A DNA stretch of 64,000 nt from Comamonas sp. BIGb0152 (GTDB lineage Bacteria; Pseudomonadota; Gammaproteobacteria; Burkholderiales; Burkholderiaceae_C): positions 1 to 64,000 of the forward strand of contig NZ_JANUDY010000008.1 of assembly GCF_024809975.1 (NCBI RefSeq), given 5' to 3'. Made by a program: the position numbers and the translations under genes. The stretch's first letter is position 1; each line of letters begins with the position of its first letter. A model generated the notes under the pieces. It ran no database searches, had not been told where the DNA came from, and saw only the letters and a program-made list of their open reading frames with translations. Shown one piece after another: positions 1 through 64,000 of this stretch.

Positions 1-9
1 TTATTACAA

Positions 10-34
10 CGCCCGAAGACCGCACTCAGCCCTG
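10..34. repeat. Possible tail of a dispersed intergenic repeat
   Basis: The stretch CGCCCGAAGACCGCACTCAG followed by CCCTGG closely matches the sequence at about 2139-2164, differing by a few substitutions and one-base gaps. If real, it is the right end of a repeat copy cut off by the window edge. The first 139 bases hold no gene. The call rests on visual comparison of a short segment. Confidence 0.3.
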
Positions 35-139
35 GGCTACAAGTCTCCAGCATCCCGACTTGCCTTGAACAACCTATTGCAAATCAACACCTAGGCATGC
101 ACCCTTCTATGGCACCGCCGCCGGCGCGGCAGCCGCCAT

Positions 140-1660
140 TCAGCGTTGGCGTCTGCGTATGCGCTGGGCGCCTACCATCGCCAGCAACAGGCCCATTCCG
201 GCCAGCGTCCATTGGCTCAAGGTGGGCACCCGTTGGGCCTCGGCCGTGTAGATGGGATGGTCGTCATTGCGAACGGCCACTTCGGCTGCCGAAGGTGTGC
301 CCAGCAGATAGTCATCGGTGGCAGCCGGTGGGGCCAAGGCAATGGCCGCCGTGACATCGCCATCGTCGACGATGTTGTTGGGGGTGGCCGTGATGCTGCA
401 GGTCGCGCTAGTCTGCCCGGCATTCACCACGATGGCACTGCCGCAGCTGCTGCTATAGCGCGGGTGGGCTGCGGGTGGCGTCAGGGTGATCGCCATGCCC
501 CCGGCAGGTGCGGGCTGGTCCAGGGTGATGGTGCAGGTGGCGACATTGCCCGCTGCATCGACCAGTGCATCGGGCGTGCACACCAGGGTAGCGGTCCACT
601 TTGGCAAGCAGGCGGCTGCATCGCCGCTGGTGGCGCCTGCCGTGCTTTGGCTGGCGCCCACCGTGCCGGCTGGGATGGTCATGATGCGCGTGCCCAGGCC
701 GTAGAAAGCCATCTTGTCCGTGGCATTGGGCAGGCGGGCCGCTGCACCATAAGGGGCATTGAAGGGTGCAGGCGCCACCGCTACCAGGGTCTCGACAGCA
801 CCCGAGGACAGGTTGAAGCGGTAGCTGACGGAGGTTCCGGAGAACAGGCCGCCCGTGGTTGCAATGCCGTAAGCCCATTGCCCGCTGGCATCGATGGCAA
901 AGTCGCCCGACTGCGCGCCGGGAATATTGCTGGCCAGGTTCAAGGTACCCACATAGAGCGGCGGGGTCTGCGTCACATCTATCTTGAAGACCCGGTTGAG
1001 CAGTCCCCCGGTTTGGAAGTTGGCCAAATACAGGATGCCGGTGACCGGGTCGATATCGGCGGCGTTGAAGTTGGGGCCCAGGCGCAGGTCGACCGCACCG
1101 CTGACCAAGCTGCTCGCATCGGTGGGGTCGGTCTGGTAAGTCCCCAGCCCGCTCACGATGCCCAGGTTGTCCACGCCATCGCGGCCATAGCGCAGCATCT
1201 CGTAGTAGCGGGTGTGGCTGCGCCAGCCGCCCCCGGCAGCGCTGCTCCAGCCTGCAGCCGGGCTGGTATCCCAGCTGTTGTCACCATCCACAGCGCGCAT
1301 GCTGTAGAGGTAGCCATCCTTGCCCATGCCGCCTGCCACAGAGGCACCTGCGGGCAGCGGTGGGTTGGGTGGCGTCGGCGATATTTCGCGGGGCGAAACG
1401 GTGGGCGCTGCAGCGCCGCTCCAGATTTGTGAAATCGCCACGCTGCCTGTAGCCGGCACCGTTGCCAAATCCAGCACGGCCGTTGGGGGCCTGCCTGTGG
1501 AGGCGGGGCCGGTGTAGCGCGTCAGATAAAAAGATTGTTCGCTTGCAGCGCAACGTGGAAGCGGGGCTCCCGCTGCAGCCATGGCCGCCGGGACCAGCGC
1601 AGCGCCAGCGGTGATCAGCACCCCCATGCGGACCAGTGTCGTATTTCTAATAAAGGACAT
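140..1660 (-). CDS. IPTL-CTERM exported protein with a beta-rich body
   Basis: A 506-residue exported protein. An N-terminal signal peptide of about 28 residues ends at an AMAAAG site. The last 29 residues form a tripartite sorting tail: VPTLSQW, a hydrophobic segment, then RIRRRQR. This matches the IPTL-CTERM signal, thought to anchor proteins for processing at the cell envelope. Residues 70-340 look like a repetitive beta-propeller-like region with DPVTGILYLAN and FAIDASGQWAYG strands. Residues about 360-465 resemble a Calx-beta or Ig-like domain. The ATG start is preceded by AGGAGA six bases upstream. Ligand and role are unknown. Confidence 0.85.
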   Translation of the reverse strand: MSFIRNTTLVRMGVLITAGAALVPAAMAAAGAPLPRCAASEQSFYLTRYTGPASTGRPPTAVLDLATVPATGSVAISQIWSGAAAPTVSPREISPTPPNPPLPAGASVAGGMGKDGYLYSMRAVDGDNSWDTSPAAGWSSAAGGGWRSHTRYYEMLRYGRDGVDNLGIVSGLGTYQTDPTDASSLVSGAVDLRLGPNFNAADIDPVTGILYLANFQTGGLLNRVFKIDVTQTPPLYVGTLNLASNIPGAQSGDFAIDASGQWAYGIATTGGLFSGTSVSYRFNLSSGAVETLVAVAPAPFNAPYGAAARLPNATDKMAFYGLGTRIMTIPAGTVGASQSTAGATSGDAAACLPKWTATLVCTPDALVDAAGNVATCTITLDQPAPAGGMAITLTPPAAHPRYSSSCGSAIVVNAGQTSATCSITATPNNIVDDGDVTAAIALAPPAATDDYLLGTPSAAEVAVRNDDHPIYTAEAQRVPTLSQWTLAGMGLLLAMVGAQRIRRRQR

Positions 1661-1671
1661 ACAGGGTCTCC

Positions 1672-1710
1672 TTATTTCAAAGAATTACATCGTAGCTAGC
1701 CTTGAAATAA
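1672..1710. promoter_or_regulatory. Inverted repeat upstream of the IPTL-CTERM gene
   Basis: TTATTTCAA at 1672-1680 is repeated inverted as TTGAAATAA at 1702-1710, with a 21-base spacer. It lies just upstream of the ribosome binding site of the minus-strand gene starting at 1660. It could be an operator or a 5'-UTR stem. Confidence 0.35.
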
Positions 1711-2499
1711 ATGCCGGAAAGGCATTGTTAATGAATTTATAACTACACATTAGGTTTATTTTTTTTAGATATTTAATTATGGGCGTAAAGTGCTGATGGT
1801 GCAAATGTAAAAAAAATCCGTGCATATAGAGATGGATGATATTACGGGGTTTGTTGCTATGTTTTCAATAGCTTTATTTTGTAAAAGGCAATCTATTATT
1901 ATTAATTGATTGATACGCGCTATCTGATTAATTCACAATTGTTTTTGTTGAGGGAGATAAATCCGCGCAAGAGAGGCTGGTGCCGCCTCCGCCTTGCCGA
2001 GGTGTGGTGCTCCGCTTCCGCCGCGAGGGAGGCTCTGCAAAACCTTCGCCAAGTGGGATGGACGCGGATCGGGATGAGGCGCAAGGCGTCTTTTGCAGTC
2101 GAGCTGTAGCTATTGACAAGGAAGACAACGCAGCTGATCGCCCGAGACCGCGTTCAGCCCATGGCAGGGAGTTTTGCAGAGGTTCCCTAGGTGATGATGC
2201 AGTCGGGGGCGTTCCAGTGGTGGGTGCCAGGGCGGCGGTGCTGGCTTGCCCGGGCCTGCAGACGCTGGGTGGGTCGGGGCAGTGGGAGGGCGGCGCCACG
2301 GTGGGTAGCAGAAATGCCATAGGCTGGCTATCTGCGCGGGATGGGCCGGGTTGGAGGGCCTTGGTGAAGGCCCCGGCCGCAGCGCTGAATGGGGGCGCAG
2401 GGCAGGCTGGCCCTGGCCTGCTCCCAATGCTCCGGCCGGCCCGTTCCCGCCTGCCTTTTTAGGCGCGCGCCCAAAAGCTATCCGGAAAGGCCACTGCGC
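1711..2499. other. Gene-free interval
   Basis: No convincing gene is visible in this roughly 790-base stretch. The first 250 bases are AT-rich and probably hold the promoter of the IPTL-CTERM gene. The remainder is GC-rich, and its open frames have no recognisable domain and alanine/proline/arginine-rich shadow composition. It contains a dispersed repeat at 2052-2092 continuing to about 2164. Confidence 0.5.
2052..2092. repeat. Dispersed repeat, copy 1
   Basis: A 41-base segment containing GGGATGGACGCGGATCGGGA and ending GCGCAAGGCGTCTT matches 34 of 41 bases of the segment at 58667-58707 by eye. Similarity extends weakly about 25 bases to the left. Both copies lie upstream of genes for exported proteins with sorting-type C-termini. 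Confidence 0.5.
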
Positions 2500-3711
2500 T
2501 CAGGATTTGACCAAGGGGCACTTGCCTTCGGACAGCGGCCGGAAGGCCTGTTCGCCCGGAATGGTGGCAATGATCTTGTAGTAGTCCCAGGGCGCCTTGG
2601 ATTCCTCGGGCTTTTTGACCTGGACCAGGTACATGTCATGCACCATGCGGCCGTCCTCGCGGATCTTGCCGTCGTCGGCAAAAAAGTCCTTGATGGGCAT
2701 TTTCTTCATCGCGGTCATCACGGCAGCGGTCTCGTCGGTGCCAGCGGCTTCGACCGCCTTGAGGTAGTGCATCACTGCCGAATAGGTGCCGGCCTGCGCC
2801 ATCGTCGGCATCTTGTTCATGACCTTGAAGTATTTTTGCGACCAGGCGCGGCTGTCGGGCGTGCGGTCCCAGTAGAACGCGGTGGTAGCGTACATGCCCT
2901 GCGCCGTCTTCAGGCCCAGCGCATGCACATCCGAGATGAACATCAGCGCTGCGGCCACCTTTTGCTTGTCGGTAATGCCAAACTGCCGTGCACTCTTGAT
3001 GGAGTTGATGGTGTCGTTCACGCCATTGGCCAGCGCAATCACATCGGCCTTGGAGGCCTGGGCCGTCAGCATGTATGACGAAAAATCCGGCGCATTGAGC
3101 GGGTGCTTGACCGAGCCGATCACCTTGCCGCCGTTCTTGTCGACGGCCGCCGTGATGTCGCTCGACAGTGCCTGGCCAAAGGCATAGTCCACCGCCACGA
3201 TGTACCAGCTCTTGCCGCCGCCCTCGGTCACTGCCTTGACGGTACTGTTGGCCGTGGCATAGGTGTCATAGGTGTAGTGCACGATGTTGGCCGCGCAGTT
3301 CTCGCCGGTGATGGAGCTGGAGCCCGCCTCGGTGTTGATCAGCACCTTGTTCTTTTCCTTGGCCACGGTGGCCACCGCGTTGTGCACGGCGGTGTTGCCC
3401 AGTCCGATGACCATGTCCACGTTCTCGCGGTCAAACCATTCGCGCGCGCGGGTGGCGCCAATGTCGGCCTTGTTCTGGTGGTCCACCGACAGCAGCTCGA
3501 TCGGCTTGCCCAGCACCTTGCCGCCAAAATCTTTGATCGCCATCGTGGCTGCAGCCACCGTGCCTTTGCCGCCAATATCGGCATAGGCGCTGGAGGTGTC
3601 GCTGATCACCCCGATTCGCACGGCGTTATCGGATACGCCCTGCGCCCATGCGCCAGACGCCAGGCCAACAGAGGCAAGCAGGGTGGTCAAACAAGTGGTT
3701 CTGAACTTCAT
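2500..3711 (-). CDS. ABC transporter substrate-binding protein, branched-chain amino acid (LivK) type
   Basis: A 403-residue periplasmic binding protein of the Leu/Ile/Val type (Peripla_BP_6). The signal peptide of about 23 residues ends ASGAWAQ; the mature fold starts at VRIGVISDTSSAYADIGGKG. It is the last gene of the catabolic operon, 157 bases after the preceding acyl-CoA ligase, and its start has AGGAGA. No permease or ATPase gene is in the window, so it must use components encoded elsewhere. In such clusters, LivK homologues often bind the aromatic or aliphatic acid that the operon degrades; that assignment here is inference. Confidence 0.9.
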   Translation of the reverse strand: MKFRTTCLTTLLASVGLASGAWAQGVSDNAVRIGVISDTSSAYADIGGKGTVAAATMAIKDFGGKVLGKPIELLSVDHQNKADIGATRAREWFDRENVDMVIGLGNTAVHNAVATVAKEKNKVLINTEAGSSSITGENCAANIVHYTYDTYATANSTVKAVTEGGGKSWYIVAVDYAFGQALSSDITAAVDKNGGKVIGSVKHPLNAPDFSSYMLTAQASKADVIALANGVNDTINSIKSARQFGITDKQKVAAALMFISDVHALGLKTAQGMYATTAFYWDRTPDSRAWSQKYFKVMNKMPTMAQAGTYSAVMHYLKAVEAAGTDETAAVMTAMKKMPIKDFFADDGKIREDGRMVHDMYLVQVKKPEESKAPWDYYKIIATIPGEQAFRPLSEGKCPLVKS

Positions 3712-3868
3712 GGAAATGGTCTCCTGGTATTTTTATCGTTGGCCACGGTCTGGCGGGTTTGCCCATTGCTGAAAGGTGCAGGGCAAGGGCGGCAGACGGG
3801 CGCGGGGTAGCGGTTTGCACAAGGGGCTGTGGCCGGTGGCCAAAGCCCGGTGGGGGCAGGGCGGCGTG

Positions 3869-5683
3869 TCAGGTCATGCGGCGCTCCTTGGCTGGTGGCC
3901 GGGCAGCTTCGGGGGAGGGTGTCTGGCCTTGCAGCTCGGCCAGGATCATGGCCTTGAGCTTGAACTTCTCGATCTTCTGCGTCAGCGTGCGCGGGAACTG
4001 TTCCACCACGCGGATATGGCGCGGCCGCATGAACTTGGGCATCTTGCTGTCGCACCAGGCCTGCAGCGCCTGGCGGTCGATCACCTGCTGCTCGCGGGCC
4101 ACCACATAGACGACGACATCGTCCTCGTCGCCTTCATGGGCGGGGATGGCGAAGGCAGCCGTCATCTCCACCGCTGGGTACTGGTTGAGCATGTCCTCGA
4201 TATGGAAGGACGAGATGTTCTCGCCCCGCACGCGGATGCGGTCGCCCATGCGGTCGACAAAGCTCAGGCTGCCATTGGCATGGCGCAGCGCCGAGTCACC
4301 CGTGTGGAACCACAGGTTGCGAAAGGCCTTGGCGGTCGCCTGCGGCTTGCCCAGGTATTCCACCAGCAGGTAATAGGGCAGCTTGGAGCGGAAGGCCAGC
4401 TGCCCGGCCACGCCCACCGCGCATTCGCCATCGCGCTCGTCCAGCACGGCGGCTTCCACAAACAGGCAGGGGTGGCCCAGGTAGCCCTTGCCCACCTGGC
4501 CGGCTTGCGCGGGCGCTAGCAGCTCCACACCTAGCGCTGCCGCCTGCGCGCGGATGGCCTCACGCGTCTGCCCGCGCCGGTAGGCGGGCGGGGATTCGCA
4601 GCTGGCGTCCGTCTCTTCAATGATGGTGAAGCAGGACATGCCCGACTCGGTCTGGCCAAAGCCGGCCGTCACAAAGTCAAAACCAAAGCGGCGAGCAATC
4701 TCCCCATGGCGCTCGGGCAGCGGCTGCATGTAGACCTTGTTGAGGCTGTTGTGGCGGTCGGTAGCGGCCGGCGCTGCCTTGGCCAGCCAGGAGATCATCG
4801 TGTCCACCAGCACCGCGCTGGTAGCACCGCTCAGCGCAATGCGGCGCCAAAAATCATTGGGGCTAAAGCGGTCCCAGCAGGCCAGGCCACTGCCGGCCCA
4901 TACCGCCCGCACCACGTTGAACACCGCGCCGCCCACGTGGTACATCGGCAAGTCGTTGTAGACCACGTCATGGCCATTGAGCATCTGGCGGAACAAATAG
5001 GTGTACTGGTTCATCCAGCGGTGGCTTTGCACCACGCCTTTGGATGGCCCGGTCGTGCCCGAGGTGTAGATGATGTTGCACAGGTCGTCATAGGCCAGCG
5101 CCACATCCGGCTTGGGTGCCGGTTGCAGCAGCGCAGCCCAGTCCCGCTCTGCGTGCGGACCGCTGTAGGCCACGCCATCGGCCACTGCATCATGGCTGCC
5201 CGCGGGCGGGTCGTAGACCACGACATGGGCCAAGGGCGCCACCTGGCCCAGCTGCTCGCTGATCGCATTGAGGGCCGGCACCAGCGCACGCTCGGCCAGC
5301 AGCATCACCGGCTGGGTGTCGCCGACCTGGTAGGCCAGCAGGCGCTCGGTCAGGCCAAAATTGATAGGCGCAAAGATGGCACCGGCCTTCCAGATGCCAA
5401 ACATCGCCAGCGCGCTGATGAGCTGGTTGCGCATAAACACCGACACCGGCATGCCCCGGCCGATACCGGCTGCGGCCAGGTTGCCGGCGATGGCATCGGT
5501 GATGCGGTCGAATTCGGCATAGCTCAGCCGCACATCGTCTTCGCCATACAGGTAGAAGAGCTGGTCGCCCTTAGTGCGCGCCCAGTGCGCCAGGCGCTCG
5601 GTCACCAGCTCGCCATCGCGCTGCAGCAGCTCCAAAAGCGCCTGGTTATCCAGCGCTGCAACCGCGTGCTCTTGCGCGTTCAT
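3869..5683 (-). CDS. ATP-dependent acyl-CoA ligase (CaiC-like, AMP-forming)
   Basis: A 604-residue adenylate-forming enzyme that activates a carboxylic acid with ATP and CoA. The AMP-binding P-loop IIYTSGTTGPSKGVVQSH lies near residue 210. The hinge region HTGDSALRHANGSLSFVDR is near 470, and the C-terminal lobe has a QKIEKFKLK segment. It resembles the crotonobetaine/carnitine-CoA ligase subgroup more than fatty acyl-CoA ligases. Its ATG overlaps the stop of the upstream ligase gene (ATGA at 5680-5683), which implies translational coupling. Two different ligases side by side suggest two acid intermediates or broad substrate use. The substrate cannot be read from the sequence. Confidence 0.88.
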   Translation of the reverse strand: MNAQEHAVAALDNQALLELLQRDGELVTERLAHWARTKGDQLFYLYGEDDVRLSYAEFDRITDAIAGNLAAAGIGRGMPVSVFMRNQLISALAMFGIWKAGAIFAPINFGLTERLLAYQVGDTQPVMLLAERALVPALNAISEQLGQVAPLAHVVVYDPPAGSHDAVADGVAYSGPHAERDWAALLQPAPKPDVALAYDDLCNIIYTSGTTGPSKGVVQSHRWMNQYTYLFRQMLNGHDVVYNDLPMYHVGGAVFNVVRAVWAGSGLACWDRFSPNDFWRRIALSGATSAVLVDTMISWLAKAAPAATDRHNSLNKVYMQPLPERHGEIARRFGFDFVTAGFGQTESGMSCFTIIEETDASCESPPAYRRGQTREAIRAQAAALGVELLAPAQAGQVGKGYLGHPCLFVEAAVLDERDGECAVGVAGQLAFRSKLPYYLLVEYLGKPQATAKAFRNLWFHTGDSALRHANGSLSFVDRMGDRIRVRGENISSFHIEDMLNQYPAVEMTAAFAIPAHEGDEDDVVVYVVAREQQVIDRQALQAWCDSKMPKFMRPRHIRVVEQFPRTLTQKIEKFKLKAMILAELQGQTPSPEAARPPAKERRMT

Positions 5684-7305
5684 GCGGCACTCGCTTTCTG
5701 CGGCTCCTTCAGCAGGCGCCGCAGCACCTTGCCGGTGCCCGTGGTGGGCAGCGCATCGCGAAACTCAATCTCCCGGGGCGCTTTGTAGACCGACATCTGC
5801 TCGCGGCACCAGTCGATCAGCTGCTGCGCGCTCACCGCCGGCGCGCCCTTGCGGGCAATGACCACCGCCTTGACCGCCTGGCCCTTGTGCGGGTCCTCAA
5901 TGCCGATCACCGCCACCTGCGCGACCGACGGGTGCTTGATCATGATGGACTCGACCTCCTCGGGGAAGACGCTGTAGCCCGAGACCTTGATCATCTCCTT
6001 GAAGCGGCCGGCAAAGGTCAGGTAGCCATCGGCGTCGATCTTGGCCATGTCGCCGGTGTACACCCAGCCGTCCTTCAAGGTGCTGGCCGTCGCCTCGGGC
6101 TTGTTCCAGTAGCCCTTGAAGTTGCCCGGGCTGCGCAAAACCAGCTCGCCCACTTGGCCAGCCGGCAGGTCCTGGCCCGTATCCGCATCGATCACGCGGC
6201 ATTCCACCCCTTGGATGGGAATGCCGTGTGCGCCCCATTTGATGGCATCGATCGGCATCGAGGTGTCCCAGGTGTGGGTCTCGGACATGCCATAGGTCAC
6301 CTCGAACAGCTGGCAGTTGGGCGCAAAGCCGCGCCACTGCTCGGCCAGCGCCTGGTTGATGGTGATGCCAAAGCTGGTGCTGGGGTTCATGCGCAGGGCG
6401 CCCAGGTCATAGCTGCGTGCGTCTTCCACCTGCATCACCGCCGCGTTCATGCTGGCCACGCTGTACCACCAGGTCACCCGGTAGCGCGCCAGCGCCTGCA
6501 GCACCTGCACAGGGTCAAAGCGGTACAGCAGCACGCAGCTGATGCCCGTGTAGAGCGTGACATTGAGGCCGATCAGCATGCCCGCAATGTGGTTCAGCGG
6601 AGCGACCGCCAGCATGGTGTCGTCATCGCGGATGGGGTTGTTGTCTGCCGCCGCATGGGCCTTGAACAGCGCATTGCGGTAGCTCAGCATCGCGCCCTTG
6701 GGCAGGCCGGTGGTCCCCGAGGTATAGGTCATCAGCGCCACATCGTCCATGTCCAGCGGGCCCACATCGGGCGCTGGCTGCGGCGTGCGCAGGCAGTCCA
6801 AAAAGTCGGTGGTGCCTTCGATATGGCGCTTGGGTGTGTCGATTTCTGCGGGCAGGTCGATCGTCGGCTGGGCCGGCAGCAGATCGGCGTAGTGGGTGAG
6901 GAACACATGTTCAATCGCCGTCTTGGGTCGCGCCGCCTGCACGATCTCGTAGAGCACATCGGCGGCCACAATCACCTTGGCGCCCAGGTCGGAGAGCTGG
7001 TATTCCAGCTCATGGCCCTTGAACAGCGGGCTGCAGGGCCCCACCACCGCGCCCAGCTTCTGGATGCCGATATGCGCAATCACATACTGAGGGCAGTTCT
7101 GCATGAACAGCGCAACCCGGTCCCCCTTGACCACGCCGCGCTGCTGCAGCTGGTGAGCGAAGGTATCGCTCATCTGGTCCAGCTGGGCGTAGCTGATGGC
7201 AGTGCCGTACCAGATAAAGGCGGGCTTGTCGGGCTGGGTGCGCGCATGCTGGCGCAGGTATTCATGCAAAGGCTTTTCTTGTTGCCGGTAAGCGATGGGG
7301 GTCAT
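5680..7305 (-). CDS. AMP-dependent acyl-CoA synthetase (fatty/aryl acid type)
   Basis: A 541-residue AMP-forming acyl-CoA synthetase. Motifs: P-loop MTYTSGTTGLPKGAMLSY near residue 195, YTGDMAKIDADGYLTFAGR near 420, and the C-terminal catalytic lysine in LPTTGTGKVLRR. The start has AGGAGA with a 4-base spacer. It sits 60 bases after the carboxylase gene and overlaps the next ligase by 4 bases. In the operon it would form the CoA thioester of the acid made by the aldehyde dehydrogenase, giving the carboxylase its substrate. That order is inferred from neighbours. Confidence 0.9.
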   Translation of the reverse strand: MTPIAYRQQEKPLHEYLRQHARTQPDKPAFIWYGTAISYAQLDQMSDTFAHQLQQRGVVKGDRVALFMQNCPQYVIAHIGIQKLGAVVGPCSPLFKGHELEYQLSDLGAKVIVAADVLYEIVQAARPKTAIEHVFLTHYADLLPAQPTIDLPAEIDTPKRHIEGTTDFLDCLRTPQPAPDVGPLDMDDVALMTYTSGTTGLPKGAMLSYRNALFKAHAAADNNPIRDDDTMLAVAPLNHIAGMLIGLNVTLYTGISCVLLYRFDPVQVLQALARYRVTWWYSVASMNAAVMQVEDARSYDLGALRMNPSTSFGITINQALAEQWRGFAPNCQLFEVTYGMSETHTWDTSMPIDAIKWGAHGIPIQGVECRVIDADTGQDLPAGQVGELVLRSPGNFKGYWNKPEATASTLKDGWVYTGDMAKIDADGYLTFAGRFKEMIKVSGYSVFPEEVESIMIKHPSVAQVAVIGIEDPHKGQAVKAVVIARKGAPAVSAQQLIDWCREQMSVYKAPREIEFRDALPTTGTGKVLRRLLKEPQKASAA

Positions 7306-7365
7306 GTTGTCTCCTACGGTCCTGGTGTTTTTTGGGGATCTCGGTCGCAGTCTTGAGGTGGATGC

Positions 7366-10300
7366 CTACCAGGGCGATACGCCCGATGCCGCCCGCCCCG
7401 GGCTGGCCGCTGGCAGGCTGGCCAGCATGCTGGCCAGCCAGTCGCGGGTCTGCGCCGGGTCGATCACATCGTCGATCTCGTTGTAGCTGGCCACATTCAG
7501 CGCCTTGCCCTGGGCATAGATCTCATCGGTCTTGGCCTGGAAGTAGGCGGCCTTCTCGCCCGGGTCCTCCAGCGCTTCCAGCTCGCGCCGGTAGGCCAGG
7601 CGCACCGAGCCTTCGATGCCCATGGGCCCTAGCTCGCCGGTGGGCCAGGCGACCGTGGCCACCGGCACAAACAGGTTGCCGCCCAGCATGGCCTGCGCGC
7701 CCAGGCCATAGGCCTTGCGCAGCACAATCGCCAGCACGGGCACCTTGATGTGGCTGGCCGTCACAAAGATGCGGGCAAAGTGCCGCACGGCCGCAGCCTT
7801 CTCGCTCTCGGGCCCCACCATAAAGCCTGGCGTATCGCACAGCGATACCACCGGCAGGCCGTAGTTGTCGCACAGCTCCAAAAAGCGCGATATCTTGTCG
7901 GCGCTGTTGGCATCGAGCGCGCCGCCCAGGTGGCTGCCGTCGTTGGCCAGCACACCCACGGCCTGGCCTTGCAGCCGGGCAAAGCCGGTGACGACGCTGC
8001 GGCCAAAGTGCTCGCGCAGCTCCAGAAAGCTGCCGCTGTCAAACAAGGTCCGCACCACCGCGCGGATGTCGTAGCCCTTGACCCGGTTCTCGGGCACCAG
8101 CGCGCGCAGCTGGCGCTGGTCGGCATGTTCGCCGGGCGGCAGCTTGCCTTGCACAAAGCCCAGGTAGGTCTGGGCCAGGGCCACGGCCTCGGTCTCGTCG
8201 CGGGCCAGCAGGTCAATCACGCCATTGCGGGTTTGCACGCTCACCGGGCCGACGTCGTCAGCCGCCACCACGCCCAGGCCGCCGCCTTCGATCATTGCCG
8301 GCCCGGCCATGCCGATGCTGGCATCCTGCGTGGCGATGATCACATCGCAGCAGCCCAGCAAGGCGGCATTGCCGGCAAAGCAGCGGCCCGAGACGACGCC
8401 GATGGTGGGCACCTTGCCCGACAGCCGTGCCATGTGCGTGAAGGTGGTGAACTCCAGCCCCGACACGCCCACATAGTCGGTATCGCCCGGCCGCCCGCCG
8501 CCGCCTTCGGCAAACAACACAAAGGGCAGGCCCAGGCGTTCGCTGGTGTGCACGATCCGGTCCATCTTGCGGTGGGCCATAAAGCCCTGCGTGCCGGCAA
8601 ACACCGTGTAGTCATAGGCCATCACTGCGCATCGCGCATGCTCGGCCCCAAACAGCTGGCCGTTGATGCGGCCCAGGCCGGTGATGGTGCCATCCGCTGG
8701 GCTGACGCGAATCAGCTCCTCCTCGCTGCGGCGGCCGCGTTGCATGGCCAGGGTCAGGCCGCCGTATTCCACAAAGCTGCCAGCATCGAGCAACTGGTCC
8801 AGGTTCTCGCGCGCGGTGTTCTTACTGTGGCGCCGGCGCTTGGCCACGGCTTCGGGGCGGGCGGCATCCAGCAGCCCTTGCTGGCGCTGCAGCACCTTGG
8901 ACAGGTCAGGGCGGATGGCATCCAGGTCGGCCTGTTGCAGCTCGCTGGCCAGCCCATCGGCTGATGCATCGGGCAGCACCCAGCCCAGCAAAGTGCCTGC
9001 CGCTACCACCTCGCCCAGCAGCGCCGTGCGGGCCACAAAGCGGCCCCCCAGGGCCAGGTCCACGCTGTGCTCCAGCTTCATGGCCTCCAGCACCGCCACC
9101 GAGGCACCCTTGGCCTGCACGGTATCGGCATCGCTCTCCAGCGCAATCAGCCGCCCGCGCATGGCAGCGCGTACTGCATGGGCGCCTTCGGGCAGCGCGG
9201 GCTCGTCGTTGGTGCGGGTCGGCGTGGCGTTCTGGCCGGTGGCTTGCGGATCAGGCTGGCGCTGCGCGGCCAGGGCCGCCGCTGCTGCATGCAGGGCCGG
9301 GCCTTGGCGCTCCACATAGGTGGTGTCGATCTGGCCGTGCAGCACCTGCGCATCGCGCAGCAGTGCGCGCAGGTAGTCCAGGTTGGTCTCCACCCCGCTG
9401 ATATGGAACTCGGCCAGCGCGCGGTCGGCCTTGGCGCAGAGCACCGCGAACTGGTTGGGGCCGCTGACGATCACCTTGGCGAGCAGGGAGTCGTAGTTGC
9501 CCGAGGTCTCGTAGCCGGTATAGCCAAAGCTGTCCACGCGCACGCCCGGGCCGGTGGGCGGCTCAAAGCGCGCTAGGGTGCCGCCGGTGGGCAGGGCCTG
9601 GGCATCGGGCTGCATGCTTTCCATGTTCACGCGCGCCTGCAGCGCAAACTGGCGGGGCAGCGGCAGTGCCTGGGCCAGGCCCAGGTCTTGCAGGCTGGCG
9701 CCATCGGCCAGCGCAAACTGCAGTGCCACCAGGTCCAGCCCGGTGATGGCCTCGGTGATGGTGTGCTCCACCTGCAGGCGCGGGTTGCATTCGATAAAGA
9801 TGTACTGGCCGCTGCGGCTGTCCACCAAAAACTCCACGGTGCCCAGGCCTTGGTAGTGCAGCGCTGCACCCAGCCGGCAGGCGTGTTGCAGCAGTTGCGC
9901 GCGCAGCGCTTCGTTGATGAAGGGGCTGGGTGCAATCTCCAGCAGCTTTTGGTGGCGGCGCTGCAGGGTGCAGTCGCGCTCAAACAGGTGTTGCACGGCG
10001 CCGCTGCCGTCGCCCACGATCTGCACCTCGATATGGCGCGCGCCGCTGATGAGCTGCTCCACATACAGATCACCCCGGCCAAAGGCGCCCAGGGCTTCGG
10101 AGCTGCAGCGCTCAAAGGCTGCGGCCAGGTCCGCCGGGGCCATCACCGCACGCATGCCCCTCCCGCCGCCGCCCGCCAAGGCCTTGAGCATTACCGGCCC
10201 ACCGACCTGCTGCATAAAGTGTTGGGCTTGTGCCAGGCTGGTGGCACTGTGCGTGCCCTGGGCCACCGGCACCTGCTCACGCTCGGCCAGCGCGCGCGCC

Positions 10301-10647
10301 TGGGCCTTGTCGCCAAAGGTCTCCAGCGCCTGGGCCGACGGGCCAATAAAGCGCAGACCGGCTGCCGTGCATGCCTGCGCAAACACCGCGTTCTCGCTCA
10401 AAAAGCCATAGCCGGGGTGGACGGCATCGCAGCCTTCCTGGCGGGCGATCTCAATCAGATGCGCGCCATTCAAATAAGCGGCTGCACCCTGGGCGCCCAG
10501 CGCGCGCGCATGGTTCGCCGCGCGCCGGTGCAGGCTGGCTGCGTCGTCGCTGGCATAGACCGCAACGCTCTCGATGCCCCGGTCTGCGGCCGTGCGTGCA
10601 ATGCGCACCGCAATTTCCCCCCGGTTGGCGATCAATACCTTGTGCAT
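7366..10647 (-). CDS. Single-chain biotin-dependent acyl-CoA carboxylase (BC-BCCP-CT fusion)
   Basis: A 1093-residue fusion of all carboxylase parts. Residues 1-450 are biotin carboxylase: N-terminal HKVLIANRGEIAVRI, ATP-grasp loop GGGGRGM, and ECNPRLQVEHTITEA, which replaces the usual MNxRxQVEH. Residues about 500-580 are a biotinyl domain with the lysine in VLEAMKLEHS. Residues about 590-1090 are N- and C-halves of carboxyltransferase, including FAGTQGFMAHRKMDR, EGGGGRPGDTD and CDTPGFMVGPESE. The usual CT oxyanion segment SGGARIQEG is divergent. The frame is open 138 codons further upstream, but ATG 10647 has AAGGAG five bases before it and begins the conserved domain, and the extension is compositional shadow. 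Most carboxylases split these domains over two chains. Substrate unknown. Confidence 0.92.
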   Translation of the reverse strand: MHKVLIANRGEIAVRIARTAADRGIESVAVYASDDAASLHRRAANHARALGAQGAAAYLNGAHLIEIARQEGCDAVHPGYGFLSENAVFAQACTAAGLRFIGPSAQALETFGDKAQARALAEREQVPVAQGTHSATSLAQAQHFMQQVGGPVMLKALAGGGGRGMRAVMAPADLAAAFERCSSEALGAFGRGDLYVEQLISGARHIEVQIVGDGSGAVQHLFERDCTLQRRHQKLLEIAPSPFINEALRAQLLQHACRLGAALHYQGLGTVEFLVDSRSGQYIFIECNPRLQVEHTITEAITGLDLVALQFALADGASLQDLGLAQALPLPRQFALQARVNMESMQPDAQALPTGGTLARFEPPTGPGVRVDSFGYTGYETSGNYDSLLAKVIVSGPNQFAVLCAKADRALAEFHISGVETNLDYLRALLRDAQVLHGQIDTTYVERQGPALHAAAAALAAQRQPDPQATGQNATPTRTNDEPALPEGAHAVRAAMRGRLIALESDADTVQAKGASVAVLEAMKLEHSVDLALGGRFVARTALLGEVVAAGTLLGWVLPDASADGLASELQQADLDAIRPDLSKVLQRQQGLLDAARPEAVAKRRRHSKNTARENLDQLLDAGSFVEYGGLTLAMQRGRRSEEELIRVSPADGTITGLGRINGQLFGAEHARCAVMAYDYTVFAGTQGFMAHRKMDRIVHTSERLGLPFVLFAEGGGGRPGDTDYVGVSGLEFTTFTHMARLSGKVPTIGVVSGRCFAGNAALLGCCDVIIATQDASIGMAGPAMIEGGGLGVVAADDVGPVSVQTRNGVIDLLARDETEAVALAQTYLGFVQGKLPPGEHADQRQLRALVPENRVKGYDIRAVVRTLFDSGSFLELREHFGRSVVTGFARLQGQAVGVLANDGSHLGGALDANSADKISRFLELCDNYGLPVVSLCDTPGFMVGPESEKAAAVRHFARIFVTASHIKVPVLAIVLRKAYGLGAQAMLGGNLFVPVATVAWPTGELGPMGIEGSVRLAYRRELEALEDPGEKAAYFQAKTDEIYAQGKALNVASYNEIDDVIDPAQTRDWLASMLASLPAASPGRAASGVSPW

Positions 10648-10714
10648 GGAACTCCTTTGTCTCTTCAATCGCGGTACGCCGCGCAAGGGGCCCGCAGGCT
10701 GCGGGCCCGCGCGC

Positions 10715-12145
10715 TCAGATGGTCTGGCTGACAAACTTGCTGCTGAGGTAGAAGGCCAGCGCATCGGCGCCGCCTTCGCTGGCGTAGCCCGAATCCTTGA
10801 CGCCGCCAAACGGCTGCTCGGGGTAGCCCATCGCAATCGAGTTGATGCCCACCAGGCCGCTTTCGATCTCGTTCTTGAACCACTCGCCCCGCGTGGCCGA
10901 GCCGGTGAACACATAGGCGGCCAGGCCCCAGGGCAGGCGGTTGGCTTCTTGCAGCGCTTGCGCATCGCTGTCAAAGCGCGCAAACGCGGCAATCGGGCCA
11001 AAGGGCTCTTCGTTGAAGATGCGCGCATCCTGCGGCACATCGGCCAGCACCGTGGGCGCAAAAAAGTAGCCCTTGCCGTCCGGCGCCTTGCCGCCCGTCA
11101 CCAGGCGGGCGCCCTTGGCCACGGCGTCGTCCACCAGCGCCTGCATGGCGGCCACGCGGCGCGGGTTGGCCAGTGGGCCCATGCGGGTGGCCTTGTCCAG
11201 GCCATTGCCCATCACATAGCCTTCGGCAATGCGCTGAAAGCCAGCGACGGCCTCGTCATACAAAGGCGCCTGCACCAAAAAGCGCGAGGGCGAGATGCAG
11301 GCCTGGCCGGCGTTCCAGAACTTCTGCACGCCCAAGAGCTTCAGGCTGCGCGCCAGGTCGGCGTCGTCGCAAATGATGGCCGGCGCATGGCCACCCAGCT
11401 CCATCGACACGCGCTTCATCGCCGCGCCCGCTTGCGCGCTCAAGAGCTTGCCCACCGAGGTGGAACCGGTGAACGAGATCTTGCGCACCACCGGCGAGGC
11501 AATCAGGTGCTCGGAGATATCCGCCGGCACGCCATAGACCAGGCCCAGCACGCCCGCGGGCAGGCCGGCCTGCTCCAGCACCTGGATGAAACGGGCGAGG
11601 GCGACGGGGGTTTCTTCCGAGCCCTTGACGATGATCGAGCAGCCCGCCGCCAGCGCGGCCGCGATCTTGCGCACGGCCTGGTTGATGGGGAAGTTCCAGG
11701 GCGTGAACGCCGCGACCGGGCCCACGGGCTCATGCTGCACATACTGGCGCAGCTCGGGCGAGCGCGGCGGGATCATGCTGCCGTAGCAGCGGCGCGCCTC
11801 TTCGGCAAACCATTCCAGCACCTCGCTGGCGCCTGACAGCTCGATGCGCGCCTCGGTCAGGCGCTTGCCTTGCTCATGCACCAGCATCAGCGCCATTGCT
11901 TCGGCATGCTCGCGCACCAGCGCGGCGGCCTTGCGCAGATAGGTGGAGCGCTCCATCGCCGAGGTTTTGCGCCAGGCGGCAAAGCCGGTTTGGGCGGCGG
12001 CCAGTGCGGCATCCAGATCGGCGCGGCTGGCCTTGGCGACGCGGCCAATCAGGCTCTCGTCGGCGGGGTTGACGATGTCCAGCCATTGCTGGCTGCTGCT
12101 GTCGCGCCACTGGCCGTCGATCAGCAATTGGACTTGGTAGTTCAT
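10715..12145 (-). CDS. NAD(P)-dependent aldehyde dehydrogenase, succinate-semialdehyde dehydrogenase type
   Basis: A 476-residue member of the aldehyde dehydrogenase superfamily, nearest in pattern to GabD-like succinate-semialdehyde dehydrogenases. Visible motifs: the proton-accepting glutamate in MELGGHAPAIICDDADL near residue 250, the nucleophilic cysteine in NAGQACISPSRF near 285, cofactor loop FTGSTSVGK near 225, and EEPFGPIAAFARF near 380. Start ATG with AGGAG. It lies 67 bases upstream of the carboxylase gene and 24 bases after the alcohol dehydrogenase gene, so it probably oxidises the aldehyde that enzyme makes. Whether succinate semialdehyde is the natural substrate is not known. 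Confidence 0.9.
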   Translation of the reverse strand: MNYQVQLLIDGQWRDSSSQQWLDIVNPADESLIGRVAKASRADLDAALAAAQTGFAAWRKTSAMERSTYLRKAAALVREHAEAMALMLVHEQGKRLTEARIELSGASEVLEWFAEEARRCYGSMIPPRSPELRQYVQHEPVGPVAAFTPWNFPINQAVRKIAAALAAGCSIIVKGSEETPVALARFIQVLEQAGLPAGVLGLVYGVPADISEHLIASPVVRKISFTGSTSVGKLLSAQAGAAMKRVSMELGGHAPAIICDDADLARSLKLLGVQKFWNAGQACISPSRFLVQAPLYDEAVAGFQRIAEGYVMGNGLDKATRMGPLANPRRVAAMQALVDDAVAKGARLVTGGKAPDGKGYFFAPTVLADVPQDARIFNEEPFGPIAAFARFDSDAQALQEANRLPWGLAAYVFTGSATRGEWFKNEIESGLVGINSIAMGYPEQPFGGVKDSGYASEGGADALAFYLSSKFVSQTI

Positions 12146-12169
12146 GCGGTGCTCCTTGTTGTTGTGGGT

Positions 12170-13246
12170 TCAGCTTTGCAAAATGGCGCGGCCCGTGACC
12201 TTGCCGGCACGCAGCTCGTCCAGCACGGCCTGCACATCGCCCAGCGGGCGGCTGCTGAGCGGCAGCGGCGGCAACACCCCTTGCTGGGCCAGTGCCACCA
12301 GTTCGCGCAGCTCGGCCAGCGACCCCACATACGAGCCGCCGATGGAGATGGCACGCATGGGGATCAGCGGCAGTTGGATGCTGGCGCTGCCGCCAAACAG
12401 GCCCACGATGAGAATCTTGCCGCCCTTGCCGACAACGGCATTGGCAAACTCGAAGGTGCGTGTGGAGCCGACAAAATCGAGCACAGCCGACACGCCTTCG
12501 GCGCTGGAGCGCGCCAGGGTCTTGGCGGCATCGGCTTCTGCCGGGTCCACCACGCGGCTGGCGCCGGCATCTAGCGCGGCCTGGCGCTTGGCCGGGTCGA
12601 TGTCGACGACGATGGGCCCCAGGCCATGCAGGGCCTTGGCCAGTGCCACGGCAGCCAGGCCCACGCCGCCCGCGCCGATGATGACCAGCGGTGCGTTCTC
12701 AGTCGCAGGCGCCACTTTTTTGAGGGCGGAGTAGGCCGTCAGCCCCGAGCAGGCCAAGGTGGCGGCAAAGGCGGCATCGATGCCGGTGTGGTCGATCAGG
12801 TAGCGCGAATGGGGCACGCGCACATGGGTGCTAAAGCCGCCATCGCGTGTGGTGCCCAGGCTCTCGGGGCGGGCACACATATGCTCGTCGCCCCGGACGC
12901 ACAGCGCGCACTGGCCGCAGCCAATCCAGGGGAAGACGATCACCGAGCGGCCCAGCGCGCCTTCGGCATCGGGCCCGTTGGCAGCAACGGTGCCGACGAT
13001 CTCATGGCCCAGGGTGCGTGGCGGCTTGAGCACTTTTTCCAGCCCGAAGTGGCGGCCATCGCCCAGGTCAAAAAAGCCCTCGGCCATGTGCAGATCGCTG
13101 TGGCAGACGCCGCAGGCGCTGATGCGTACCAGCACTTCGCTGCCTTGCGGCGCGGCTATGGCGCGGCGCGCCAGTTGCAGCGGTTGGCCAAAATCGACGA
13201 CCTGGTAACTCAGCTGTTCGCCAGCGGTGGCGGTTGCGTTCGACAT
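12170..13246 (-). CDS. Zinc-dependent alcohol dehydrogenase (MDR family)
   Basis: A 358-residue medium-chain dehydrogenase. The catalytic zinc site is in CGVCHSDLHMAEG (Cys near 43) plus HEIVG. The structural zinc site is CGQCALCVRGDEHMC (four cysteines). The Rossmann loop is IIGAGGVGLAAVALA. An insertion around the GHE motif (DGRHFGLEKVLKPPRTLGHE) is typical of some bacterial alcohol dehydrogenases. First gene of the minus-strand operon, start ATG with AGGAGA. It is divergent from a TetR gene with a perfect palindrome in the shared 267-base upstream region. It probably oxidises the alcohol that enters the pathway. Confidence 0.92.
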   Translation of the reverse strand: MSNATATAGEQLSYQVVDFGQPLQLARRAIAAPQGSEVLVRISACGVCHSDLHMAEGFFDLGDGRHFGLEKVLKPPRTLGHEIVGTVAANGPDAEGALGRSVIVFPWIGCGQCALCVRGDEHMCARPESLGTTRDGGFSTHVRVPHSRYLIDHTGIDAAFAATLACSGLTAYSALKKVAPATENAPLVIIGAGGVGLAAVALAKALHGLGPIVVDIDPAKRQAALDAGASRVVDPAEADAAKTLARSSAEGVSAVLDFVGSTRTFEFANAVVGKGGKILIVGLFGGSASIQLPLIPMRAISIGGSYVGSLAELRELVALAQQGVLPPLPLSSRPLGDVQAVLDELRAGKVTGRAILQS

Positions 13247-13340
13247 GCGCTTGTCTCCTGTATCAAAGGGCTCAGGTGCTGCTGGCGCGGCGCCGAAGCG
13301 CTTGCATCAAAACCGCCAGCCAGCAGTGGAAAACCCCAAA

Positions 13341-13356
13341 GATACTGATCAGTATC
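13341..13356. promoter_or_regulatory. Perfect 16-bp palindrome, probable TetR operator
   Basis: GATACTGATCAGTATC is its own reverse complement. It lies between the alcohol dehydrogenase start (13246, minus) and the TetR-family start (13514, plus), 95 bases upstream of the operon. Length and symmetry match TetR-family operators. It is the only obvious palindrome in the interval. Confidence 0.7.
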
Positions 13357-13513
13357 GTTTGGTACCATTGGGGATTTCACGCATGCCCTATGTCTGCATC
13401 CGCTGCAAAACGCATCGCCTTTCCACTATGCTGGGGCCCATGCGCTTTGCAAGCCGGCGTCTGTGGCGCGAGTCACCACGGCAGCCCCCGCGCCCACCAG
13501 GAGAAATTCAGCA

Positions 13514-14176
13514 GTGCAGCTTCAACCCACCGACACCAGCGCAGCCGATGCCAAAAACCAGATCCAGGAATACAAGGACACCTTGATCATCAATGCCGCT
13601 GCCGAGCTGTTTTACAAGCGCGGCTTTAAGAGCGCGACGCTCGACGACATAGCCGCATCCATCGGCGTGACCAAGCCCTTTATCTACAAGCGCTTCAAGT
13701 CCAAGCATGAGCTGCTGGAGCGCCTGTTTGACAAGGTGTTCTCCGGCCTTTACGAAGCGGTGAGCCAGTGCGAGCAATTGGAGGACAAGGACCCGGTGCG
13801 GCGCTTCGAATTTTTTATCGACACCTATACGCGCAGAAAGATCGAGCTGAGCACGTTCTCTGCCATCCTGCTGGAAGAGGAAAAAAGCCTGAGCCCGGAG
13901 AAAATCAGCGACATCCGCAGCAAGTACCATGGCTTTGATGCGCTGGTGACGCGGCTCATCGTCAATGGCGTAGAGGCTGGCGTTTTTGACGTCAGCAATC
14001 CCAAGGTAACGGCCTTTGCGATCAGCGGCATGGTGCAGTGGACGCACCGCTGGTACCAGCCCAACGGCAAGCTGTCCATCGAGGCGCTGTGCCAGGAGAT
14101 GACGCAAATGGCGTTGCGCCTGGTGGGCTGGACGGGGCAGTACGTGCTGCCCGAGCCGCCTGCGCCGCAGCGCTGA
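13514..14176 (+). CDS. TetR/AcrR-family transcriptional regulator
   Basis: A 220-residue regulator. The N-terminal helix-turn-helix is at about residues 25-70 (DTLIINAAAELFYKRGF ... LDDIAASIGVTKPFIYKRF). The C-terminal ligand domain ends MVQWTHRWYQPNGKLS, a pattern common in TetR proteins controlling acyl-CoA metabolism (KstR/PsrA/FadR-like). GTG 13514 is preferred because AGGAGA lies nine bases before it; the frame is open 17 codons further upstream. It is divergent from the catabolic operon and probably represses it through the 13341 palindrome, with an acyl-CoA as likely inducer. The ligand is inference. Confidence 0.85.
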   Translation: MQLQPTDTSAADAKNQIQEYKDTLIINAAAELFYKRGFKSATLDDIAASIGVTKPFIYKRFKSKHELLERLFDKVFSGLYEAVSQCEQLEDKDPVRRFEFFIDTYTRRKIELSTFSAILLEEEKSLSPEKISDIRSKYHGFDALVTRLIVNGVEAGVFDVSNPKVTAFAISGMVQWTHRWYQPNGKLSIEALCQEMTQMALRLVGWTGQYVLPEPPAPQR

Positions 14177-14250
14177 TCTGCCGCATGCATTGGGCGCGGT
14201 GGCCCGCCGCGAATGTCCTGCGTAAAGACAGTATTTACAATTGAATATAA

Positions 14251-14267
14251 TTGAGATTCATTCTCAA
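14251..14267. promoter_or_regulatory. Fur-box-like inverted repeat upstream of the FecI-type sigma gene
   Basis: TTGAGATTCATTCTCAA: arms TTGAGA and TCTCAA around a 5-base centre, 34 bases upstream of the sigma factor start, overlapping a TATAAT at 14246-14251. The pattern resembles Fur sites of the AATGAGAATNATTCTCATT type, so iron repression of the sigma gene is likely. Confidence 0.6.
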
Positions 14268-14300
14268 CTATAAGCTTTTGCACCAGGGCGCGGACATCGC

Positions 14301-14804
14301 ATGGCATCTCCCGGATACTCCGCTTCGCCCATCGAAGCGCTCTACAAAAACCACCACGCCTGGCTGCAATCCTGGCTGCGGCGCCGCCTGGGCAATGCAG
14401 GCGATGCCGCCGACCTGGCCCATGACACCTTTATCCGGCTGATGCTGTCGCCCCGCCATGTGGGCGTAGCCGATGAGCCGCGTGCCTTTTTGACCCATGT
14501 GGCCAAGGGCCTGGTGGTCGATCTGTGGCGCAGGCGCGAGATCGAGCGGGCCTACTTGGAGACGCTCGGGAACTTGCCACAGTCGCATGCACCATCGCCC
14601 GAGACGCAGATGCTGGTGATCGAGGCCTTGGTGCAGATCGACCGCCTGCTCGCCAGCCTGCCGCCCCAGACGCGCACCGTCTTTTTGCTGGCGCAGCTCG
14701 ATGGCCTGACTTTGCAGCAGATATCGGAGCAGGTGGCCATGCCGGTGATCACCGTGCGCCGCCATATCCACAAGGCCTTGCTCATGTGCCTGGAGGCTGC
14801 TTGA
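14301..14804 (+). CDS. ECF sigma factor, FecI-like
   Basis: A 167-residue extracytoplasmic-function sigma factor. Region 2 (residues about 12-80) contains LYKNHHAWLQSWLRRRLGN and DAADLAHDTFIRLM, typical of FecI/PvdS-like iron-uptake sigma factors. Region 4 (about 110-160) contains LPPQTRTVFLLAQLDGLTLQQISE. The stop overlaps the start of the FecR-like gene (TGATG), so the two are co-translated. No TonB-dependent receptor gene follows, although the family usually drives one. The nearest receptor with the required signalling domain is at 39477. A Fur-box-like site precedes the gene. Confidence 0.9.
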   Translation: MASPGYSASPIEALYKNHHAWLQSWLRRRLGNAGDAADLAHDTFIRLMLSPRHVGVADEPRAFLTHVAKGLVVDLWRRREIERAYLETLGNLPQSHAPSPETQMLVIEALVQIDRLLASLPPQTRTVFLLAQLDGLTLQQISEQVAMPVITVRRHIHKALLMCLEAA

Positions 14805-15760
14805 TGGCAGGCGTTGCATCCCCAAATAGCTTGCTGAGCGAGGCGGCGGACTGGCTGATTGTGCTGCGCTACGAGACGCCCACTGCCAAGGAGCAGGCGA
14901 GTTTTGAGCAATGGCGCAGCCAGAGCCCCGCGCATGAGGCGGCCTGGCACAAGGCAGAAGCCATGATGGGTGTGTTTGCCCAAGTGCCACCCGACGTTTG
15001 CCAGCAGACCCTGGGCGCCGTGCAGCGGCCCGACCGCCGCAAAAGCCTGGCCTGGCTCGGTGGCTTGCTGGTGGCGGCCCCGGCCGGCGGGCTGGCCTGG
15101 CGGGAGCTGTCCTGGCGTGATTGGATGGCCGACCAGGCCACCGCCGTGGGGCAATCGCGCTCGATACTGCTGCCCGATGGTTCCACCTTGACGCTCAACA
15201 CCGCCAGCGCGGTGGCTATCCATTTCAACCCGCAAGAGCGCCGGGTACGGCTGCTGGGTGGCGAGATCTTGTTGACCACCCATACCGACCCATCGCCCAG
15301 CTACCGCCCCTTTGTCGTGGAGACGCGCCAGGGCAGCGTGCAGGCGCTGGGCACACGTTTTAGCGTGCGCCGTGTGGATGCCGACACCAGCCGCGTAGCG
15401 GTATTCATCCACTCCGTCGCCATTACTAACCGGCAAGGCGCGACGCAGCTGCTGCAAGAAGGGCACACCGCTGATTTCAGCACCAGCCATATCGGCCCGC
15501 AAACCGATGTGCAAGCCAGCGCCGCGCTGTGGGAGCAGGGCATGCTGCTGGCCAAGAATATGCCGTTGGCAGACGTTGTCGCCGAGATCGCCCGTTATCG
15601 TGCGGGCCCGCTGCAGTGTGATCCTGCGGTTGCCCAGCTGCGGCTATCGGGGGCCTTGTCGCTCAAGGACACGGATGCTAGCCTGGCGCTGCTGGCGCAG
15701 TCGTTGCCGGTGCGGATTGAGCGGTTAGCGCATGGGCAGGTGAGGGTGGTGGGGCGATAA
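14804..15760 (+). CDS. FecR-like transmembrane anti-sigma regulator
   Basis: A 318-residue FecR-family sigma regulator. The N-terminal cytoplasmic DUF4880-type domain has EAADWLIVLRYETPTAKEQASFEQW. One membrane segment follows near residues 80-100 (LAWLGGLLVAAPAGGLAW). The periplasmic FecR domain contains GQSRSILLPDGSTLTLNTASAV, FVVETRQGSVQALGTRFSV and a C-terminal STN-interacting part (AEIARYRAGPLQCD). ATG 14804 overlaps the sigma stop; the frame is open farther upstream, but the domain starts here. It should relay receptor occupancy to the FecI-like sigma factor. Confidence 0.9.
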   Translation: MAGVASPNSLLSEAADWLIVLRYETPTAKEQASFEQWRSQSPAHEAAWHKAEAMMGVFAQVPPDVCQQTLGAVQRPDRRKSLAWLGGLLVAAPAGGLAWRELSWRDWMADQATAVGQSRSILLPDGSTLTLNTASAVAIHFNPQERRVRLLGGEILLTTHTDPSPSYRPFVVETRQGSVQALGTRFSVRRVDADTSRVAVFIHSVAITNRQGATQLLQEGHTADFSTSHIGPQTDVQASAALWEQGMLLAKNMPLADVVAEIARYRAGPLQCDPAVAQLRLSGALSLKDTDASLALLAQSLPVRIERLAHGQVRVVGR

Positions 15761-15880
15761 ACGGGGTGCTGGGTTCGCCATCCATGGCTTTGAATCGAAG
15801 CGCTAACCAGCGCCGCCAAACTTCGGTCTCGCTTATCTGCAACCGGCGTTTTATGCTGGTCTTGTGTGCTTGCCAAAGCA

Positions 15881-16225
15881 TCAGCGCTGTTTGATTGGAT
15901 CCTGAATCACCGGATTTTGCAGCGGCTCATAACCATTGCCTTTACCGCTGAGCCAGCTCAGCTCGGTTCTCCCCGCTTGCCTTAAATAGGCCTGTGCTTC
16001 CAAAAAAAGTGGTGCGCATAAATCTTTGGCTGTCAATGGCCGTGATCGACCGGCTTTTTCTGCATTGAGAAAGTGCGCCCCGTGGGGCTCATCGGTATAG
16101 CTGCGCGCAAAAAAACTTTCTTCGCCTTCAGAGAATTGGTAGATGTGATACTCATAATGGTATTCATGGAATCCAGCCTCGTCCGGTTCGCTGGCATCCA
16201 GGTGATAAGTACAAATGACGTGCAT
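15881..16225 (-). CDS. Hypothetical protein, about 114 residues
   Basis: A small acidic, aromatic-rich protein with no family I recognise. Notable segments are FHEYHYEYHIYQFSEGEESFF, ARSYTDEPHGAHFLN and AQAYLRQAGRTELSWL. Amino-acid use looks coding rather than shadow. ATG 16225 is chosen because the upstream 39 codons of open frame would run into the start of the exported protein gene at 16255; the ribosome binding site is weak. It is divergent from that gene with only 29 bases between starts, so the promoters must overlap each other's coding sequences. No signal peptide is seen. Confidence 0.5.
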   Translation of the reverse strand: MHVICTYHLDASEPDEAGFHEYHYEYHIYQFSEGEESFFARSYTDEPHGAHFLNAEKAGRSRPLTAKDLCAPLFLEAQAYLRQAGRTELSWLSGKGNGYEPLQNPVIQDPIKQR

Positions 16226-16254
16226 CTGAAAATGATTCAATCCAGGGAGATAAA

Positions 16255-17835
16255 GTGGCAAACAAGAAGCGCATTCCGAAGCTGGCATCCATTCTCGCAG
16301 TATCTGTACTAGGTCTGTCCCTATCTCCCAGCTGGGCAGCACGCAGTTTTACGCCACAGGCCGGCACCTGGGTCATCAGCGATGAAGTAGACGGCAAACC
16401 AGGCCGAGGTTTTGCCATCGATGTGCAGGGCAATACTTTCTTTATGCAGGTATTTGGCTACGAGAAAAATGGCGATGCCACCTTCTACGCTGCATCGGGC
16501 CAGATGGAAGGCGACACCGTCACCGCCCCGCTGCTGCGCTACCAAGGAGGCCGCAGTTTTGGCAGCGAGCCACGCGATGCGCAAGAAGACAAAAGCATTG
16601 GCGATGTGACGCTCAGCTTTCGCAATGGCTTGCAGGGAACAATACAGCTGCCTGGCGAGCCAGCAAAGGACATAGAGCGCTTTATTTTTACCTCGCCAGA
16701 TGCCGCCTATTACCAGACTGAGCAGTGGAAGAATGCAACGCGCTCTAGCCGGTGGCTTGCGCTGAATGCGCAAGGAGAAGTCGTGAATGCCTGGTTTGCC
16801 AGTCTTAAATCAAGTGCAACCGAACCCACGCGCTTGCAGCTGTACCGTGAAAACGGGTCTGAGATGCTGGAGTGCAATCGTTCAGTCCCAAGCGATATTT
16901 TCCGCTGTGTTGCGGCAGGGGTGACAGACCCTGCGATAGCACCAGAGGTCAAAGAGGTGAAGTTTCGCCTGGTGGGCGCGCAGGTGGCTGGCATTGTCAG
17001 TCTGCATGCCGAAGGCGCTGCCCCCCTGCAGTTGCTGGGTTTCAATACCCGCGTAGATTTTCCGTACCGCGGGGTGACCTTCACCGGTTGCTGTTCGAAT
17101 GGGCTGGAGTCGTATTTGCCAGGGGCATTTGGCTATGCGCACAGGCCGAATTATCTGCCCAGCAATGGCACATGGGTAATCGTGGATGAATTGACGGGCA
17201 AGCCTGGGCGAGGGGTGAGTCTGGATGTGCAGGGCGGAAAAATGTTGATGCAGGTCTTTGGCTACCAGGCCAATGGCCAACCTACTTTCTCAATGGGGGT
17301 TGGAGATTATGCGGCTGATCCGGAAACGCACGGAACCAGCGGAGCACGTTTCAGCCTGCAGCAGTACCGGGGTGGCCGCAGTGTGGGCGGTGCAGCTGCT
17401 AGTGGGCAATGGCTGCGGGACGATGGAGAAGTAGAGATTCGGGTTTCTGGCGCCTCGGGCGTGGGCCTGGCCGAGGCGGTGATGAAGTTCCCGGGAGAGC
17501 CCGCCAAACCTATGCGCCGTATTTCCTTGCAACCTTGGCAAACAATAGAGGACAAGCTGTTTGGCGAATGGTATATCCCGCGCTCGTTCAGAGCTGGAGT
17601 GCCGGCTACTATCACTCTTAATCGCTTGGATGGCGAGTTAGCCACCACTGAAGATGGCTCGGTGAGATGCAAATTTAACGCGCAGGTATTGCGAGGTGAG
17701 TGCCAAAAAAGTGGTTCGACGGATACCGCGTATGTCATGGAGCTGTACGACGAGTTTGTCGTGAGCAACTTTTCAATTCGCTTACGTGATCGCCATGGCA
17801 ATCTGACCGGACTTGGTCATGTGCCGATGGATTGA
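16255..17835 (+). CDS. Exported two-module six-cysteine protein, paralogue 1
   Basis: A 526-residue exported protein of a family I do not recognise, with three other members here. The signal peptide ends SPSWA/AR near residue 29. Module 1 (37-145): GTW, GKPGRG, DVQGNTFFMQVFGYEKNGDA, RYQGGRS, LPGEPAKDIERF, then C207-x10-C218. A CC pair is at 279-280. Module 2 (305-423) repeats the same order with DELTGKPGRG, GGRSVGG and FPGEPAKPMRR, then C472-x10-C483. The tail is LRDRHGNLTGLG. The mature chain has exactly six cysteines. The start is GTG with GGGAG about five bases upstream. The next paralogue follows 77 bases downstream. The modules look like beta-strand repeats; function unknown. Confidence 0.85.
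   Translation: MANKKRIPKLASILAVSVLGLSLSPSWAARSFTPQAGTWVISDEVDGKPGRGFAIDVQGNTFFMQVFGYEKNGDATFYAASGQMEGDTVTAPLLRYQGGRSFGSEPRDAQEDKSIGDVTLSFRNGLQGTIQLPGEPAKDIERFIFTSPDAAYYQTEQWKNATRSSRWLALNAQGEVVNAWFASLKSSATEPTRLQLYRENGSEMLECNRSVPSDIFRCVAAGVTDPAIAPEVKEVKFRLVGAQVAGIVSLHAEGAAPLQLLGFNTRVDFPYRGVTFTGCCSNGLESYLPGAFGYAHRPNYLPSNGTWVIVDELTGKPGRGVSLDVQGGKMLMQVFGYQANGQPTFSMGVGDYAADPETHGTSGARFSLQQYRGGRSVGGAAASGQWLRDDGEVEIRVSGASGVGLAEAVMKFPGEPAKPMRRISLQPWQTIEDKLFGEWYIPRSFRAGVPATITLNRLDGELATTEDGSVRCKFNAQVLRGECQKSGSTDTAYVMELYDEFVVSNFSIRLRDRHGNLTGLGHVPMD
16420..16488 (+). repeat. 69-bp paralogue core, copy 1
   Basis: Encodes DVQGNTFFMQVFGYEKNGDA followed by TFY, invariant in all four paralogues. The DNA is almost the same as at 51223-51291 (only a few differing bases by eye). 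The other copies are at 18078-18146 and 36120-36188, all in the same orientation. Confidence 0.8.
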
Positions 17836-17912
17836 GTATGCGCTGCGGATTTAGGGCGTTCTGATTGATTAAAAACTGCATCCATGTTCGGATGCGTACA
17901 TCGGGAGATGAT

Positions 17913-19571
17913 GTGAGGAAATCCAGTTTTTTGCAGACCTTGCGCCCCACGCTGATGGCGTCTTTGCTAGCGTTGTCATGCGCGACCAGTTGGGCCGGGC
18001 GGGATTTCACCCCGCAATCAGGCACCTGGATCGTGAGCAGCGAAATCAATGGCAAACCCGGCCGAGGTTTAGCCATTGATGTGCAAGGCAACACCTTCTT
18101 CATGCAGGTCTTCGGATACGAGAAGAATGGCGACGCGACCTTTTACACCGCGACTGGCCAGATGCAGGGCAATAGCGTTACCGCTCCGCTGATGCGCTAC
18201 AAGAATGGCCGTAGTCTGGGCGGGCCGATGCAGGATGCCGTCGAAGACCAGAGCGTAGGGCCTGTCACGGTCAGCTTTCGCAATGGTCTGAAGGGAACGC
18301 TACAGTTCCCCGGCGAATCAGCGATGGCAATCGAGCGCTTTATGGTGACCAGTGACGCATTGAGCGTCACCAACCCTTTGGCACAACAAGGCGGGCGCTC
18401 ATTGCGGCTGTTTACGCTGGATGCACAAGGGCAGCCTGATTACACGACCCGAGCGCAGCTTTGGCGGAGCGATGATGGCACCACCCATTTGAGCTGGGTC
18501 AGGCCTGCGGTCGTAGGCACGATTGACCACAAGCCCGTATTCCGATGTGATGTGCTGCCAGGAACGGCTCGCATGAAATGCACTCCAAGAGGCGTTCAGA
18601 TGCCTGATGTGAGACCTGCCGATATCGCTGATATCGAGAGCCTGGAGTTGCTGTTCGTTGGCTTTGATATTCAAGGTGTGTTGCGCATTGGCGGCAGCCA
18701 TCCCCATACCCGGACCATCACTGGTTTTGATCTGGGCGCTGCCTTGAATGAAGCCCCCTACGTTGAAGGCCGCACCTCGATCACCCCGGTCCAGCACCAT
18801 AGTTATCTGGCTTCCAATTTCGGATACGGCCCCGCCTGCCAGGTGACCTGTTACTCGTCCATCACGACCAACATCCTGATGCCGATGAACGGTACCTGGG
18901 TGGTGGAAGATGAATTGACGGGTAAGCCCGGTCGTGGCATTGCGCTGGATGTGCAAGGCGATACCGTCATCCTGCAGCTGTTCCATTACCGTGCAGATGG
19001 CCAGCCTACTTTCCACATGGGCAGCGCCATTTACCAGAGCAAAGGTGCAGGCAGCCGAGCCAGCGTGGCAACGATTCCCTTGCGGCAGTACCGTGGTGGG
19101 CGAAGCCTGGGCGGCCCAGGAAAAGCGGCCGAGCTGGAGGCCGAGGCGGGCAATGCCATTGTGGAGTTCTACAGCCCCCCACTGGAAAGCGGAGCCATAG
19201 ACCGCAATGTTTGGTGGACACAAGGGCAGTTGCAACTGCCCGGCGAGCCGCCCGTCAAGATTCGGCGCCTGCAAACCGATGTGCCGGCGAGTTTTGCTGA
19301 ACGTATGTTTGGCGACTGGTATGCACGAAGCAACGAAGCTGTTACCCGGTTTGATCGGGTCCAAGGCGAGGGTGTCATCACCGCGGATGGCAAACTTCTT
19401 TGCTTGCCTGTGGGCTTGACACCCGGATCCAACATGAGTTGTGGAGAGCCGGATGGCGATCGGTGGCTTTCGCACTATTCCACCTATCTGCCAGACATGG
19501 GGCGCTCTGGACCATTCTTGCGCCTGCGCGATCGATTTGGCAATGCGACGGGGCTGGGTGCGCTTGATTGA
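17913..19571 (+). CDS. Exported two-module six-cysteine protein, paralogue 2
   Basis: A 552-residue tandem paralogue of the preceding gene. The start GTG 17913 is preferred over the farther upstream open frame because GGGAG lies five bases before it and the signal peptide then matches the others in length, ending ATSWA/GR near residue 29. Module 1 spans 37-145, followed by C212-x10-C223. Then C309-x3-C313, module 2 from 327 (GTWVV, DELTGKPGRG, RGGRSLGG, LPGEPPVKIRR) and C497-x12-C510. The tail is LRLRDRFGNATGLG. The first 145 residues closely match paralogue 1, while the middle and second module have drifted. The 3' end converges on the AcuI-like gene. Confidence 0.85.
   Translation: MRKSSFLQTLRPTLMASLLALSCATSWAGRDFTPQSGTWIVSSEINGKPGRGLAIDVQGNTFFMQVFGYEKNGDATFYTATGQMQGNSVTAPLMRYKNGRSLGGPMQDAVEDQSVGPVTVSFRNGLKGTLQFPGESAMAIERFMVTSDALSVTNPLAQQGGRSLRLFTLDAQGQPDYTTRAQLWRSDDGTTHLSWVRPAVVGTIDHKPVFRCDVLPGTARMKCTPRGVQMPDVRPADIADIESLELLFVGFDIQGVLRIGGSHPHTRTITGFDLGAALNEAPYVEGRTSITPVQHHSYLASNFGYGPACQVTCYSSITTNILMPMNGTWVVEDELTGKPGRGIALDVQGDTVILQLFHYRADGQPTFHMGSAIYQSKGAGSRASVATIPLRQYRGGRSLGGPGKAAELEAEAGNAIVEFYSPPLESGAIDRNVWWTQGQLQLPGEPPVKIRRLQTDVPASFAERMFGDWYARSNEAVTRFDRVQGEGVITADGKLLCLPVGLTPGSNMSCGEPDGDRWLSHYSTYLPDMGRSGPFLRLRDRFGNATGLGALD
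18078..18146 (+). repeat. 69-bp paralogue core, copy 2
   Basis: Same encoded peptide as the 16420 copy, with more synonymous differences than the other three, which suggests it is the most diverged copy. Confidence 0.75.
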
Positions 19572-19627
19572 CCGGGCTTTTGGCGCGTGCAGCTTGCATA
19601 TCTTGCGCGTGGCCCAATACGCCATAT

Positions 19628-20626
19628 TCAGCCCGCCGCCCCAAACCGCAGCACCGTACGCCCACTCGTCGCCCCCTCCAGCTGCCGCCCCGCATGCGCC
19701 AGCAGATCGTTCAGCCCGATAAAGCGCACATGGGGCTGCAGCGCGGCAAAGTCCGGCTTCCAGTCGCCCGCCAGTTTGTCCCACAGCCTGCGCCGTTGCG
19801 GCCAGGGGGCGTTGGCGACGATGCCGAACATCTGGGCGCGGCGCATGATAAAGGGCAGCACGCTGCCATCAAAGCTGTTGCCCGAGGCATTGCCCACGCT
19901 GGCCAGCAGGCCGCCATCGGCCAGGGACCGCAGCATCCATGACAGTACCGCGCCGCCCACGTTGTCGATCGCAGCAGCGAACTGCGGCTTTTCGATGGGG
20001 CGTTTGGAGTCGATCACTTGGCTGATGTCGATCACCTCGCTGGCGCCCAGCGCGCGCAGCGCCGCTTCGTTGCCGAGCTTGCGTGTCAAAGCCGCCGTGC
20101 GGTAGCCGGCGCGGTGCAGCATATGGATGGCCAGCCGGCCCACGGCGCCGCCCGCGCCGGAGACGGCGACCAGGCCGCTGTCGGGCTTCAGCCCCAGTTC
20201 CTCAAAACGCTCCAGCGCCATCGCGGCGGTAAAGCCGGGCACGCCTAGGATGGCGACCTGCTCAGCGCTCAGGCCTGCAGGAATGGCTTGCAGGTGCGCG
20301 GCAGGGGCCTGCACCAGCTCGGCAAAGCCGCCATCCACCTCAATGCCGCGCTGGAAGCCATGGCTGAGCACCCTGTCGCCAGGCAGGAACTGTTCGCTGC
20401 GCGATTCAATGACCTCGCCTACCACTTCGATCCCCGCCACCCGGGGGAACTGGGTGATGATCTTGGCCGCCCCGTGCAGCGACAAACAGTCCTTGTAGTT
20501 CACGCCCGCATAGTGGGCCTGGATCCGCACCTCGCCGGGTGCGAGTTCACCACTTTGCAAGCTCTCTATTTGCGAGCGGATGGTGTTGTCCACGCTGCGC
20601 GTGACCATGGCCTGGTAGCTGTTCAT
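19628..20626 (-). CDS. acuI: Acrylyl-CoA reductase-like oxidoreductase (AcuI/YhdH family)
   Basis: A 332-residue medium-chain reductase without zinc sites. The YhdH/AcuI subgroup reduces acrylyl-CoA or similar 2-enoyl-CoA with NADPH. Visible: VRIQAHYAGVNYKDCLSLHG, RVAGIEVVGEV, the nucleotide loop VSGAGGAVGRLAIHML, and a C-terminal GRTVLRFG. ATG 20626 has AAGGAGA; the longer frame upstream lies within the flanking CoA-transferase gene. It follows that gene by 25 bases and is probably co-transcribed with it under the divergent IclR regulator. The real enoyl-CoA substrate is not readable. Confidence 0.85.
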   Translation of the reverse strand: MNSYQAMVTRSVDNTIRSQIESLQSGELAPGEVRIQAHYAGVNYKDCLSLHGAAKIITQFPRVAGIEVVGEVIESRSEQFLPGDRVLSHGFQRGIEVDGGFAELVQAPAAHLQAIPAGLSAEQVAILGVPGFTAAMALERFEELGLKPDSGLVAVSGAGGAVGRLAIHMLHRAGYRTAALTRKLGNEAALRALGASEVIDISQVIDSKRPIEKPQFAAAIDNVGGAVLSWMLRSLADGGLLASVGNASGNSFDGSVLPFIMRRAQMFGIVANAPWPQRRRLWDKLAGDWKPDFAALQPHVRFIGLNDLLAHAGRQLEGATSGRTVLRFGAAG

Positions 20627-20651
20627 GGGTTCTCCTTGAGAAGGGGTAGAT

Positions 20652-21863
20652 TCAGACCACGCCTTGCGCACGCAGCTGCGCCAGCTCGTCCGCAGACACG
20701 CCGAATGCGGCATACACCTCAGCGTTGTGCTCGCCCAGCGCCGGGCCGGTTCGGGGCACCGGCATGTCGCGGCCGATGATGCGCGGAACAATGCAGGGCG
20801 CAGGCAGGCTGCCATGGTCGGCATCGGGCAGGCGGATGATGGTTTCTCGCGCCTGAAAATGCGGGTCCGCTTCGATGTCGGCGATGTCATAGACCTTGCT
20901 GAACGGGATCTCGCAGGCCTCGAGCTTCTGGCTGATCAGCGCAAAGCCATGCTCGGCAAACCAGCCGCTCACGATGGCATCGAGCGCATGCACATGGGCG
21001 ACGCGATGGGGGAGGGTGTCAAAGCGCGGGTCGTCTGCCAGCTGGGACTTGTCCATCGCCTTGCACAGCCGAAGCCAGACGGCTTGGGACGATGCCACCA
21101 TCGAGAAGAACACGCCGTCCGCGCTGCGGTACATATTGGACGGTGCGGTGTAGGTGGCCAGATTGCCTTCGCCACGCCGGGCCAGGCCCAGCTGTTCATG
21201 CTCGACGGGCAGCGGGTCAAGAATGCGGAACAGCGCCTCGGTGGCCGACAGGTCCACTTCCACCCCCAGTGCCTCGGGATTGGCGCGCAGGCGCGCAATC
21301 TCTGCCGCGATCGAGAACGCGCAGAAGATGCCGGCGACCGAGTCACCAATGGGGTAGTTGCTGTGCATCGGCGCGCCGCCTGCCGGCGCCGTCAGGTTGG
21401 TCAAGCCACTCATTGCCTCAAACACCCGTGCAAAACCGGCGCGGGCGCGGTAGGGGCCCGTCTGGCCAAAGCCGGTCAGCCGCACCACGATAAGGCGCGG
21501 GTTGGCGCGGTGCAGGGTGGCAATGTCCAGGCCCCATCGGTCGAGGCTGCCGGTGCGAAAGTTCTCCACCAGCACATCGAACTGCGCCAGCATGGCCAGC
21601 AGCAGCTCCCGCCCACGCGGCTTGCGCACATCCAAGGTGATGCCGCGCTTGCCCCGGTTCGCCACCTTCCACCACAGCGGTGATCCGTCCTTGATGGGCT
21701 GCATGTGGCGCAGCGCGTCGTTGCCATCGGGCAGCTCCAGCTTGATGACATCGGCGCCATGGTCGGCACACATCGTCGCGCCGCTGGGCGCGGCCAGCAC
21801 CGTGGCCATGTCAAGGATGCGAACGCCGGCAAGTGAGCCCGCGTTGTTGGGTTGGTGGGTCAT
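20652..21863 (-). CDS. CaiB/BaiF family CoA-transferase
   Basis: A 403-residue family III CoA-transferase. Characteristic segments: AGVRILDMATVLAAPSGATM, ADHGADVIKLE, NRGKRGITLDVRKPRGRELL and VENFRTGSLDRWGLD. The catalytic aspartate is probably in YPIGDSVAGIF near residue 175. It moves CoA between an acyl-CoA donor and a free acid without ATP. ATG 21863 is chosen as the start of conserved sequence, although its ribosome binding site is poor. Divergent from the IclR gene and upstream of the AcuI-like gene, it probably activates the acid whose CoA ester the acyl-CoA dehydrogenase then oxidises. Confidence 0.88.
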   Translation of the reverse strand: MTHQPNNAGSLAGVRILDMATVLAAPSGATMCADHGADVIKLELPDGNDALRHMQPIKDGSPLWWKVANRGKRGITLDVRKPRGRELLLAMLAQFDVLVENFRTGSLDRWGLDIATLHRANPRLIVVRLTGFGQTGPYRARAGFARVFEAMSGLTNLTAPAGGAPMHSNYPIGDSVAGIFCAFSIAAEIARLRANPEALGVEVDLSATEALFRILDPLPVEHEQLGLARRGEGNLATYTAPSNMYRSADGVFFSMVASSQAVWLRLCKAMDKSQLADDPRFDTLPHRVAHVHALDAIVSGWFAEHGFALISQKLEACEIPFSKVYDIADIEADPHFQARETIIRLPDADHGSLPAPCIVPRIIGRDMPVPRTGPALGEHNAEVYAAFGVSADELAQLRAQGVV

Positions 21864-21930
21864 GAGAACTAGTTCGGGATTAAGCGCAATAGCCGCTTTG
21901 TCCCACGGCGGTTTTGCGGGCGCAATAGCA

Positions 21931-21949
21931 TGTTTCGCTGAGCGAAACA
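21931..21949. promoter_or_regulatory. IclR-type operator palindrome
   Basis: TGTTTCGCTGAGCGAAACA: two perfect 9-base arms around a single base, located between the divergent CoA-transferase and IclR genes. The GTTTCG / CGAAAC core resembles sites reported for IclR-family regulators. Confidence 0.65.
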
Positions 21950-21990
21950 CTTGGCTCAGACGATTGACGTCCACAGGCCGCAGCCCAATC

Positions 21991-22830
21991 ATGACCCAAC
22001 GAACCACCGCCAAACCTGCCGTGAACACCATCCCCCTGCCCGGGCTCGTCAGCCCGCATGACCTCTCGCAAGACCGCCAGTTCGCGATGAACCTGGCGCG
22101 CGGTCTGGAGGTGCTGCGCGCGTTCACGCCCGCCAGTCCGGTGCTCGGCAACCGGGAGATTGCCGACCGCACCGGCCTGCCCAAACCCACGGTCTCGCGG
22201 CTGACCTACACGCTTACCTTGCTGGGTTATCTGAGCCGCGACGGCCAGTTGCAGAAGTACCGGCTGGGCCCGGGCGTGCTCTCGCTGGGCCATCCGCTGC
22301 TGGCCAGCCTGCAGGTGCGCCAATCTGCCAAGCCACTGATGGAGTCGCTGGCGCGCAGCACCGGCTGCACCGTCAACATGGGCGTGCGCGACCGCGATCT
22401 GGTGGTCTATATCGACTCGGTGCGGGCCGATTCCACCAACCAGCACTTGCCTGATATCGGCTCCACCCGCCCGCTGCTGTCCAGCGCCATTGGCCGGGCG
22501 CTGATCCTGGCCTGTCCGGCGGCCGAGCAGCGTGCCATCCTCAATTACCTCCAGGTCAAGGACCGTGCTGAGTACGACGCCCAACTCCCCAACTGGCTGG
22601 CTGATGCAGCGTGCTTCCAGGACGAAGGCTACTGCCACTCCAAGGGCGACTGGCGCAAGGAGATCCATGCGATTGCAGTGCCGGTGCGCGCGCACCTGGG
22701 CGGATTGCCAGTGGCGCTGAACTGCACCTTGTCCACGCACCGGGCATCGAAGAATCTGCTCACCCGCGAGGTGGCGCCCCTTTTGAAAGAAGCCGTTTTT
22801 CAACTAGAGCTGGCGCTGGGCATGCGTTAG
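21991..22830 (+). CDS. IclR-family transcriptional regulator
   Basis: A 279-residue regulator. The N-terminal winged helix is at about 35-95: ARGLEVLRAFTPASPVLGNR, DRTGLPKPTVSRLTYTL. The C-terminal effector domain is at 110-275, with VNMGVRDRDLVVYIDSVRA and AVPVRAHLGGLPVALNC. ATG 21991 is the first start consistent with the conserved N-terminus; the upstream open frame is a shadow of the CoA-transferase gene. It lies between two transcription units, divergent from the CoA-transferase and 56 bases before the acyl-CoA dehydrogenase gene, and probably controls both through the 21931 palindrome. Confidence 0.88.
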   Translation: MTQRTTAKPAVNTIPLPGLVSPHDLSQDRQFAMNLARGLEVLRAFTPASPVLGNREIADRTGLPKPTVSRLTYTLTLLGYLSRDGQLQKYRLGPGVLSLGHPLLASLQVRQSAKPLMESLARSTGCTVNMGVRDRDLVVYIDSVRADSTNQHLPDIGSTRPLLSSAIGRALILACPAAEQRAILNYLQVKDRAEYDAQLPNWLADAACFQDEGYCHSKGDWRKEIHAIAVPVRAHLGGLPVALNCTLSTHRASKNLLTREVAPLLKEAVFQLELALGMR

Positions 22831-22886
22831 GGCACCCAGCCTGACCCTTGCACCGTGCGGCTATCGATCAACCCGAAGGATGTTTG

Positions 22887-24041
22887 ATGATCCGAGACCC
22901 CCAGAAGTTTGAAGCCATGCTGGCCGAGCTGCGTGCCTTTCTGCGCAATGAATGCCAGCCGATCGAAGTACAAGTCGATGAGCAAGACCTGATTCCGGAG
23001 CCGGTGGTGCAGCGCATGCGCGAGCTGGGCCTGTTTGGCCACAGCATCCCGGAGGCCTATGGCGGCGCGGGCCTGACGACCGAGGAGCTGGCCCTGGTAA
23101 ATATCGAGGTCTCGCAGGTGGCCACCACCTTCCGGGCGCGCTTTGGTGGCAACACCGGTATTGCGTCGGAGTCGCTGGTGGTCGATGGCACGGAGGCACA
23201 AAAGAACCACTACCTGCCGCTACTGGCCAGCGGCGAGGTGACGGGCTGCTTTGCGCTGACCGAGCCCGAGGCCGGCTCGGACGCCACCGCGCTGCGGACC
23301 ACCGCAGTACGCGACGGCGATCACTTTGTGATCAGCGGGCGCAAATGCTTTATCACCAATGCGCCGATTGCCAACCTGTTCACCGTGTTTGCCCGGTCCG
23401 TGCCCGGCAGCAAGGGTGCCAACGGCATCAGTGCCTTTTTGATCGAGCGCGGCACGCCGGGGCTGTCCACACCTCCGGCGATGCGTAAGATGGGCCAGCA
23501 TGGCTCGCCGGTGGGCGAAGTGGTGCTGGACCAGGTGCGCGTGCATGAAAGCGCCATCGTTGGTGGCTTGGAGGGCAAGGGCTTTCGCACGGCGATGCGT
23601 GCCCTCAACAAGCAGCGCATCAACCTGGCCGGGCTCTGCGTGGGGCCCGCCATCCGCCTGGTGCAGGAGATGGCCCAGCAGGCGCAGCGGCGCCAGCAGT
23701 TTGGCCAGCCGATTGGCGAGTTCCAGCTGGTGCAGCAGTTGATTGCCGAAAGCAATACCGAGGTGCATGCCGCCCGCGCGCTGGTGCTGGAGACCGCGCG
23801 CAAACGCGACGATGGCCAGGACGTGACCATGGAGGCCTCCATGTGCAAGCTCTTTGCATCCGAGGCCTGTGGGCGTGTGGCCGACCGGGCCGTGCAGATC
23901 TTTGGCGGCAGCGGCTATGTGGCCGGTAATGTGGCCGAGCGCTTCTACCGCGATGTGCGCCTGTTCCGCCTCTACGAAGGCACCAGCCAGGTCCATATCA
24001 CCAATATCGCCAAACGCACGATGGCGGCGTTGAGCGCCTAG
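22887..24041 (+). CDS. Acyl-CoA dehydrogenase
   Basis: A 384-residue flavoprotein dehydrogenase introducing a 2,3-double bond into an acyl-CoA. Signature segments: CFALTEPEAGSDATALRT near residue 125, GRKCFITNAPIANLFTVFAR near 150, and the C-terminal RAVQIFGGSGYVAGNVAERFYRD. The catalytic glutamate is expected in the YEGTSQVH segment near 370. ATG 22887 with GAAGGA six bases before is preferred over 13 further upstream codons. It is followed at 90 bases by a Bug-type binding protein gene, suggesting uptake and oxidation of the same acid. Confidence 0.9.
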   Translation: MIRDPQKFEAMLAELRAFLRNECQPIEVQVDEQDLIPEPVVQRMRELGLFGHSIPEAYGGAGLTTEELALVNIEVSQVATTFRARFGGNTGIASESLVVDGTEAQKNHYLPLLASGEVTGCFALTEPEAGSDATALRTTAVRDGDHFVISGRKCFITNAPIANLFTVFARSVPGSKGANGISAFLIERGTPGLSTPPAMRKMGQHGSPVGEVVLDQVRVHESAIVGGLEGKGFRTAMRALNKQRINLAGLCVGPAIRLVQEMAQQAQRRQQFGQPIGEFQLVQQLIAESNTEVHAARALVLETARKRDDGQDVTMEASMCKLFASEACGRVADRAVQIFGGSGYVAGNVAERFYRDVRLFRLYEGTSQVHITNIAKRTMAALSA

Positions 24042-24130
24042 CGGCCATCACCGCGCGCCAAGACAAGCACAGAGACAAGAACAGGCGCAGACAGACAAAG
24101 CCGATTGAGCCCTTCTCAGGAGACAAAGCC

Positions 24131-25126
24131 ATGCAGACCCTCTCACCCATTGCCCATGCGGCGCGCACTTTGCTGGCGTGCAGTCTGGTCGTTAATGCCG
24201 CTGCGCACGCGCAGCCTGCCGCCGACGGTTACCCTAACAAGCCGGTCAAGGTCATTGTTCCGTTCTCTGCGGGTGGTGTCGTCGACTCGGTCGCACGCAT
24301 CATCAGCGACAGGCTCTCCAGCCAGTACGGCAAGCCCTTTATCGTGGAGAACAAGACGGGCGCAGGGGGTTCCATCGGCACCGACTACGTCGCCAAATCG
24401 GCCCCTGATGGCTACACCTTGCTGGCGGTCAGCCCCAGCCATGCCGTGGCGCCGGCGCTGCAAAAGAGCCTCACCTGGGATCCGGTGCGCGACTTCAAGG
24501 CGATTGCTGGTTTTGGCTATGTGCCCAATATCATCGTCGTACACCCCAGCCTGCCGGCCAAGACCATGGCCGAGTTCATCGCGCTGGCCAAGAAGAGCGA
24601 CCCGTCTTTGACCTATGCCACCGCCGGCCTGGGCACCTCCAACCACCTCTCGGGCGAGCTGCTGGCGCAGGAGGCCAAAATCTCGCTCGCACATGTGCCC
24701 TACAAAGGCCAGTCCGAGGCCTTGAACGATCTGCTGTCCGGCAGGGTCAACATGATGCCGCTGACCTCGGCGCTGGCGATCCCGCATGTCAAAAGCGGCA
24801 AGCTGCGCGCGCTGGCCGTTACCACCGCCAAGCGCTCCAGCGCATCGCCCGATCTGCCCACCGTGGCTGAGTCGGCGCAGCTGCCCAACTACAACGTGGG
24901 CACCTGGTTTGGTTTTGTGGCCCCGTCCAAGACACCGGCGCCGGTGCTGCAAAAGCTGTCGGCAGACATCGACAAGATCCTGGCGCAACCGGAAGTCAGA
25001 ACCAAGCTCGAATCGCTGGGCATGGAGATGGCGCCGCAAAACGCCCAGCAGTTTGACAGCTTCATCGCGCAGGAACGGGACAAATGGCGTGCCGTCATCC
25101 AACAAGCCGGTATTGAGCCCAATTGA
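24131..25126 (+). CDS. Tripartite tricarboxylate transporter (Bug/TctC) substrate-binding protein
   Basis: A 331-residue periplasmic binding protein of the Bug family, which binds carboxylates. The signal peptide of about 27 residues ends NAAAHA. Typical core: YPNKPVKVIVPFSAGGVVDS near 35, LSSQYGKPFIVENKTGAGGS near 60, TYATAGLGTSNHLSGELL near 155, and HVPYKGQSEALNDLLSGRVN near 185. ATG has AGGAGA. No TctA/TctB membrane partners are nearby, which is usual for the expanded Bug families of Comamonadaceae and Bordetella. The ligand is likely the acid handled by the flanking CoA-transferase and dehydrogenase. Confidence 0.9.
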   Translation: MQTLSPIAHAARTLLACSLVVNAAAHAQPAADGYPNKPVKVIVPFSAGGVVDSVARIISDRLSSQYGKPFIVENKTGAGGSIGTDYVAKSAPDGYTLLAVSPSHAVAPALQKSLTWDPVRDFKAIAGFGYVPNIIVVHPSLPAKTMAEFIALAKKSDPSLTYATAGLGTSNHLSGELLAQEAKISLAHVPYKGQSEALNDLLSGRVNMMPLTSALAIPHVKSGKLRALAVTTAKRSSASPDLPTVAESAQLPNYNVGTWFGFVAPSKTPAPVLQKLSADIDKILAQPEVRTKLESLGMEMAPQNAQQFDSFIAQERDKWRAVIQQAGIEPN

Positions 25127-25152
25127 ATCCGACAAGAAGACAAGTCCACCCC

Positions 25153-26253
25153 ATGCTCCCGTTCCAAACACCCCTCTGCCAGCGCCTGGGCATTGCACAT
25201 CCCATCTTTGGCTTCTCGCATGAGCCCGATGTCGTGGTCGCCATTGCCCAGGCCGGCGGCTTTCCCGTGCTGGGGCTGGCGCGCGATGCGCCGCAGGATA
25301 TTCCGGCCATCGTCCGTGATGTGGAAGCGCGCCTGGCGGGCCTGCCCTATGGCATTGACCTGATGCTGCCCGCCCAGGTGCCAGAGCAGGCCGATCCGCA
25401 AAGCCTGCAGGCGGCGTTGCCGCCTGCGCATGTGGCCTTTGTCGCCGGGCTGCGCGAGCGCTTTGCGATCCCGCCCCCTGGCAAGCCCAGCTTTTTTACC
25501 GCCCATGCCCGGTCGGAGGCGCTGTTCCAGGCGCAGATCGATGCGGTGCTGAACTCCAAGGCCTGCGCCGTGGCCACAGCCATCGGCCTGCGTGCTGAGC
25601 TGATTGCCGAGGCCAAGCGCCGGGGCAAACTGACGTTCTCGCTGATTGGCTCAGTGCGCCATGCCCGCAAGGCGCTGGACATGGGCGTTGAGGTGCTCGT
25701 GGCCCAGGGCTATGACGCGGGGGGCCACACGGGCACCGTGGGCACCATGTCGCTGCTACCGCAGATTGTGGAGCTGGCGCAGAACACCCCCGTGCTGGCT
25801 GCCGGCGGCATTGCCACTGGTGCGCAGATTCTGGGCTGCATCTGCAGCGGCGCGCAAGGTGCCTGGCTGGGCACCTTGTGGATGGCCGCGCAAGAGAACC
25901 ATACGCCACCTGCGCTGCTGGATCGACTGATCGCCAGCAACAGCGAAGACACCATCATCTCCCGCGCCCACAGCGGCAAGCCTTGTCGCGTGCTGCGCAG
26001 TGACTGGATCGATGCCTGGAACGAGGCGGGCGCGCCGCCACCGCTGGGCATGCCCCACCAGCAAGCGCTCACGGGCGATGTGTTCGCCTCCATCCATGAA
26101 CATAACAACGCCCGGCTGATCTACGAGGCGGCAGGGCAAAGCGTCTTTGGGATCCGGGAGCGTACGACCGTGGCCGCGCAGATGGACCTGCTGGTGGCGC
26201 AGATGGACCGGGCCTGGGATCGGATGGCAGGCTGGGCGCAGCAGCCCGCCTGA
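25153..26253 (+). CDS. Nitronate monooxygenase-like FMN enzyme
   Basis: A 366-residue TIM-barrel flavoprotein of the 2-nitropropane dioxygenase/nitronate monooxygenase family, related to FabK enoyl reductases. Visible: FQTPLCQRLGIAHPIFGFSH, PVLGLARDAPQDI, a phosphate-binding GGHTGTVGTMSLLPQIVE near 200, and TPVLAAGGIATGAQILGCI near 222. ATG 25153 is chosen over an in-frame TTG ten codons upstream that overlaps the previous stop; neither ribosome site is strong. Last gene of the plus-strand group. In an acyl-CoA locus an enoyl-reductase or other flavin role is as plausible as nitronate oxidation. Confidence 0.8.
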   Translation: MLPFQTPLCQRLGIAHPIFGFSHEPDVVVAIAQAGGFPVLGLARDAPQDIPAIVRDVEARLAGLPYGIDLMLPAQVPEQADPQSLQAALPPAHVAFVAGLRERFAIPPPGKPSFFTAHARSEALFQAQIDAVLNSKACAVATAIGLRAELIAEAKRRGKLTFSLIGSVRHARKALDMGVEVLVAQGYDAGGHTGTVGTMSLLPQIVELAQNTPVLAAGGIATGAQILGCICSGAQGAWLGTLWMAAQENHTPPALLDRLIASNSEDTIISRAHSGKPCRVLRSDWIDAWNEAGAPPPLGMPHQQALTGDVFASIHEHNNARLIYEAAGQSVFGIRERTTVAAQMDLLVAQMDRAWDRMAGWAQQPA

Positions 26254-26261
26254 AAGGCGGG
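26245..26261. terminator. Short GC hairpin at convergent gene ends
   Basis: CCCGCC and GGCGGG pair around TGAAA across the stop codon of the nitronate monooxygenase-like gene. There is no U-tract, so intrinsic termination is uncertain. Confidence 0.35.
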
Positions 26262-26278
26262 TCACCCCGCACCGGCCC

Positions 26279-27850
26279 TCAATCCAGGCGCGGGTGCAGA
26301 TCGATGTACTGCTGTTTGCGTAGCTCCAGCGCCGCGATTTGCGCCTGCAGCTTGGCGATGTCGGCGTCGATGTCTTCCACGCTTTGCTCGATGTGGTCCA
26401 GCGTTTGCACCAGCAGCTCCTTGGCCTCTTGCTTGCTCGACGCCGCAGGGGTGGCGCCGCGCAAAGGCTTGTTGGCGGTTTCCTTCATGAAGATGCCGGT
26501 GACGATGCCCACCACCGCCACCGCCATCAGGTAGTAGGCAGGAAGGTACAGGCTGCCGGTGGTATCCACCAAGGCCGCTGCGATGGTGGGAGTGAGTCCG
26601 GCCACGATGATGGCAATGTTGAACGATGCGGCCAGCGCGCTGTAGCGGATGCGGGTGGGGAACATGGCGGGCAAGGTCGAGGCCATCACGCCGGTAAAGC
26701 AGTTCAGCACAATGGCCAGCATGAACAGGCCGACAAAGATCAGACCGATCTTGCCGCTGATGATCAGCGTAAAGGCCGGAATCGCCAGCACCAGCAAGCC
26801 GATGGAGCCCACGATGACAAAGGGTCTGCGGCCAAAGCGGTCGCTGGCCAGGCCGATAAGGGGCTGCACAAAGAGCATGCCGATCATCACCGCAATGATG
26901 ATCAGCACGCCATGGTCTTCGGAGTAATGCAGGTTGTGCGACAGGTAGCTGGGCATGTAGGTCAGCAACATGTAGTAGGTGATGTTGGTGGTGAGCACCA
27001 GGCCGACCGATACCAGCAAGGGGCGCCAGTAGCGCGTGGCGATTTCTTTGAAGGAGATACGTGGGCGGTTCTCCACGTCTTGCTGGTCGTCCTTCTCCAT
27101 CTGGGCCAGTTGCTGCTGAAACGCGGGCGTCTCTTCGGCCGCATGGCGCAGGTACAGGCCCACCAGCCCCAAGGGTGCCGCCAGGAAGAAGGGCACACGC
27201 CAGCCCCAATCGAGAAAGCTGGCGTCACTGAGCAGGCTTTGGAGCAAGACGACGACACCGGCCCCCGTGACAAAGCCCACGATGGAGCCGAAATCCAGAA
27301 AGCTGCCCAGAAAGCCGCGCTTGCGATCAGGTGCGAACTCGGCGACAAAAATCGCGGCGCCCGTGTACTCGCCGCCGACTGAAAAGCCCTGGGCCAGCTT
27401 GCACAGCAGCAGCAAAATCGGCGCCCATATCCCAATGCTGGCGTAGGACGGAATCAGCCCGATGCAGAAGGTGCTGATGGCCATGATGATGATGGTGATC
27501 GACAGCACCTTCTGGCGCCCGAACCTGTCGCCCATCACGCCAAAGAACAGGCCGCCCAGCGGGCGCACCAGAAACGGAATCGAAAAGGTGCCCAGCGCGG
27601 CAATCATCTGCACGCTCGGCGATGCGTCCGGAAAGAACACCTTGCCCAGCGCAAAGGCGACAAAGCCGTAGACGCCGAAATCGAACCATTCCATCGCATT
27701 GCCCAAGGCGGCGGCGGAGATGGCTTTTTTGAGCTTGACCTGGTCGACGATGGTGATGTCGTGCAACTCCAGGGTGCCGCTTTGGGTCGGGATGAGGGGC
27801 GGCGATGGAGGTGTCGGATCGGCCGCAGCATTGTTGTTGGTGGTGTCCAT
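26279..27850 (-). CDS. proP: ProP-type osmolyte/proton symporter (MFS)
   Basis: A 523-residue major facilitator transporter importing proline, betaine or related osmolytes with protons. Twelve membrane segments are expected. MFS motifs include GVMGDRFGRQKVLS near 115 and GLASDRFGRRPFV near 345. The C-terminus (about 470-523) is a predicted coiled coil with HIEQSVEDIDADIAKLQAQI and HPRLD, matching the osmosensory tail of E. coli ProP (500 residues), including its HPR ending. ATG 27850 begins the conserved sequence; the longer open frame is a shadow. The ribosome site is weak. It is convergent with the preceding enzyme gene. Confidence 0.88.
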   Translation of the reverse strand: MDTTNNNAAADPTPPSPPLIPTQSGTLELHDITIVDQVKLKKAISAAALGNAMEWFDFGVYGFVAFALGKVFFPDASPSVQMIAALGTFSIPFLVRPLGGLFFGVMGDRFGRQKVLSITIIIMAISTFCIGLIPSYASIGIWAPILLLLCKLAQGFSVGGEYTGAAIFVAEFAPDRKRGFLGSFLDFGSIVGFVTGAGVVVLLQSLLSDASFLDWGWRVPFFLAAPLGLVGLYLRHAAEETPAFQQQLAQMEKDDQQDVENRPRISFKEIATRYWRPLLVSVGLVLTTNITYYMLLTYMPSYLSHNLHYSEDHGVLIIIAVMIGMLFVQPLIGLASDRFGRRPFVIVGSIGLLVLAIPAFTLIISGKIGLIFVGLFMLAIVLNCFTGVMASTLPAMFPTRIRYSALAASFNIAIIVAGLTPTIAAALVDTTGSLYLPAYYLMAVAVVGIVTGIFMKETANKPLRGATPAASSKQEAKELLVQTLDHIEQSVEDIDADIAKLQAQIAALELRKQQYIDLHPRLD

Positions 27851-28169
27851 GCGGTTACCCAGTTGTGGTGGGTCGCCATCTTCGCCAATTGCAGCCGGCC
27901 CGTCTGTAGGACGAGGCGGGCGTGCGCTGCCACCCAAAGCCGCCAATGCTCCGGCCCCCCTAAACCGAAAAGGCAGCGCCCCAAGGCATACATGCGCAGG
28001 CGGATGCACCTGCAGGCAAGCATCGCAAGTGCTGATACAAGCCGCTTGTCAGGGCAAGCCAAGCCAAGCCAAGCGCTCAGGGTGGCTTGGCACACAAGCG
28101 GCGCAGACGATGCCGTCAGCCGATTGTCAATGGCGGCTCCGGAGACCGGGCGCCCTCACCAGGTGCAGC
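27851..28169. other. Gene-free interval upstream of proP
   Basis: A 319-base region with no credible gene. It should hold the proP promoter, and it contains the CAAGC tandem repeat and a small hairpin at 28068-28091. Confidence 0.45.
28055..28074. repeat. Pentanucleotide tandem repeat (CAAGC)4
   Basis: Four perfect CAAGC units. The last unit also forms a 7-bp stem, GCCAAGC (28068-28074), with GCTTGGC at 28085-28091. It could vary in length by slippage. Confidence 0.8.
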
Positions 28170-29195
28170 TCACACGGCAGCCAGCCGCTGCTTGGCCAGC
28201 TGGGTGCCTGCGGCCAGCGCCTTGAGCTTGCCCCAGGCCACGTCCCGCGACATCGGTGCCAGGCCGCAGTTGGTGCAGGGAAAGAGGCGGTCCGCTGGTA
28301 CAAACTCCAGCGCGCGGGCGATGGTGTCTGCCACTTCCTCCGGCGTCTCGATGACGTCGCTGGCCACATCAATCACGCCCACCATCACGTCCTTGCCTAC
28401 CAGCAGCTTCATCAGGTCGGGCGGCACATGGGAGTGGATGCACTCCAGGCTCACCTGGTCGATGCTGCTGCGCGCCAGCGCGGGGAACACCGTCTCGTAC
28501 TGGCGCCATTCGTCCCCCAGGGTGCTCTTCCAGTCGGTGTTGGCCTTGATGCCGTAGCCGTAGCAGATGTGCACCGCCGTGGTACAGGTCAAGCCCTGCG
28601 CCGCACGCTCCAGCGCCTGCACGCCCCAGTCGGCTGCGTCCTTCATGTAGACGTTGAAGGCCGGCTCGTCAAACTGGATGATGTCCACGCCATCGGCCTG
28701 CAGTGCCAGCGCCTCTTGGTTGAGCAGCTCGGCAAAGGCCATGGCCATCTTGACCTTGTCGCCGTAGAAACGGTCGGCCACGGTATCCACAATGGTCATC
28801 GGGCCGGGCAAGGTGAACTTGAGCTTTTTCTTGGTGTGCGCGCGCGCCAACTGTGCCTCAAAGGCATGCACGCGGCCTTTTAAGCGCAAGGCGGCCACCA
28901 CCTGCGGCACCATCGCGTCGTAGCGGTTGTCGCGGATGCCCATCTTCACCTTGTTGTCGAAGTCGATGCCCTCGACCTGCTCCAAAAAACCATGCACGAA
29001 GTGCTGACGCGCTTGCTCGCCGTCGCCCACGATATCGAGGCCGGCGTCTTCCTGGGCCTTGATCCACAGCAGGGTGGCATCGGCCTTGGCCTGGCGCAGC
29101 GCATCGCCTTCGGCCTGCCACTGGGGCCAGAGCTTGTTGGTTTCGGCCAGCCAGGCGGGTTTGGGCAGGCTTCCGGCGATGGAGGTTTCAAACAT
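28170..29195 (-). CDS. mesD: Folate-independent methionine synthase core subunit MesD
   Basis: A 341-residue protein of the MetE C-terminal (zinc/homocysteine) barrel family, lacking the folate-binding N-terminal half of MetE. Zinc ligands are visible as H209-x-C211 (AVHICYGYG), a glutamate probably E251 (VSLECIHSH) and C310 (CTNCGLAP). Published work on folate-independent methionine synthases describes MesD, which acts with the DUF1852 protein MesX and needs oxygen; the adjacent upstream gene here is exactly DUF1852. ATG has an AAGGA-type site. It would make methionine from homocysteine with a methyl donor that is not methyl-folate. Confidence 0.88.
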   Translation of the reverse strand: MFETSIAGSLPKPAWLAETNKLWPQWQAEGDALRQAKADATLLWIKAQEDAGLDIVGDGEQARQHFVHGFLEQVEGIDFDNKVKMGIRDNRYDAMVPQVVAALRLKGRVHAFEAQLARAHTKKKLKFTLPGPMTIVDTVADRFYGDKVKMAMAFAELLNQEALALQADGVDIIQFDEPAFNVYMKDAADWGVQALERAAQGLTCTTAVHICYGYGIKANTDWKSTLGDEWRQYETVFPALARSSIDQVSLECIHSHVPPDLMKLLVGKDVMVGVIDVASDVIETPEEVADTIARALEFVPADRLFPCTNCGLAPMSRDVAWGKLKALAAGTQLAKQRLAAV

Positions 29196-29233
29196 AAAAC
29201 GAATCCTTGTAATCGATGAGGGAGTGTTGCGCG

Positions 29234-29259
29234 TGCGTGGGGCGCATTGTGCCCACGCA
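29234..29259. other. Hairpin between mesX and mesD
   Basis: TGCGTGGG and CCCACGCA form an 8-bp stem with a 10-base loop in the 154-base gap between the two genes. There is no U-tract. It may stabilise or attenuate the transcript. Confidence 0.4.
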
Positions 29260-29349
29260 GCCGCGCGATGGGGTGCCATAGGCGACACGGCGGCAGGCAG
29301 CGTGCGCGGATGCACGCGGTTGCGCGCTATTGCCAATGGGTGGGCGCAG

Positions 29350-30333
29350 TCAGAGGGGGGTGTGGGTAGCCCACTGTTCCAGTACGCCTTGGTAAGGCTT
29401 GATGAAATGCGCTTCCGCAAACTTGCCTTGTTTGACCGCCAACTGGCTGCGCTCCTCGCGGTCATAGACGATTTGCGTCAGCGAATAATCCTGGTTCTTC
29501 AGACTGGGTTGGTAGAGCTTGCCTGCCGCAGCATTGGCGTTGTAGATCTCTGGGCGGTAGATCTTCTGGAAGGTCTCCATCGTGCTGATGGTGCCGATCA
29601 GCTCCAGATTCGTGTAGTCGGCCAGCAGGTCACCCTGGCAGTAAAAGGCCAGCGGCGCAACGCTGTTTGGTGGCATAAAAAACCGGACCTGCAGGCCCAT
29701 CTTGGCAAAGTACTGGTCGGTCGATGACAGCTCGTTTTGCTGGTACTCGATACCCAGCACAGGGTGCGTGTTGCCGGTCCGTTGGTAGGTCTTGCTGGTG
29801 GACGCGCTGATGCAGATGACGGGCGGCTTGTGAAAGCAGGCCTGGTAGGTGCTGGAGGCGGCAAAGAGCTTGAACAGCTTGCCATGCAGATCGCCAAAAT
29901 TATCGGGGGTGCTGAACGCTGCCCGATCCGCGTTGTGCGCTGCCAGCACCACACTGAAATCATAGTCCCGCACATAGGACGAAAAATTGTTCCCCGCGAT
30001 GCCCTCCATGCGGCGGTTCGTCTGCTTGTCGAGAATGCTGGTTTTAAGAATCTCGATCAGCGGAAAGGCAGCCTGGCTGCTGGCGGCGCCCATGGCCATC
30101 TCGACCGAGATGATCTCCAGCTCCACGCCATAGCGATCGGCCCTCGGATTGTCCCAATGCGCCAGCGCATTGAAGCGGTTGTCAATCATCTGCAAGGTGT
30201 TGCGCAGGTTCTGCTGCCGGCTGGCGCCCCGGGCGAGGTTGGCAAAGTTGGTGGTGATGCGTGTGCTGTCCGAGGGCTGGTAATGCTCGTCGAAGCGAAT
30301 GCTGCTGAGGTGGAATGAAAAGTCGTTGCGCAT
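29350..30333 (-). CDS. mesX: MesX, DUF1852 partner of MesD
   Basis: A 327-residue soluble protein matching DUF1852, with segments SFHLSSIRFDEHYQPSDSTR, NFANLARGASRQQNLRNTL, FDLHGKL-like FGDLHGKLFKLFA and CFHKPPVICISASTSKTYQR. The family is found next to the MesD methionine synthase and is required for its activity; its chemistry, possibly an oxygenase step generating the methyl group, is not settled. ATG 30333 begins the conserved N-terminus; the frame is open 23 codons farther upstream. Divergent from a MetR-like regulator with a long inverted repeat between them. Confidence 0.9.
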   Translation of the reverse strand: MRNDFSFHLSSIRFDEHYQPSDSTRITTNFANLARGASRQQNLRNTLQMIDNRFNALAHWDNPRADRYGVELEIISVEMAMGAASSQAAFPLIEILKTSILDKQTNRRMEGIAGNNFSSYVRDYDFSVVLAAHNADRAAFSTPDNFGDLHGKLFKLFAASSTYQACFHKPPVICISASTSKTYQRTGNTHPVLGIEYQQNELSSTDQYFAKMGLQVRFFMPPNSVAPLAFYCQGDLLADYTNLELIGTISTMETFQKIYRPEIYNANAAAGKLYQPSLKNQDYSLTQIVYDREERSQLAVKQGKFAEAHFIKPYQGVLEQWATHTPL

Positions 30334-30447
30334 GGTGATCCAGGAAGGAAAGCTGAGAACCGTGAGAGCCGGCGGTGGCCCTGGAGCCATGGTGCCAAGC
30401 ACCGCAGGCTGCGAGGTGGATGGGCTGGATGTTAGGGTTAATGACCC

Positions 30448-30472
30448 ATGAAGTAAAATGGTTTTATTTCAT
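30448..30472. promoter_or_regulatory. 25-bp inverted repeat between mesX and metR-like gene
   Basis: Arms ATGAAGTAAAA (30448-30458) and TTTTATTTCAT (30462-30472) match at 10 of 11 positions around TGG. The outer TGAA/TTCA halves fit the MetR recognition half-sites. It lies 26 bases upstream of the regulator start and is the probable operator for both genes. Confidence 0.65.
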
Positions 30473-30497
30473 AAATCCATGAGCGGAGTTCATTTGA

Positions 30498-31421
30498 ATG
30501 TTGGAACGCATCCACCTCAGCATCGTTCAGCAGGTTGAACGACAAGGCTCTTTGACCGCCGCTGCCGGCGTGCTGAACCTGACCCAATCGGCGCTGAGCC
30601 ACAGCATGAAAAAGCTGGAGCTGCAACTGGGCACCGACGTGTGGCTGCGCGAAGGCCGCAGCCTGCGCTTGACGCAGGCCGGCCAGTACCTGCTGGCGGT
30701 GGCCAACCGCGTGCTGCCGCAGCTGGACCTGGCCGAAGAGCGCCTGAGCCAGTTTGCGCAGGGCGAACGCGGCGCCCTGCGCATCGGCATGGAATGCCAC
30801 CCCTGCTACCAGTGGCTGCTCAAGGTGGTGGCTCCCTATCTGGCCGCCTGGCCGGATGTGGAAGTGGACGTCAAGCAGAAGTTCCAGTTCGGCGGCATTG
30901 GCGCGCTTTTTGGCTACGAGATCGACTTGCTCGTCACGCCCGACCCGCTGTTCAAGCCGGGGCTGCGGTTTGAGCCGGTGTTTGACTATGAGCAGGTGCT
31001 GGTGGTGGCCAAGGGCCATGCCCTGGCTTCGGTCGCCTATGTGAAGCCCCAGCAACTCACCCAAGAGGTGCTGATCAGCTACCCCGTGGATATCGAGCGG
31101 CTGGACATCTATAACCAGTTCCTGCTGCCCGCCGGCGTCACGCCCCGGCGCCACAAGGCCATTGAAACCACCGACATCATGGTGCAGATGGTTGCCAGCG
31201 GGCGCGGCGTGGCGGCCTTGCCGCGCTGGCTGGTGGAGGAATACGCCACCAAGATGGAGGTGGTGCCTGTGCGGCTGGGCCAGCGCGGCATTGCCAAGCA
31301 GATTTTCCTGGGCGCACGCGAGGCGGACACCGCCATTGACTATGTGCGGGCTTTTATTGAACTAGCGCGCCAGCCGGCTGCAACCCAGCCCCCTGCCAAG
31401 AGGGAGCAGACCGCACCGTAG
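30498..31421 (+). CDS. metR: LysR-family regulator, MetR-like
   Basis: A 307-residue LysR-type regulator. The N-terminal HTH (about 1-60) has QQVERQGSLTAAAGVLNLTQ and SALSHSMKKLE. The effector domain shares landmarks with E. coli MetR: the IGMECHPCYQWL segment (IECHSCIQWL in MetR), FDYEQVLVV, SYPVDIERLDIYNQFLLPAG and QMVASGRGVAALPRWLVEE. MetR senses homocysteine. Divergent from mesX, it probably controls mesX-mesD in response to homocysteine. ATG is preceded by GGAG with a ten-base spacer. The last 20 residues are a low-complexity tail. Confidence 0.85.
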   Translation: MLERIHLSIVQQVERQGSLTAAAGVLNLTQSALSHSMKKLELQLGTDVWLREGRSLRLTQAGQYLLAVANRVLPQLDLAEERLSQFAQGERGALRIGMECHPCYQWLLKVVAPYLAAWPDVEVDVKQKFQFGGIGALFGYEIDLLVTPDPLFKPGLRFEPVFDYEQVLVVAKGHALASVAYVKPQQLTQEVLISYPVDIERLDIYNQFLLPAGVTPRRHKAIETTDIMVQMVASGRGVAALPRWLVEEYATKMEVVPVRLGQRGIAKQIFLGAREADTAIDYVRAFIELARQPAATQPPAKREQTAP

Positions 31422-31636
31422 CGGGCGCTCGGCCTGGTGCTGGCGCCATGACACTGGTGGGCATCCGGGCATCCGGGCAGTCGCCATCACCTGCTTGTCT
31501 CTGCCACTAACCAAAGCAAATGCAGGCTGAGCAAATGCGAGGAAAAAAGATAGCGACACAACGGAGAAATGGCTGCAGAGCTGAATGGCGTGACCGATGT
31601 CCAGCAGATGGAGTGCTGAATGCAGAGGTACTTGCC

Positions 31637-31774
31637 ATGGCGAACAAATTCCAACCCATGCTGGATGCGCAGAAGGCGCGTTTCTTCAGCGACCTGAGCA
31701 AATCAGCCCAGTGGCGCCTCGCACAGCTGGATCGCATGGAGCGGACCTCAAAGGCCTCCGTCAAACGGCTCTGA
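31637..31774 (+). pseudogene. Aldehyde dehydrogenase N-terminal remnant
   Basis: A 45-codon stretch from ATG 31637 encodes MANKFQPMLDAQKARFFSD followed by AQWRLAQLDRMER. This pattern resembles the first residues of class-3-type or coniferyl aldehyde dehydrogenases (L-x-x-Q...R-x-x-QL-x-x-L). The frame ends at once, inside the 3' end of the opposing SDR fragment. It is probably the leftover 5' end of a deleted gene. Identification rests on a short segment. Confidence 0.35.
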
Positions 31775-32303
31775 CCTGGGCCAAACCACCATCAACAAAC
31801 AGCTCGATACCGGCGATGAACTTCGCCTGTGGCGAAGACAGGAACAGCACGGTGTCTGCAATCTCATCGACTTCACCGACGCGGCCGATCGGCACCTGGC
31901 TGGCCATATAGTCCAGCAGGCCTTGCTGCTGCGCGGCATCGTTGCTGGCCAGTTCCACCAAGCCAGGGGTGCGGATGGGGCCGGGGCTGACGACATTGAC
32001 GCGGATGCCGCGTTCCTTCAGGTCCAGGGTGCAGCTGCGGGCAAGATTGCGCACGGCGGCCTTGGAGGCGCTGTAGATGCTGAAGGCGGCGGTACCGATG
32101 GAGCCGACGACCGAGCCGGTCAGCACGACGGAGGCGCCATCACGCAGCAGCGGCAAAGCCTTTTCCACGGTAAACACGAGGCCCTTCACATTCGTGCCAA
32201 AGGTGGCGTCGAAATGCTCCTCGTTGATGGCGCCCAGGGGCAGCATCGAGCCACCGCCGGCATTGGCGTACAGCACATCGATTTGCGGGTGGCCTTGCTG
32301 CAC
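31761..32303 (-). pseudogene. Short-chain dehydrogenase, N-terminally truncated
   Basis: A 180-residue SDR lacking the first roughly 65 residues, including the TGxxxGIG cofactor motif. Present: the [10 protein letters not shown] motif, [13 protein letters not shown], the catalytic [15 protein letters not shown] (YxxxK), [16 protein letters not shown], and the C-terminal [19 protein letters not shown]. An in-frame TAG (32310-32312) closes the frame upstream. An intact member would be about 245 residues. The fragment overlaps the aldehyde dehydrogenase remnant at its 3' end and abuts the LysR gene 33 bases upstream, consistent with a deletion junction. It probably encodes no working enzyme. Confidence 0.75.
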
Positions 32304-32336
32304 GGCGTACTAGTGGCGCTGCTGCAGCCAAGCCTT

Positions 32337-33257
32337 TCAGTGTTTTTCTGTAGGCAGCGCAAACTCCCCCAGCCGCGCACGCAGATGCTCGGACAAATGC
32401 TCGACCAAGGTCGACACGCGCGCCGTGCCATGCTGCTTGCTGGGGTAGACCAGGGACAGCGGGCGCGGCGCAGGCTCCAGGCCGGGCAGGATGCGGACCA
32501 GCTCGCCGCGCGCAATCGCATCGAGCACCTGGTAGTGCAGAAAACGGCCAAAGCCCTGGCCGGCGATGCAGCCGGCGATATTGCCGCCGACGGTATTGCA
32601 GCGCATGCGGCCCTGCACCTTGACCCGCTCCAAGCGGCCCTTGCTGCCAAATTCCCAGAGGTTGGCGTCGCCCACACCGCCAAACTCTATGCAGGGCAGG
32701 GCGGCCAGGTCTTGCGGCTGCTGGGGCATGCCGCAGGCGGCGACCAGGGCGGGGCTGGCGGCAATCACCTGGTGGATGTCCACGACATGGCGCGCCACCA
32801 GACTTGAATCGGGCAGCGGCGCAATGCGCACCGCCAGGTCCAGGCCTTCTTCCACCAAATTGACCACGCGGTCGAGCAGCAAGAGCTGCACCTCTACCTG
32901 CGGGTAGCGCTGCAAGTAGCTGGCCACCAGCGGGGCCACATGCAACTCACCAAATTTGACAGAGGCCGTCAGGCTGATGCTGCCCGAGGGCTCGGCCTGC
33001 GCCCGGCGCATCGCCTGCTCCGAATCGGCAACCGCAGCGCGGATGGCCAGCGCATGCACGCGGTAAGCCCGGCCTTCGTCGGTGATGGCCAGGCGCCGGG
33101 TATTGCGGTTGAAGAGGCGCACGCCCAGGTGTTTCTCCAGTGCAGCCAGCGTGCGCACCACGCTGGGCAGGGACAGCTCCAGCGCCTCGGCGGCGCGGGT
33201 CAGGCTGCCCAAATCGGCGATCGCAAGAAAGACATCAATGGCGTGGAGGCGGTCCAT
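32337..33257 (-). CDS. LysR-family transcriptional regulator
   Basis: A 306-residue regulator. HTH at residues 1-60: MDRLHAIDVFLAIADLGSLT, LELSLPSVVRTLAALEKHLG. The substrate domain follows with LTASVKFGELHVAPLVASYL and LDLAVRIAPLPDSSLVARHV, typical of the CrgA/AaeR-like subgroup. Divergent from the DsrE-PNPOx-reductase operon, with an ATTTA-N11-TAAAT site between them. The truncated SDR gene downstream may once have been a second target. Confidence 0.88.
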   Translation of the reverse strand: MDRLHAIDVFLAIADLGSLTRAAEALELSLPSVVRTLAALEKHLGVRLFNRNTRRLAITDEGRAYRVHALAIRAAVADSEQAMRRAQAEPSGSISLTASVKFGELHVAPLVASYLQRYPQVEVQLLLLDRVVNLVEEGLDLAVRIAPLPDSSLVARHVVDIHQVIAASPALVAACGMPQQPQDLAALPCIEFGGVGDANLWEFGSKGRLERVKVQGRMRCNTVGGNIAGCIAGQGFGRFLHYQVLDAIARGELVRILPGLEPAPRPLSLVYPSKQHGTARVSTLVEHLSEHLRARLGEFALPTEKH

Positions 33258-33307
33258 GGTGCGGGTGATTACTGCAAAAAATGGAAGAATTAAATCAATT
33301 TTCTGGC

Positions 33308-33328
33308 ATTTATCACGTTTGAGTAAAT
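33308..33328. promoter_or_regulatory. LysR T-N11-A box
   Basis: ATTTA (33308-33312) and TAAAT (33324-33328) are inverted halves separated by 11 bases, the classic LysR-type binding pattern. The site lies 50 bases upstream of the LysR start and 65 bases upstream of the dsrE-like gene. Confidence 0.55.
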
Positions 33329-33393
33329 AGATAAATTTGCTTCCGAGACGGCAGCTCCAGTTTTGTCACTAGCCGTCCTCGAAAGGACTATTT

Positions 33394-33765
33394 ATGAAAA
33401 CCGTCATCGTTGTTTTTTCCGATCCCCAATCCGGCACGCAAGAAGCGCTGGGCCGCCTCGTGAACGCCCTGTTCCTGGCCTATGAGCTCAAGGAAAAGAA
33501 CCGGGACTTCGACCTGGTGTTCCAAGGCACGGGCGTGCGCTGGCCCGCCGAGCTGGTCAAGCCAGAACACCCCGGCCATGCACTGTATGAAGCCGTGCTG
33601 GACCACATCGTTGCCTGCGGCGGCTGCGCCGACGTGTTTGGTGCGGGCGCAGGCCTGGCACCTACCGGTATCGAACTGGTGCGTGACAAGACCATCCCTG
33701 GCACCACCGGCGTGCTGGATCTGTCGCGTCACCTGGACGCGGGCCACACCTTGGTCACGTTCTAA
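33394..33765 (+). CDS. DsrE-family protein
   Basis: A 123-residue DsrE/DsrF-like fold protein: MKTVIVVFSDPQSGTQEALG, LVFQGTGVRWPAEL and an ACGGCADVFGAG loop with C75 and C78. Family members carry sulfur on a cysteine or act as regulators. Here the CGGC pair could be redox-active. Start ATG with GAAAGGA. First gene of a three-gene operon with an FMN-type barrel protein and a ferredoxin reductase, divergent from LysR. A sulfur or thiol redox role is inference. Confidence 0.85.
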   Translation: MKTVIVVFSDPQSGTQEALGRLVNALFLAYELKEKNRDFDLVFQGTGVRWPAELVKPEHPGHALYEAVLDHIVACGGCADVFGAGAGLAPTGIELVRDKTIPGTTGVLDLSRHLDAGHTLVTF

Positions 33766-33814
33766 GTCAGATTGCTGATATCCGTTGCGACCCTGCCGCC
33801 ATCAAGGAGCCAAT

Positions 33815-34747
33815 ATGGACGAAACCATCTTTCACGCTGGCGAACGCCTGGTGCAGGAGCGCACCGGCGAGCGCGGCACCGCGCTCATCAACAGCCGCAG
33901 CGTCAGCCCTGGCATCCCAGCGGCAGCGCGCAACTTTGTGGGCCAGCAGCGCTGGTGCGTGGTGGGTGCGGCCGATGCGGCAGGCGCCATGTGGGCTTGC
34001 CTGCTGAGTGGCGAGCCCGGCTTTGTGCAGACCAGCGATGACCTGCGCAGCCTGCATGTGGCCAGCAGTGACCCGCAGGGCGTGCTGGCCCGCATAGCGC
34101 CCATGGCAGATCTGCAGCCCGAGCAATCCATCGCCGTGCTGTTGATTGAGTTGCAGACCCGCAGGCGTCTGCGCATCAATGGCCATGTGGCTCAGGCATC
34201 GGCGCAGGCGCTGGACGTGGCGGTGGGCCAGGCCTTTCCGGTCTGCCCCCGCTATATCCAAAAGCGCGAACTGCTGCCGCTGGAGGCCGCACCCGCAGCC
34301 GACAACAGCACCGGCACAGCTAGCACCTCGGGCACGGTGCTGGACGAGGCCACGTCGGCCTGGATCGCTGGCGCTGACACCTTGTTTATCGCCAGCCTGG
34401 GCCCCACCGAGGACGCCGATGTATCGCACCGGGGTGGCCGGCCTGGCTTTGTGCAACAACAGGGCCAGGTGCTGCGCATCCCTGATTTCAACGGCAACAG
34501 CATGTTCAACACCTTGGGCAATCTGGAGCTGGAGTCGCGCTGTGGCCTGGTCTTTCCGGACTTTGAAGGCGCGCGCCAGTTGCAGCTGACCGGCCATGCG
34601 CGTACCCATTTTGGCGTCGATGCCGACATCGACCAGACCGGAGGCACCGGGCGCTGGATCGAGTTCCAGGTGGACAGCTGGCGCAGCACGCTGCTGAACC
34701 TGCCCCAGCGCTGGCGCCTGCTGCAAGCCTCGCCCTACAACCCTTGA
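33815..34747 (+). CDS. Pyridoxamine 5'-phosphate oxidase-like FMN-binding protein
   Basis: A 310-residue split-barrel protein of the PNPOx-like superfamily: an N-terminal helical lead with FHAGERLVQERTGER, a first barrel strand set NFVGQQRWCVVGAADAAGAM, and a second barrel part around ADTLFIASLGP, RIPDFNGNSMFNTLGNLELE and GLVFPDF. About twice the length of plain PNPOx. In some genomes similar barrels are fused to Fe-S reductases, which matches the next gene. ATG 33815 has AAGGAG. Eight bases before the reductase gene start, so the two are likely one electron-transfer unit. Confidence 0.82.
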   Translation: MDETIFHAGERLVQERTGERGTALINSRSVSPGIPAAARNFVGQQRWCVVGAADAAGAMWACLLSGEPGFVQTSDDLRSLHVASSDPQGVLARIAPMADLQPEQSIAVLLIELQTRRRLRINGHVAQASAQALDVAVGQAFPVCPRYIQKRELLPLEAAPAADNSTGTASTSGTVLDEATSAWIAGADTLFIASLGPTEDADVSHRGGRPGFVQQQGQVLRIPDFNGNSMFNTLGNLELESRCGLVFPDFEGARQLQLTGHARTHFGVDADIDQTGGTGRWIEFQVDSWRSTLLNLPQRWRLLQASPYNP

Positions 34748-34754
34748 GAGTGCT

Positions 34755-35675
34755 ATGCAACCCCTGACAAGCCTGGACCTGGTGGTTGCTGACAAGCAAG
34801 CCATCGCCACCGACATCGTGCGCCTGGTGCTGCGCCACCCCGCAGGCCAGATGCTGCCCGGTGCAGAACCCGGCGCGCATATCGCCTTGGATCTGGACGG
34901 CCGCGTGCGGCGCTACTCCTTGCTGCACACCGGCCCGGCACTGGACCACTACAGCATCGCCGTGCTGCGCACCGCGCAGAGCCAGGGCGGATCGCATTTC
35001 ATCCACGACCAGCTGGCCGTGGGGGACAGGCTGCGCGTGCTGGAGCTGGCCCATGAATTCGCGCTGCAGCCCGATGCACCGTACACGCTCTTGATTGGCG
35101 GCGGCATTGGCATTACGCCGTTGCTGAGCATGGCCGAGCATCTGCAGCAAGCAGGGCAGAGCTTTGCCCTGCACCAGATCGTGCACGACCTCGCACGCCA
35201 GTGGCCGCTGGCTCCAAGCCTGCCTGCCCAGCCCCACATCGGCCGCAGCAGCCTGAACCTGCCTGGTTTGCTGGCCGCGCAAGTGCCCGGCAGCCAGGTC
35301 TATGTCTGCGGGCCCGCCGGTTTGGTGGGCGCCGTGCGCGCCGCTGCCTCCCAGCTGGGCTGGGCCAAGGAACGCATCCACAGCGAGAGCTTTGGCGCCG
35401 CTGCGGATGCCTGTGATGGCCCATTGCGGGTCAAGCTGGTCCAGTCGGGCCTGAGCATCGATGTAGAGCCCGGCCAATCCTTGCTGGATGCCTTGCTGGC
35501 TGCAGGCGCCTGGACGGGTTACGAGTGCCGGCGCGGCGTCTGCGGCGCCTGTCTGACCGAGGTGGTCAGCGGAACTCCTATCCACCGCGACAGCATCGCA
35601 CCTGCATTGCGCGGCGATGCGATGTGCACCTGTGTGTCCTGGGCGGAGGGGCCGGAGCTGGCGCTGAATCTCTAG
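34755..35675 (+). CDS. PDR/VanB-type ferredoxin reductase (flavin, NAD, 2Fe-2S)
   Basis: A 306-residue single-component reductase. The flavin site is RRYS (52-55), the NAD loop is GGGIGITP (115-122) and CGPAG is at 185-189. A C-terminal plant-type [2Fe-2S] domain has C258, C263, C266 and C293 (or C291). This is the order of phthalate dioxygenase reductase. It normally passes electrons from NAD(P)H to an oxygenase, yet no Rieske oxygenase gene is present; the partner is instead a PNPOx-like flavin protein. Start ATG seven bases after the previous stop. The electron acceptor is unknown. Confidence 0.9.
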   Translation: MQPLTSLDLVVADKQAIATDIVRLVLRHPAGQMLPGAEPGAHIALDLDGRVRRYSLLHTGPALDHYSIAVLRTAQSQGGSHFIHDQLAVGDRLRVLELAHEFALQPDAPYTLLIGGGIGITPLLSMAEHLQQAGQSFALHQIVHDLARQWPLAPSLPAQPHIGRSSLNLPGLLAAQVPGSQVYVCGPAGLVGAVRAAASQLGWAKERIHSESFGAAADACDGPLRVKLVQSGLSIDVEPGQSLLDALLAAGAWTGYECRRGVCGACLTEVVSGTPIHRDSIAPALRGDAMCTCVSWAEGPELALNL

Positions 35676-35922
35676 CACTCGGCAAAAATCCTTGTTGTGG
35701 TCTGAACACGGGCTCGGGATATCCGCGTTCATTCCATGGGGCAAGGATTCTGCAGCGTATCCCTAATGCAGCATCCGCAGTGGGGCGTCAATACTCTCTG
35801 CAAACTTACTGGCGGTATTAATGCAGGCTAGGCCGATCAATGGCGCGCTGGTTCGGAGCGATCAATCGCCGGCACCGTTGTGATGGTGGTCACTTTTCGT
35901 GCGGAATTTATAGTTGCTCGCC

Positions 35923-35928
35923 TATACT
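35923..35928 (+). promoter_or_regulatory. -10-like TATACT upstream of paralogue 3
   Basis: TATACT lies 26 bases before the GTG start of paralogue 3. Paralogue 4 has the same hexamer 23 bases before its start. No good -35 hexamer is seen at 17 bases. Confidence 0.3.
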
Positions 35929-35954
35929 GATTCGATAATCAAATAGGAGAGAGA

Positions 35955-37535
35955 GTGCGCCTTCCCATCCGTATTCAAGCCTTACGCACGGCCGTGCTTG
36001 CAGCAGGCCTTGCTTTTTCCTATGTCTCCAGCTGGGCTGCGCGGGATTTCACGCCGCAAGCGGGCACCTGGATCATTAGCGAAGAGCTCGATGGCAAACC
36101 AGGGCGCGGCCTTGCCATTGATGTGCAGGGCAATACCTTTTTCATGCAGGTATTTGGCTATGAAAAAAATGGCGATGCCACTTTCTACATGGCCACTGGC
36201 CAGATGGCTGGCAATACCATCACTGCGCCGCTGAACCGGTACAGCGGTGGGCGCAGTTTTGGCAGTGCCGCAAGGGATGCCGTGGAGGATGGATCGCCCG
36301 GCAATGTCACTGTCAGCTTTGCCAATGGCCTGCAAGGCACGGTGCAGTTTCCCGGCGAGGAGGAGGTCGCCATACAGCGCTTTCATATGCAAACTGCTGA
36401 ATTTGAAGACCGCTATTGGGTACAGCAGCGCGCCCGCAGTTTTTTCGTTTCAGCGGCGGACCCTGCGCAGCAGATTGAATTCGCTGCAGATATGTTTTTG
36501 GGCGCTTCGGGGACTAGCAGTGGCGGGCTGCAACTCTATCTCAGCAATATGCCTGGTGATTTGAGACAGCGCATGTCTTGCGAAAAACTGGCAGGGCGTG
36601 ATGTATATACCTGCACCAAAGTGTCCGATGAATCCCCGCAAGAGCGGGGCAATGTGCAGGAGGCGCGGCTGCATATTGCCGGCATTAATGTCTATGGGAC
36701 GGTGGATGTCGTGAGCAATGGCGTCAGCCATCGCCTGCCGCTGCAAGGTATTACGGTGGGAGGTGGTGGCGAATCGACTATTACAGGCTGCGGACAGTAC
36801 GTGGACCTTTATGTCTCCGACATCATCAACTGCCGCCAGGTCAGCAGCCCCAGCAGCGGGACTTGGGTCGTGGAAGAGGAATTGCTGGGCAAGCCGGGAC
36901 GGGGCTTTGCCATCGATGTGCAAAACGGCATGGTGCTTGCCCAGGTGTTCAATTACCTGCCCAATGGGCAGCCCACTTTCCATATGGGCAGCGGCCTTTA
37001 CCAAGGCATCGACACCAGTGTTCCGCTCAACCGGTACGCAGGAGGTCGCTCGCTAGGGGGGCCTGCAGCCAGTGGAGCCCTGGTGGATTCGTCGGGCGAC
37101 CTGTCGATTCGATTCTCTGAAAGCGCAACTGATAGTGGTTTCTCGGCCAATCGCGTGGTGGGGATTGTCCACCTTCCTGGAGAGGCGCCAAAGCGTATGG
37201 TGCGGATGTCCCTGGATGCCGAGGCTAGCTCGTTGCAAGCCTTGCTGGGGCAGTGGTGGATAAGGCGCTACGTCGTGCAGGGCGGCGCACGGGGCCTCAA
37301 GCGGATAAATTTGACGAGCTTGGAGGGGGAGCGCTTGTTCAACGACGATGGCAGCGTCGTGTGTACCCGTAATGCGCAAACGACTATCCCAGCCGCACAA
37401 TGCACATGGACGGAGGATGGTGTGGAGATGATGGCATGGCTAAGCAACGAGCCCAATAACCGCACCCGTCGAGCCCTTCAGGTCACCGATCGCCTCGGCA
37501 ACCGCATGGGGTTGGGGGAGGTGCCCCTCGATTAA
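35955..37535 (+). CDS. Exported two-module six-cysteine protein, paralogue 3
   Basis: A 526-residue member of the four-copy exported family. GTG start with AGGAG just upstream. The signal peptide ends VSSWA/AR near residue 29. Module 1 (37-145) has GKPGRG, DVQGNTFFMQVFGYEKNGDA, GGRSFG and FPGEEEVAIQRF; then C209-x10-C220, C279-x14-C293. Module 2 begins at 302 (GTWVVEEELLGKPGRG, GGRSLGG, LPGEAPKRMVR), followed by a C-x12-C pair (VVCTRN...AAQC). Tail QVTDRLGNRMGLGEVPLD. Exactly six cysteines in the mature chain. A stand-alone gene with a 279-base gene-free leader. Function unknown. Confidence 0.85.
   Translation: MRLPIRIQALRTAVLAAGLAFSYVSSWAARDFTPQAGTWIISEELDGKPGRGLAIDVQGNTFFMQVFGYEKNGDATFYMATGQMAGNTITAPLNRYSGGRSFGSAARDAVEDGSPGNVTVSFANGLQGTVQFPGEEEVAIQRFHMQTAEFEDRYWVQQRARSFFVSAADPAQQIEFAADMFLGASGTSSGGLQLYLSNMPGDLRQRMSCEKLAGRDVYTCTKVSDESPQERGNVQEARLHIAGINVYGTVDVVSNGVSHRLPLQGITVGGGGESTITGCGQYVDLYVSDIINCRQVSSPSSGTWVVEEELLGKPGRGFAIDVQNGMVLAQVFNYLPNGQPTFHMGSGLYQGIDTSVPLNRYAGGRSLGGPAASGALVDSSGDLSIRFSESATDSGFSANRVVGIVHLPGEAPKRMVRMSLDAEASSLQALLGQWWIRRYVVQGGARGLKRINLTSLEGERLFNDDGSVVCTRNAQTTIPAAQCTWTEDGVEMMAWLSNEPNNRTRRALQVTDRLGNRMGLGEVPLD
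36120..36188 (+). repeat. 69-bp paralogue core, copy 3
   Basis: Same encoded peptide as the 16420 copy, with only scattered synonymous changes. Confidence 0.78.
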
Positions 37536-37634
37536 AAGGGGAGGCGCATCCCCTGCAGATCACTTGCTGACTTTGTGTATCCAATTTGTAGCCTCAGGCT
37601 ATTTTCGGGATGGAAGCAAGGCCAAACGCAGAGG

Positions 37635-38582
37635 TCATCCACCAGCCCAAGGTGAACTTGCCGCCGCAAGCGTGCCACGGCAACCCGGGAAGGTCGAGCA
37701 GCCCCAGAAGGACTTGCCGGCATTGGCACCCTGGCGTGCGGTGCGCAGTTCCATTGCGGCGCTGCAGCGCGGGCAGTTGGGTTTGGTGGAAGGTGGCTGG
37801 GGTGCTGCAGGCGCTGTTGCTGAGGCAGTCGCAACAGCGGTGCGCGCAGGTGCTGCAGGCGGGCTGCCACCGGCTTGGGCAGCCTTGGGCCCATTGACCA
37901 GCGATTGCCGAGCGCGCTGGACCATCGCCAACAGCTGGGGGCCATCGACCAAGGTGATATTGCGACCCCGTGCAAAGGCCTGGGCATCGTTGCTGAAGCG
38001 GCCGGAGGTGACCACAAAGCCGCCCGTCGCGCCCCTGGCGGCCATCACGCCATAGAGCTCACGCACGATCGCAACACCGACTCTCTGGGCCTTCCACTGC
38101 TTGCACTGCACGAGAAATTTCTCGCTGCCTTTGATCATCACCAGGTCCACGCCGCCGTCGGGCCCGTTGCCACCCAGCTCGATGATGCGGAAGCCTTGCA
38201 GGCGGTAAGCCTCGCCCACCAGCAGCTCAAACTCGCGCCAGCTGATATCGCCCAGCGCGGCCACATCCTGCGCCTGCGCCACGCCTTTGACGAGGGCCTT
38301 GCGCTGCTTTCTGCGCCAGGCCGACATGGCAGCGGCCACCAGGCACATGAAGGGCAGAAGGTACTGGCCGATGGAGGCCAGCCCATAAATGAGCCCCTTC
38401 TGAACGACGGCCGCCATCATGTCGCCGGGGCGGCCTGCGATATCTGCTGCCTGCGGCACCACCGCCCAACTGTGCAGGAAGAAATAGCTCGCTGCTGCCA
38501 GTGCCACGCAGAGCCACCAGGGCAGCATTGCCAGCAGATCCAGCATGTCTTCAAACCCGCTGCTTTTCTTGCGTCTTGCCAT
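37635..38582 (-). CDS. Membrane-anchored Mrr-type restriction endonuclease with zinc finger
   Basis: A 315-residue protein. Two N-terminal hydrophobic segments lie near residues 17-38 (LPWWLCVALAAASYFFLHSW) and 60-85. A PD-(D/E)xK nuclease of the Mrr_cat type spans about 105-215 (ISWREFELLVGEAYRLQGF, GNGPDGGVDLVMIKG, FLVQCKQWK). A proline/alanine-rich linker leads to a topoisomerase-type zinc finger (CPRCSAAMELR...FWGCSTFPGCRG). ATG 38582 has GGGGAG. No methylase gene is adjacent, so it is not an obvious restriction-modification pair. Related orphan enzymes cleave modified DNA or act in DNA repair; the role here is undetermined. Confidence 0.85.
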   Translation of the reverse strand: MARRKKSSGFEDMLDLLAMLPWWLCVALAAASYFFLHSWAVVPQAADIAGRPGDMMAAVVQKGLIYGLASIGQYLLPFMCLVAAAMSAWRRKQRKALVKGVAQAQDVAALGDISWREFELLVGEAYRLQGFRIIELGGNGPDGGVDLVMIKGSEKFLVQCKQWKAQRVGVAIVRELYGVMAARGATGGFVVTSGRFSNDAQAFARGRNITLVDGPQLLAMVQRARQSLVNGPKAAQAGGSPPAAPARTAVATASATAPAAPQPPSTKPNCPRCSAAMELRTARQGANAGKSFWGCSTFPGCRGTLAAASSPWAGG

Positions 38583-38713
38583 GGTCTCCCCCCTGTCCTT
38601 GTTTGTTGATGCATGCCTGTCTTGTGCGGCTTGCTGGTAGCTGCGCAGTGCTTTTTGAAGCGCTGCGCGCATACCGTCTGATGCTTTATATTACAAAATG
38701 TATCTTTGTGATC

Positions 38714-39211
38714 TTACGCTTGGCTGACGCCGGGAGCAGCGCTGTCACTTTGGTGGAGTCGTTGATGGATCCAGCGGTCCAGGCCCCAGGGCCCACAGCC
38801 TTGAACGATCAGCAGGATGGACATCAAGATATAGCCGCTCTCGGGCAAATACAGCAGCCAGCTGTACCAGGTCAGCAGGTTGATATGGGGAGGAATGTGG
38901 TGCAGGCCCACGGTGAAGAGCGCTACCGTGCTGATGCACAGCAGCACCAAGGCGCTAAGTCGGGTCAGCAGCCCGATGGCGAGCAAGAGCCCGAAGACCG
39001 TCTCGCAGGCGGCCACAAACACCGCCATGAAGGCGGGGAACGGAATGCCCGCCTCGATCATCGTCTCCAACATGAGGGCCTGGTTCTCCGGCACAAACAC
39101 CTTGTTGAAGCCAGAGGCAAAAAAGAACAGGCCGAAGGCAATGCGGATCAGGGCCAGGGGTGCAAAGCATCGTCCACCGGGTGAGGACAGGGCAGGCAAA
39201 TAGCGGTTCAT
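38714..39211 (-). CDS. DoxX-family membrane protein
   Basis: A 165-residue four-helix membrane protein of the DoxX/DoxD family. Segments: LIRIAFGLFFFASGFNKVF, FMAVFVAACETVFGLLLAIG, LSALVLLCISTVALFTVG and LPESGYILMSILLIVQG. The family appears in thiosulfate oxidation and redox-stress membrane complexes, but many members are uncharacterised. It lies 131 bases upstream of the membrane nuclease gene on the same strand and is divergent from the TonB receptor gene. Confidence 0.8.
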   Translation of the reverse strand: MNRYLPALSSPGGRCFAPLALIRIAFGLFFFASGFNKVFVPENQALMLETMIEAGIPFPAFMAVFVAACETVFGLLLAIGLLTRLSALVLLCISTVALFTVGLHHIPPHINLLTWYSWLLYLPESGYILMSILLIVQGCGPWGLDRWIHQRLHQSDSAAPGVSQA

Positions 39212-39476
39212 CGATGGGCTTTCTTGAAGGGGCTCCGCCTTGGTGGTTGGAGCAAGGGCAAAGTTCCAGCCCGCTATCGCTGCTTGCTGCCTGTTGCGTT
39301 ATCGCCATCTGGCAGCTTGCCCTGGCGCCGGGGCAGCGTGGATTGCAGCGCGCTCCCAAAAATTTTTAAGAAATTTCTGGTCCCAGGTGATCACTTTTCC
39401 AATCTCGTTCGGTGTACAGGGCAATGGCGCTATGCAGTGCCGCTCCTTTCTTTCCAGATCACCAGGACGACGAACC

Positions 39477-41969
39477 ATGACTACCTCTTCCCACCGCCGC
39501 AGCCGGCACGGCGACCGCTTTGCGCTGGCTTTGCTGCATGGCGCCATCCGTGCCACCCTGGTCGGGGGCAGTGCCGCAGGCCTGGCGCTGGCAGCACCTT
39601 GGGCGATGGCGGCAGAGCCGGCCGCCGGCGCCAAGAGCTATGCGATCGCTGCCGGGCCGCTGTCGGATGTGCTGGCGCAGTACGCGGCAACGGCTGGCGT
39701 GCAGCTGGTGTTTGAGCCGTCCACCCTGGCGGGGCTGCGCAGCAGCGGCCTGCAAGGCCGCTATGGCGAGGCCGAGGGCTTTGCCCAGCTGCTGGGCGGC
39801 AGCGGTTTTGAGGTGGTCCGACAAGGTGGTGCCACCTATGTGCTGCGCAAAGCGCCGGCGGCCACCCCAGCTGCAGCCGGTGCGACACCCGCATCGGACA
39901 TGACTTTGAACACCGTCACGGTGACGGCGGCCGCCAACCGCAGCGGCACGACCGAAGGCACGGGCAGCTATGCGGCGGCGCACTCTAGCACCAGCGCCAA
40001 GCTGAACCTGAGCCAGCGCGAAACGCCGCAGACGCTGACGGTGATCACCCGCAAGCAGATGGACGATGCGGGCATGACCTCGGTCGACGATGCACTGCGC
40101 GCGGTGAGTGGGGTGTTTGCAGTAGATGGCGGCAGCATTGGTGCCAACTACTACAGCCGGGGCTTTAGCATGCAGGCCCAGGTCGATGGCATGGCCACGC
40201 CATCGGGTATCGACAGCGGCAACCGCTCGCCCAAGTTTGACAGCGCCTTTGTGGACCGGGTGGAAGTGCTGCAAGGCGCGGCGGGTTTGATGGCGGGCGC
40301 AGGCAGCCCAGGCGGCACGGTCAACATGGTGCTCAAGCGCCCGACCGACACCTTCCAGGCCCAGGGCGAGGTGCAACTGGGCTCCTGGAAAGAGCGGCGT
40401 GTGGTGGGCGATGTGTCGGGCCCGCTGATCGATTCCGGCGTCATCCGGGGCCGCCTGGTGGCCGTGGCGGACAACAGCGAATCGTTTACCGACTATGTCT
40501 ACCGCGACCGCTATGCGGGCTACGGCATTGTCGAGGCCGACCTGGGCCCCACGACCACCTTGAGCGCCAGCGTGCAGCTGCAAAAGGACACCAGCCGGGG
40601 CCATTTTGGCGTGCCCTTGGCAGCGGATGGCAGCGATGCGGGCCTGCCCCGCTCGTCCTTCTGGGGTGATGCCGACCACCGCTCGGTGCGCGACTACAAC
40701 ATCTACACCGTGGGCCTGGCCCAGCAGCTGGCCGGCGCCTGGAGCCTGAAGGCCAACTATTCCTGGCAAAAGACCAACAACGATATCGAGAACTTCAGCA
40801 GCCTCTCGGGCAACCTGAACCCCGCCACCGGCGATGGCCTGTTTATCGGCAGCCGCCAGCGCAACTACACCTCGGTGATGCATGCCAATGTGGTGGATGT
40901 CTATGCCACCGGGCCGTTTGACTTTTTAGGCCGCCGCCATGAGCTGACCTTGGGCGTCAACGGCACCAGCTACCGTGATGAGAACGCCGGCACCGGCTAC
41001 TCGTCCACCACGCCGATCAATGTCTACAGCTTTGATCCCGAAGGCCTGGGCCCCATCCCCGATGGGCTGCGTGCATCGACCAGCAAGACGAAGACCAGCA
41101 ATATGGGTGTCTATGGCGTCGCGCGCTGGAGCCTGAGCGATTCGCTCAAGCTGATCACTGGCACCCGCATCAGCAACTATGAGCGCAAGAACACCTTGAC
41201 CGGTGTCGTGGCGCCCAAAGAGAAGGGTGTGGTCACGCCGTATGCCGGGCTGGTGTATGACATCAACGCCCAGTACTCGGCCTATGCCAGCTACTCGGAC
41301 ATCTTCAACCCCCAGACCAACCGCAGCCAGGATGGCAATGTGCTCGACCCGGTGGTGGGTGCCAACTACGAAGTGGGCATCAAGGGTGAGCTGCTGAACA
41401 AGCGCTTGAATGTGTCGGCCGCCGTGTTCCGCCTGGCGCAGTCCAACCTGGCGGTGCTTGATTCGTCAGTGCCCAATAACCCCAGCAACGCCTGCGGTGG
41501 CGCCTGCTACACCGCAGCGGGCAAGGTGGTGAGCCAAGGTTTTGACCTGGGCATGAACGGCCAGGTCAGCCGCGAGCTGAACCTGGCAGCGGGCTACACC
41601 TACACCAGTGCCGAGTATGTGGCCGGTCCGCAAAAGGACCAGCGCTTCCGCACCGAGCAGCCGCGCCACAGCATGCGCCTGGCGGCCAACTACCAGCTGC
41701 CGGGCACGCAATGGTCGCTGGGTGGCAATGTGGCTGCCACCAGCAAGGCCTATAAAAACGGGGGCTCGGGCGCCAATGCCTGGACCATCGAGCAGGGCGC
41801 GCTGGTGTTGCTGGGCCTGAACGCCAAGTACCGCATCACCCCCAAGACCCAGCTGAGCCTGGTGGTGAGCAACCTGACGGACCGCAGCTACCGCCATCTG
41901 TATGGCCGCGAGTACGCGCCGTTTGGCGAGCCGCGCAAGTTCAGTGCTAATCTGCGCCATGATTTTTAA
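39477..41969 (+). CDS. TonB-dependent siderophore receptor with STN signalling domain
   Basis: An 830-residue outer-membrane receptor. The signal peptide ends near residue 43 (WAMAAEP). The STN domain (about 48-120) has SYAIAAGPLSDVLAQYAATA and GLQGRYGEAEGFAQLLGGSG. Then comes a plug with NLSQRETPQTLTVITRKQ, SRGFSMQAQVDGM and VEVLQGAAGLMAGAGSPGG, and a beta-barrel ending in FGEPRKFSANLRHDF with terminal Phe. STN receptors signal to FecR/FecI partners. None is adjacent; the FecI/FecR pair at 14.3 kb is the only one visible. ATG 39477 starts the signal peptide. No Fur box is visible upstream. The next gene encodes a likely siderophore esterase. Confidence 0.92.
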   Translation: MTTSSHRRSRHGDRFALALLHGAIRATLVGGSAAGLALAAPWAMAAEPAAGAKSYAIAAGPLSDVLAQYAATAGVQLVFEPSTLAGLRSSGLQGRYGEAEGFAQLLGGSGFEVVRQGGATYVLRKAPAATPAAAGATPASDMTLNTVTVTAAANRSGTTEGTGSYAAAHSSTSAKLNLSQRETPQTLTVITRKQMDDAGMTSVDDALRAVSGVFAVDGGSIGANYYSRGFSMQAQVDGMATPSGIDSGNRSPKFDSAFVDRVEVLQGAAGLMAGAGSPGGTVNMVLKRPTDTFQAQGEVQLGSWKERRVVGDVSGPLIDSGVIRGRLVAVADNSESFTDYVYRDRYAGYGIVEADLGPTTTLSASVQLQKDTSRGHFGVPLAADGSDAGLPRSSFWGDADHRSVRDYNIYTVGLAQQLAGAWSLKANYSWQKTNNDIENFSSLSGNLNPATGDGLFIGSRQRNYTSVMHANVVDVYATGPFDFLGRRHELTLGVNGTSYRDENAGTGYSSTTPINVYSFDPEGLGPIPDGLRASTSKTKTSNMGVYGVARWSLSDSLKLITGTRISNYERKNTLTGVVAPKEKGVVTPYAGLVYDINAQYSAYASYSDIFNPQTNRSQDGNVLDPVVGANYEVGIKGELLNKRLNVSAAVFRLAQSNLAVLDSSVPNNPSNACGGACYTAAGKVVSQGFDLGMNGQVSRELNLAAGYTYTSAEYVAGPQKDQRFRTEQPRHSMRLAANYQLPGTQWSLGGNVAATSKAYKNGGSGANAWTIEQGALVLLGLNAKYRITPKTQLSLVVSNLTDRSYRHLYGREYAPFGEPRKFSANLRHDF

Positions 41970-41976
41970 GACGCCG

Positions 41977-42906
41977 ATGACCTTCTCTACGATTCATCGG
42001 GGCGCCCGCGCGGCGCTGCTGGCCGGCTTGCTGGCCACTGCGCCGCAGGCTTGGGCGCAGGCCGCCCATGAAGGCGTTGCGCCCGCCGCCGCCGCTGCCC
42101 CTGCACCCACACCCGCCAGCCCCTATGTGATGCCCGCCACCCAGGTCTGGGACATGGCGTCTGACAACGGCGAGGTTTACCGCATCTTTGTGTCTGCGCC
42201 CGACAAGGGTGAGCCACCCAAGGGCGGCTACCCGGTGCTGTATGTGCTTGACGGCAATGCCTACTTTGGCTCGTTTGCGCAGGCGCGCTGGGTGCAGGAC
42301 TACTTGCCCGTGGGCAAGGCCATCATCGTCGGGGTGGGCTACCCGGGCGACAAGGCTTGGGATGTGCGCCGCATGGCCGACTACACGGCGCAGCTACGCG
42401 AGCCGCTATCGCCCGAGGTGCGGGCCTTTGCCCAATACAAAAGCGGCGCACGCGCGCCGTTTCTGGATTTTTTGACCGGCAAGCTGCGCAGCGAGATCGC
42501 CCAGCGCTACCCCGTCAACCTGGAGCGGCAGTCGCTGTTTGGCCATTCCTTTGGCGGGCTGTTTGCGCTCTATGCACTGTATGAGCGCCCGCAGGCGTTC
42601 GAGGCGATTGTGGCGGCCAGCCCCTCGATGGAATGGAACGGCCAACACATTCTGGACGAGGAGCGCGTGTTTCGCGCCAAGGTGCAGGCCGGCAAGCTGG
42701 GCGCTACCAGCCGGCTGATGGTGGTCGTGGGCGATCGCGATGCCGATGGCGATCCCGAATCGGCCCGCATGCTGGCTGAGCGGCTGCAAGCGCTGTCCGG
42801 CTGGGGCCTGCGCGTGCGGCTGCAGCGCTACCCCAACGAGGTGCATGCCAGCGTGCCGGCGCAGGCGGCCAATGACACGCTGCGCTTTGCGTTTACGGTG
42901 CGTTAG
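41977..42906 (+). CDS. Periplasmic alpha/beta hydrolase, ferri-siderophore esterase-like
   Basis: A 309-residue esterase of the Fes/IroE/BesA-like family (putative esterase fold). A signal peptide of about 28 residues ends PQAWAQ. The nucleophile elbow is GHSFGGLF near residue 195, preceded by PVLYVLDGNAYF and IIVGVGYPG. The acid and histidine are expected in VVGDRDADGDP and NEVHASVP. An ATG at 41959 overlaps the receptor stop; 41977 is chosen because it gives a clean signal peptide and sits just after the stop. Coupled to the receptor gene, it probably releases iron by cleaving the imported siderophore. Confidence 0.83.
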   Translation: MTFSTIHRGARAALLAGLLATAPQAWAQAAHEGVAPAAAAAPAPTPASPYVMPATQVWDMASDNGEVYRIFVSAPDKGEPPKGGYPVLYVLDGNAYFGSFAQARWVQDYLPVGKAIIVGVGYPGDKAWDVRRMADYTAQLREPLSPEVRAFAQYKSGARAPFLDFLTGKLRSEIAQRYPVNLERQSLFGHSFGGLFALYALYERPQAFEAIVAASPSMEWNGQHILDEERVFRAKVQAGKLGATSRLMVVVGDRDADGDPESARMLAERLQALSGWGLRVRLQRYPNEVHASVPAQAANDTLRFAFTVR

Positions 42907-42993
42907 GGGAAGCGCGCAGCGCCGGCAGTGCCGTTGCGCTACCAGGCCGCCGTCCATCCCTCCCAAGCGGGCGGAAAGCGGCGCGGCTTTTAC

Positions 42994-44346
42994 TTAGCGC
43001 ACCAAGCAGGGGCGCTTGTTGTCAAAGCGCCAGTTGGGTACCAGGTACTGCATGGCCATCGCGTCATCGCGTGCGCCCAGGCCGTGCTGCAGGTAGAGCT
43101 GGTGGGCGCGTTCGACGGCATCCATGTCCAGCTCAATGCCCAGGCCGCCTTGTTGGGGCAACGCAATGTAGCCGCCTTGGATCTGCAGCGGGTGCTTGGT
43201 GAGGCCCTGGCCGTCCTGCCAGATCCAGTGCGTATCGATGGCGGTGACCTTGCCAGGTGCGGCAGCGCCCACATGGGTGAACATCGCCAGCGACACATCG
43301 AAATGGTTGTTCGAGTGCGAGCCCCAGGTCAGGCCAAAGGCCTGGCAGAGCTGGGCTACGCGCACCGAGCCGGCCATAGTCCAGAAATGCGGGTCGGCCA
43401 GCGGAATATCGACCGATTGCAGCGACAGCGAATGTGCCATCTGGCGCCAGTCGGTGGCCACCATATTGGTCGCTGTTGGCAGGCCCGTGGCACGGCGGAA
43501 CTCGGCCATCACCTCGCGGCCGGAGAAGCCTTCTTCGGCACCGCAGGGGTCTTCGGCATAGGCGAGGATGCCGTGCAGATCGCGGGTGATGCGCACTGCA
43601 TCTTTGAGCAACCAGCCGCCATTCGGATCCAGGGTGATGCGGGCTTTGGGAAAGCGCGCATGCAGCGCGCGGATGGCCTCGACCTCGTCCTCGCCGCGCA
43701 GCACGCCGCCCTTGAGCTTGAAATCCTCAAAGCCATAGCGCTCGTAGGCCGCTTCCGCCAGGCGCACGATGGCCTGTGGGTCCATGGCTTTTTCATGGCG
43801 CAGGCGCTTCCAGTCGTCGGCCTCATCGGGGGCTGTTTGGTAGGGCAGGTCGGTCAGTTCGCGGTCACCCACATAGAACAAATATCCCAGCATCTGCACT
43901 GATGTGCGCTGCACGCCTTCGCCCAGCAGCGCTGCGACTGGCACACCCAGGTGCTGGCCCAGCAGGTCAAGCAGGGCCGATTCGGCGGCGGTGACGGCAT
44001 GGATGGTGGTGCGCAGGTCAAAGGTCTGCAGGCCACGGCCGGCGCTGTCGCGGCCAGCAAAGTTGCTGCGCATCGCGTTCAAGAGGGCGTTGTAGTTGCC
44101 CACGGGCTGGCCCAGGATCAGTTCGCGCGCATCTTCCAAGGTATTGCGAATGCTCTCGCCACCCGGTACCTCGCCCACCCCCGTGCGGCCTGCGCTGTCG
44201 GTCAGGATCAGCAGGTTGCGGGTGAAGAACGGCGCATGGGCGCCGCTCAGGTTGAGCAGCATGCTGTCATGGCCGGCCACCGGCACCACGCGGTAGCCGG
44301 TGATGCGTGGGGTGGAAGAGGAGGTGGCGGTGTGGGTGGCTTGCAT
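42994..44346 (-). CDS. gudD: Glucarate dehydratase
   Basis: A 450-residue enolase-superfamily enzyme dehydrating D-glucarate to 5-keto-4-deoxy-D-glucarate. Visible: [18 protein letters not shown] near 55, catalytic lysine region [14 protein letters not shown] near 205, metal-ligand strand [11 protein letters not shown] near 235 and [12 protein letters not shown] near 258, and the histidine loop [15 protein letters not shown] near 340. Length matches GudD (about 446). It is the second gene of a two-gene unit with a Bug binding protein and is followed by a convergent esterase gene. Confidence 0.92.
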
Positions 44347-44432
44347 GGTGGGCGTGGGTACAAAAGATTAAAAAGCAGGTTGTGCAGCGGGCATGGACTG
44401 GGGGCCGCTGCACGACCAGGTGGTGTTGGCGC

Positions 44433-45428
44433 TTATTGTGCGGTGATACCGCCGGTGGTGATCACCTGCTTCCAACGCGCAAACTCCTTGCGCTGAAACT
44501 CGGTGAAGGCCTCGGGGCTGTTGCCCACAATCTCCAGGCCCATGTCGGTGAATTGCTTGCTCACAGCAGGGTCGTGCAGCGCTTTGACAATGCCGTCATG
44601 CAGCTTGGTTTTGATGTCGGCGGGCAGGTTCTTGGGGGCGGCAAAGGCTTGCCAGGCATAGACATCCATGCCGTCGATGCCGGCTTCGGCCATCGTCGGC
44701 ACATCGGGCAGCACGGCGGAGCGCTTGTTGCCAGTCACCGCAATGGCCTTGAGCTTGCCCGACTTGATGTGGTTGAACACGGTGTTGACGTTCTGGAACG
44801 ACATATCCACCTGGCTGCCCAGCAAATCGGCGGTGGCCGGCGCGCCGCCCTTGTAGGGCACATGCAGGCCCTTGGTGCCCGTCTTCTGCCAGAACAGCTC
44901 GGCGGTGAGGTGGTCTGACGAGCCCGCGCCCGAGGTTGCAAAACTGACCGTATCGGGCTTGGCCTTGAGCAGGGCCACCACGTCTTGCACGCTGTTGACC
45001 TTGGGGGCGAGGTTGGGGTTGACCACCAGCACATTGGCCGTTTGCACTGCCACGGTGATGTAGCTGAAATCGCGGGTCGGGTCATAGGCCAGTCCCTTGA
45101 TCAGGTGGGGCGCCACCACCAGCGGTGCCAAGGACGAGACCAGCAAGGTATAGCCATCGGCCGGCGCACGCGAGACCTGGGTGGCGCCAATGCTGCCGGT
45201 GGCGCCGGCCTTGTTCTCCACCACCACCGTCTGCCCCCATTGCTGGCCCAGGTGGTTGCCCACGGCGCGGGCCACCGAGTCGGTGGCGCCCCCGGCCGGG
45301 AAGGGCACGACGATGGTGATCGGCTTGTCTGGCCAAGCCCAGGCGCTGGGGCTGGTTGCCAATGCGGCAGCGCTGGCGCAGACAAGCGCGGCAATTTTTT
45401 TCCAGGGGGTTGCTGTGGTGGCGGTCAT
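44433..45428 (-). CDS. Tripartite tricarboxylate transporter (Bug/TctC) substrate-binding protein, probably for glucarate
   Basis: A 331-residue periplasmic binding protein. The signal peptide ends PSAWAWPDKP near residue 31. Bug landmarks: PITIVVPFPAGGATDSVAR, VVVENKAGATGSIGA, VSFATSGAGSSDHLTAELF and HVPYKGGAPATADLLGSQVD. ATG 45428 has AGGAGA. It is upstream of gudD and downstream of a LacI regulator, with two identical operators between, so aldaric acid uptake is the likely role. No TctA/TctB genes are in the window. Confidence 0.88.
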   Translation of the reverse strand: MTATTATPWKKIAALVCASAAALATSPSAWAWPDKPITIVVPFPAGGATDSVARAVGNHLGQQWGQTVVVENKAGATGSIGATQVSRAPADGYTLLVSSLAPLVVAPHLIKGLAYDPTRDFSYITVAVQTANVLVVNPNLAPKVNSVQDVVALLKAKPDTVSFATSGAGSSDHLTAELFWQKTGTKGLHVPYKGGAPATADLLGSQVDMSFQNVNTVFNHIKSGKLKAIAVTGNKRSAVLPDVPTMAEAGIDGMDVYAWQAFAAPKNLPADIKTKLHDGIVKALHDPAVSKQFTDMGLEIVGNSPEAFTEFQRKEFARWKQVITTGGITAQ

Positions 45429-45489
45429 GTTTGTCTCCTGCAAGTGAGGGTTGGCTGCAATCTCGGTGAGCGATGCTTCGCTTCGAATA

Positions 45490-45501
45490 GTTAACGTTAA
45501 C
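45490..45501. promoter_or_regulatory. LacI-type operator 1
   Basis: Perfect palindrome GTTAACGTTAAC with the central CG step typical of LacI/GntR-family operators. It is 62 bases upstream of the Bug gene start. An identical copy is 30 bases away. Confidence 0.75.
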
Positions 45502-45519
45502 ATTGGAATTTGTTGTATT

Positions 45520-45531
45520 GTTAACGTTAAC
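45520..45531. promoter_or_regulatory. LacI-type operator 2
   Basis: Second GTTAACGTTAAC. The centre-to-centre spacing to operator 1 is 30 bp, close to three helical turns, so a repressor could occupy both on the same DNA face. Confidence 0.75.
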
Positions 45532-45603
45532 CTCATTGCAGAAATCAGTAATTACCCGATGTTGTCGCTGTTGTTGGATGGCGAAGAGCGGGGGAGGGGG
45601 TGC

Positions 45604-46620
45604 TCAGCTGCTGCTGCGCTGGGCGATGGAGAAACCGATATCGACGCGGCGTTCAGGAACCGGCTGGTCCAGCGATCGGGCCACCACCATGTCGGCCGCC
45701 AGCTGGCCGATGCGGGTGCCATCCAGCCGCACGGTGGTGAGCGGCGGCGCGGTGTCCTTGGCAAACTCCTGATCGCCCAGGCCTACCACCGCCAGGTCCT
45801 GGGGCACGCGCAGGCCCTGGTGCTGGGCTTCGATCAAGGCGCCCAAGGCCAGGGTGTCCGAGCTGCAGAACACAGCGGTCACCTCGGGCCGCTTGGCCAC
45901 TATGTCTGCCAGGCCGCGCCGGCCGCCCCCCAAGGTGCTGGGCGCCGGCGTATACGCCACCGTCACTGCGGGCAGGCCCGCAGCTTGGGCTGCCTGTGCA
46001 TAGGCGGCCACGCGCACCCGGGCCCGCGCATCATTGCCGCTAACCATGCCCAGCTGCCGGTGGCCTTTGGCGATGAAATGCTCGGCCACTGCGGCGCCAA
46101 TGGCGCTGTGCGAAAAGCCCACCAGCATGTCGATAGCGGTATCGGCCAGGTCCCAGGTCTCCACCACCGGAATGCGTGAGGCCTGCAAGAGCGCCCGGCC
46201 TTCATCCGACGCGGCCATGCCGATCATCACAATGCCATCGGGCCGGCGCTGGATGATGGCGCGGATCAGGTCCGCCTCCTGCGCCGCGTCATAGCCGGTG
46301 CGGCCAATCATCAGCTGGTAGCCATGCTGGTTGAGCGCATGGTCCAGCGACTGGATCAGCTCCTGGAACACCGGCCCCACCAAGGTGGGCAGCAATGCCG
46401 CCACCAGCCGCGCCCGCGACAGCCGCAGGCCACTGGCCAGCGCATTGGGCACATAGCGCATGCTGGCGATGGCATCGCGCACGCGCTGCAAGGTTTCGGG
46501 GTTGAGCCGCTCGGGGTGGTTGATGGCCCGCGAGACCGTCATCGCAGACACGCCCGCAGCGCGGGCTACATCTTGAATATTGGACGGTCGGTCAGTGGGG
46601 TACACGGGCAGGTGAGGCAA
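45604..46620 (-). CDS. LacI-family transcriptional repressor (GntR-like)
   Basis: A 338-residue repressor. N-terminal HTH at about 13-60: NIQDVARAAGVSAMTVSRAI, then the hinge PNALASGLRLSRARLVAALL. The periplasmic-binding-type effector domain has GPVFQELIQSLDHALNQHGY, DGIVMIGMA, GNDARARVRVAAYAQA and VGLGDQEFA. Upstream of the Bug-gudD pair on the same strand, with its two operators in the 175-base gap. It probably responds to glucarate or a related sugar acid. Confidence 0.9.
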   Translation of the reverse strand: MPHLPVYPTDRPSNIQDVARAAGVSAMTVSRAINHPERLNPETLQRVRDAIASMRYVPNALASGLRLSRARLVAALLPTLVGPVFQELIQSLDHALNQHGYQLMIGRTGYDAAQEADLIRAIIQRRPDGIVMIGMAASDEGRALLQASRIPVVETWDLADTAIDMLVGFSHSAIGAAVAEHFIAKGHRQLGMVSGNDARARVRVAAYAQAAQAAGLPAVTVAYTPAPSTLGGGRRGLADIVAKRPEVTAVFCSSDTLALGALIEAQHQGLRVPQDLAVVGLGDQEFAKDTAPPLTTVRLDGTRIGQLAADMVVARSLDQPVPERRVDIGFSIAQRSSS

Positions 46621-46753
46621 GAGCGGAGAGTGCCGCTATCGTAGACCATGCCAGGTGCTGTGGGGCTGTGGAGCGGGATTCGGCTGGTATTTCGACGGCG
46701 GCAGTCGCCTTGCGTCAACAACGACGTGCCCAATGCTTGCCCACCGTGCTGGC

Positions 46754-48001
46754 TTAACCCACCCGCCCCACCTCCAACACCGACACGGCCCCACGCGCAG
46801 GCCATAGCGCCAGCAGCACTAGCAGCAGCGCCACCAGCGCATAAGGCGCGCCTGGGTTCAGGGCGTACACCATGGTGCCCACCAGCGGGCCCAAAATCAT
46901 CCCCAGGCCATGGGCCGCCGCGACGGTGCCGGCGGTGGCGCCTTGCTCATGCGCGCCCACGGCATTGGCGGCCAGTGCCATGACGGAGGGGAACACCCAG
47001 CCCATGCCAGCAGCTGCAACAAAATAGCCGGCCCACAACGCCCAAGGCGTGCTGGCCAGCAGCAAGGATGCAAAGCCCAGCGCAGACAAGCCGCAGCCCA
47101 TACGGATCAGGCGCTGGGGCGTCCATGTCAGCTTGCGCACCAGCAGCTGCGCCAGGATCAGTGCCAGGCCCACCACGGCCAGTGCCATGCCGGCGGCGCG
47201 TGCGGCGGCGGTAGCGTCCAGCTGCAGGCGGTCCAGCGCAAAAAAGCCCACCACCACCTGGGCCGTGGTCACGCTGAACATCGCGCAAAAGGCGACAGCC
47301 ATCGGGCGGCGCAGGCGCGGGTCGCTGATCTTGAGGTGGCCGGCAGCGGCGTTGGCATGGTGCTCGGTACGCGGCAGCCAGCGCCACAGCACCAGCAGGG
47401 CCAGCGCCGGTAATGCGGCGGTGATGAGCAGCGGCAGCTCCAGGCTGTGCGCAGCCAACAAGCCCGCTACGCCGGGCCCCGCCACCATGCCGATGCCGCT
47501 GGCGGCCCCCAAGGTGGCCATGGCTGCGGCGCGCTGGGGGCCGGGTACATGGTCGGCAATCAGCGCTGCACCGGTGGCGGGTACCGCAGCATAAAAGCCG
47601 CCCGCCATGCCGCGCAGCAGCACCAGGCCGGCAAAGGCCAGCCATACCGGTGGCTGCGTGCGCAGTGCAAACACGATAAAGGCGCACAACATCGCATAGC
47701 TCAGCACAAAGCCGCCCAAGCCGCGCAGCAAGATGGGCCGCCGGCCCCAGCGGTCGCTGGCTGCGCCCCAGCGGCGTGCGAGCAGCACCCAGGCCAGGCC
47801 GCCTACGGTCACCGCCATGCCGGCCTGCCAGGGCGCCAGCCCCAGCAAGCGGGCAATGGGGCCGATCAGCGCCACAAAGGACATCATCGACAGGGTGCAA
47901 ACAAAGTTCTCGAACATCAGCGGCTGCAGGCGCAAGCGGGGTGTGCCTGCGGCGGGCAGCGGCAAGCCGGGCGGGCCAGCGGGGGTGTAGGGGGCGGGCA
48001 T
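46754..48001 (-). CDS. MFS transporter, probable iron-regulated exporter
   Basis: A 415-residue major facilitator of the drug:H+ antiporter type with 12 predicted helices. Motifs: GAASDRWGRRPILLRGLGG near residue 80 and RGMAGGFYAAVPATGAALIA near 130. The start has GGAGT. The promoter region is shared with hemP and carries a Fur-box-like site 28 bases from the start, suggesting iron control. Related MFS proteins export siderophores, but substrate identity here is inference. Confidence 0.85.
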   Translation of the reverse strand: MPAPYTPAGPPGLPLPAAGTPRLRLQPLMFENFVCTLSMMSFVALIGPIARLLGLAPWQAGMAVTVGGLAWVLLARRWGAASDRWGRRPILLRGLGGFVLSYAMLCAFIVFALRTQPPVWLAFAGLVLLRGMAGGFYAAVPATGAALIADHVPGPQRAAAMATLGAASGIGMVAGPGVAGLLAAHSLELPLLITAALPALALLVLWRWLPRTEHHANAAAGHLKISDPRLRRPMAVAFCAMFSVTTAQVVVGFFALDRLQLDATAAARAAGMALAVVGLALILAQLLVRKLTWTPQRLIRMGCGLSALGFASLLLASTPWALWAGYFVAAAGMGWVFPSVMALAANAVGAHEQGATAGTVAAAHGLGMILGPLVGTMVYALNPGAPYALVALLLVLLALWPARGAVSVLEVGRVG

Positions 48002-48028
48002 CTGACTCCTTCAATAGAATGGTTTTTA

Positions 48029-48047
48029 AATGATAATCAATCGCATT
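48029..48047. promoter_or_regulatory. Fur-box-like site between MFS and hemP genes
   Basis: AATGATAATCAATCGCATT matches the Fur consensus well in its left half (TGATAATCA) and partly in the right half. It lies between divergent MFS and hemP genes. Confidence 0.6.
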
Positions 48048-48243
48048 CAATGCTAGACTTCGTTCCTGTGATTTGCCCCTCTTGCCATGAACGTCATCCC
48101 GCGCTGCGCCGTAGCGCTGGCGCCGCTCAAGCCCATGCGTTGGCAGGGCGTGTGAGCAGGGGCACCCTGTCTAACACTACTTTTCTTTCATCCTTGGGGT
48201 GCAGCAATCTGGCTGCATCTGTCTGACCACCCTCCAAACCGCC

Positions 48244-48543
48244 ATGACTGCCACCATGACCCCTTTGCATACCGCCACCAGCGCCCGCCGCACCCTGCAA
48301 CTGCGCCGTCCCGCTGTCCCGCAATCTTTGGACCTTGCCCAGGCGCCTGCCGCTTGCGACAGCCAAGCCGAGCCGCTCAGCATCGCCTTGCAACCGCGTG
48401 TGCTCAACGATGCCAACCTGCAGGTGCGCAGCGTTGACAGCGCCAGCCTGCTGGCCGGCCACAAGACCGTGCAGATTGCCCACAACGGCTCGGTCTACAC
48501 CTTGCAGGCGACCAAGCTGGGCAAGCTGATATTGACCAAGTAA
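48244..48543 (+). CDS. hemP: Hemin uptake protein HemP
   Basis: A 99-residue protein whose C-terminal 45 residues match HemP: a SASLLAGHKTVQIAHNGSVY segment and the ending LQATKLGKLILTK. HemP is a small iron-regulated protein that in related bacteria supports hemin uptake by modulating receptor expression. ATG 48244 is preferred, ATG 48256 is possible; both have weak ribosome sites, and an in-frame GTG at 48199 could extend it. The N-terminal 50 residues are low in conservation. Preceded by a Fur-box-like site. Confidence 0.82.
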   Translation: MTATMTPLHTATSARRTLQLRRPAVPQSLDLAQAPAACDSQAEPLSIALQPRVLNDANLQVRSVDSASLLAGHKTVQIAHNGSVYTLQATKLGKLILTK

Positions 48544-48575
48544 AAGCAGGGCCTCTGGGCCTTTATGTGCCGCAT

Positions 48576-48614
48576 AAAAAACAGCCCGCTGGCCATCCGA
48601 TGCCAGCGGGCTGT
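48576..48614. terminator. Intrinsic terminator of the TonB receptor gene
   Basis: A 13-bp perfect stem (ACAGCCCGCTGGC with GCCAGCGGGCTGT) and an 8-base loop. On the minus strand it is followed by TTTTT (48580-48576), so it ends the receptor transcript 53 bases after its stop. It may also act on hemP from the other side. Confidence 0.8.
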
Positions 48615-48666
48615 TGTGTTGATGGGCTTGGCACTTTGGTGCCGGAGCCCTTCACTTTTTTCTCGA

Positions 48667-50859
48667 TCAGAACGACACGGTGGCCGACAGTCGGTAAGTA
48701 CGCGGTGCGCCCGGCATCACAAAGCCATCGTTGAACATGCCGATCCAGTAGTTCTTGTTGGTCAGGTTCTCCACGCTGGCGTTAAAGCGCACGGGGGTGG
48801 CGCCAAACTTGGTGGCGTAGCGGGCCATGGCGTCAAGGCGGTTCCAGGATGGCACCTTCAGGCGGTTGCCCGAGTCCGCCCACTGCGAGCCGGTGTGGAA
48901 GAAGCGCCCACCCACCGACAGGCCTTGCACGGGGGTGTCCCAATCGAGGCCAATGCGGGTGCGCAGCTTGGGCACGCCATAGTTCTCCAGCCCGGTGTTG
49001 ATCTGCTTGGACTTGATGTACTCGACACCGCCCAGCAGCGCCACGCTTTCGCTCAGCTTGCCAAACGCGCTCCACTCCAGCCCGCGCAGGCGCTGCTCGC
49101 CATCGAGCACCTGGAAGTTGGCACTGTTGGTGATGACCGAGGGCTTCTTGATCTGGAAAGCACTGAAGGTGTGGGTGGTCTGGCCGGCCTGCAGCTTCAC
49201 CCCCACTTCGCCTTGCTTGGTTTGCATGGGGGCGAGGGTGTCACCCTGGTTGGCAAAGCCGGTGCCCACGGTGCGGCCGGGCTCCAGGCCTTCGGTGTAG
49301 TTGGCAAACAGCGCCACATTCTCACCCCAGGGGCGCACCACGGCGGCGATCATCGGCGAGACGCGGCTTTCGCTGTAGTTAGATGCAACGCCATTGACCA
49401 GCGGCGTCTTCACCGTCTGGTGGCGCAGGCCCAAGGTCAGCAGCACTTTTTCATCGGCAAAGCCCATGGTGTCGGCAATCGCGATCGAGCGGAATTCGTT
49501 CTCCGTCGTGTAGTCCTTCCAGATCGGTGCGGTGGGGAAGGTCGGCTCAGTCGGCCGGTACATATTGGTCGTGTAGCAGTAGTTGCAGGCGGTGTTGACC
49601 GTGCCTTCCTTGTGCTTGAGGATGTTGAACGACAGCTGCAGCCGGTGCTGCACGCTGCCGGTATCGAACTTGCCGATCACGCCGGCCTCGGCCGTGCGGC
49701 GTTCCGACTTGGTATGCACGTTGTAGATGGCCCCGCGTGTGGTGCCGTCGGCACCGGTGACGATGGCGCGGGTGCCAAACAGCAGGCCCTGGCCTTCGGC
49801 CTCGGACCCGCCTGCAGCCACATAGCCTTGCCAGTTTGTGTTGAAGTCAAACTCGGCGCGGGCCAGCAAGCCGCTGTTGTCGTATTTGCCGTGCGTGCCT
49901 TTGAACAGGTTCACATCGCCATCGGGTGGCGACAGTAGGGTGCCCACGCCGGGGATGGCCGCGCTGCCCAAAAAGCTGAACATGCCAGGGCTGCCGCCAT
50001 CGATCTTGTTGACGCTGTTGTACAGATCCAGGTAGAGGCGGAAGTTGTCACCCAGGTAATCCAGGCCCAGCGCGCCCACATTGCGCTTTTGCTTTTCGTC
50101 CTCGGCACCCATATCGCCAGAGCCGTACACGCCATTGAAGCGCAGACCCAGACGCTGCTCGGGCCCAAAGCGCTTGCCCACGTCGGCATGCAGCTGGTAG
50201 TACGAATCCGAGACATAGGTGGCGGTCAGATCGGCAATGGGCTGGGCCAGCGCGCGCTTGGTCACCATATTGACCGAGCCGGCCACGCTGGCGAGCGGCG
50301 GCATGCCCGAGAGCAGCACATTGGGGCCGCGCATCACCTCGACGCGCTCAAACATCTCGATTGGTACCGAGTTGGCCGGCGCAATGCCGTAGAGGCCATT
50401 GGTTGCGATATCCATCGCCGTCACATCCAGCCCGCGCAGGTTGAAGTTCTGCAGCAAATGGCCCTTGTTGGTGGTGAAGACCACGGCCGCATCGTTCTCC
50501 AGCACATCCTGCAGCGACAGCGCCGACCAGTCCTCGGCCAACTCGCGCGTATAGGCATTGACGTGCACGGGTGCCTCCATGATCGAGGTAGCACCCAAGA
50601 TGCCCAGCCGCGCACCCTTGGCCGCCTTGCGCCCGGGTGCGAGCGCGGGCAGGTCTTCGCGCTCATAGCGGTCGCGCACCGTGATTTGGGGCAGGTTGAC
50701 GGGGGCGTTCGCGCTGGCTTCGGGGCTGGTACTGCCCACGTCTTGGGTGGAGGCTGCCTGCTGCGCCTGTTGGGCAGATACCCCGGAGCTGGCGGCTGCG
50801 GCCATCAAGGCCAGGACGATCAGGTTGGGCTGGTGTCTGCGTTTTGTTGTGTGTGACAT
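48667..50859 (-). CDS. TonB-dependent siderophore receptor (no STN domain)
   Basis: A 730-residue outer-membrane receptor. The signal peptide of about 29 residues ends GVSAQQ. A TonB-box-like PQITVRDRYERED lies near residue 58. The plug contains APVHVNAYTRELAEDWSA, NFNLRGLDVTAMDIATNG, EMFERVEVMRGPNVLLSGMP and PPLASVAGSVNMVTKRAL. The barrel ends RTYRLSATVSF with terminal Phe. It resembles receptors of the ferrichrome/catecholate type. Directly upstream is a Fur-box-like site and downstream a strong terminator, so it is a single-gene, iron-repressed unit. Ligand unknown. Confidence 0.92.
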   Translation of the reverse strand: MSHTTKRRHQPNLIVLALMAAAASSGVSAQQAQQAASTQDVGSTSPEASANAPVNLPQITVRDRYEREDLPALAPGRKAAKGARLGILGATSIMEAPVHVNAYTRELAEDWSALSLQDVLENDAAVVFTTNKGHLLQNFNLRGLDVTAMDIATNGLYGIAPANSVPIEMFERVEVMRGPNVLLSGMPPLASVAGSVNMVTKRALAQPIADLTATYVSDSYYQLHADVGKRFGPEQRLGLRFNGVYGSGDMGAEDEKQKRNVGALGLDYLGDNFRLYLDLYNSVNKIDGGSPGMFSFLGSAAIPGVGTLLSPPDGDVNLFKGTHGKYDNSGLLARAEFDFNTNWQGYVAAGGSEAEGQGLLFGTRAIVTGADGTTRGAIYNVHTKSERRTAEAGVIGKFDTGSVQHRLQLSFNILKHKEGTVNTACNYCYTTNMYRPTEPTFPTAPIWKDYTTENEFRSIAIADTMGFADEKVLLTLGLRHQTVKTPLVNGVASNYSESRVSPMIAAVVRPWGENVALFANYTEGLEPGRTVGTGFANQGDTLAPMQTKQGEVGVKLQAGQTTHTFSAFQIKKPSVITNSANFQVLDGEQRLRGLEWSAFGKLSESVALLGGVEYIKSKQINTGLENYGVPKLRTRIGLDWDTPVQGLSVGGRFFHTGSQWADSGNRLKVPSWNRLDAMARYATKFGATPVRFNASVENLTNKNYWIGMFNDGFVMPGAPRTYRLSATVSF

Positions 50860-50885
50860 GAGAGTGACGCTTAGCTTTATATATG

Positions 50886-50904
50886 AACAAGAATCATTCT
50901 CAAT
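50886..50904. promoter_or_regulatory. Fur-box-like site upstream of the TonB receptor gene
   Basis: AACAAGAATCATTCTCAAT, whose complement reads ATTGAGAATGATTCTTGTT, a close match to Fur sites with GAGAATGATTCTC cores. It is 27 bases upstream of the receptor start at 50859. Confidence 0.7.
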
Positions 50905-51028
50905 CGTATTTGCTCATGGTCATATTTGCAACTTTTTGTTGTATTTTTGGGATAAGCCTGCGGGTCTGGTGGGTTTCCCTGCATCAGCACGGCGAGTTTT
51001 CGCCGCTGGATCAAGGGCGAAGGGTTTG

Positions 51029-51034
51029 TATACT
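51029..51034 (+). promoter_or_regulatory. -10-like TATACT upstream of paralogue 4
   Basis: TATACT lies 23 bases before the TTG start of paralogue 4. No convincing -35 is visible. Confidence 0.3.
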
Positions 51035-51057
51035 GCTTTGAATACCAGGAGACAAAA

Positions 51058-52662
51058 TTGAATAACACCCGCCTTATTTACAGGATGCGCCCCGCCATCC
51101 TGTCCACCGTGCTGGCGCTTTCCTGCACCGTTGCTTGGGCCGCGCGCAGCTTCACCCCCCAAGCAGGCACCTGGGCCATTACCGAAGAATTGGATGGCAA
51201 ACCGGGCCGGGGCTTGGCGATTGATGTGCAAGGCAATACCTTCTTTATGCAGGTATTTGGGTACGAGAAGAATGGCGATGCCACCTTCTACACCGCTACC
51301 GGGCAAATGGAGGGTGACTCCGTTACTGCGCCGTTGATGCGTTACAAAGCTGGCCGTAGTTTTGGAGGCAATGCGCAGGATGCGGTTGAAGATGGCTCGC
51401 CAGGCATGGTGACCGTTTCCTTCTTGAATGGCATCCTGGGGGCTATCCGCTTTCCTGGTGAGCAAAAAAAGCAAATCGAGCGCTTTTTGGTCAACGATCC
51501 AGATTTTGATGATGCGGTACTTGCTCCCTCACCAGAATCCACAAATATAGGTAAAACCGGCAAGTGGCTGCTTCTTGATCAGGGCGGTAATTTTGTAGAT
51601 TTTTTGGATGCAGGTCTCAGCAAAGCAGAAGGGAAGAATTACCGACTTTCGTTGGCATCCCGCATTAGCGGTTCTCGATCGTCATATGACTGTCAGCGAT
51701 TGCCCGGAGTGCAGTCTTTTAGCTGCCAAACTCGCGCTACAGACGCAGCGACAAGCCCGTATGCCGAGGTTAAATTTCAGATGATAGGACCGGAGATCGT
51801 GGGGATGCACACGAACAGCAGTGGCGATATTCTGGAGATTGCCGGTGTGCAGCGTGCAATGGGTTCCCTGGGTGGGGCCATCGCCCTGTGCGGCATGTAT
51901 GAGTATGCGTATATGCCTGCAGGCTGTGATCAATGGCAAATGCCATCCAACGGGACCTGGGTGTTTGCTGACGAGTTGACGGGTAGGCCAGGGCGCGGGA
52001 TCAGTGTGGATATGCAGGACAAGGTCGCAATTTTGCAGATCTTCAATTACCTGCCCGATGGCCGGTCCACGTTTCACATGGGGAGCGCAGTGATTGGCTA
52101 TAACCCGGTGTCGGGAACGGTAAATCCGAGGATCGTACCCATTCAGCGTTACCAGGGAGGGCGGTATTTAGGCGGGCCAGCGTCAGCTGCGGCACCGGTG
52201 TCGTATGACCAAGAGGCCGGGGCAGCAGTCATCGAATTCTCTGGCAGAAATGAAGACAGGATTGCCCCCTATGTTGAAGGCACGTTCCAGCTTCCTGGTG
52301 AAGAAGTCAAGCCTGTCAAACGCTTGGATTTACAAGGGCTAACGCCGTTTAGTCGCTTTGCTGGCGAATGGGCGATGGCGTTTTCAAATGCAGTACCTCC
52401 AGGCATACCCATCCTTCGGAAGGTGCGCTTTTCATCTACGAATGAAGCATCTGCTAGCAGCGATGATGGATTGGTGAAATGCATGAAGAACCCTCACGAT
52501 CTCTCACGATATGTCTGCCATCTCTATGCGGATTCGACGAGAGCCGTTGTCCATGGCAGTCTGTACGGGCGGTTCAATGGCTTTACGGCTGACGGTGATG
52601 CCATTCAGCTCAGAGACCAGTTCAGCAACTGGCGTGGGGTGGGGAAGATGTCGAATGATTGA
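51058..52662 (+). CDS. Exported two-module six-cysteine protein, paralogue 4
   Basis: A 534-residue member of the four-copy exported family. The start is TTG with AGGAGA five bases before. The signal peptide ends CTVAWA/AR near residue 29. Module 1 (37-145) is close to the other copies; then C212-x10-C223, C278-x12-C290. Module 2 begins at 299 (GTWVFADELTGRPGRG, GGRYLGG, LPGEEVKPVKR; one K-to-R change in GKPGRG), followed by a C-x11-C pair. Tail IQLRDQFSNWRGVGKMSND. Six cysteines in the mature chain. The middle part is visibly richer in AT than neighbouring genes. Function unknown. Confidence 0.85.
   Translation: MNNTRLIYRMRPAILSTVLALSCTVAWAARSFTPQAGTWAITEELDGKPGRGLAIDVQGNTFFMQVFGYEKNGDATFYTATGQMEGDSVTAPLMRYKAGRSFGGNAQDAVEDGSPGMVTVSFLNGILGAIRFPGEQKKQIERFLVNDPDFDDAVLAPSPESTNIGKTGKWLLLDQGGNFVDFLDAGLSKAEGKNYRLSLASRISGSRSSYDCQRLPGVQSFSCQTRATDAATSPYAEVKFQMIGPEIVGMHTNSSGDILEIAGVQRAMGSLGGAIALCGMYEYAYMPAGCDQWQMPSNGTWVFADELTGRPGRGISVDMQDKVAILQIFNYLPDGRSTFHMGSAVIGYNPVSGTVNPRIVPIQRYQGGRYLGGPASAAAPVSYDQEAGAAVIEFSGRNEDRIAPYVEGTFQLPGEEVKPVKRLDLQGLTPFSRFAGEWAMAFSNAVPPGIPILRKVRFSSTNEASASSDDGLVKCMKNPHDLSRYVCHLYADSTRAVVHGSLYGRFNGFTADGDAIQLRDQFSNWRGVGKMSND
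51223..51291 (+). repeat. 69-bp paralogue core, copy 4
   Basis: Nearly the same as the 16420 copy, 34.8 kb away in the same orientation. Confidence 0.8.
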
Positions 52663-52777
52663 TGCGCTTGGCTCATACTTGGCTGCTGGGCTATTTATGC
52701 AGCCAGCTTGGGCTGCGCAGCGTGCCACATGCGGGCGCTGCAGCGGCTTAGGGAGTGGTTGAACACCGTAGCGCAGG

Positions 52778-54013
52778 TCAGCGCTTCTTCCGCGTATCCG
52801 GCAAAAACGCCGTCGCCAACCCCAGCAGCGGCAAAAACGAGGTCAGGCCATAGACCCAGACGATGCCATGCACATCGGCCAGCTCGCCCAGGGCAGCGGC
52901 TCCCACGCCGCCGATGCCGAACATCAATCCAAACATCAAACCCGAGACTAGGCCTACGCGGCCGGGCACGGCCTCTTGCGCATAGACCACCAGCGCGGCA
53001 AAGGCCGACGACATCACCAGGCCGATGACGATGGCGAGCACTGCGGTCCACACCAAACCCACATAGGGCAGGGCCAGCGCAAACGGCGCAACGCCCAGGA
53101 ACGAGATCCAGATGACGGCCTTGCGGCCAATGCGGTCACCGACCGGGCCACCCGCAAAGGTGCCGGCTGCCACAGCGGCCAGAAACATAAAGAGAAACAG
53201 CTGGCTGCTCTGCACGCTCAGCTGGAAGCGCTCGATCAGATAGAACGTGAAGTAGTTGGTGAACGCCGCGATGTAGACAAACTTGGCGAACATCAGAATG
53301 CAGATCACCGTGATGGCGCGGATGACGCCAGCGCGGTTCAGGCCTTCACCCGCATGGTTTTTGGCCAGGCTCTTGGCCTTGGCGCTGCCGTTGTGGCGCA
53401 CCCAGATGGTCAAGCGGTACAGCACAAAGATGGCGACCAGCGCCACCACCATGAACCAGGCCACGGCGCGCTGGCCGTGCGGAATGACGATGGCCGCCGT
53501 CAGCAGCGGGCCAATGGCCGAGCCGGTATTGCCGCCCACCTGGAAGGTGGACTGCGCCGTGCCAAAGCGCCCGCCTGATGCCAGGCGCGCAATGCGCGAG
53601 GCCTCGGGGTGGAAGGTGGCCGAGCCCACGCCCACCACGGCGGCTGCCACCAGCAGCATCTCGTAGCTTTGCGCGGTAGACAGCAGGCCGATGCCGATCA
53701 AGGTCATGCCCATGCCGGAAGGCAGCAAAAAGGGCTTGGGGTGCTTGTCGGTGTACATGCCAATCCACGGCTGCAGCAGCGATGCGGTGACCTGGTAGAC
53801 CAGCGCAATCACGCCAATCTGGCCAAAGCTCAGCGAAAAGCTGGCCTTGAGCATTGGAAAGATCGAGGGCAGCATCGCCTGGATCATGTCGTTGAGCAGG
53901 TGCGCCAGGGCCGCGCCGCCCACGATGGGCAATAGAAAACCGTGCTGCTGGGGGGCTGCAGCCGGCGCTGCCAGTGAGGCGTTTGAATTGAGTGTGGCGG
54001 TTTCGGCGGTCAT
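52778..54013 (-). CDS. fsr: Fosmidomycin resistance-type MFS transporter
   Basis: A 411-residue major facilitator of the Fsr subgroup. Typical segments: GGAALAHLLNDMIQAMLPSI, PWIGMYTDKHPKPFLLPSG, GSATFHPEASRIARLASGGR and STFQVGGNTGSAIGPLLTAA, strongly like E. coli Fsr. Twelve helices predicted, with a cytosolic loop near residues 210-230 (GSAKAKSLAKNHAGEGLNRA). Efflux of fosmidomycin-like compounds is the known role of the name-giving member; natural substrates are unclear. Confidence 0.85.
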   Translation of the reverse strand: MTAETATLNSNASLAAPAAAPQQHGFLLPIVGGAALAHLLNDMIQAMLPSIFPMLKASFSLSFGQIGVIALVYQVTASLLQPWIGMYTDKHPKPFLLPSGMGMTLIGIGLLSTAQSYEMLLVAAAVVGVGSATFHPEASRIARLASGGRFGTAQSTFQVGGNTGSAIGPLLTAAIVIPHGQRAVAWFMVVALVAIFVLYRLTIWVRHNGSAKAKSLAKNHAGEGLNRAGVIRAITVICILMFAKFVYIAAFTNYFTFYLIERFQLSVQSSQLFLFMFLAAVAAGTFAGGPVGDRIGRKAVIWISFLGVAPFALALPYVGLVWTAVLAIVIGLVMSSAFAALVVYAQEAVPGRVGLVSGLMFGLMFGIGGVGAAALGELADVHGIVWVYGLTSFLPLLGLATAFLPDTRKKR

Positions 54014-54240
54014 GGCGGCGGTTTAGCAAATCAAAAGGGAATGCCAAGATGGGTAGCAAGCCGGTAGCGTACGTGATCCAAGGATGGCGGAATCGCGTAA
54101 CTTGGACAAGAAGTATCGAGTTCTTGCCAGTTCGCCGAATGACAGTCATTCGCTGGGCGGGCTGACCGTGCCAAATGCGGGCGCTTATGATGCCTTGGCA
54201 CCCCCGGATCCGCATTCTCTTCAACACTAGGACGGCCCCC

Positions 54241-54762
54241 ATGACACAGATTGCCCATCTTCGTGACGCCATCGCGGCGAGCCAGCTTCTCCAGAACGTG
54301 GAGGCAGACGACGGCTTTGTGGTTGGCAGCGTGCGGTTTCAGCCGGCCGCTGCGGACATCCCCGTCAACGTCGATCCGGAGCTGGCCGACAACCCGGTCA
54401 TGGATACGGATACCCTCATTGCCAATACGCAGCGGTTTTTGGCGATGCCGGTGGACCGCTGGAAGCAGCTGATCGATGAGATTGCGCTGGAGGTGGAAGA
54501 GGCCGTAGAAGACGATGAGGTGGACGAGCCCAGGGATCTGCGCGACGACCTGCGCCTGCATTCGGTGGCTGTTTTTGCCGATGCCGTGCTGCTGTCCTTC
54601 GTGGCGCCGCAGCAGTTTCCCGACTGCTGGGTGCGCGCGCAGCTCGGTGTGGGCCTGGCGCTGGAAGACATCTCCATCGACGAGAACGATGGCGTGGAGA
54701 CCATCGAATTCAAGTCGCTGGATGATCTGCTGGACAAGCTGAGCGCGAAACCCGACGAGTAG
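54241..54762 (+). CDS. Hypothetical acidic protein, 173 residues
   Basis: No family recognised with confidence. The protein is acidic, with a charged helix-like region IDEIALEVEEAVEDDEVDEP and a C-terminal half FPDCWVRAQLGVGLALEDIS, IEFKSLDDLLDKL that looks like an alpha/beta domain similar in style to small DUF2004-type proteins. No signal peptide or membrane segment. ATG 54241 is chosen because the 22 upstream in-frame codons look non-coding; no clear ribosome site is seen. Divergent from fsr and convergent with the nucleotidyltransferase gene. Confidence 0.65.
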   Translation: MTQIAHLRDAIAASQLLQNVEADDGFVVGSVRFQPAAADIPVNVDPELADNPVMDTDTLIANTQRFLAMPVDRWKQLIDEIALEVEEAVEDDEVDEPRDLRDDLRLHSVAVFADAVLLSFVAPQQFPDCWVRAQLGVGLALEDISIDENDGVETIEFKSLDDLLDKLSAKPDE

Positions 54763-54937
54763 CGCAGGTGGCTGTAGCCATCTGCCACCAGCCGCCACCG
54801 CGCAACCAGCGCAAGGTTGCGGCTGTGCAGCTGGTTGATCTTCCAGTCCGCCGCTTTGAGTTCTGCTTGCGCCGCTGCGAACAGCGCATCCTGCCTTCCT
54901 CCGGTCCTGGTCGCTGTGCACCCAGCGTTGTTTCCGC

Positions 54938-55726
54938 CTAAACGGGCGTCGGTGTTTGCTGTTGGCCTTGCATCCATCCGATGAAAAGGTCTAATTTCTC
55001 GTTGAACACACCAGCCGCTGCCCAGGGTGCCTTGGCATGCACCAGAAAGAAATCGGCCCGCTCCGCCATGTCCGGGAATCGGTCTGAGAAATACCGCGCA
55101 TAGTCATCCAGCGACTGGGGCCAGTACCCGCCTACGGCCGGGCGCAGCACGTTGGTGGCACGGACCAGCTTTCTCGCCGCCTCCTTTTGCAGCTGCCGTA
55201 GCGTGGCCAGGTCTTGCGCTGCAGCGATGCGCGCTCTGTAGCCTTGCAACACCTGCACGTAGTCGCCATTGACGGCCTGTGCCACGGCAAGCGAAGGTGC
55301 AAAGGCTGCAAACCGCAGGCCCAGATCCTGGCCCTGGATGCAACGGCATTCATGCTTGAGCCAGTAGCCCCAGCTGTACAGATTGGCGGGATCGGTCACA
55401 TCGGCCAGCACGCCGAGATCGAAGTCCACCTTGCTCACTTGCGGGTGACGTGCCTGCAGTCCCAGGCGCAGCTGCTCAAGCGCCTGGGCTTGGGCGGGGG
55501 CCAGCGGACGGGCCAGGACCACCGTCAGGTCCACGTCCGAGACCCCGGGCGTGGCAGCGGCCCGGGACACACTTCCGTAGAGGTAGACACTGTGCAACAG
55601 GGGCCCCAGTGCCCGCAACAGGCTGGCCTGTGCGTCATCGACCAGTGCCACGAACGCGGGTTGCAGAGGTGGGGCAGGGGGCGTGTCAATCGTCGTGGTG
55701 CAGGTGCTGCGATGGGCGCTGGTCAT
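54938..55726 (-). CDS. Nucleotidyltransferase-domain protein (aminoglycoside adenylyltransferase-like)
   Basis: A 262-residue protein with a pol-beta-type nucleotidyltransferase core: the GS motif in VYLYGSVSRAAATPGVSD and the D-x-D pair in SDVDLTVVLA near residues 60-68. A third acidic residue is expected in KVDFDLGVL near 98. The C-terminal helical part has LRQLQKEAARKLVRATNVL, like AadA-type or KNTase-type domains. Either a resistance-type or a housekeeping nucleotide transferase; no resistance spectrum can be read. In-frame ATGs at 55726 and 55738 are both possible; neither has a good ribosome site. Confidence 0.75.
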   Translation of the reverse strand: MTSAHRSTCTTTIDTPPAPPLQPAFVALVDDAQASLLRALGPLLHSVYLYGSVSRAAATPGVSDVDLTVVLARPLAPAQAQALEQLRLGLQARHPQVSKVDFDLGVLADVTDPANLYSWGYWLKHECRCIQGQDLGLRFAAFAPSLAVAQAVNGDYVQVLQGYRARIAAAQDLATLRQLQKEAARKLVRATNVLRPAVGGYWPQSLDDYARYFSDRFPDMAERADFFLVHAKAPWAAAGVFNEKLDLFIGWMQGQQQTPTPV

Positions 55727-55820
55727 GCTCGGCAGCATAGCGCAGCCCACACGCATGGAACTGCTAACCCGCTGTCAGCATCGCCAGGCACCCCGTGCAG
55801 ATGCAAGATGGGCCATTATG

Positions 55821-55854
55821 AAAAAAGCGGACCACCCCGCCAGGATGTCCGCTT
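55821..55854 (-). terminator. Intrinsic terminator of the cadherin-like gene
   Basis: On the minus strand, AAGCGGAC and GTCCGCTT form an 8-bp stem with a 14-base loop, followed by TTTTTT (55826-55821). It lies 25 bases after the stop at 55879. Confidence 0.8.
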
Positions 55855-55878
55855 CATGGGCCGGTGCCGATTGGCAGA

Positions 55879-58515
55879 TCAGCGTGTTTTACCTGTTCTG
55901 CGCAGGGCAATACCTGCCACAAGTGCCGTTGCCAACCATAGCCATAGTGGCCCGCCCAGCGGTACTGCTTGCACGCTCGCCGTCGCTGCAGCCTCTACGG
56001 TGATGCGCAAGATCGATGTGTCCGTGCCACCACGTGCATCCGATAGGGTGTAGCGCACTTCAGGAACCTCGCCTTTGAATTGCGCATCTGGCTGGAAGCT
56101 GAACTGGCCATCACTTTCCACGCGCAGCGTGCCTGTATTGGCCATGGTCGCGGTGTCGGTTGGCTGGTAGGTTTGGCCATTCACGGTAAACCCGGTGATG
56201 CGCATGGCATCTCCCTCAACATCGCTGGCATTGGCCAACAGATTGCCGGTCAGCGTTTGCCCTTGCGGGATCGTGAACGCCTCATCGCCATCGCTCGGAT
56301 TTGTGTTGGGCACCACGGTGATATTGACGCGATATTCGTTGGTGCCGCCAAAGCCATCGTTCACGACAAAGCTGAAACTGTCGGGGCCGCTGTATCCATT
56401 GTCAGGGGTGTAAACAAAGGATCCGCCTGCTTGAATCGTCACGCTTCCATGCGATGGCAGGCTCGCACCAGGCGCATAGGCCACGGTGTCACCATCCACG
56501 TCCGATGCGGCTGGCAGCGTCTGTGACAGCGGCGTGTTTTGCGGCGTGGTCAAGCTGGTGTTGCTGGATACCGGCGGCGTGTTCAGGCCGACGATGGTCA
56601 TCGTCAGTGAGGCTTCACCAAACAAAGGAATGCCGCTGGTGCGGGAGATGCTGACACCGTCGATGGCCATTTCTGCCCAGCCCCCACCGGCATCAGGCAC
56701 CCCTCTGAGCTCCAGCAGCTGCGTGGTTGCGGTAGCCGTAAAACTCACGGTGATGAGCTGCCAAGGCGCTGCTGTTCCCACTGCAGGTGCGGTCAGCACT
56801 GGTGAGTTGTAGACGTCGCTGCCAAAGGTGACTCGAATGTGGCCGGGAACCGTGCCGATGCCCGCAAAATTATGCGCTGAGATCGTCTGGTAGAACTTCA
56901 GCGCATACGTGGTGCCTGCCACCAGCCCTGAAAGCGTCTGTTGGATGACACCACTGGAGCCCAACGGATCGTAGCCATTGCCTTGGAGCTTGAGGAAGTT
57001 GCCGCCATCTGGAGATGGGTCATACACCTCACCACCTGCCGTGTCTGATGGGTCGGAGATTTGGGCATTATGAGGCGAATACCAGCCTGGCTCTGAAGGA
57101 CCTACCAAGTCGTTGTTGAATGATCCATCGACCGTCTGCGCTCCCACCTCTTCGATCCTGTAGACAGCGCTGTCCTGCAGTGATTGGGTACGCGTCAATG
57201 CTGCAACGGCAGGGTGGTTGGTGTCCAACAGATAGGCGTAATTGCCATCAGGGTTGATGGTCCAGTTTCCATAGCTTCCTGTGTGTACCAATGGGCCCGT
57301 CACGGGGGTGCCTGCAAAGCGGCTGAGCACGAACGCATCTCCGTTAGGGTCATAGTCGACGCCGCTGCCATCATCGTCGGTCAGCAGATTGCCTGTGACG
57401 GTTGCTGTGTGGGCCTTGTCTATGGTTTTGCCATTGTTGGTGGCGACGGGATTGGCATTGATCTCAATGGTGGCGGTTGCCGTATTGGAGTTGCTGGTGC
57501 CATCGTTCACTACGAATGTGATGATGCGGTCGGTGATATCGAGCGGCGACGCTGTGGGCTCAAAGCTGAGCATTTGCAGCGCACCGATATAGGTGGTGCT
57601 GGATGCTGGCCCGGTCAACACCAAGCGCAAGCTGCCGCCACCGCCGGCAGTAACCGTATAGGCAATGCCATTGGCAACACCGGCACTGCCAGCCGCAATC
57701 GTTTGATTGCCCAGGCGCACCACATCACCGGCCAGCAGGTTGGTGAAGGTCACCGTTGCACTCTGCATGGTGCTGCTGTCCACATCGTCGATGGTGGCAG
57801 CCGATCCCACGATGGCGACCGGCGGATCACCCTCGTCAAACCTCACTTGATTGCCTCGGCCGGGGGATGCATCCCGGTAGGCCTCGGCGACGACATTGTC
57901 AATGCACAGGGTATCGGTGCTGCTGGACTCCTCACCGGTATAGCTAAATGCCAGAGTCGTGTCGTCCTGCACGCTGGTTGGCAGGTTGAGCACGAGTGAC
58001 GTAAACGACGCGGATGCCGCCAATGCCGTCAAATTGCCGGTGGCTCCGTTCTGGTAGGTGATGGTTGCCTCTGCGCCTGTGGCGGCTGAGGTGGTAATGG
58101 TTGCGTATGGCGTGCTACCCAGGTTCACCGTCAGAACATTCTGCTGACTGGGGGCGGCACCATCAGCCCAGCGTACATCGACGCTCACGCGCGCACCTCC
58201 CAGCGAGCTCGGCCCATAGGCCCAACCCGCAACGGAGGGTGCACTCAAATCGTGCGGGCCGGGGTCGGGTGTGCCATAGGATTGAGAGGGGTTGGTACAA
58301 GCCATGCCAATGTTCCTGTGCAGCCATTTATCAGTGGATGCCCAGGTACTTGTCTGCGTGAAATCGCCGTTCTCAACCAGGGAAATCAGTGAGGGGCCAG
58401 AGTTCAGATCGAGTATTGGGGGCTGCTGAGCAGAGGCATTGCTGGCTAAAAGTATTGCGGAGCTTCCCCAGAACAGGACATGGCCCAACGTGGCCGATAG
58501 CGCATTGCATGGCAT
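55879..58515 (-). CDS. Large exported protein with cadherin-like repeats and sorting-type C-terminus
   Basis: An 878-residue exported protein. The signal peptide ends SNASAQQ near residue 29. Regions in order: a jelly-roll-like part (about 45-215), Ig/cadherin-like units (about 230-375, with ITFVVNDGTSNSNTATATI), a carbohydrate-module-like jelly roll (about 490-620, LQGNGYDPLGSSGVIQQTLS) and two cadherin-like repeats (about 640-830, with DVDGDTVAY, YSGPDSFSFVVNDG, NLLANASDVEGD). The last 27 residues read VPLGGPLWLWLA, a hydrophobic run, then RRTGKTR: the layout of an IPTL-type tail but without PTL. ATG 58515 has GAGGA; a TTG five codons upstream is the alternative. Probably surface-exposed; ligand unknown. 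Confidence 0.82.
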   Translation of the reverse strand: MPCNALSATLGHVLFWGSSAILLASNASAQQPPILDLNSGPSLISLVENGDFTQTSTWASTDKWLHRNIGMACTNPSQSYGTPDPGPHDLSAPSVAGWAYGPSSLGGARVSVDVRWADGAAPSQQNVLTVNLGSTPYATITTSAATGAEATITYQNGATGNLTALAASASFTSLVLNLPTSVQDDTTLAFSYTGEESSSTDTLCIDNVVAEAYRDASPGRGNQVRFDEGDPPVAIVGSAATIDDVDSSTMQSATVTFTNLLAGDVVRLGNQTIAAGSAGVANGIAYTVTAGGGGSLRLVLTGPASSTTYIGALQMLSFEPTASPLDITDRIITFVVNDGTSNSNTATATIEINANPVATNNGKTIDKAHTATVTGNLLTDDDGSGVDYDPNGDAFVLSRFAGTPVTGPLVHTGSYGNWTINPDGNYAYLLDTNHPAVAALTRTQSLQDSAVYRIEEVGAQTVDGSFNNDLVGPSEPGWYSPHNAQISDPSDTAGGEVYDPSPDGGNFLKLQGNGYDPLGSSGVIQQTLSGLVAGTTYALKFYQTISAHNFAGIGTVPGHIRVTFGSDVYNSPVLTAPAVGTAAPWQLITVSFTATATTQLLELRGVPDAGGGWAEMAIDGVSISRTSGIPLFGEASLTMTIVGLNTPPVSSNTSLTTPQNTPLSQTLPAASDVDGDTVAYAPGASLPSHGSVTIQAGGSFVYTPDNGYSGPDSFSFVVNDGFGGTNEYRVNITVVPNTNPSDGDEAFTIPQGQTLTGNLLANASDVEGDAMRITGFTVNGQTYQPTDTATMANTGTLRVESDGQFSFQPDAQFKGEVPEVRYTLSDARGGTDTSILRITVEAAATASVQAVPLGGPLWLWLATALVAGIALRRTGKTR

Positions 58516-58666
58516 GGTGAAAATCCTCAATACAAAAAGTGACTTATTGCCGCTTTGTGGACTGTAGATCGTTCTTATAAATTTGTACAGTTTGTTTCAT
58601 TTAAGTGTTTTTGTACGCTAACGCTCGCTAGAAAGTACCGAGGAACCTGGTGCACAAGCCTCCCCC

Positions 58667-58707
58667 AATGGGATGGGTGCCGATTGGCATGAGCCGCAAG
58701 GCGTCTT
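58667..58707. repeat. Dispersed repeat, copy 2
   Basis: AATGGGATGGGTGCCGATTG and onward to CCGCAAGGCGTCTT matches the copy at 2052-2092 at 34 of 41 positions. It sits 150 bases upstream of the cadherin-like gene, as copy 1 sits upstream of the IPTL-CTERM gene. Confidence 0.5.
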
Positions 58708-58733
58708 GCGAAACCACCTTGAAAAGCGAGCAC

Positions 58734-58762
58734 AAAAAGCAAACGCCACCCGAAGGTGGCGT
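58734..58762 (-). terminator. Intrinsic terminator of the NarL-type regulator gene
   Basis: ACGCCACC and GGTGGCGT form an 8-bp stem with a CGAA loop. On the minus strand the stem is followed by TTGCTTTTT. It ends transcription 25 bases after the stop at 58788. Confidence 0.8.
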
Positions 58763-58787
58763 GTGGATGGTGTGTCGGGTTGGGAGA

Positions 58788-59420
58788 TCAGCTGATCAAG
58801 CCATTCTTCAACGCGTAGTAGGTCAAATCGCTGTTGGAGCTGAGGGTCATCTTCTCCATCAGCCGGGTGCGGTAGGTGCTCACCGTCTTGACGCTGAGCG
58901 ACAGCTGCTCGGCGACATTGCTGGCGGTTTCGCCCTGGGCCAGTTTCAAGAACACCTGGAACTCGCGCTCGGACAGGTGCTCGTGCGGCGGGGCATCGTC
59001 CTTGCGGCCCAGCTGCTGGGCCAGCAGGTTGGCCACCATGGGGGTCAGGTAGCGCTTGCCCAGCGAGATGGTGCGGATGGCTTCCACAATTTCGCTGGGG
59101 TCACATTCCTTGTTCAGGTAACCGTTCACACCCTGGCGGATCAGGTTGATCGCATAGTGCTCGGCCGGGTAGCCACTCAAAATCAGGATGCCCATATCAG
59201 GCTCCTTGGCGCGCAGCATGGTCAGGGCATCGATGCCGCTTTGGCCGGGCATCGACAGGTCCATCACCAGCACGTCAATGGATTCATTGCGCACCAGGTC
59301 AATGGCTTCGCGTCCGTTGGAGGCTTCGCCTACGACGCGGATATCTACAAAGTCCGCCAGAAATTGCTTCAGGCCTGAGCGAACGATGGCGTGGTCATCG
59401 ACAAGTCCTACGTTGATCAT
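58788..59420 (-). CDS. NarL/FixJ-family response regulator
   Basis: A 210-residue two-domain regulator. The receiver domain (1-120) has NVGLVDDHAIVRSGLKQFLA with acidic D8-D9, the phospho-acceptor in VLVMDLSMPGQSG near D55, and LILSGYPAEHY. The LuxR-type HTH (about 145-205) has LSEREFQVFLKLAQGETASN and VAEQLSLSVKTVSTYRTRLM. Start ATG with AAGGAAGA. No cognate kinase is directly adjacent; the nearest kinases are at 60.3 and 62.4 kb. A clear intrinsic terminator follows. The LSGYPAEHYA segment is of the UvrY/GacA-like kind. Confidence 0.9.
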   Translation of the reverse strand: MINVGLVDDHAIVRSGLKQFLADFVDIRVVGEASNGREAIDLVRNESIDVLVMDLSMPGQSGIDALTMLRAKEPDMGILILSGYPAEHYAINLIRQGVNGYLNKECDPSEIVEAIRTISLGKRYLTPMVANLLAQQLGRKDDAPPHEHLSEREFQVFLKLAQGETASNVAEQLSLSVKTVSTYRTRLMEKMTLSSNSDLTYYALKNGLIS

Positions 59421-59870
59421 TGGTCTTCCTTGGTGGCGGCAGCGCAGGGGGCTGGCTGCGTGCTGTTTTATTGAAATAGGGCAAACGGATCGATAAACGT
59501 GCAGCGGGCGACAAAGGGCATCATGATTATCTTTGGCTGCGAATGCTGCAATGGTTATCGACCTGCGTAAATACCAAAAACCGTATTTATATTATATAAA
59601 TTTGATACAAGATAAGGGCCTGCCGCAATGGCGGTTCATATACCTTGATATCAAAGCCTCAATGGCTAGAGCACTAGTTTAACCATGGTTTGCAAATGCC
59701 ATGTGGGTGCGCGCAAACGGTCCTTGTCAGAGGAAGACTACAAAAAGCCAGGTGGATTTTTTTGACACCCGCCTAGCATGAAAGTTTTCCAGTTTTCAGC
59801 CTGTGGTATATTCCATCGGCATAAAAAGAAAATGTCCTACATGGATAAATTCCCTGGTGCAAATCGCGAC
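59421..59870. other. Gene-free interval between divergent regulators
   Basis: AT-rich non-coding stretch between the NarL-type regulator (minus) and the lone receiver (plus). It should hold both promoters. I see no open frame with coding character. Confidence 0.5.
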
Positions 59871-59890
59871 TTGCAATAGTTTTATTGCAA
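59871..59890. promoter_or_regulatory. Inverted repeat upstream of the lone receiver gene
   Basis: TTGCAATA (59871-59878) and TATTGCAA (59883-59890) are perfect 8-bp arms around GTTT. The repeat lies 24 bases before the start at 59915, within the expected promoter. Confidence 0.5.
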
Positions 59891-59914
59891 TAATATTTCA
59901 TTATTGGATTTGCA

Positions 59915-60286
59915 ATGAGAATAGTCTACATAGAAGACAATGACGAGCTGCGCGAGACCATTGGAAGCCTGATGGAAGCGCCGGGCCGCAGCGTGACTTG
60001 TTGCGCCAATGCGGAAGAGGCGCTACAGCTCGATGCGCAGGCGCCGTTTGACCTGGTGGTCACCGATGTCAGCCTGCCCGGCCAGTCGGGCACCGAGCTG
60101 GCGCAAGCCCTGCTCAAACAATCGCCCCAGCGTTGGATTGTGCTGTGCTCGGGCTACGACCTGGGCCACTACCCCGCCCAGTGGGGGCCCCATGTGCGCA
60201 GCTTGCTCAAGCCCTTCGAGATTGAAGAGCTCGAAGCCTTGCTCGGCCAGATTGAGGCCCAGCGCGCCGGTGCGGCGCTGCAGTAA
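59915..60286 (+). CDS. Single-domain response regulator
   Basis: A 123-residue receiver domain without output domain: MRIVYIEDNDELRETIGSLM with acidic pair E7-D8, phospho-acceptor in DLVVTDVSLPGQSG near D53, switch region in WIVLCSGYDLG, and conserved lysine in RSLLKPFEIEELEALLG. It may act as a phosphate shuttle for the receiver-kinase encoded convergently next to it. The ribosome binding site is poor. An inverted repeat lies just upstream. Confidence 0.87.
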   Translation: MRIVYIEDNDELRETIGSLMEAPGRSVTCCANAEEALQLDAQAPFDLVVTDVSLPGQSGTELAQALLKQSPQRWIVLCSGYDLGHYPAQWGPHVRSLLKPFEIEELEALLGQIEAQRAGAALQ

Positions 60287-60345
60287 CTGGCCTCAAGAAA
60301 GTCGAAGAGGGCCGAGGATGTCCTCTGCGCCCATCACCACCGGAT

Positions 60346-61476
60346 TCAAAGCACCGCCTGGCGGTGCTGCGCCAGGGGCTGGCGCGGCAGCCGGATCTCG
60401 AACCGGGTCTGCCCATCAGCGGACTGCACCTGGATGCTGCCCCCATGCGCCCGGGCAATCTGCTGGGCAATATAGAGCCCCAGGCCCAGGCCTTCACTTT
60501 GCCCCGGCTGGCGCTCCCCACCCCTGAACGGCTTGAACAGATCGGGCAACAAGGCCGGCGCAATGCTGCCGCCGTTCTGGATGGACAGCAGCAGCTCGCC
60601 GGGCTGGCTGCCATCCAGCGCCACCGTGATGGGCTCGCCCGCTGCGCCATGCTTCATGGCATTGCCCAAGATATTGCTCAGCACCTGGGCCAGGCGTTCG
60701 CCGTCCCATCGCCCCTGGGTGTCACCCTGCGCTGTGTAGTGCAGCACGCGGTCCGCTGCACACTGGCGGGCATCTTCCACTGCCGCCTCGCACAAGCGGG
60801 CCAGGTCCATATCGGCCAGGCTCAGGCGCAGGCCCCCGGCCTGGCGGATGCGGGTCACGTCCAGCAAATCCTCCACCATGCGCGCCATGCGCTGGCTGTT
60901 GCCCAGCAGCCGCTCGGCCAGCTCTTCGTTCTTGCTGGCATCGGTCTGGCGCTTGAGCAGGCTGGCGGTCATCTTGATGGTCTGCAAGGGGTTGCGCAGG
61001 TCGTGGCTGAGCACGGCCATGAACATCTCGTTGACGCGCAGCGCCTCGGTACGCTCCTGCAGCTGCTGGGCCAGCTCTTGCTTGCGGCGGTGCAGCTCGA
61101 AAAAGATATTCACCTTGGCGCTGAGCATGTCCGGGTCGATGGGCTTGTACAGAAAGTCGACCGCGCCGCTCTCATAGCCCTGGAACTGCCAGTTTTGCTC
61201 ATGCGTGCCGGCGGTGATGAAGATCAGCGGAATATGGCGCGTGCGCTCGCTGCCCCGGATCAGTGCGGCCAGGTCAAAGCCGTTCATCTCCGGCATCTGC
61301 ACATCCAGCAGGGCCAGCGCCACATCGCTGTGCAGCAGCAGCAGCTCCAGCGCCTCGCGCGCTGAATGGGCCTTGAGGAACTGCACACCGTCGCGCTGGA
61401 GCAGGGCTTCCAGGGCCACCAGGTTCTGCGGAATGTCGTCAACGATCAGGCATTTGATGCCATCAATGGTATTCAT
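60346..61476 (-). CDS. Receiver-histidine kinase (REC-HisKA-HATPase)
   Basis: A 376-residue soluble kinase. The N-terminal receiver (about 5-125) has IKCLIVDDIPQNLVALEALL, phospho-acceptor DVQMPEMNGFD and KPIDPDML. The HisKA helix carries the histidine in AVLSHDLRNPLQTIKMTASLL near 168. The HATPase has LSNILGNAMKHG and GLGLGLYIAQQIARAHGGSI. No membrane segment, so it senses through its receiver or a partner. ATG 61476 starts the conserved receiver. It follows CheR on the same strand and converges on the single-domain receiver. Part of a phosphorelay-like cluster. Confidence 0.9.
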   Translation of the reverse strand: MNTIDGIKCLIVDDIPQNLVALEALLQRDGVQFLKAHSAREALELLLLHSDVALALLDVQMPEMNGFDLAALIRGSERTRHIPLIFITAGTHEQNWQFQGYESGAVDFLYKPIDPDMLSAKVNIFFELHRRKQELAQQLQERTEALRVNEMFMAVLSHDLRNPLQTIKMTASLLKRQTDASKNEELAERLLGNSQRMARMVEDLLDVTRIRQAGGLRLSLADMDLARLCEAAVEDARQCAADRVLHYTAQGDTQGRWDGERLAQVLSNILGNAMKHGAAGEPITVALDGSQPGELLLSIQNGGSIAPALLPDLFKPFRGGERQPGQSEGLGLGLYIAQQIARAHGGSIQVQSADGQTRFEIRLPRQPLAQHRQAVL

Positions 61477-61552
61477 GGAGCTACAAGTCAAAAGCTAAGC
61501 CTACCCAGCGATGCACGGTGCATCGCCATTGGCAGGGCGGATATTCTTAAAA

Positions 61553-62395
61553 CTACGCAATACTAGTTTTCTTTTGGTAAATCTTTTCCACCGGGGCCAC
61601 ATCATCAAAAGCATGGGCCTGGTTGGAAAATCGCAAGGATTCTTTCATGCCCAAACCCAAAAACCCCCGGTGGCATAAAGATTGCCTGAAGAGATCAAAG
61701 GCACGGTTCTGCAAATCCGAGTCAAAATAGATCAGCACATTGCGGCAGGATATCAAATGCATTTCTGCAAAAACACTGTCGGTCGCCAGGCTGTGGTCGG
61801 CAAATACCACGTTTTTGCGCAGCTCTTTATCCAGTACCACATGGCCATAATGGGCGGTGTAATAATCGGCCAGCGAGCGCGTACCGCCCGAGCGCAGATA
61901 ATTTTCTGAGAAAGACTCCGCGCGTTCAATGGCAAAAATGCCTTGCTCGGCCACCCGCAGTGCCTGCGAGTTGATGTCGGTCGCATAGATCAGGCTGCGC
62001 TCCAGCAGGCCTTCTTCCTGCAGCAAGATCGCCAGCGAGTACACCTCTTCGCCGGTGCTGCAGCCGGCCACCCAGATCTTGAGCGAGGGGTAGGTGCGCA
62101 ACAGCGGAATCACCTCGCGGCGCAGCGCTGCAAAATACGCCGGATCGCGAAACATGTCGCTGACCTGCACCGTCAAATAACCCAAGAGCGCCGTAAAGGC
62201 GGCGGGGTCATGCATGATCCGGTCCTGCAATTGCGACAGGGTTTTGCAGCCAAAAGTGGCCAGCGCTGCCCCCAGCCCGCGCTTGATCGAGCCCTGCGCA
62301 TAACCGCGAAAATCATAGTGGTAGCGGTAATAAATACCGTCGAGCAGCAGGCGCTGCTCAATCTCGGCAATCTCGGCCTTTTTGCGTAATGGCAT
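61553..62395 (-). CDS. CheR-type protein-glutamate methyltransferase
   Basis: A 280-residue S-adenosylmethionine-dependent methyltransferase. The N-terminal CheR-N helices contain YHYDFRGYAQGSIKRGLG. The SAM site is KIWVAGCSTGEEVYSLAILL near residue 120; later motifs are SLIYATDINSQALRVAEQGI and HLISCRNVLIYFD. It starts 7 bases after the hybrid kinase stop, so the two are co-expressed. There is no CheB in the window and no methyl-accepting receptor, so the target is unclear; such CheR proteins often accompany hybrid kinases in non-chemotaxis relays. Confidence 0.9.
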   Translation of the reverse strand: MPLRKKAEIAEIEQRLLLDGIYYRYHYDFRGYAQGSIKRGLGAALATFGCKTLSQLQDRIMHDPAAFTALLGYLTVQVSDMFRDPAYFAALRREVIPLLRTYPSLKIWVAGCSTGEEVYSLAILLQEEGLLERSLIYATDINSQALRVAEQGIFAIERAESFSENYLRSGGTRSLADYYTAHYGHVVLDKELRKNVVFADHSLATDSVFAEMHLISCRNVLIYFDSDLQNRAFDLFRQSLCHRGFLGLGMKESLRFSNQAHAFDDVAPVEKIYQKKTSIA

Positions 62396-62402
62396 AGGGC
62401 TT

Positions 62403-64000
62403 TTACTTGGGCATCCACACCCGCACCAGGGACAGCAGTTTTTCCACGTCCAGGGGCTTGGCGATGTAATCGTTGGCACCGGCCGCCAGGCATTTTTCCT
62501 GGTCGTCCTTCATGGCCTTGGCGGTCAGCGCAATGATGGGCAGGCGCTTCAAATGCGCGCGGCTGCGAATCTCGCGCATGGCGGTATAGCCATCCATCTC
62601 GGGCATCATGATGTCCATCAGCACCAGGTCCACGCCGCTGTCCTCGCGGTCCAGCGCCTCCAGCGCTTCGCGGCCATTGCGGGCAATGTCCACCGCAATG
62701 CCGGTAGGCTCCAAAATGCTGGTCAGCGCAAACACATTGCGCACATCGTCTTCCACCACCAGTACCTTGCGGCCCTCCAGTGCGGCCTCGCGGCTGCGGG
62801 CCTGGGCCAGCATTTGCTGGTGCTCGGGCGACAGGCGCGACTCCACCTGGTGCAGGAACAGGGTCACCTCGTCGAGCAGGCGCTCGGGCGAGCGGGCATC
62901 CTTGATGATGATCGAGTGCGAGAAGCGCCGCAGCTGCGTCTCCTCATCGCGCGACAGCGCCCGGCCGGTGTAGACGATCACCGGCGGGAAGGACACGCCG
63001 TCTTGCTCCGACATGCGCTCAAGCAGCGCAAAGCCGCTCATGTCGGGCAGGTTCAGGTCCATGATCATGCAGTCATAGGTGCCCTGGGCCAAATGTGCCA
63101 AGGCCTGGGCGGCCGTGCCTGCGCAGACCACCTCGACCTCGCTGTTGCCCAGCAGGCTGTGCACGCTGTCGCGCTGGCGCTCGTCGTCTTCCACCAGCAG
63201 CACGCGGTGGATGTTCTGGGTGAACTTGGCCTCCAGGCGCTTGAGTGCCTGGGCCAGCTCCTCGCGCTGCACGGGCTTCAAGGCGTAACCCAGCGCGCCG
63301 CGCACCAGCGCTTCTTGCGAGTAGTCGGCCACCGAGACGATGTGCACCGGAATATGGCGCGTGGCCGGGTTGCGCTTGAGCTGGTCGAGCACGCCCAGGC
63401 CAGAGAAATCGGGCAGGTTGATGTCCAGCACAATCGCATTGGGCAAAAACTGCAGCGCGGCTGCCAGGCCATCGGCCGCATTGCGCGCCACCTGGCAGCT
63501 AAAGCCCATCTCGCGCGCCAGCTCTTGCAGGATGTCGGCAAAACGCGGGTCGTCCTCTACCACCAGAATATGCCGGCCCTGGATGATGGTCGGCAGCGCG
63601 GTCGCCATCGCCGTCGTCATTCCTGCAGCGATCCCCGCCGCGATGGCCACCGTGGGGGCCGGGGCCGTTGCAGGGGCTGCTGGCATGCTGGCGGCCAGGG
63701 TGCGGGGCGCTGCTGCCGGGGGCAGTTTCTGCAGTGGTGCGGCAGCGGGTGCAGCGCGCAGCGCGTCTGCCGCTCTGGGGGTAGCCGGCGTTTCTGCAGC
63801 CGGCGCAGCGGCCTGCACCAGTGGCATATGAAAGCTGAACACGCTGCCCTGGCCCGGCGTACTTTGCACGCTGACCTGGCCGCCCAGCAGCTGCGCCAGG
63901 TCGCGTGCAATCGACAGGCCCAGGCCCGTGCCGCCGTACTTGCGGTGGGTGCTGCCATCGGCCTGCTGAAACGCCTCAAAAATCAGCTGCTGCTGGTGCT
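62403..64000 (-). CDS. Hybrid sensor histidine kinase with three C-terminal receivers (5' end beyond window)
   Basis: The C-terminal 531 residues of a large kinase; the start lies beyond the right edge. It begins inside the HATPase domain: [20 protein letters not shown], then [17 protein letters not shown]. An Ala/Pro-rich linker follows. Receiver 1 has [20 protein letters not shown] and [11 protein letters not shown]. Receiver 2 has [19 protein letters not shown] and [11 protein letters not shown]. Receiver 3 has [20 protein letters not shown] and [18 protein letters not shown]. The sensory and HisKA parts are not visible. Upstream gene of the CheR / receiver-kinase operon. Confidence 0.9.

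Follow-up and report, generated by a model that had tools for sequence, protein, structure and literature searches.

Long-chain acyl-CoA carboxylases (LCCs) are homohexamers that prefer long-chain substrates. The passages of PMC6491548 that deal with this family describe an enzyme active on acyl-CoAs of C2-C16, whose Km is lower for palmitoyl-CoA than for acetyl-CoA, place its carboxyltransferase (CT) domain at the N terminus, and group the LCC carboxyltransferase domains apart from those of the geranyl/methylcrotonyl carboxylases, which act on alpha-beta unsaturated acids and add the carboxyl group at a position other than the alpha carbon. PA1400 is described as biotinylated in the published text that bears on it. 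In the Atu system, as outlined in PMC4097962, aldehyde, acid, CoA ester and carboxylation follow one another in that order, and the carboxylase is the two-subunit AtuC/AtuF, which works with a hydratase and a lyase; the same account gives the Liu carboxylase as LiuB/LiuD. For stambomycin biosynthesis, the section of PMC5187497 on extender supply pairs a ligase, SamR0482, whose step it calls probable, with a carboxylase, MccB.

We analyzed a 64,000-nt stretch of Comamonas sp. BIGb0152 (positions 1 to 64,000 of contig NZ_JANUDY010000008.1; the window), in which a tetR gene is divergent from six minus-strand genes in the order ADH-ALDH-LCC-AclA-AclB-LivK. The genes, families, coordinates and strands named in the first-pass annotation were borne out by Pfam, and they are listed here with the smaller features of the locus.

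13463-14176, plus strand: TetR-family regulator (TetR_N and TetR_C_24; PF00440, PF17932), start codon approximate
13341-13356, between ADH and tetR: candidate operator, perfect 16-nt palindrome GATACTGATCAGTATC
12170-13246, minus strand: ADH, zinc-dependent alcohol dehydrogenase, 358 aa (PF08240, PF00107)
10715-12145, minus strand: ALDH, aldehyde dehydrogenase, 476 aa, of the semialdehyde dehydrogenase type by sequence (PF00171)
10688-10708, ALDH-LCC gap: perfect 10-bp inverted repeat with no T tract, from a repeat search
7366-10647, minus strand: LCC, single-chain acyl-CoA carboxylase, BC-BCCP-CT, 1093 aa (Pfam Biotin_carb_N, CPSase_L_D2, Biotin_carb_C, Carboxyl_trans)
8962-9198, minus strand, within LCC: divergent biotinyl (BCCP) domain with EAMKLEH (weak PF00364 match, predicted fold)
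5680-7305, minus strand: AclA, LCC-associated acyl-CoA ligase, 541 aa (PF00501, PF13193)
3869-5683, minus strand: AclB, acyl-CoA ligase of a rare type, 604 aa (PF00501, PF13193)
2500-3711, minus strand: LivK-type periplasmic binding protein (Peripla_BP_6), 403 aa (PF13458)

All seven genes are intact and under purifying selection, with dN/dS of 0.05 to 0.13 in 21 of 21 comparisons (seven genes against three genomes). When we compared cluster content in relatives, five other Comamonas genomes carried all seven genes in the same order with 92 to 98% protein identity. The window-type LCC was present in 6 of 53 Comamonas genomes, AclB in the same six, and the full gene order in every one of them; another 31 of the 53 carry a different LCC, 51 to 54% identical. 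An arrangement by chance can be ruled out, since the order and all seven genes are kept in six genomes, and the seven genes are probably a co-regulated set in a few related Comamonas. The closest neighbors, AclA and AclB, overlap by 4 nt, and the widest gap, between AclB and LivK, is 157 nt. Because of this gap and the inverted repeat between ALDH and LCC, separate transcription of LivK or of the lower genes is possible. A terminator scan found no terminator-like site in the ALDH-LCC gap; it returned five such sites against a mean of 8.1 in shuffled sequence and was of no help, and a promoter scan of positions 2300 to 14300 found no sigma-70-like promoter. Control by TetR, as the first-pass annotation had proposed, is supported by the divergent position of the gene and by the palindrome, which occurs once in the entire 5.0-Mb genome when two mismatches are allowed and is invariant across four aligned species. 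TetR itself is 92 to 95% identical in L009, L010, and L012, of which L010 belongs to Comamonas koreensis KCTC 12005, one of the carriers of the operon.

We propose, giving the proposal about an even chance, that this locus is a TetR-controlled catabolic operon that would convert an alcohol to an acid, an acyl-CoA, and then a 2-carboxyacyl-CoA, on a conserved ligase-carboxylase core. In the periplasm, LivK would bind the substrate, whether alcohol, aldehyde, or acid, for delivery to a Liv-type ABC transporter whose genes lie outside the operon; a primary alcohol would be oxidized to the carboxylic acid by ADH and ALDH; AclA would form the CoA thioester, with AclB perhaps acting on a second or chain-modified acid; and LCC would carboxylate the thioester, with the alpha carbon as the most likely position, which would give a substituted malonyl-CoA. 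TetR would repress from the palindrome and might sense the CoA thioester or the acid. The path from alcohol through acid and CoA ester to carboxylation had been suggested previously, and the gene families fit it; its linear order, like transport, repression, and the alpha position, is what we infer from sequence.

The substrate may be a primary alcohol, whether aliphatic, branched, or aryl-substituted. The nearest solved relatives of ADH are NAD-dependent alcohol dehydrogenases such as 2eer, and that of ALDH is 5x5t, an alpha-ketoglutaric semialdehyde dehydrogenase (1e-169); because this relative uses a semialdehyde, an omega-hydroxy acid would suit as well as a simple alcohol. Relatives of ADH and ALDH are adjacent in two other comamonads (L190 and L197), the L197 pair also lying near boxC, and a lone ADH relative adjoins boxABC at L196. 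LivK has 3i09 as its nearest solved relative. By Pfam, the operon holds no permease or ATPase gene, and Liv permease/ATPase homologues adjoin a LivK paralogue on contig C11 of the same genome. AclB is rare in the sense of having no close relative: among 398 genomes of the phylum, judged on the best three candidates per genome, a match at an E value of ≤1e-75 was found in its own genome only.

The ligase-carboxylase core has a much wider distribution. Among 299 Comamonadaceae genomes, LCC was present in 29 of the 32 that bear AclA (hypergeometric 1.5e-23, a value that ignores genome relatedness), and in 26 of these 29 the two lay within 300 nt of each other on one strand. These distances are between matches and not between genes, so that the gap in genome G146, whose LCC match begins only at residue 279, is overstated; on the same measure the window pair is separated by 63 nt on the same strand, in the reverse of the usual order. 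The homologues of AclA that adjoin LCC in this family are 58 to 64% identical to it. We surveyed 40 family LCC loci outside the clade of the window by tblastn. AclA, LivK, and TetR all lay within 9 kb of LCC in 17 of the 40, and a different count, also 17, had no AclA of the window type beside LCC. AclA-LCC is a conserved comamonad unit, often near LivK and TetR. Compared with a single usual-type protein in each case, the LivK of the window is 22% identical over 258 aa and its TetR 27% identical over 188 aa; to judge from these low values, the two are members of the same families as those of the usual unit and not orthologues. PF17932 is found in the window TetR and also in the single TetR of the usual type that was scanned. 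At L142, a LivK of the window type (47%) lies between AclA and LCC.

None of the 40 loci had a tblastn match to ADH or ALDH (at ≥40%) or to AclB, so the core does not need these three genes. In the usual unit AclA precedes LCC, with LivK and TetR usually divergent, whereas in the window LCC precedes AclA, an order found in only 1 of 28 same-contig pairs, and ADH, ALDH, and AclB are added. The operon is a clade-specific variant, in which a known ligase-carboxylase core is combined with an oxidizing front end and with a second ligase of a rare type, and because the ligase-carboxylase pair is already conserved in the family, it is the ADH/ALDH/AclB addition that is new. The same data allow another explanation, that AclA and LCC act on an imported acid, with ADH and ALDH as a side arm for aldehyde detoxification or supply and AclB for another acid, so that there is no linear route. 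In 23 of the 40 loci AclA and LCC are paired with none of ADH, ALDH, and AclB nearby, and the pair is closely linked in the 26 of 29 genomes noted above, and another LivK paralogue in the BIGb0152 genome adjoins an ALDH (L237), showing that such pairings recur without LCC. Against this, ADH, ALDH, LCC, AclA, and AclB keep one direction and one order in six genomes, under purifying selection and with one divergent regulator, and we regard a side arm as a rather unlikely, if serious, alternative to the linear catabolic route.

By Pfam, no gene of the operon encodes an enzyme that would use the carboxylated product. A separate CoA-thioester cluster (acyl-CoA dehydrogenase, CoA-transferase, and its own IclR regulator gene) begins ~5.5 kb beyond tetR, and because of it little can be concluded from the lack of additional enzymes within the operon. 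We rejected a methylmalonyl-type continuation: the one mutase match of the genome, at C2:651-653 kb, is not near the operon and is 3 kb away from a pair of BC and CT matches. Such pairs are present on C1 and C2 of the genome. A more specific version of the catabolic reading, which we offer only tentatively, is a dedicated aerobic route with obligatory ATP-dependent alpha-carboxylation by LCC of a medium/long-chain or aryl-substituted acyl-CoA. If true, the LCC family would gain a defined physiological substrate, starting from an alcohol. An operon that lacks an enzyme to break its product down could also supply 2-alkylmalonyl-CoA for biosynthesis, as polyketide or lipid extender units, in the manner of SamR0482 and MccB. 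A LivK-type protein, ADH, and ALDH are better suited to uptake and catabolism, however, and no polyketide synthase was found among the neighboring proteins scanned up to ~35.7 kb, a scan that took in a part of the open reading frames; we consider such a supply role improbable.

The carboxylase is, by its sequence, a divergent member of the known, published LCC family. The longest open reading frame at its locus (1231 aa) starts at 11061, and homology begins at the ATG at 10647, preceded by AGGAGT, which gives the 1093-aa protein. We rejected the idea of a decayed or chimeric carboxylase, since the 1231-aa frame differs only by an upstream extension and the 1093-aa protein is without a stop and has dN/dS of 0.106 to 0.133. 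The best solved relative is the mycobacterial long-chain acyl-CoA carboxylase 4rcn (E value of 4.3e-303 over residues 142 to 1212 of the 1231-aa frame), with which LCC is colinear, the BC, BCCP, and CT domains following in that order on one chain (alignment, with Pfam for BC and CT). LCC also carries ALAGGGGRGMR, RRHQK, IECNPRLQVEH, and the Arg in ARVNMES, which we take, after E. coli BC, to be the BC active-site motifs. The CT-first order given in the domain description of PMC6491548 is not supported by the alignment with 4rcn. LCC is 43 to 55% identical to family LCC matches outside its own clade, and in a quick-method tree it lies apart from the main comamonad group, on a long branch of 1.25. 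The tree omits one row, L160, because of stops, and as it joins the window clade to L128, itself a long row, the exact place of the clade is unsure.

This family assignment bears on an Atu/Liu-like route, in which a prenyl or 3-methyl-branched alcohol would yield a 3-methyl-2-enoyl-CoA for gamma-carboxylation by LCC, with hydratase and lyase encoded elsewhere. The order of steps reported for Atu is the same, but the Atu and Liu carboxylases have two subunits, the carboxyltransferase groups described in PMC6491548 set LCCs apart from the geranyl/methylcrotonyl enzymes, and Pfam finds no hydratase, lyase, or desaturase gene in the operon; such a route is very unlikely.

PF00364 had no match in a scan of the window, nor in the whole protein at an E value of ≤1. 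We rejected a missing BCCP: the isolated domain matches PF00364 weakly (16.3 bits, with a cutoff of 22.1, against 40.9 to 63.3 for four scanned LCC rows outside the clade) and has a predicted biotinyl fold (pLDDT of 90.4) that matches the BCCP of 4rcn and free BCCPs. The candidate biotin Lys of EAMKLEH is kept and is predicted to lie on the turn of this confident model. A motif survey of LCC loci, from which 6 of 54 loci with no match or a false match were left out, found EAMKL in a Saccharopolyspora LCC as well. That LCC is decaying or acts without biotin transfer, as the subthreshold score, EAMKL in place of EAMKM, and the long branch might suggest, is hardly credible given its low dN/dS, the lack of stops, the retained Lys in the predicted fold, and the Saccharopolyspora precedent.

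None of the papers listed in our literature searches dealt with the operon. The operon offers several independent handles on the natural substrate of LCC, through the inducer, the ligand, and the ligase specificity, and as 29 of the 299 comamonad genomes have both AclA and LCC, an answer would extend past the clade of the window. The mismatch with Atu and Liu clusters noted in the first-pass annotation held. On the published accounts, Atu membership is rejected because Atu has AtuC/AtuF together with hydratase and lyase, and Liu membership because LiuB/LiuD is a two-subunit methylcrotonyl-CoA carboxylase, whereas the operon has a single-chain enzyme without these partners; Atu and the operon share aldehyde oxidation, CoA ligation, and carboxylation in a like order. 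The nearest published logic that we found is the stambomycin pair, which like the operon has a fatty acyl-CoA ligase feeding direct acyl-CoA carboxylation. MccB, however, is a separate beta subunit with AccA2 as its proposed partner and belongs to a polyketide cluster, and the section of PMC5187497 that describes it mentions no ADH, ALDH, or LivK. Compared with the known LCCs (mycobacterial 4rcn and Pseudomonas), the carboxylase is alike in its single BC-BCCP-CT chain of ~1,100 aa and its predicted BCCP fold and differs in its divergent BCCP with EAMKL and in its place inside an ADH-ALDH-ligase operon.

The cluster is a clade-specific, intact putative operon built around a single-chain acyl-CoA carboxylase (LCC), and it is probably under TetR control. 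All of the genes named in the first-pass annotation were found, each as an open reading frame (ORF) with Pfam support.

Genes of the operon and its divergent regulator
13463-14176, plus strand (divergent): TetR gene
12170-13246, minus strand: Zn alcohol dehydrogenase (ADH)
10715-12145, minus strand: aldehyde dehydrogenase (ALDH)
7366-10647, minus strand: carboxylase (LCC), start set by homology
5680-7305, minus strand: acyl-CoA ligase AclA
3869-5683, minus strand: acyl-CoA ligase AclB
2500-3711, minus strand: LivK-type binding protein

We rejected a 1231-amino-acid carboxylase ORF as an upstream extension; homology begins at the ATG at 10647, preceded by AGGAGT. The intergenic gaps from ADH to LivK are, in order, 24, 67, 60, -4, and 157 nt, and the ALDH-LCC gap contains an inverted repeat that lacks a T tract. 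Immediately downstream of the operon lies a gene for an IPTL-CTERM protein (140-1660, minus strand), with an A+T-rich stretch (~1700-1980) ahead of it.

We compared the cluster content in relatives. An LCC match occurred in 37 of 53 Comamonas genomes, 6 at 93 to 100% identity to the window LCC and 31 at 51 to 54%. AclB matched in exactly the six genomes with the window-type LCC, and the other LCC type was absent from all six at the cutoff used. The full order, TetR divergent from ADH-ALDH-LCC-AclA-AclB-LivK, was kept in 6/6 (the window and loci L009, which is on the same contig as L233, L010, L012, L231, and L232). All 21 comparisons of operon genes with L009, L010, and L012 gave dN/dS values of 0.050 to 0.133.

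Across 299 Comamonadaceae genomes, LCC matched in 50 (E ≤ 1e-190) and AclA in 32 (E ≤ 1e-130); LCC was present in 29 of the 32 AclA genomes (hypergeometric 1.5e-23, ignoring the kinship of genomes), and 21 LCC genomes had no AclA at that threshold. AclA and LCC were within 300 nt on one strand in 26 of these 29, further apart on one strand in 2, and on different contigs in 1. Among the 28 pairs on one contig, LCC precedes AclA only in the window. The three remaining AclA genomes were G284, where AclA stands beside an LCC-like protein without the BC part, and G015 and G097, with no LCC beside AclA. The G015 AclA (locus L247) occupies a neighborhood, presumably YggS/PilT, where other comamonads have AclA-LCC, and the carboxylase looks to have been lost there. 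LCC-like proteins of ~600 to 640 amino acids that match the BCCP and CT part only, possibly split LCCs judging by sequence, occur in L246 (6425-8359, minus strand, adjoined by AclA), L158, L159, and L160.

Of 40 family loci, fetched from 50 LCC rows outside our own genome, 23 have window-type AclA within 9 kb of LCC, 18 have a LivK, and 21 have the TetR usual outside the window clade; 17 have all three in that range. Window-type ADH and AclB were absent from all 40, and ALDH matches there reached at most 35%. The usual-type LivK and TetR are 22% and 27% identical to those of the window, with L142 as an exception (window-type LivK, 47%); PF17932 occurs in the window TetR as well as in one TetR of the usual type. 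Three further Comamonas loci (L234 to L236) comprised one with AclA, LivK, and TetR and two with LCC alone. Outside Comamonas, a Saccharopolyspora locus (L015) has a ligase (36%) just upstream of LCC; in 10 others (L011, L013, L014, and L016 to L022), no ligase adjoins LCC, and 3 of them have one at a distance of ~5 kb on the opposite strand. The survey of family loci thus shows a shared ligase-carboxylase core, while among the genomes searched only the window's Comamonas clade has AclB, the regulator pair, and the ADH/ALDH front end.

The window LCC has BC and CT domains by Pfam, and the BC active-site motifs, as we take them to be, are in place. Its best solved relative is 4rcn, named a long-chain acyl-CoA carboxylase, followed by 5fif and 5h80, labeled carboxylase, which we take to be the Deinococcus single-chain enzyme. 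Scanned alone, the biotinyl domain (8962-9198, minus strand) scored 16.3 bits against PF00364, below the cutoff of 22.1; the L009 domain scored 16.2 bits, and four LCCs outside the window clade scored 40.9 to 63.3. The biotin motif is EAMKLEH, with MKL in 4 of 48 loci with a readable motif and MKM in the other 44. AlphaFold2 predicted a confident biotinyl fold (pLDDT 90.4), placing the Lys in the turn that links strand 33-39 to strand 42-47, and Foldseek matched the model to MCC, 4rcn, and free BCCPs. We take this divergent domain, as modeled, to be working but fast-evolved. A tree of 54 LCC rows, made by a quick method whose program warned of long branches, had a split (SH-aLRT 99) that set 37 comamonad rows apart. 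The window clade, 4 rows on a branch of 1.25, fell on the other side of it along with L128 and L129 (comamonads) and rows from other groups.

A perfect palindrome, GATACTGATCAGTATC (13341-13356), lies between ADH and tetR. It is invariant across four aligned species and, allowing up to two mismatches, is the single site in the whole genome (5.0 Mb, 22 contigs). Conserved and found once in this genome, it fits a local TetR operator, for which it is a candidate; together with the divergent tetR, it makes the TetR control proposed earlier probable. A consensus scan of 2300-14300 found no promoter-like site. Adjoining tetR are genes for an ECF sigma factor (14301-14804) and a FecR-type anti-sigma factor (14525-15760), both on the plus strand.

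Hints to the substrate disagree. The nearest solved relatives of the window ADH are NAD-dependent ADHs, and that of ALDH is alpha-ketoglutaric semialdehyde dehydrogenase. We fetched 15 ADH-homologue regions, one from our own genome; a crude ORF caller found no ADH ORF in three. ADH and ALDH relatives stood side by side in 2 of the other 12: L190 (ADH 54%, ALDH 58%), with a CoA-transferase and an enoyl-CoA hydratase nearby, and L197 (ADH 49%, ALDH 52%), with boxC nearby. They were ~3 kb apart in L194, the ADH relative adjoined boxABC in L196, and no window-type ALDH was among the nearest ORFs listed in the remaining 8. These regions give a weak hint of aryl or similar acids processed via CoA esters. 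At related LCC loci, a P450-reductase fusion adjoins the LivK of the AclA-LCC unit in L133 (1080-4298, minus strand), L134, and L167, and the same three loci and L138 have a GDSL esterase downstream of LCC (Pfam scans covered the L133 copies). Acyl chains or esters are weakly indicated here instead.

Our own genome has eight LivK paralogues (47 to 56% identity). In the six paralogue regions fetched, Liv permease and ATPase homologues occurred on contig C11 only, around the 170.6-kb paralogue, and are possibly a shared transporter for the window LivK. A LivK-ALDH pairing recurs in this genome, as a paralogue (56%) at G000:C5:162679-163872 (L237) has an aldehyde dehydrogenase (49% identity to the window ALDH) directly after it.

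Most likely, the substrate would be taken up by LivK and a shared transporter, oxidized by ADH and then ALDH, ligated to CoA by AclA/AclB, and alpha-carboxylated as the CoA ester by LCC, with TetR repressing from the 13341-13356 palindrome. The cassette that the first-pass annotation described stands as an observation; its interpretation as a path from an alcohol to a carboxylated acyl-CoA is partly supported, the sequence of steps still being a proposal. A published LCC accepts C2 to C16 acyl-CoAs, with a Km for palmitoyl-CoA 350-fold below that for acetyl-CoA (available text of PMC6491548, citing Tran 2015). Because LCC substrates in the cell are unsettled in the published accounts, as far as the available text goes, the operon is a useful handle on the physiological ones.

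Near the operon is a second CoA-thioester cluster with its own regulator gene, which includes some enzyme kinds that the first-pass annotation had called missing from the operon.

Second cluster
19628-26253: MDR/ADH-like protein, family III CoA-transferase, IclR, acyl-CoA dehydrogenase, TctC binding protein, and nitronate-monooxygenase-like (NMO) protein

Two related neighboring proteins of 526 and 568 amino acids (16255-17835 and 17865-19571, plus strand) had no Pfam match; L010 and L012 also carry two copies each. At 28170-30402 (minus strand), a cobalamin-independent methionine synthase catalytic-domain protein adjoins a MesX putative oxygenase.

In a literature search, with most subscription journals outside its scope, none of the matches listed described this cassette. 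The order of steps in Atu resembles that proposed for the operon. Membership in Atu/Liu is ruled out, as had been claimed, since the carboxylases there are two-subunit (available text of PMC4097962) and LCC CT domains group apart from Atu/Liu-type CT domains (available text of PMC6491548). The nearest published logic that we found for a ligase with direct carboxylation is stambomycin SamR0482 plus MccB, which the accessible part of PMC5187497 presents as a biosynthetic system.
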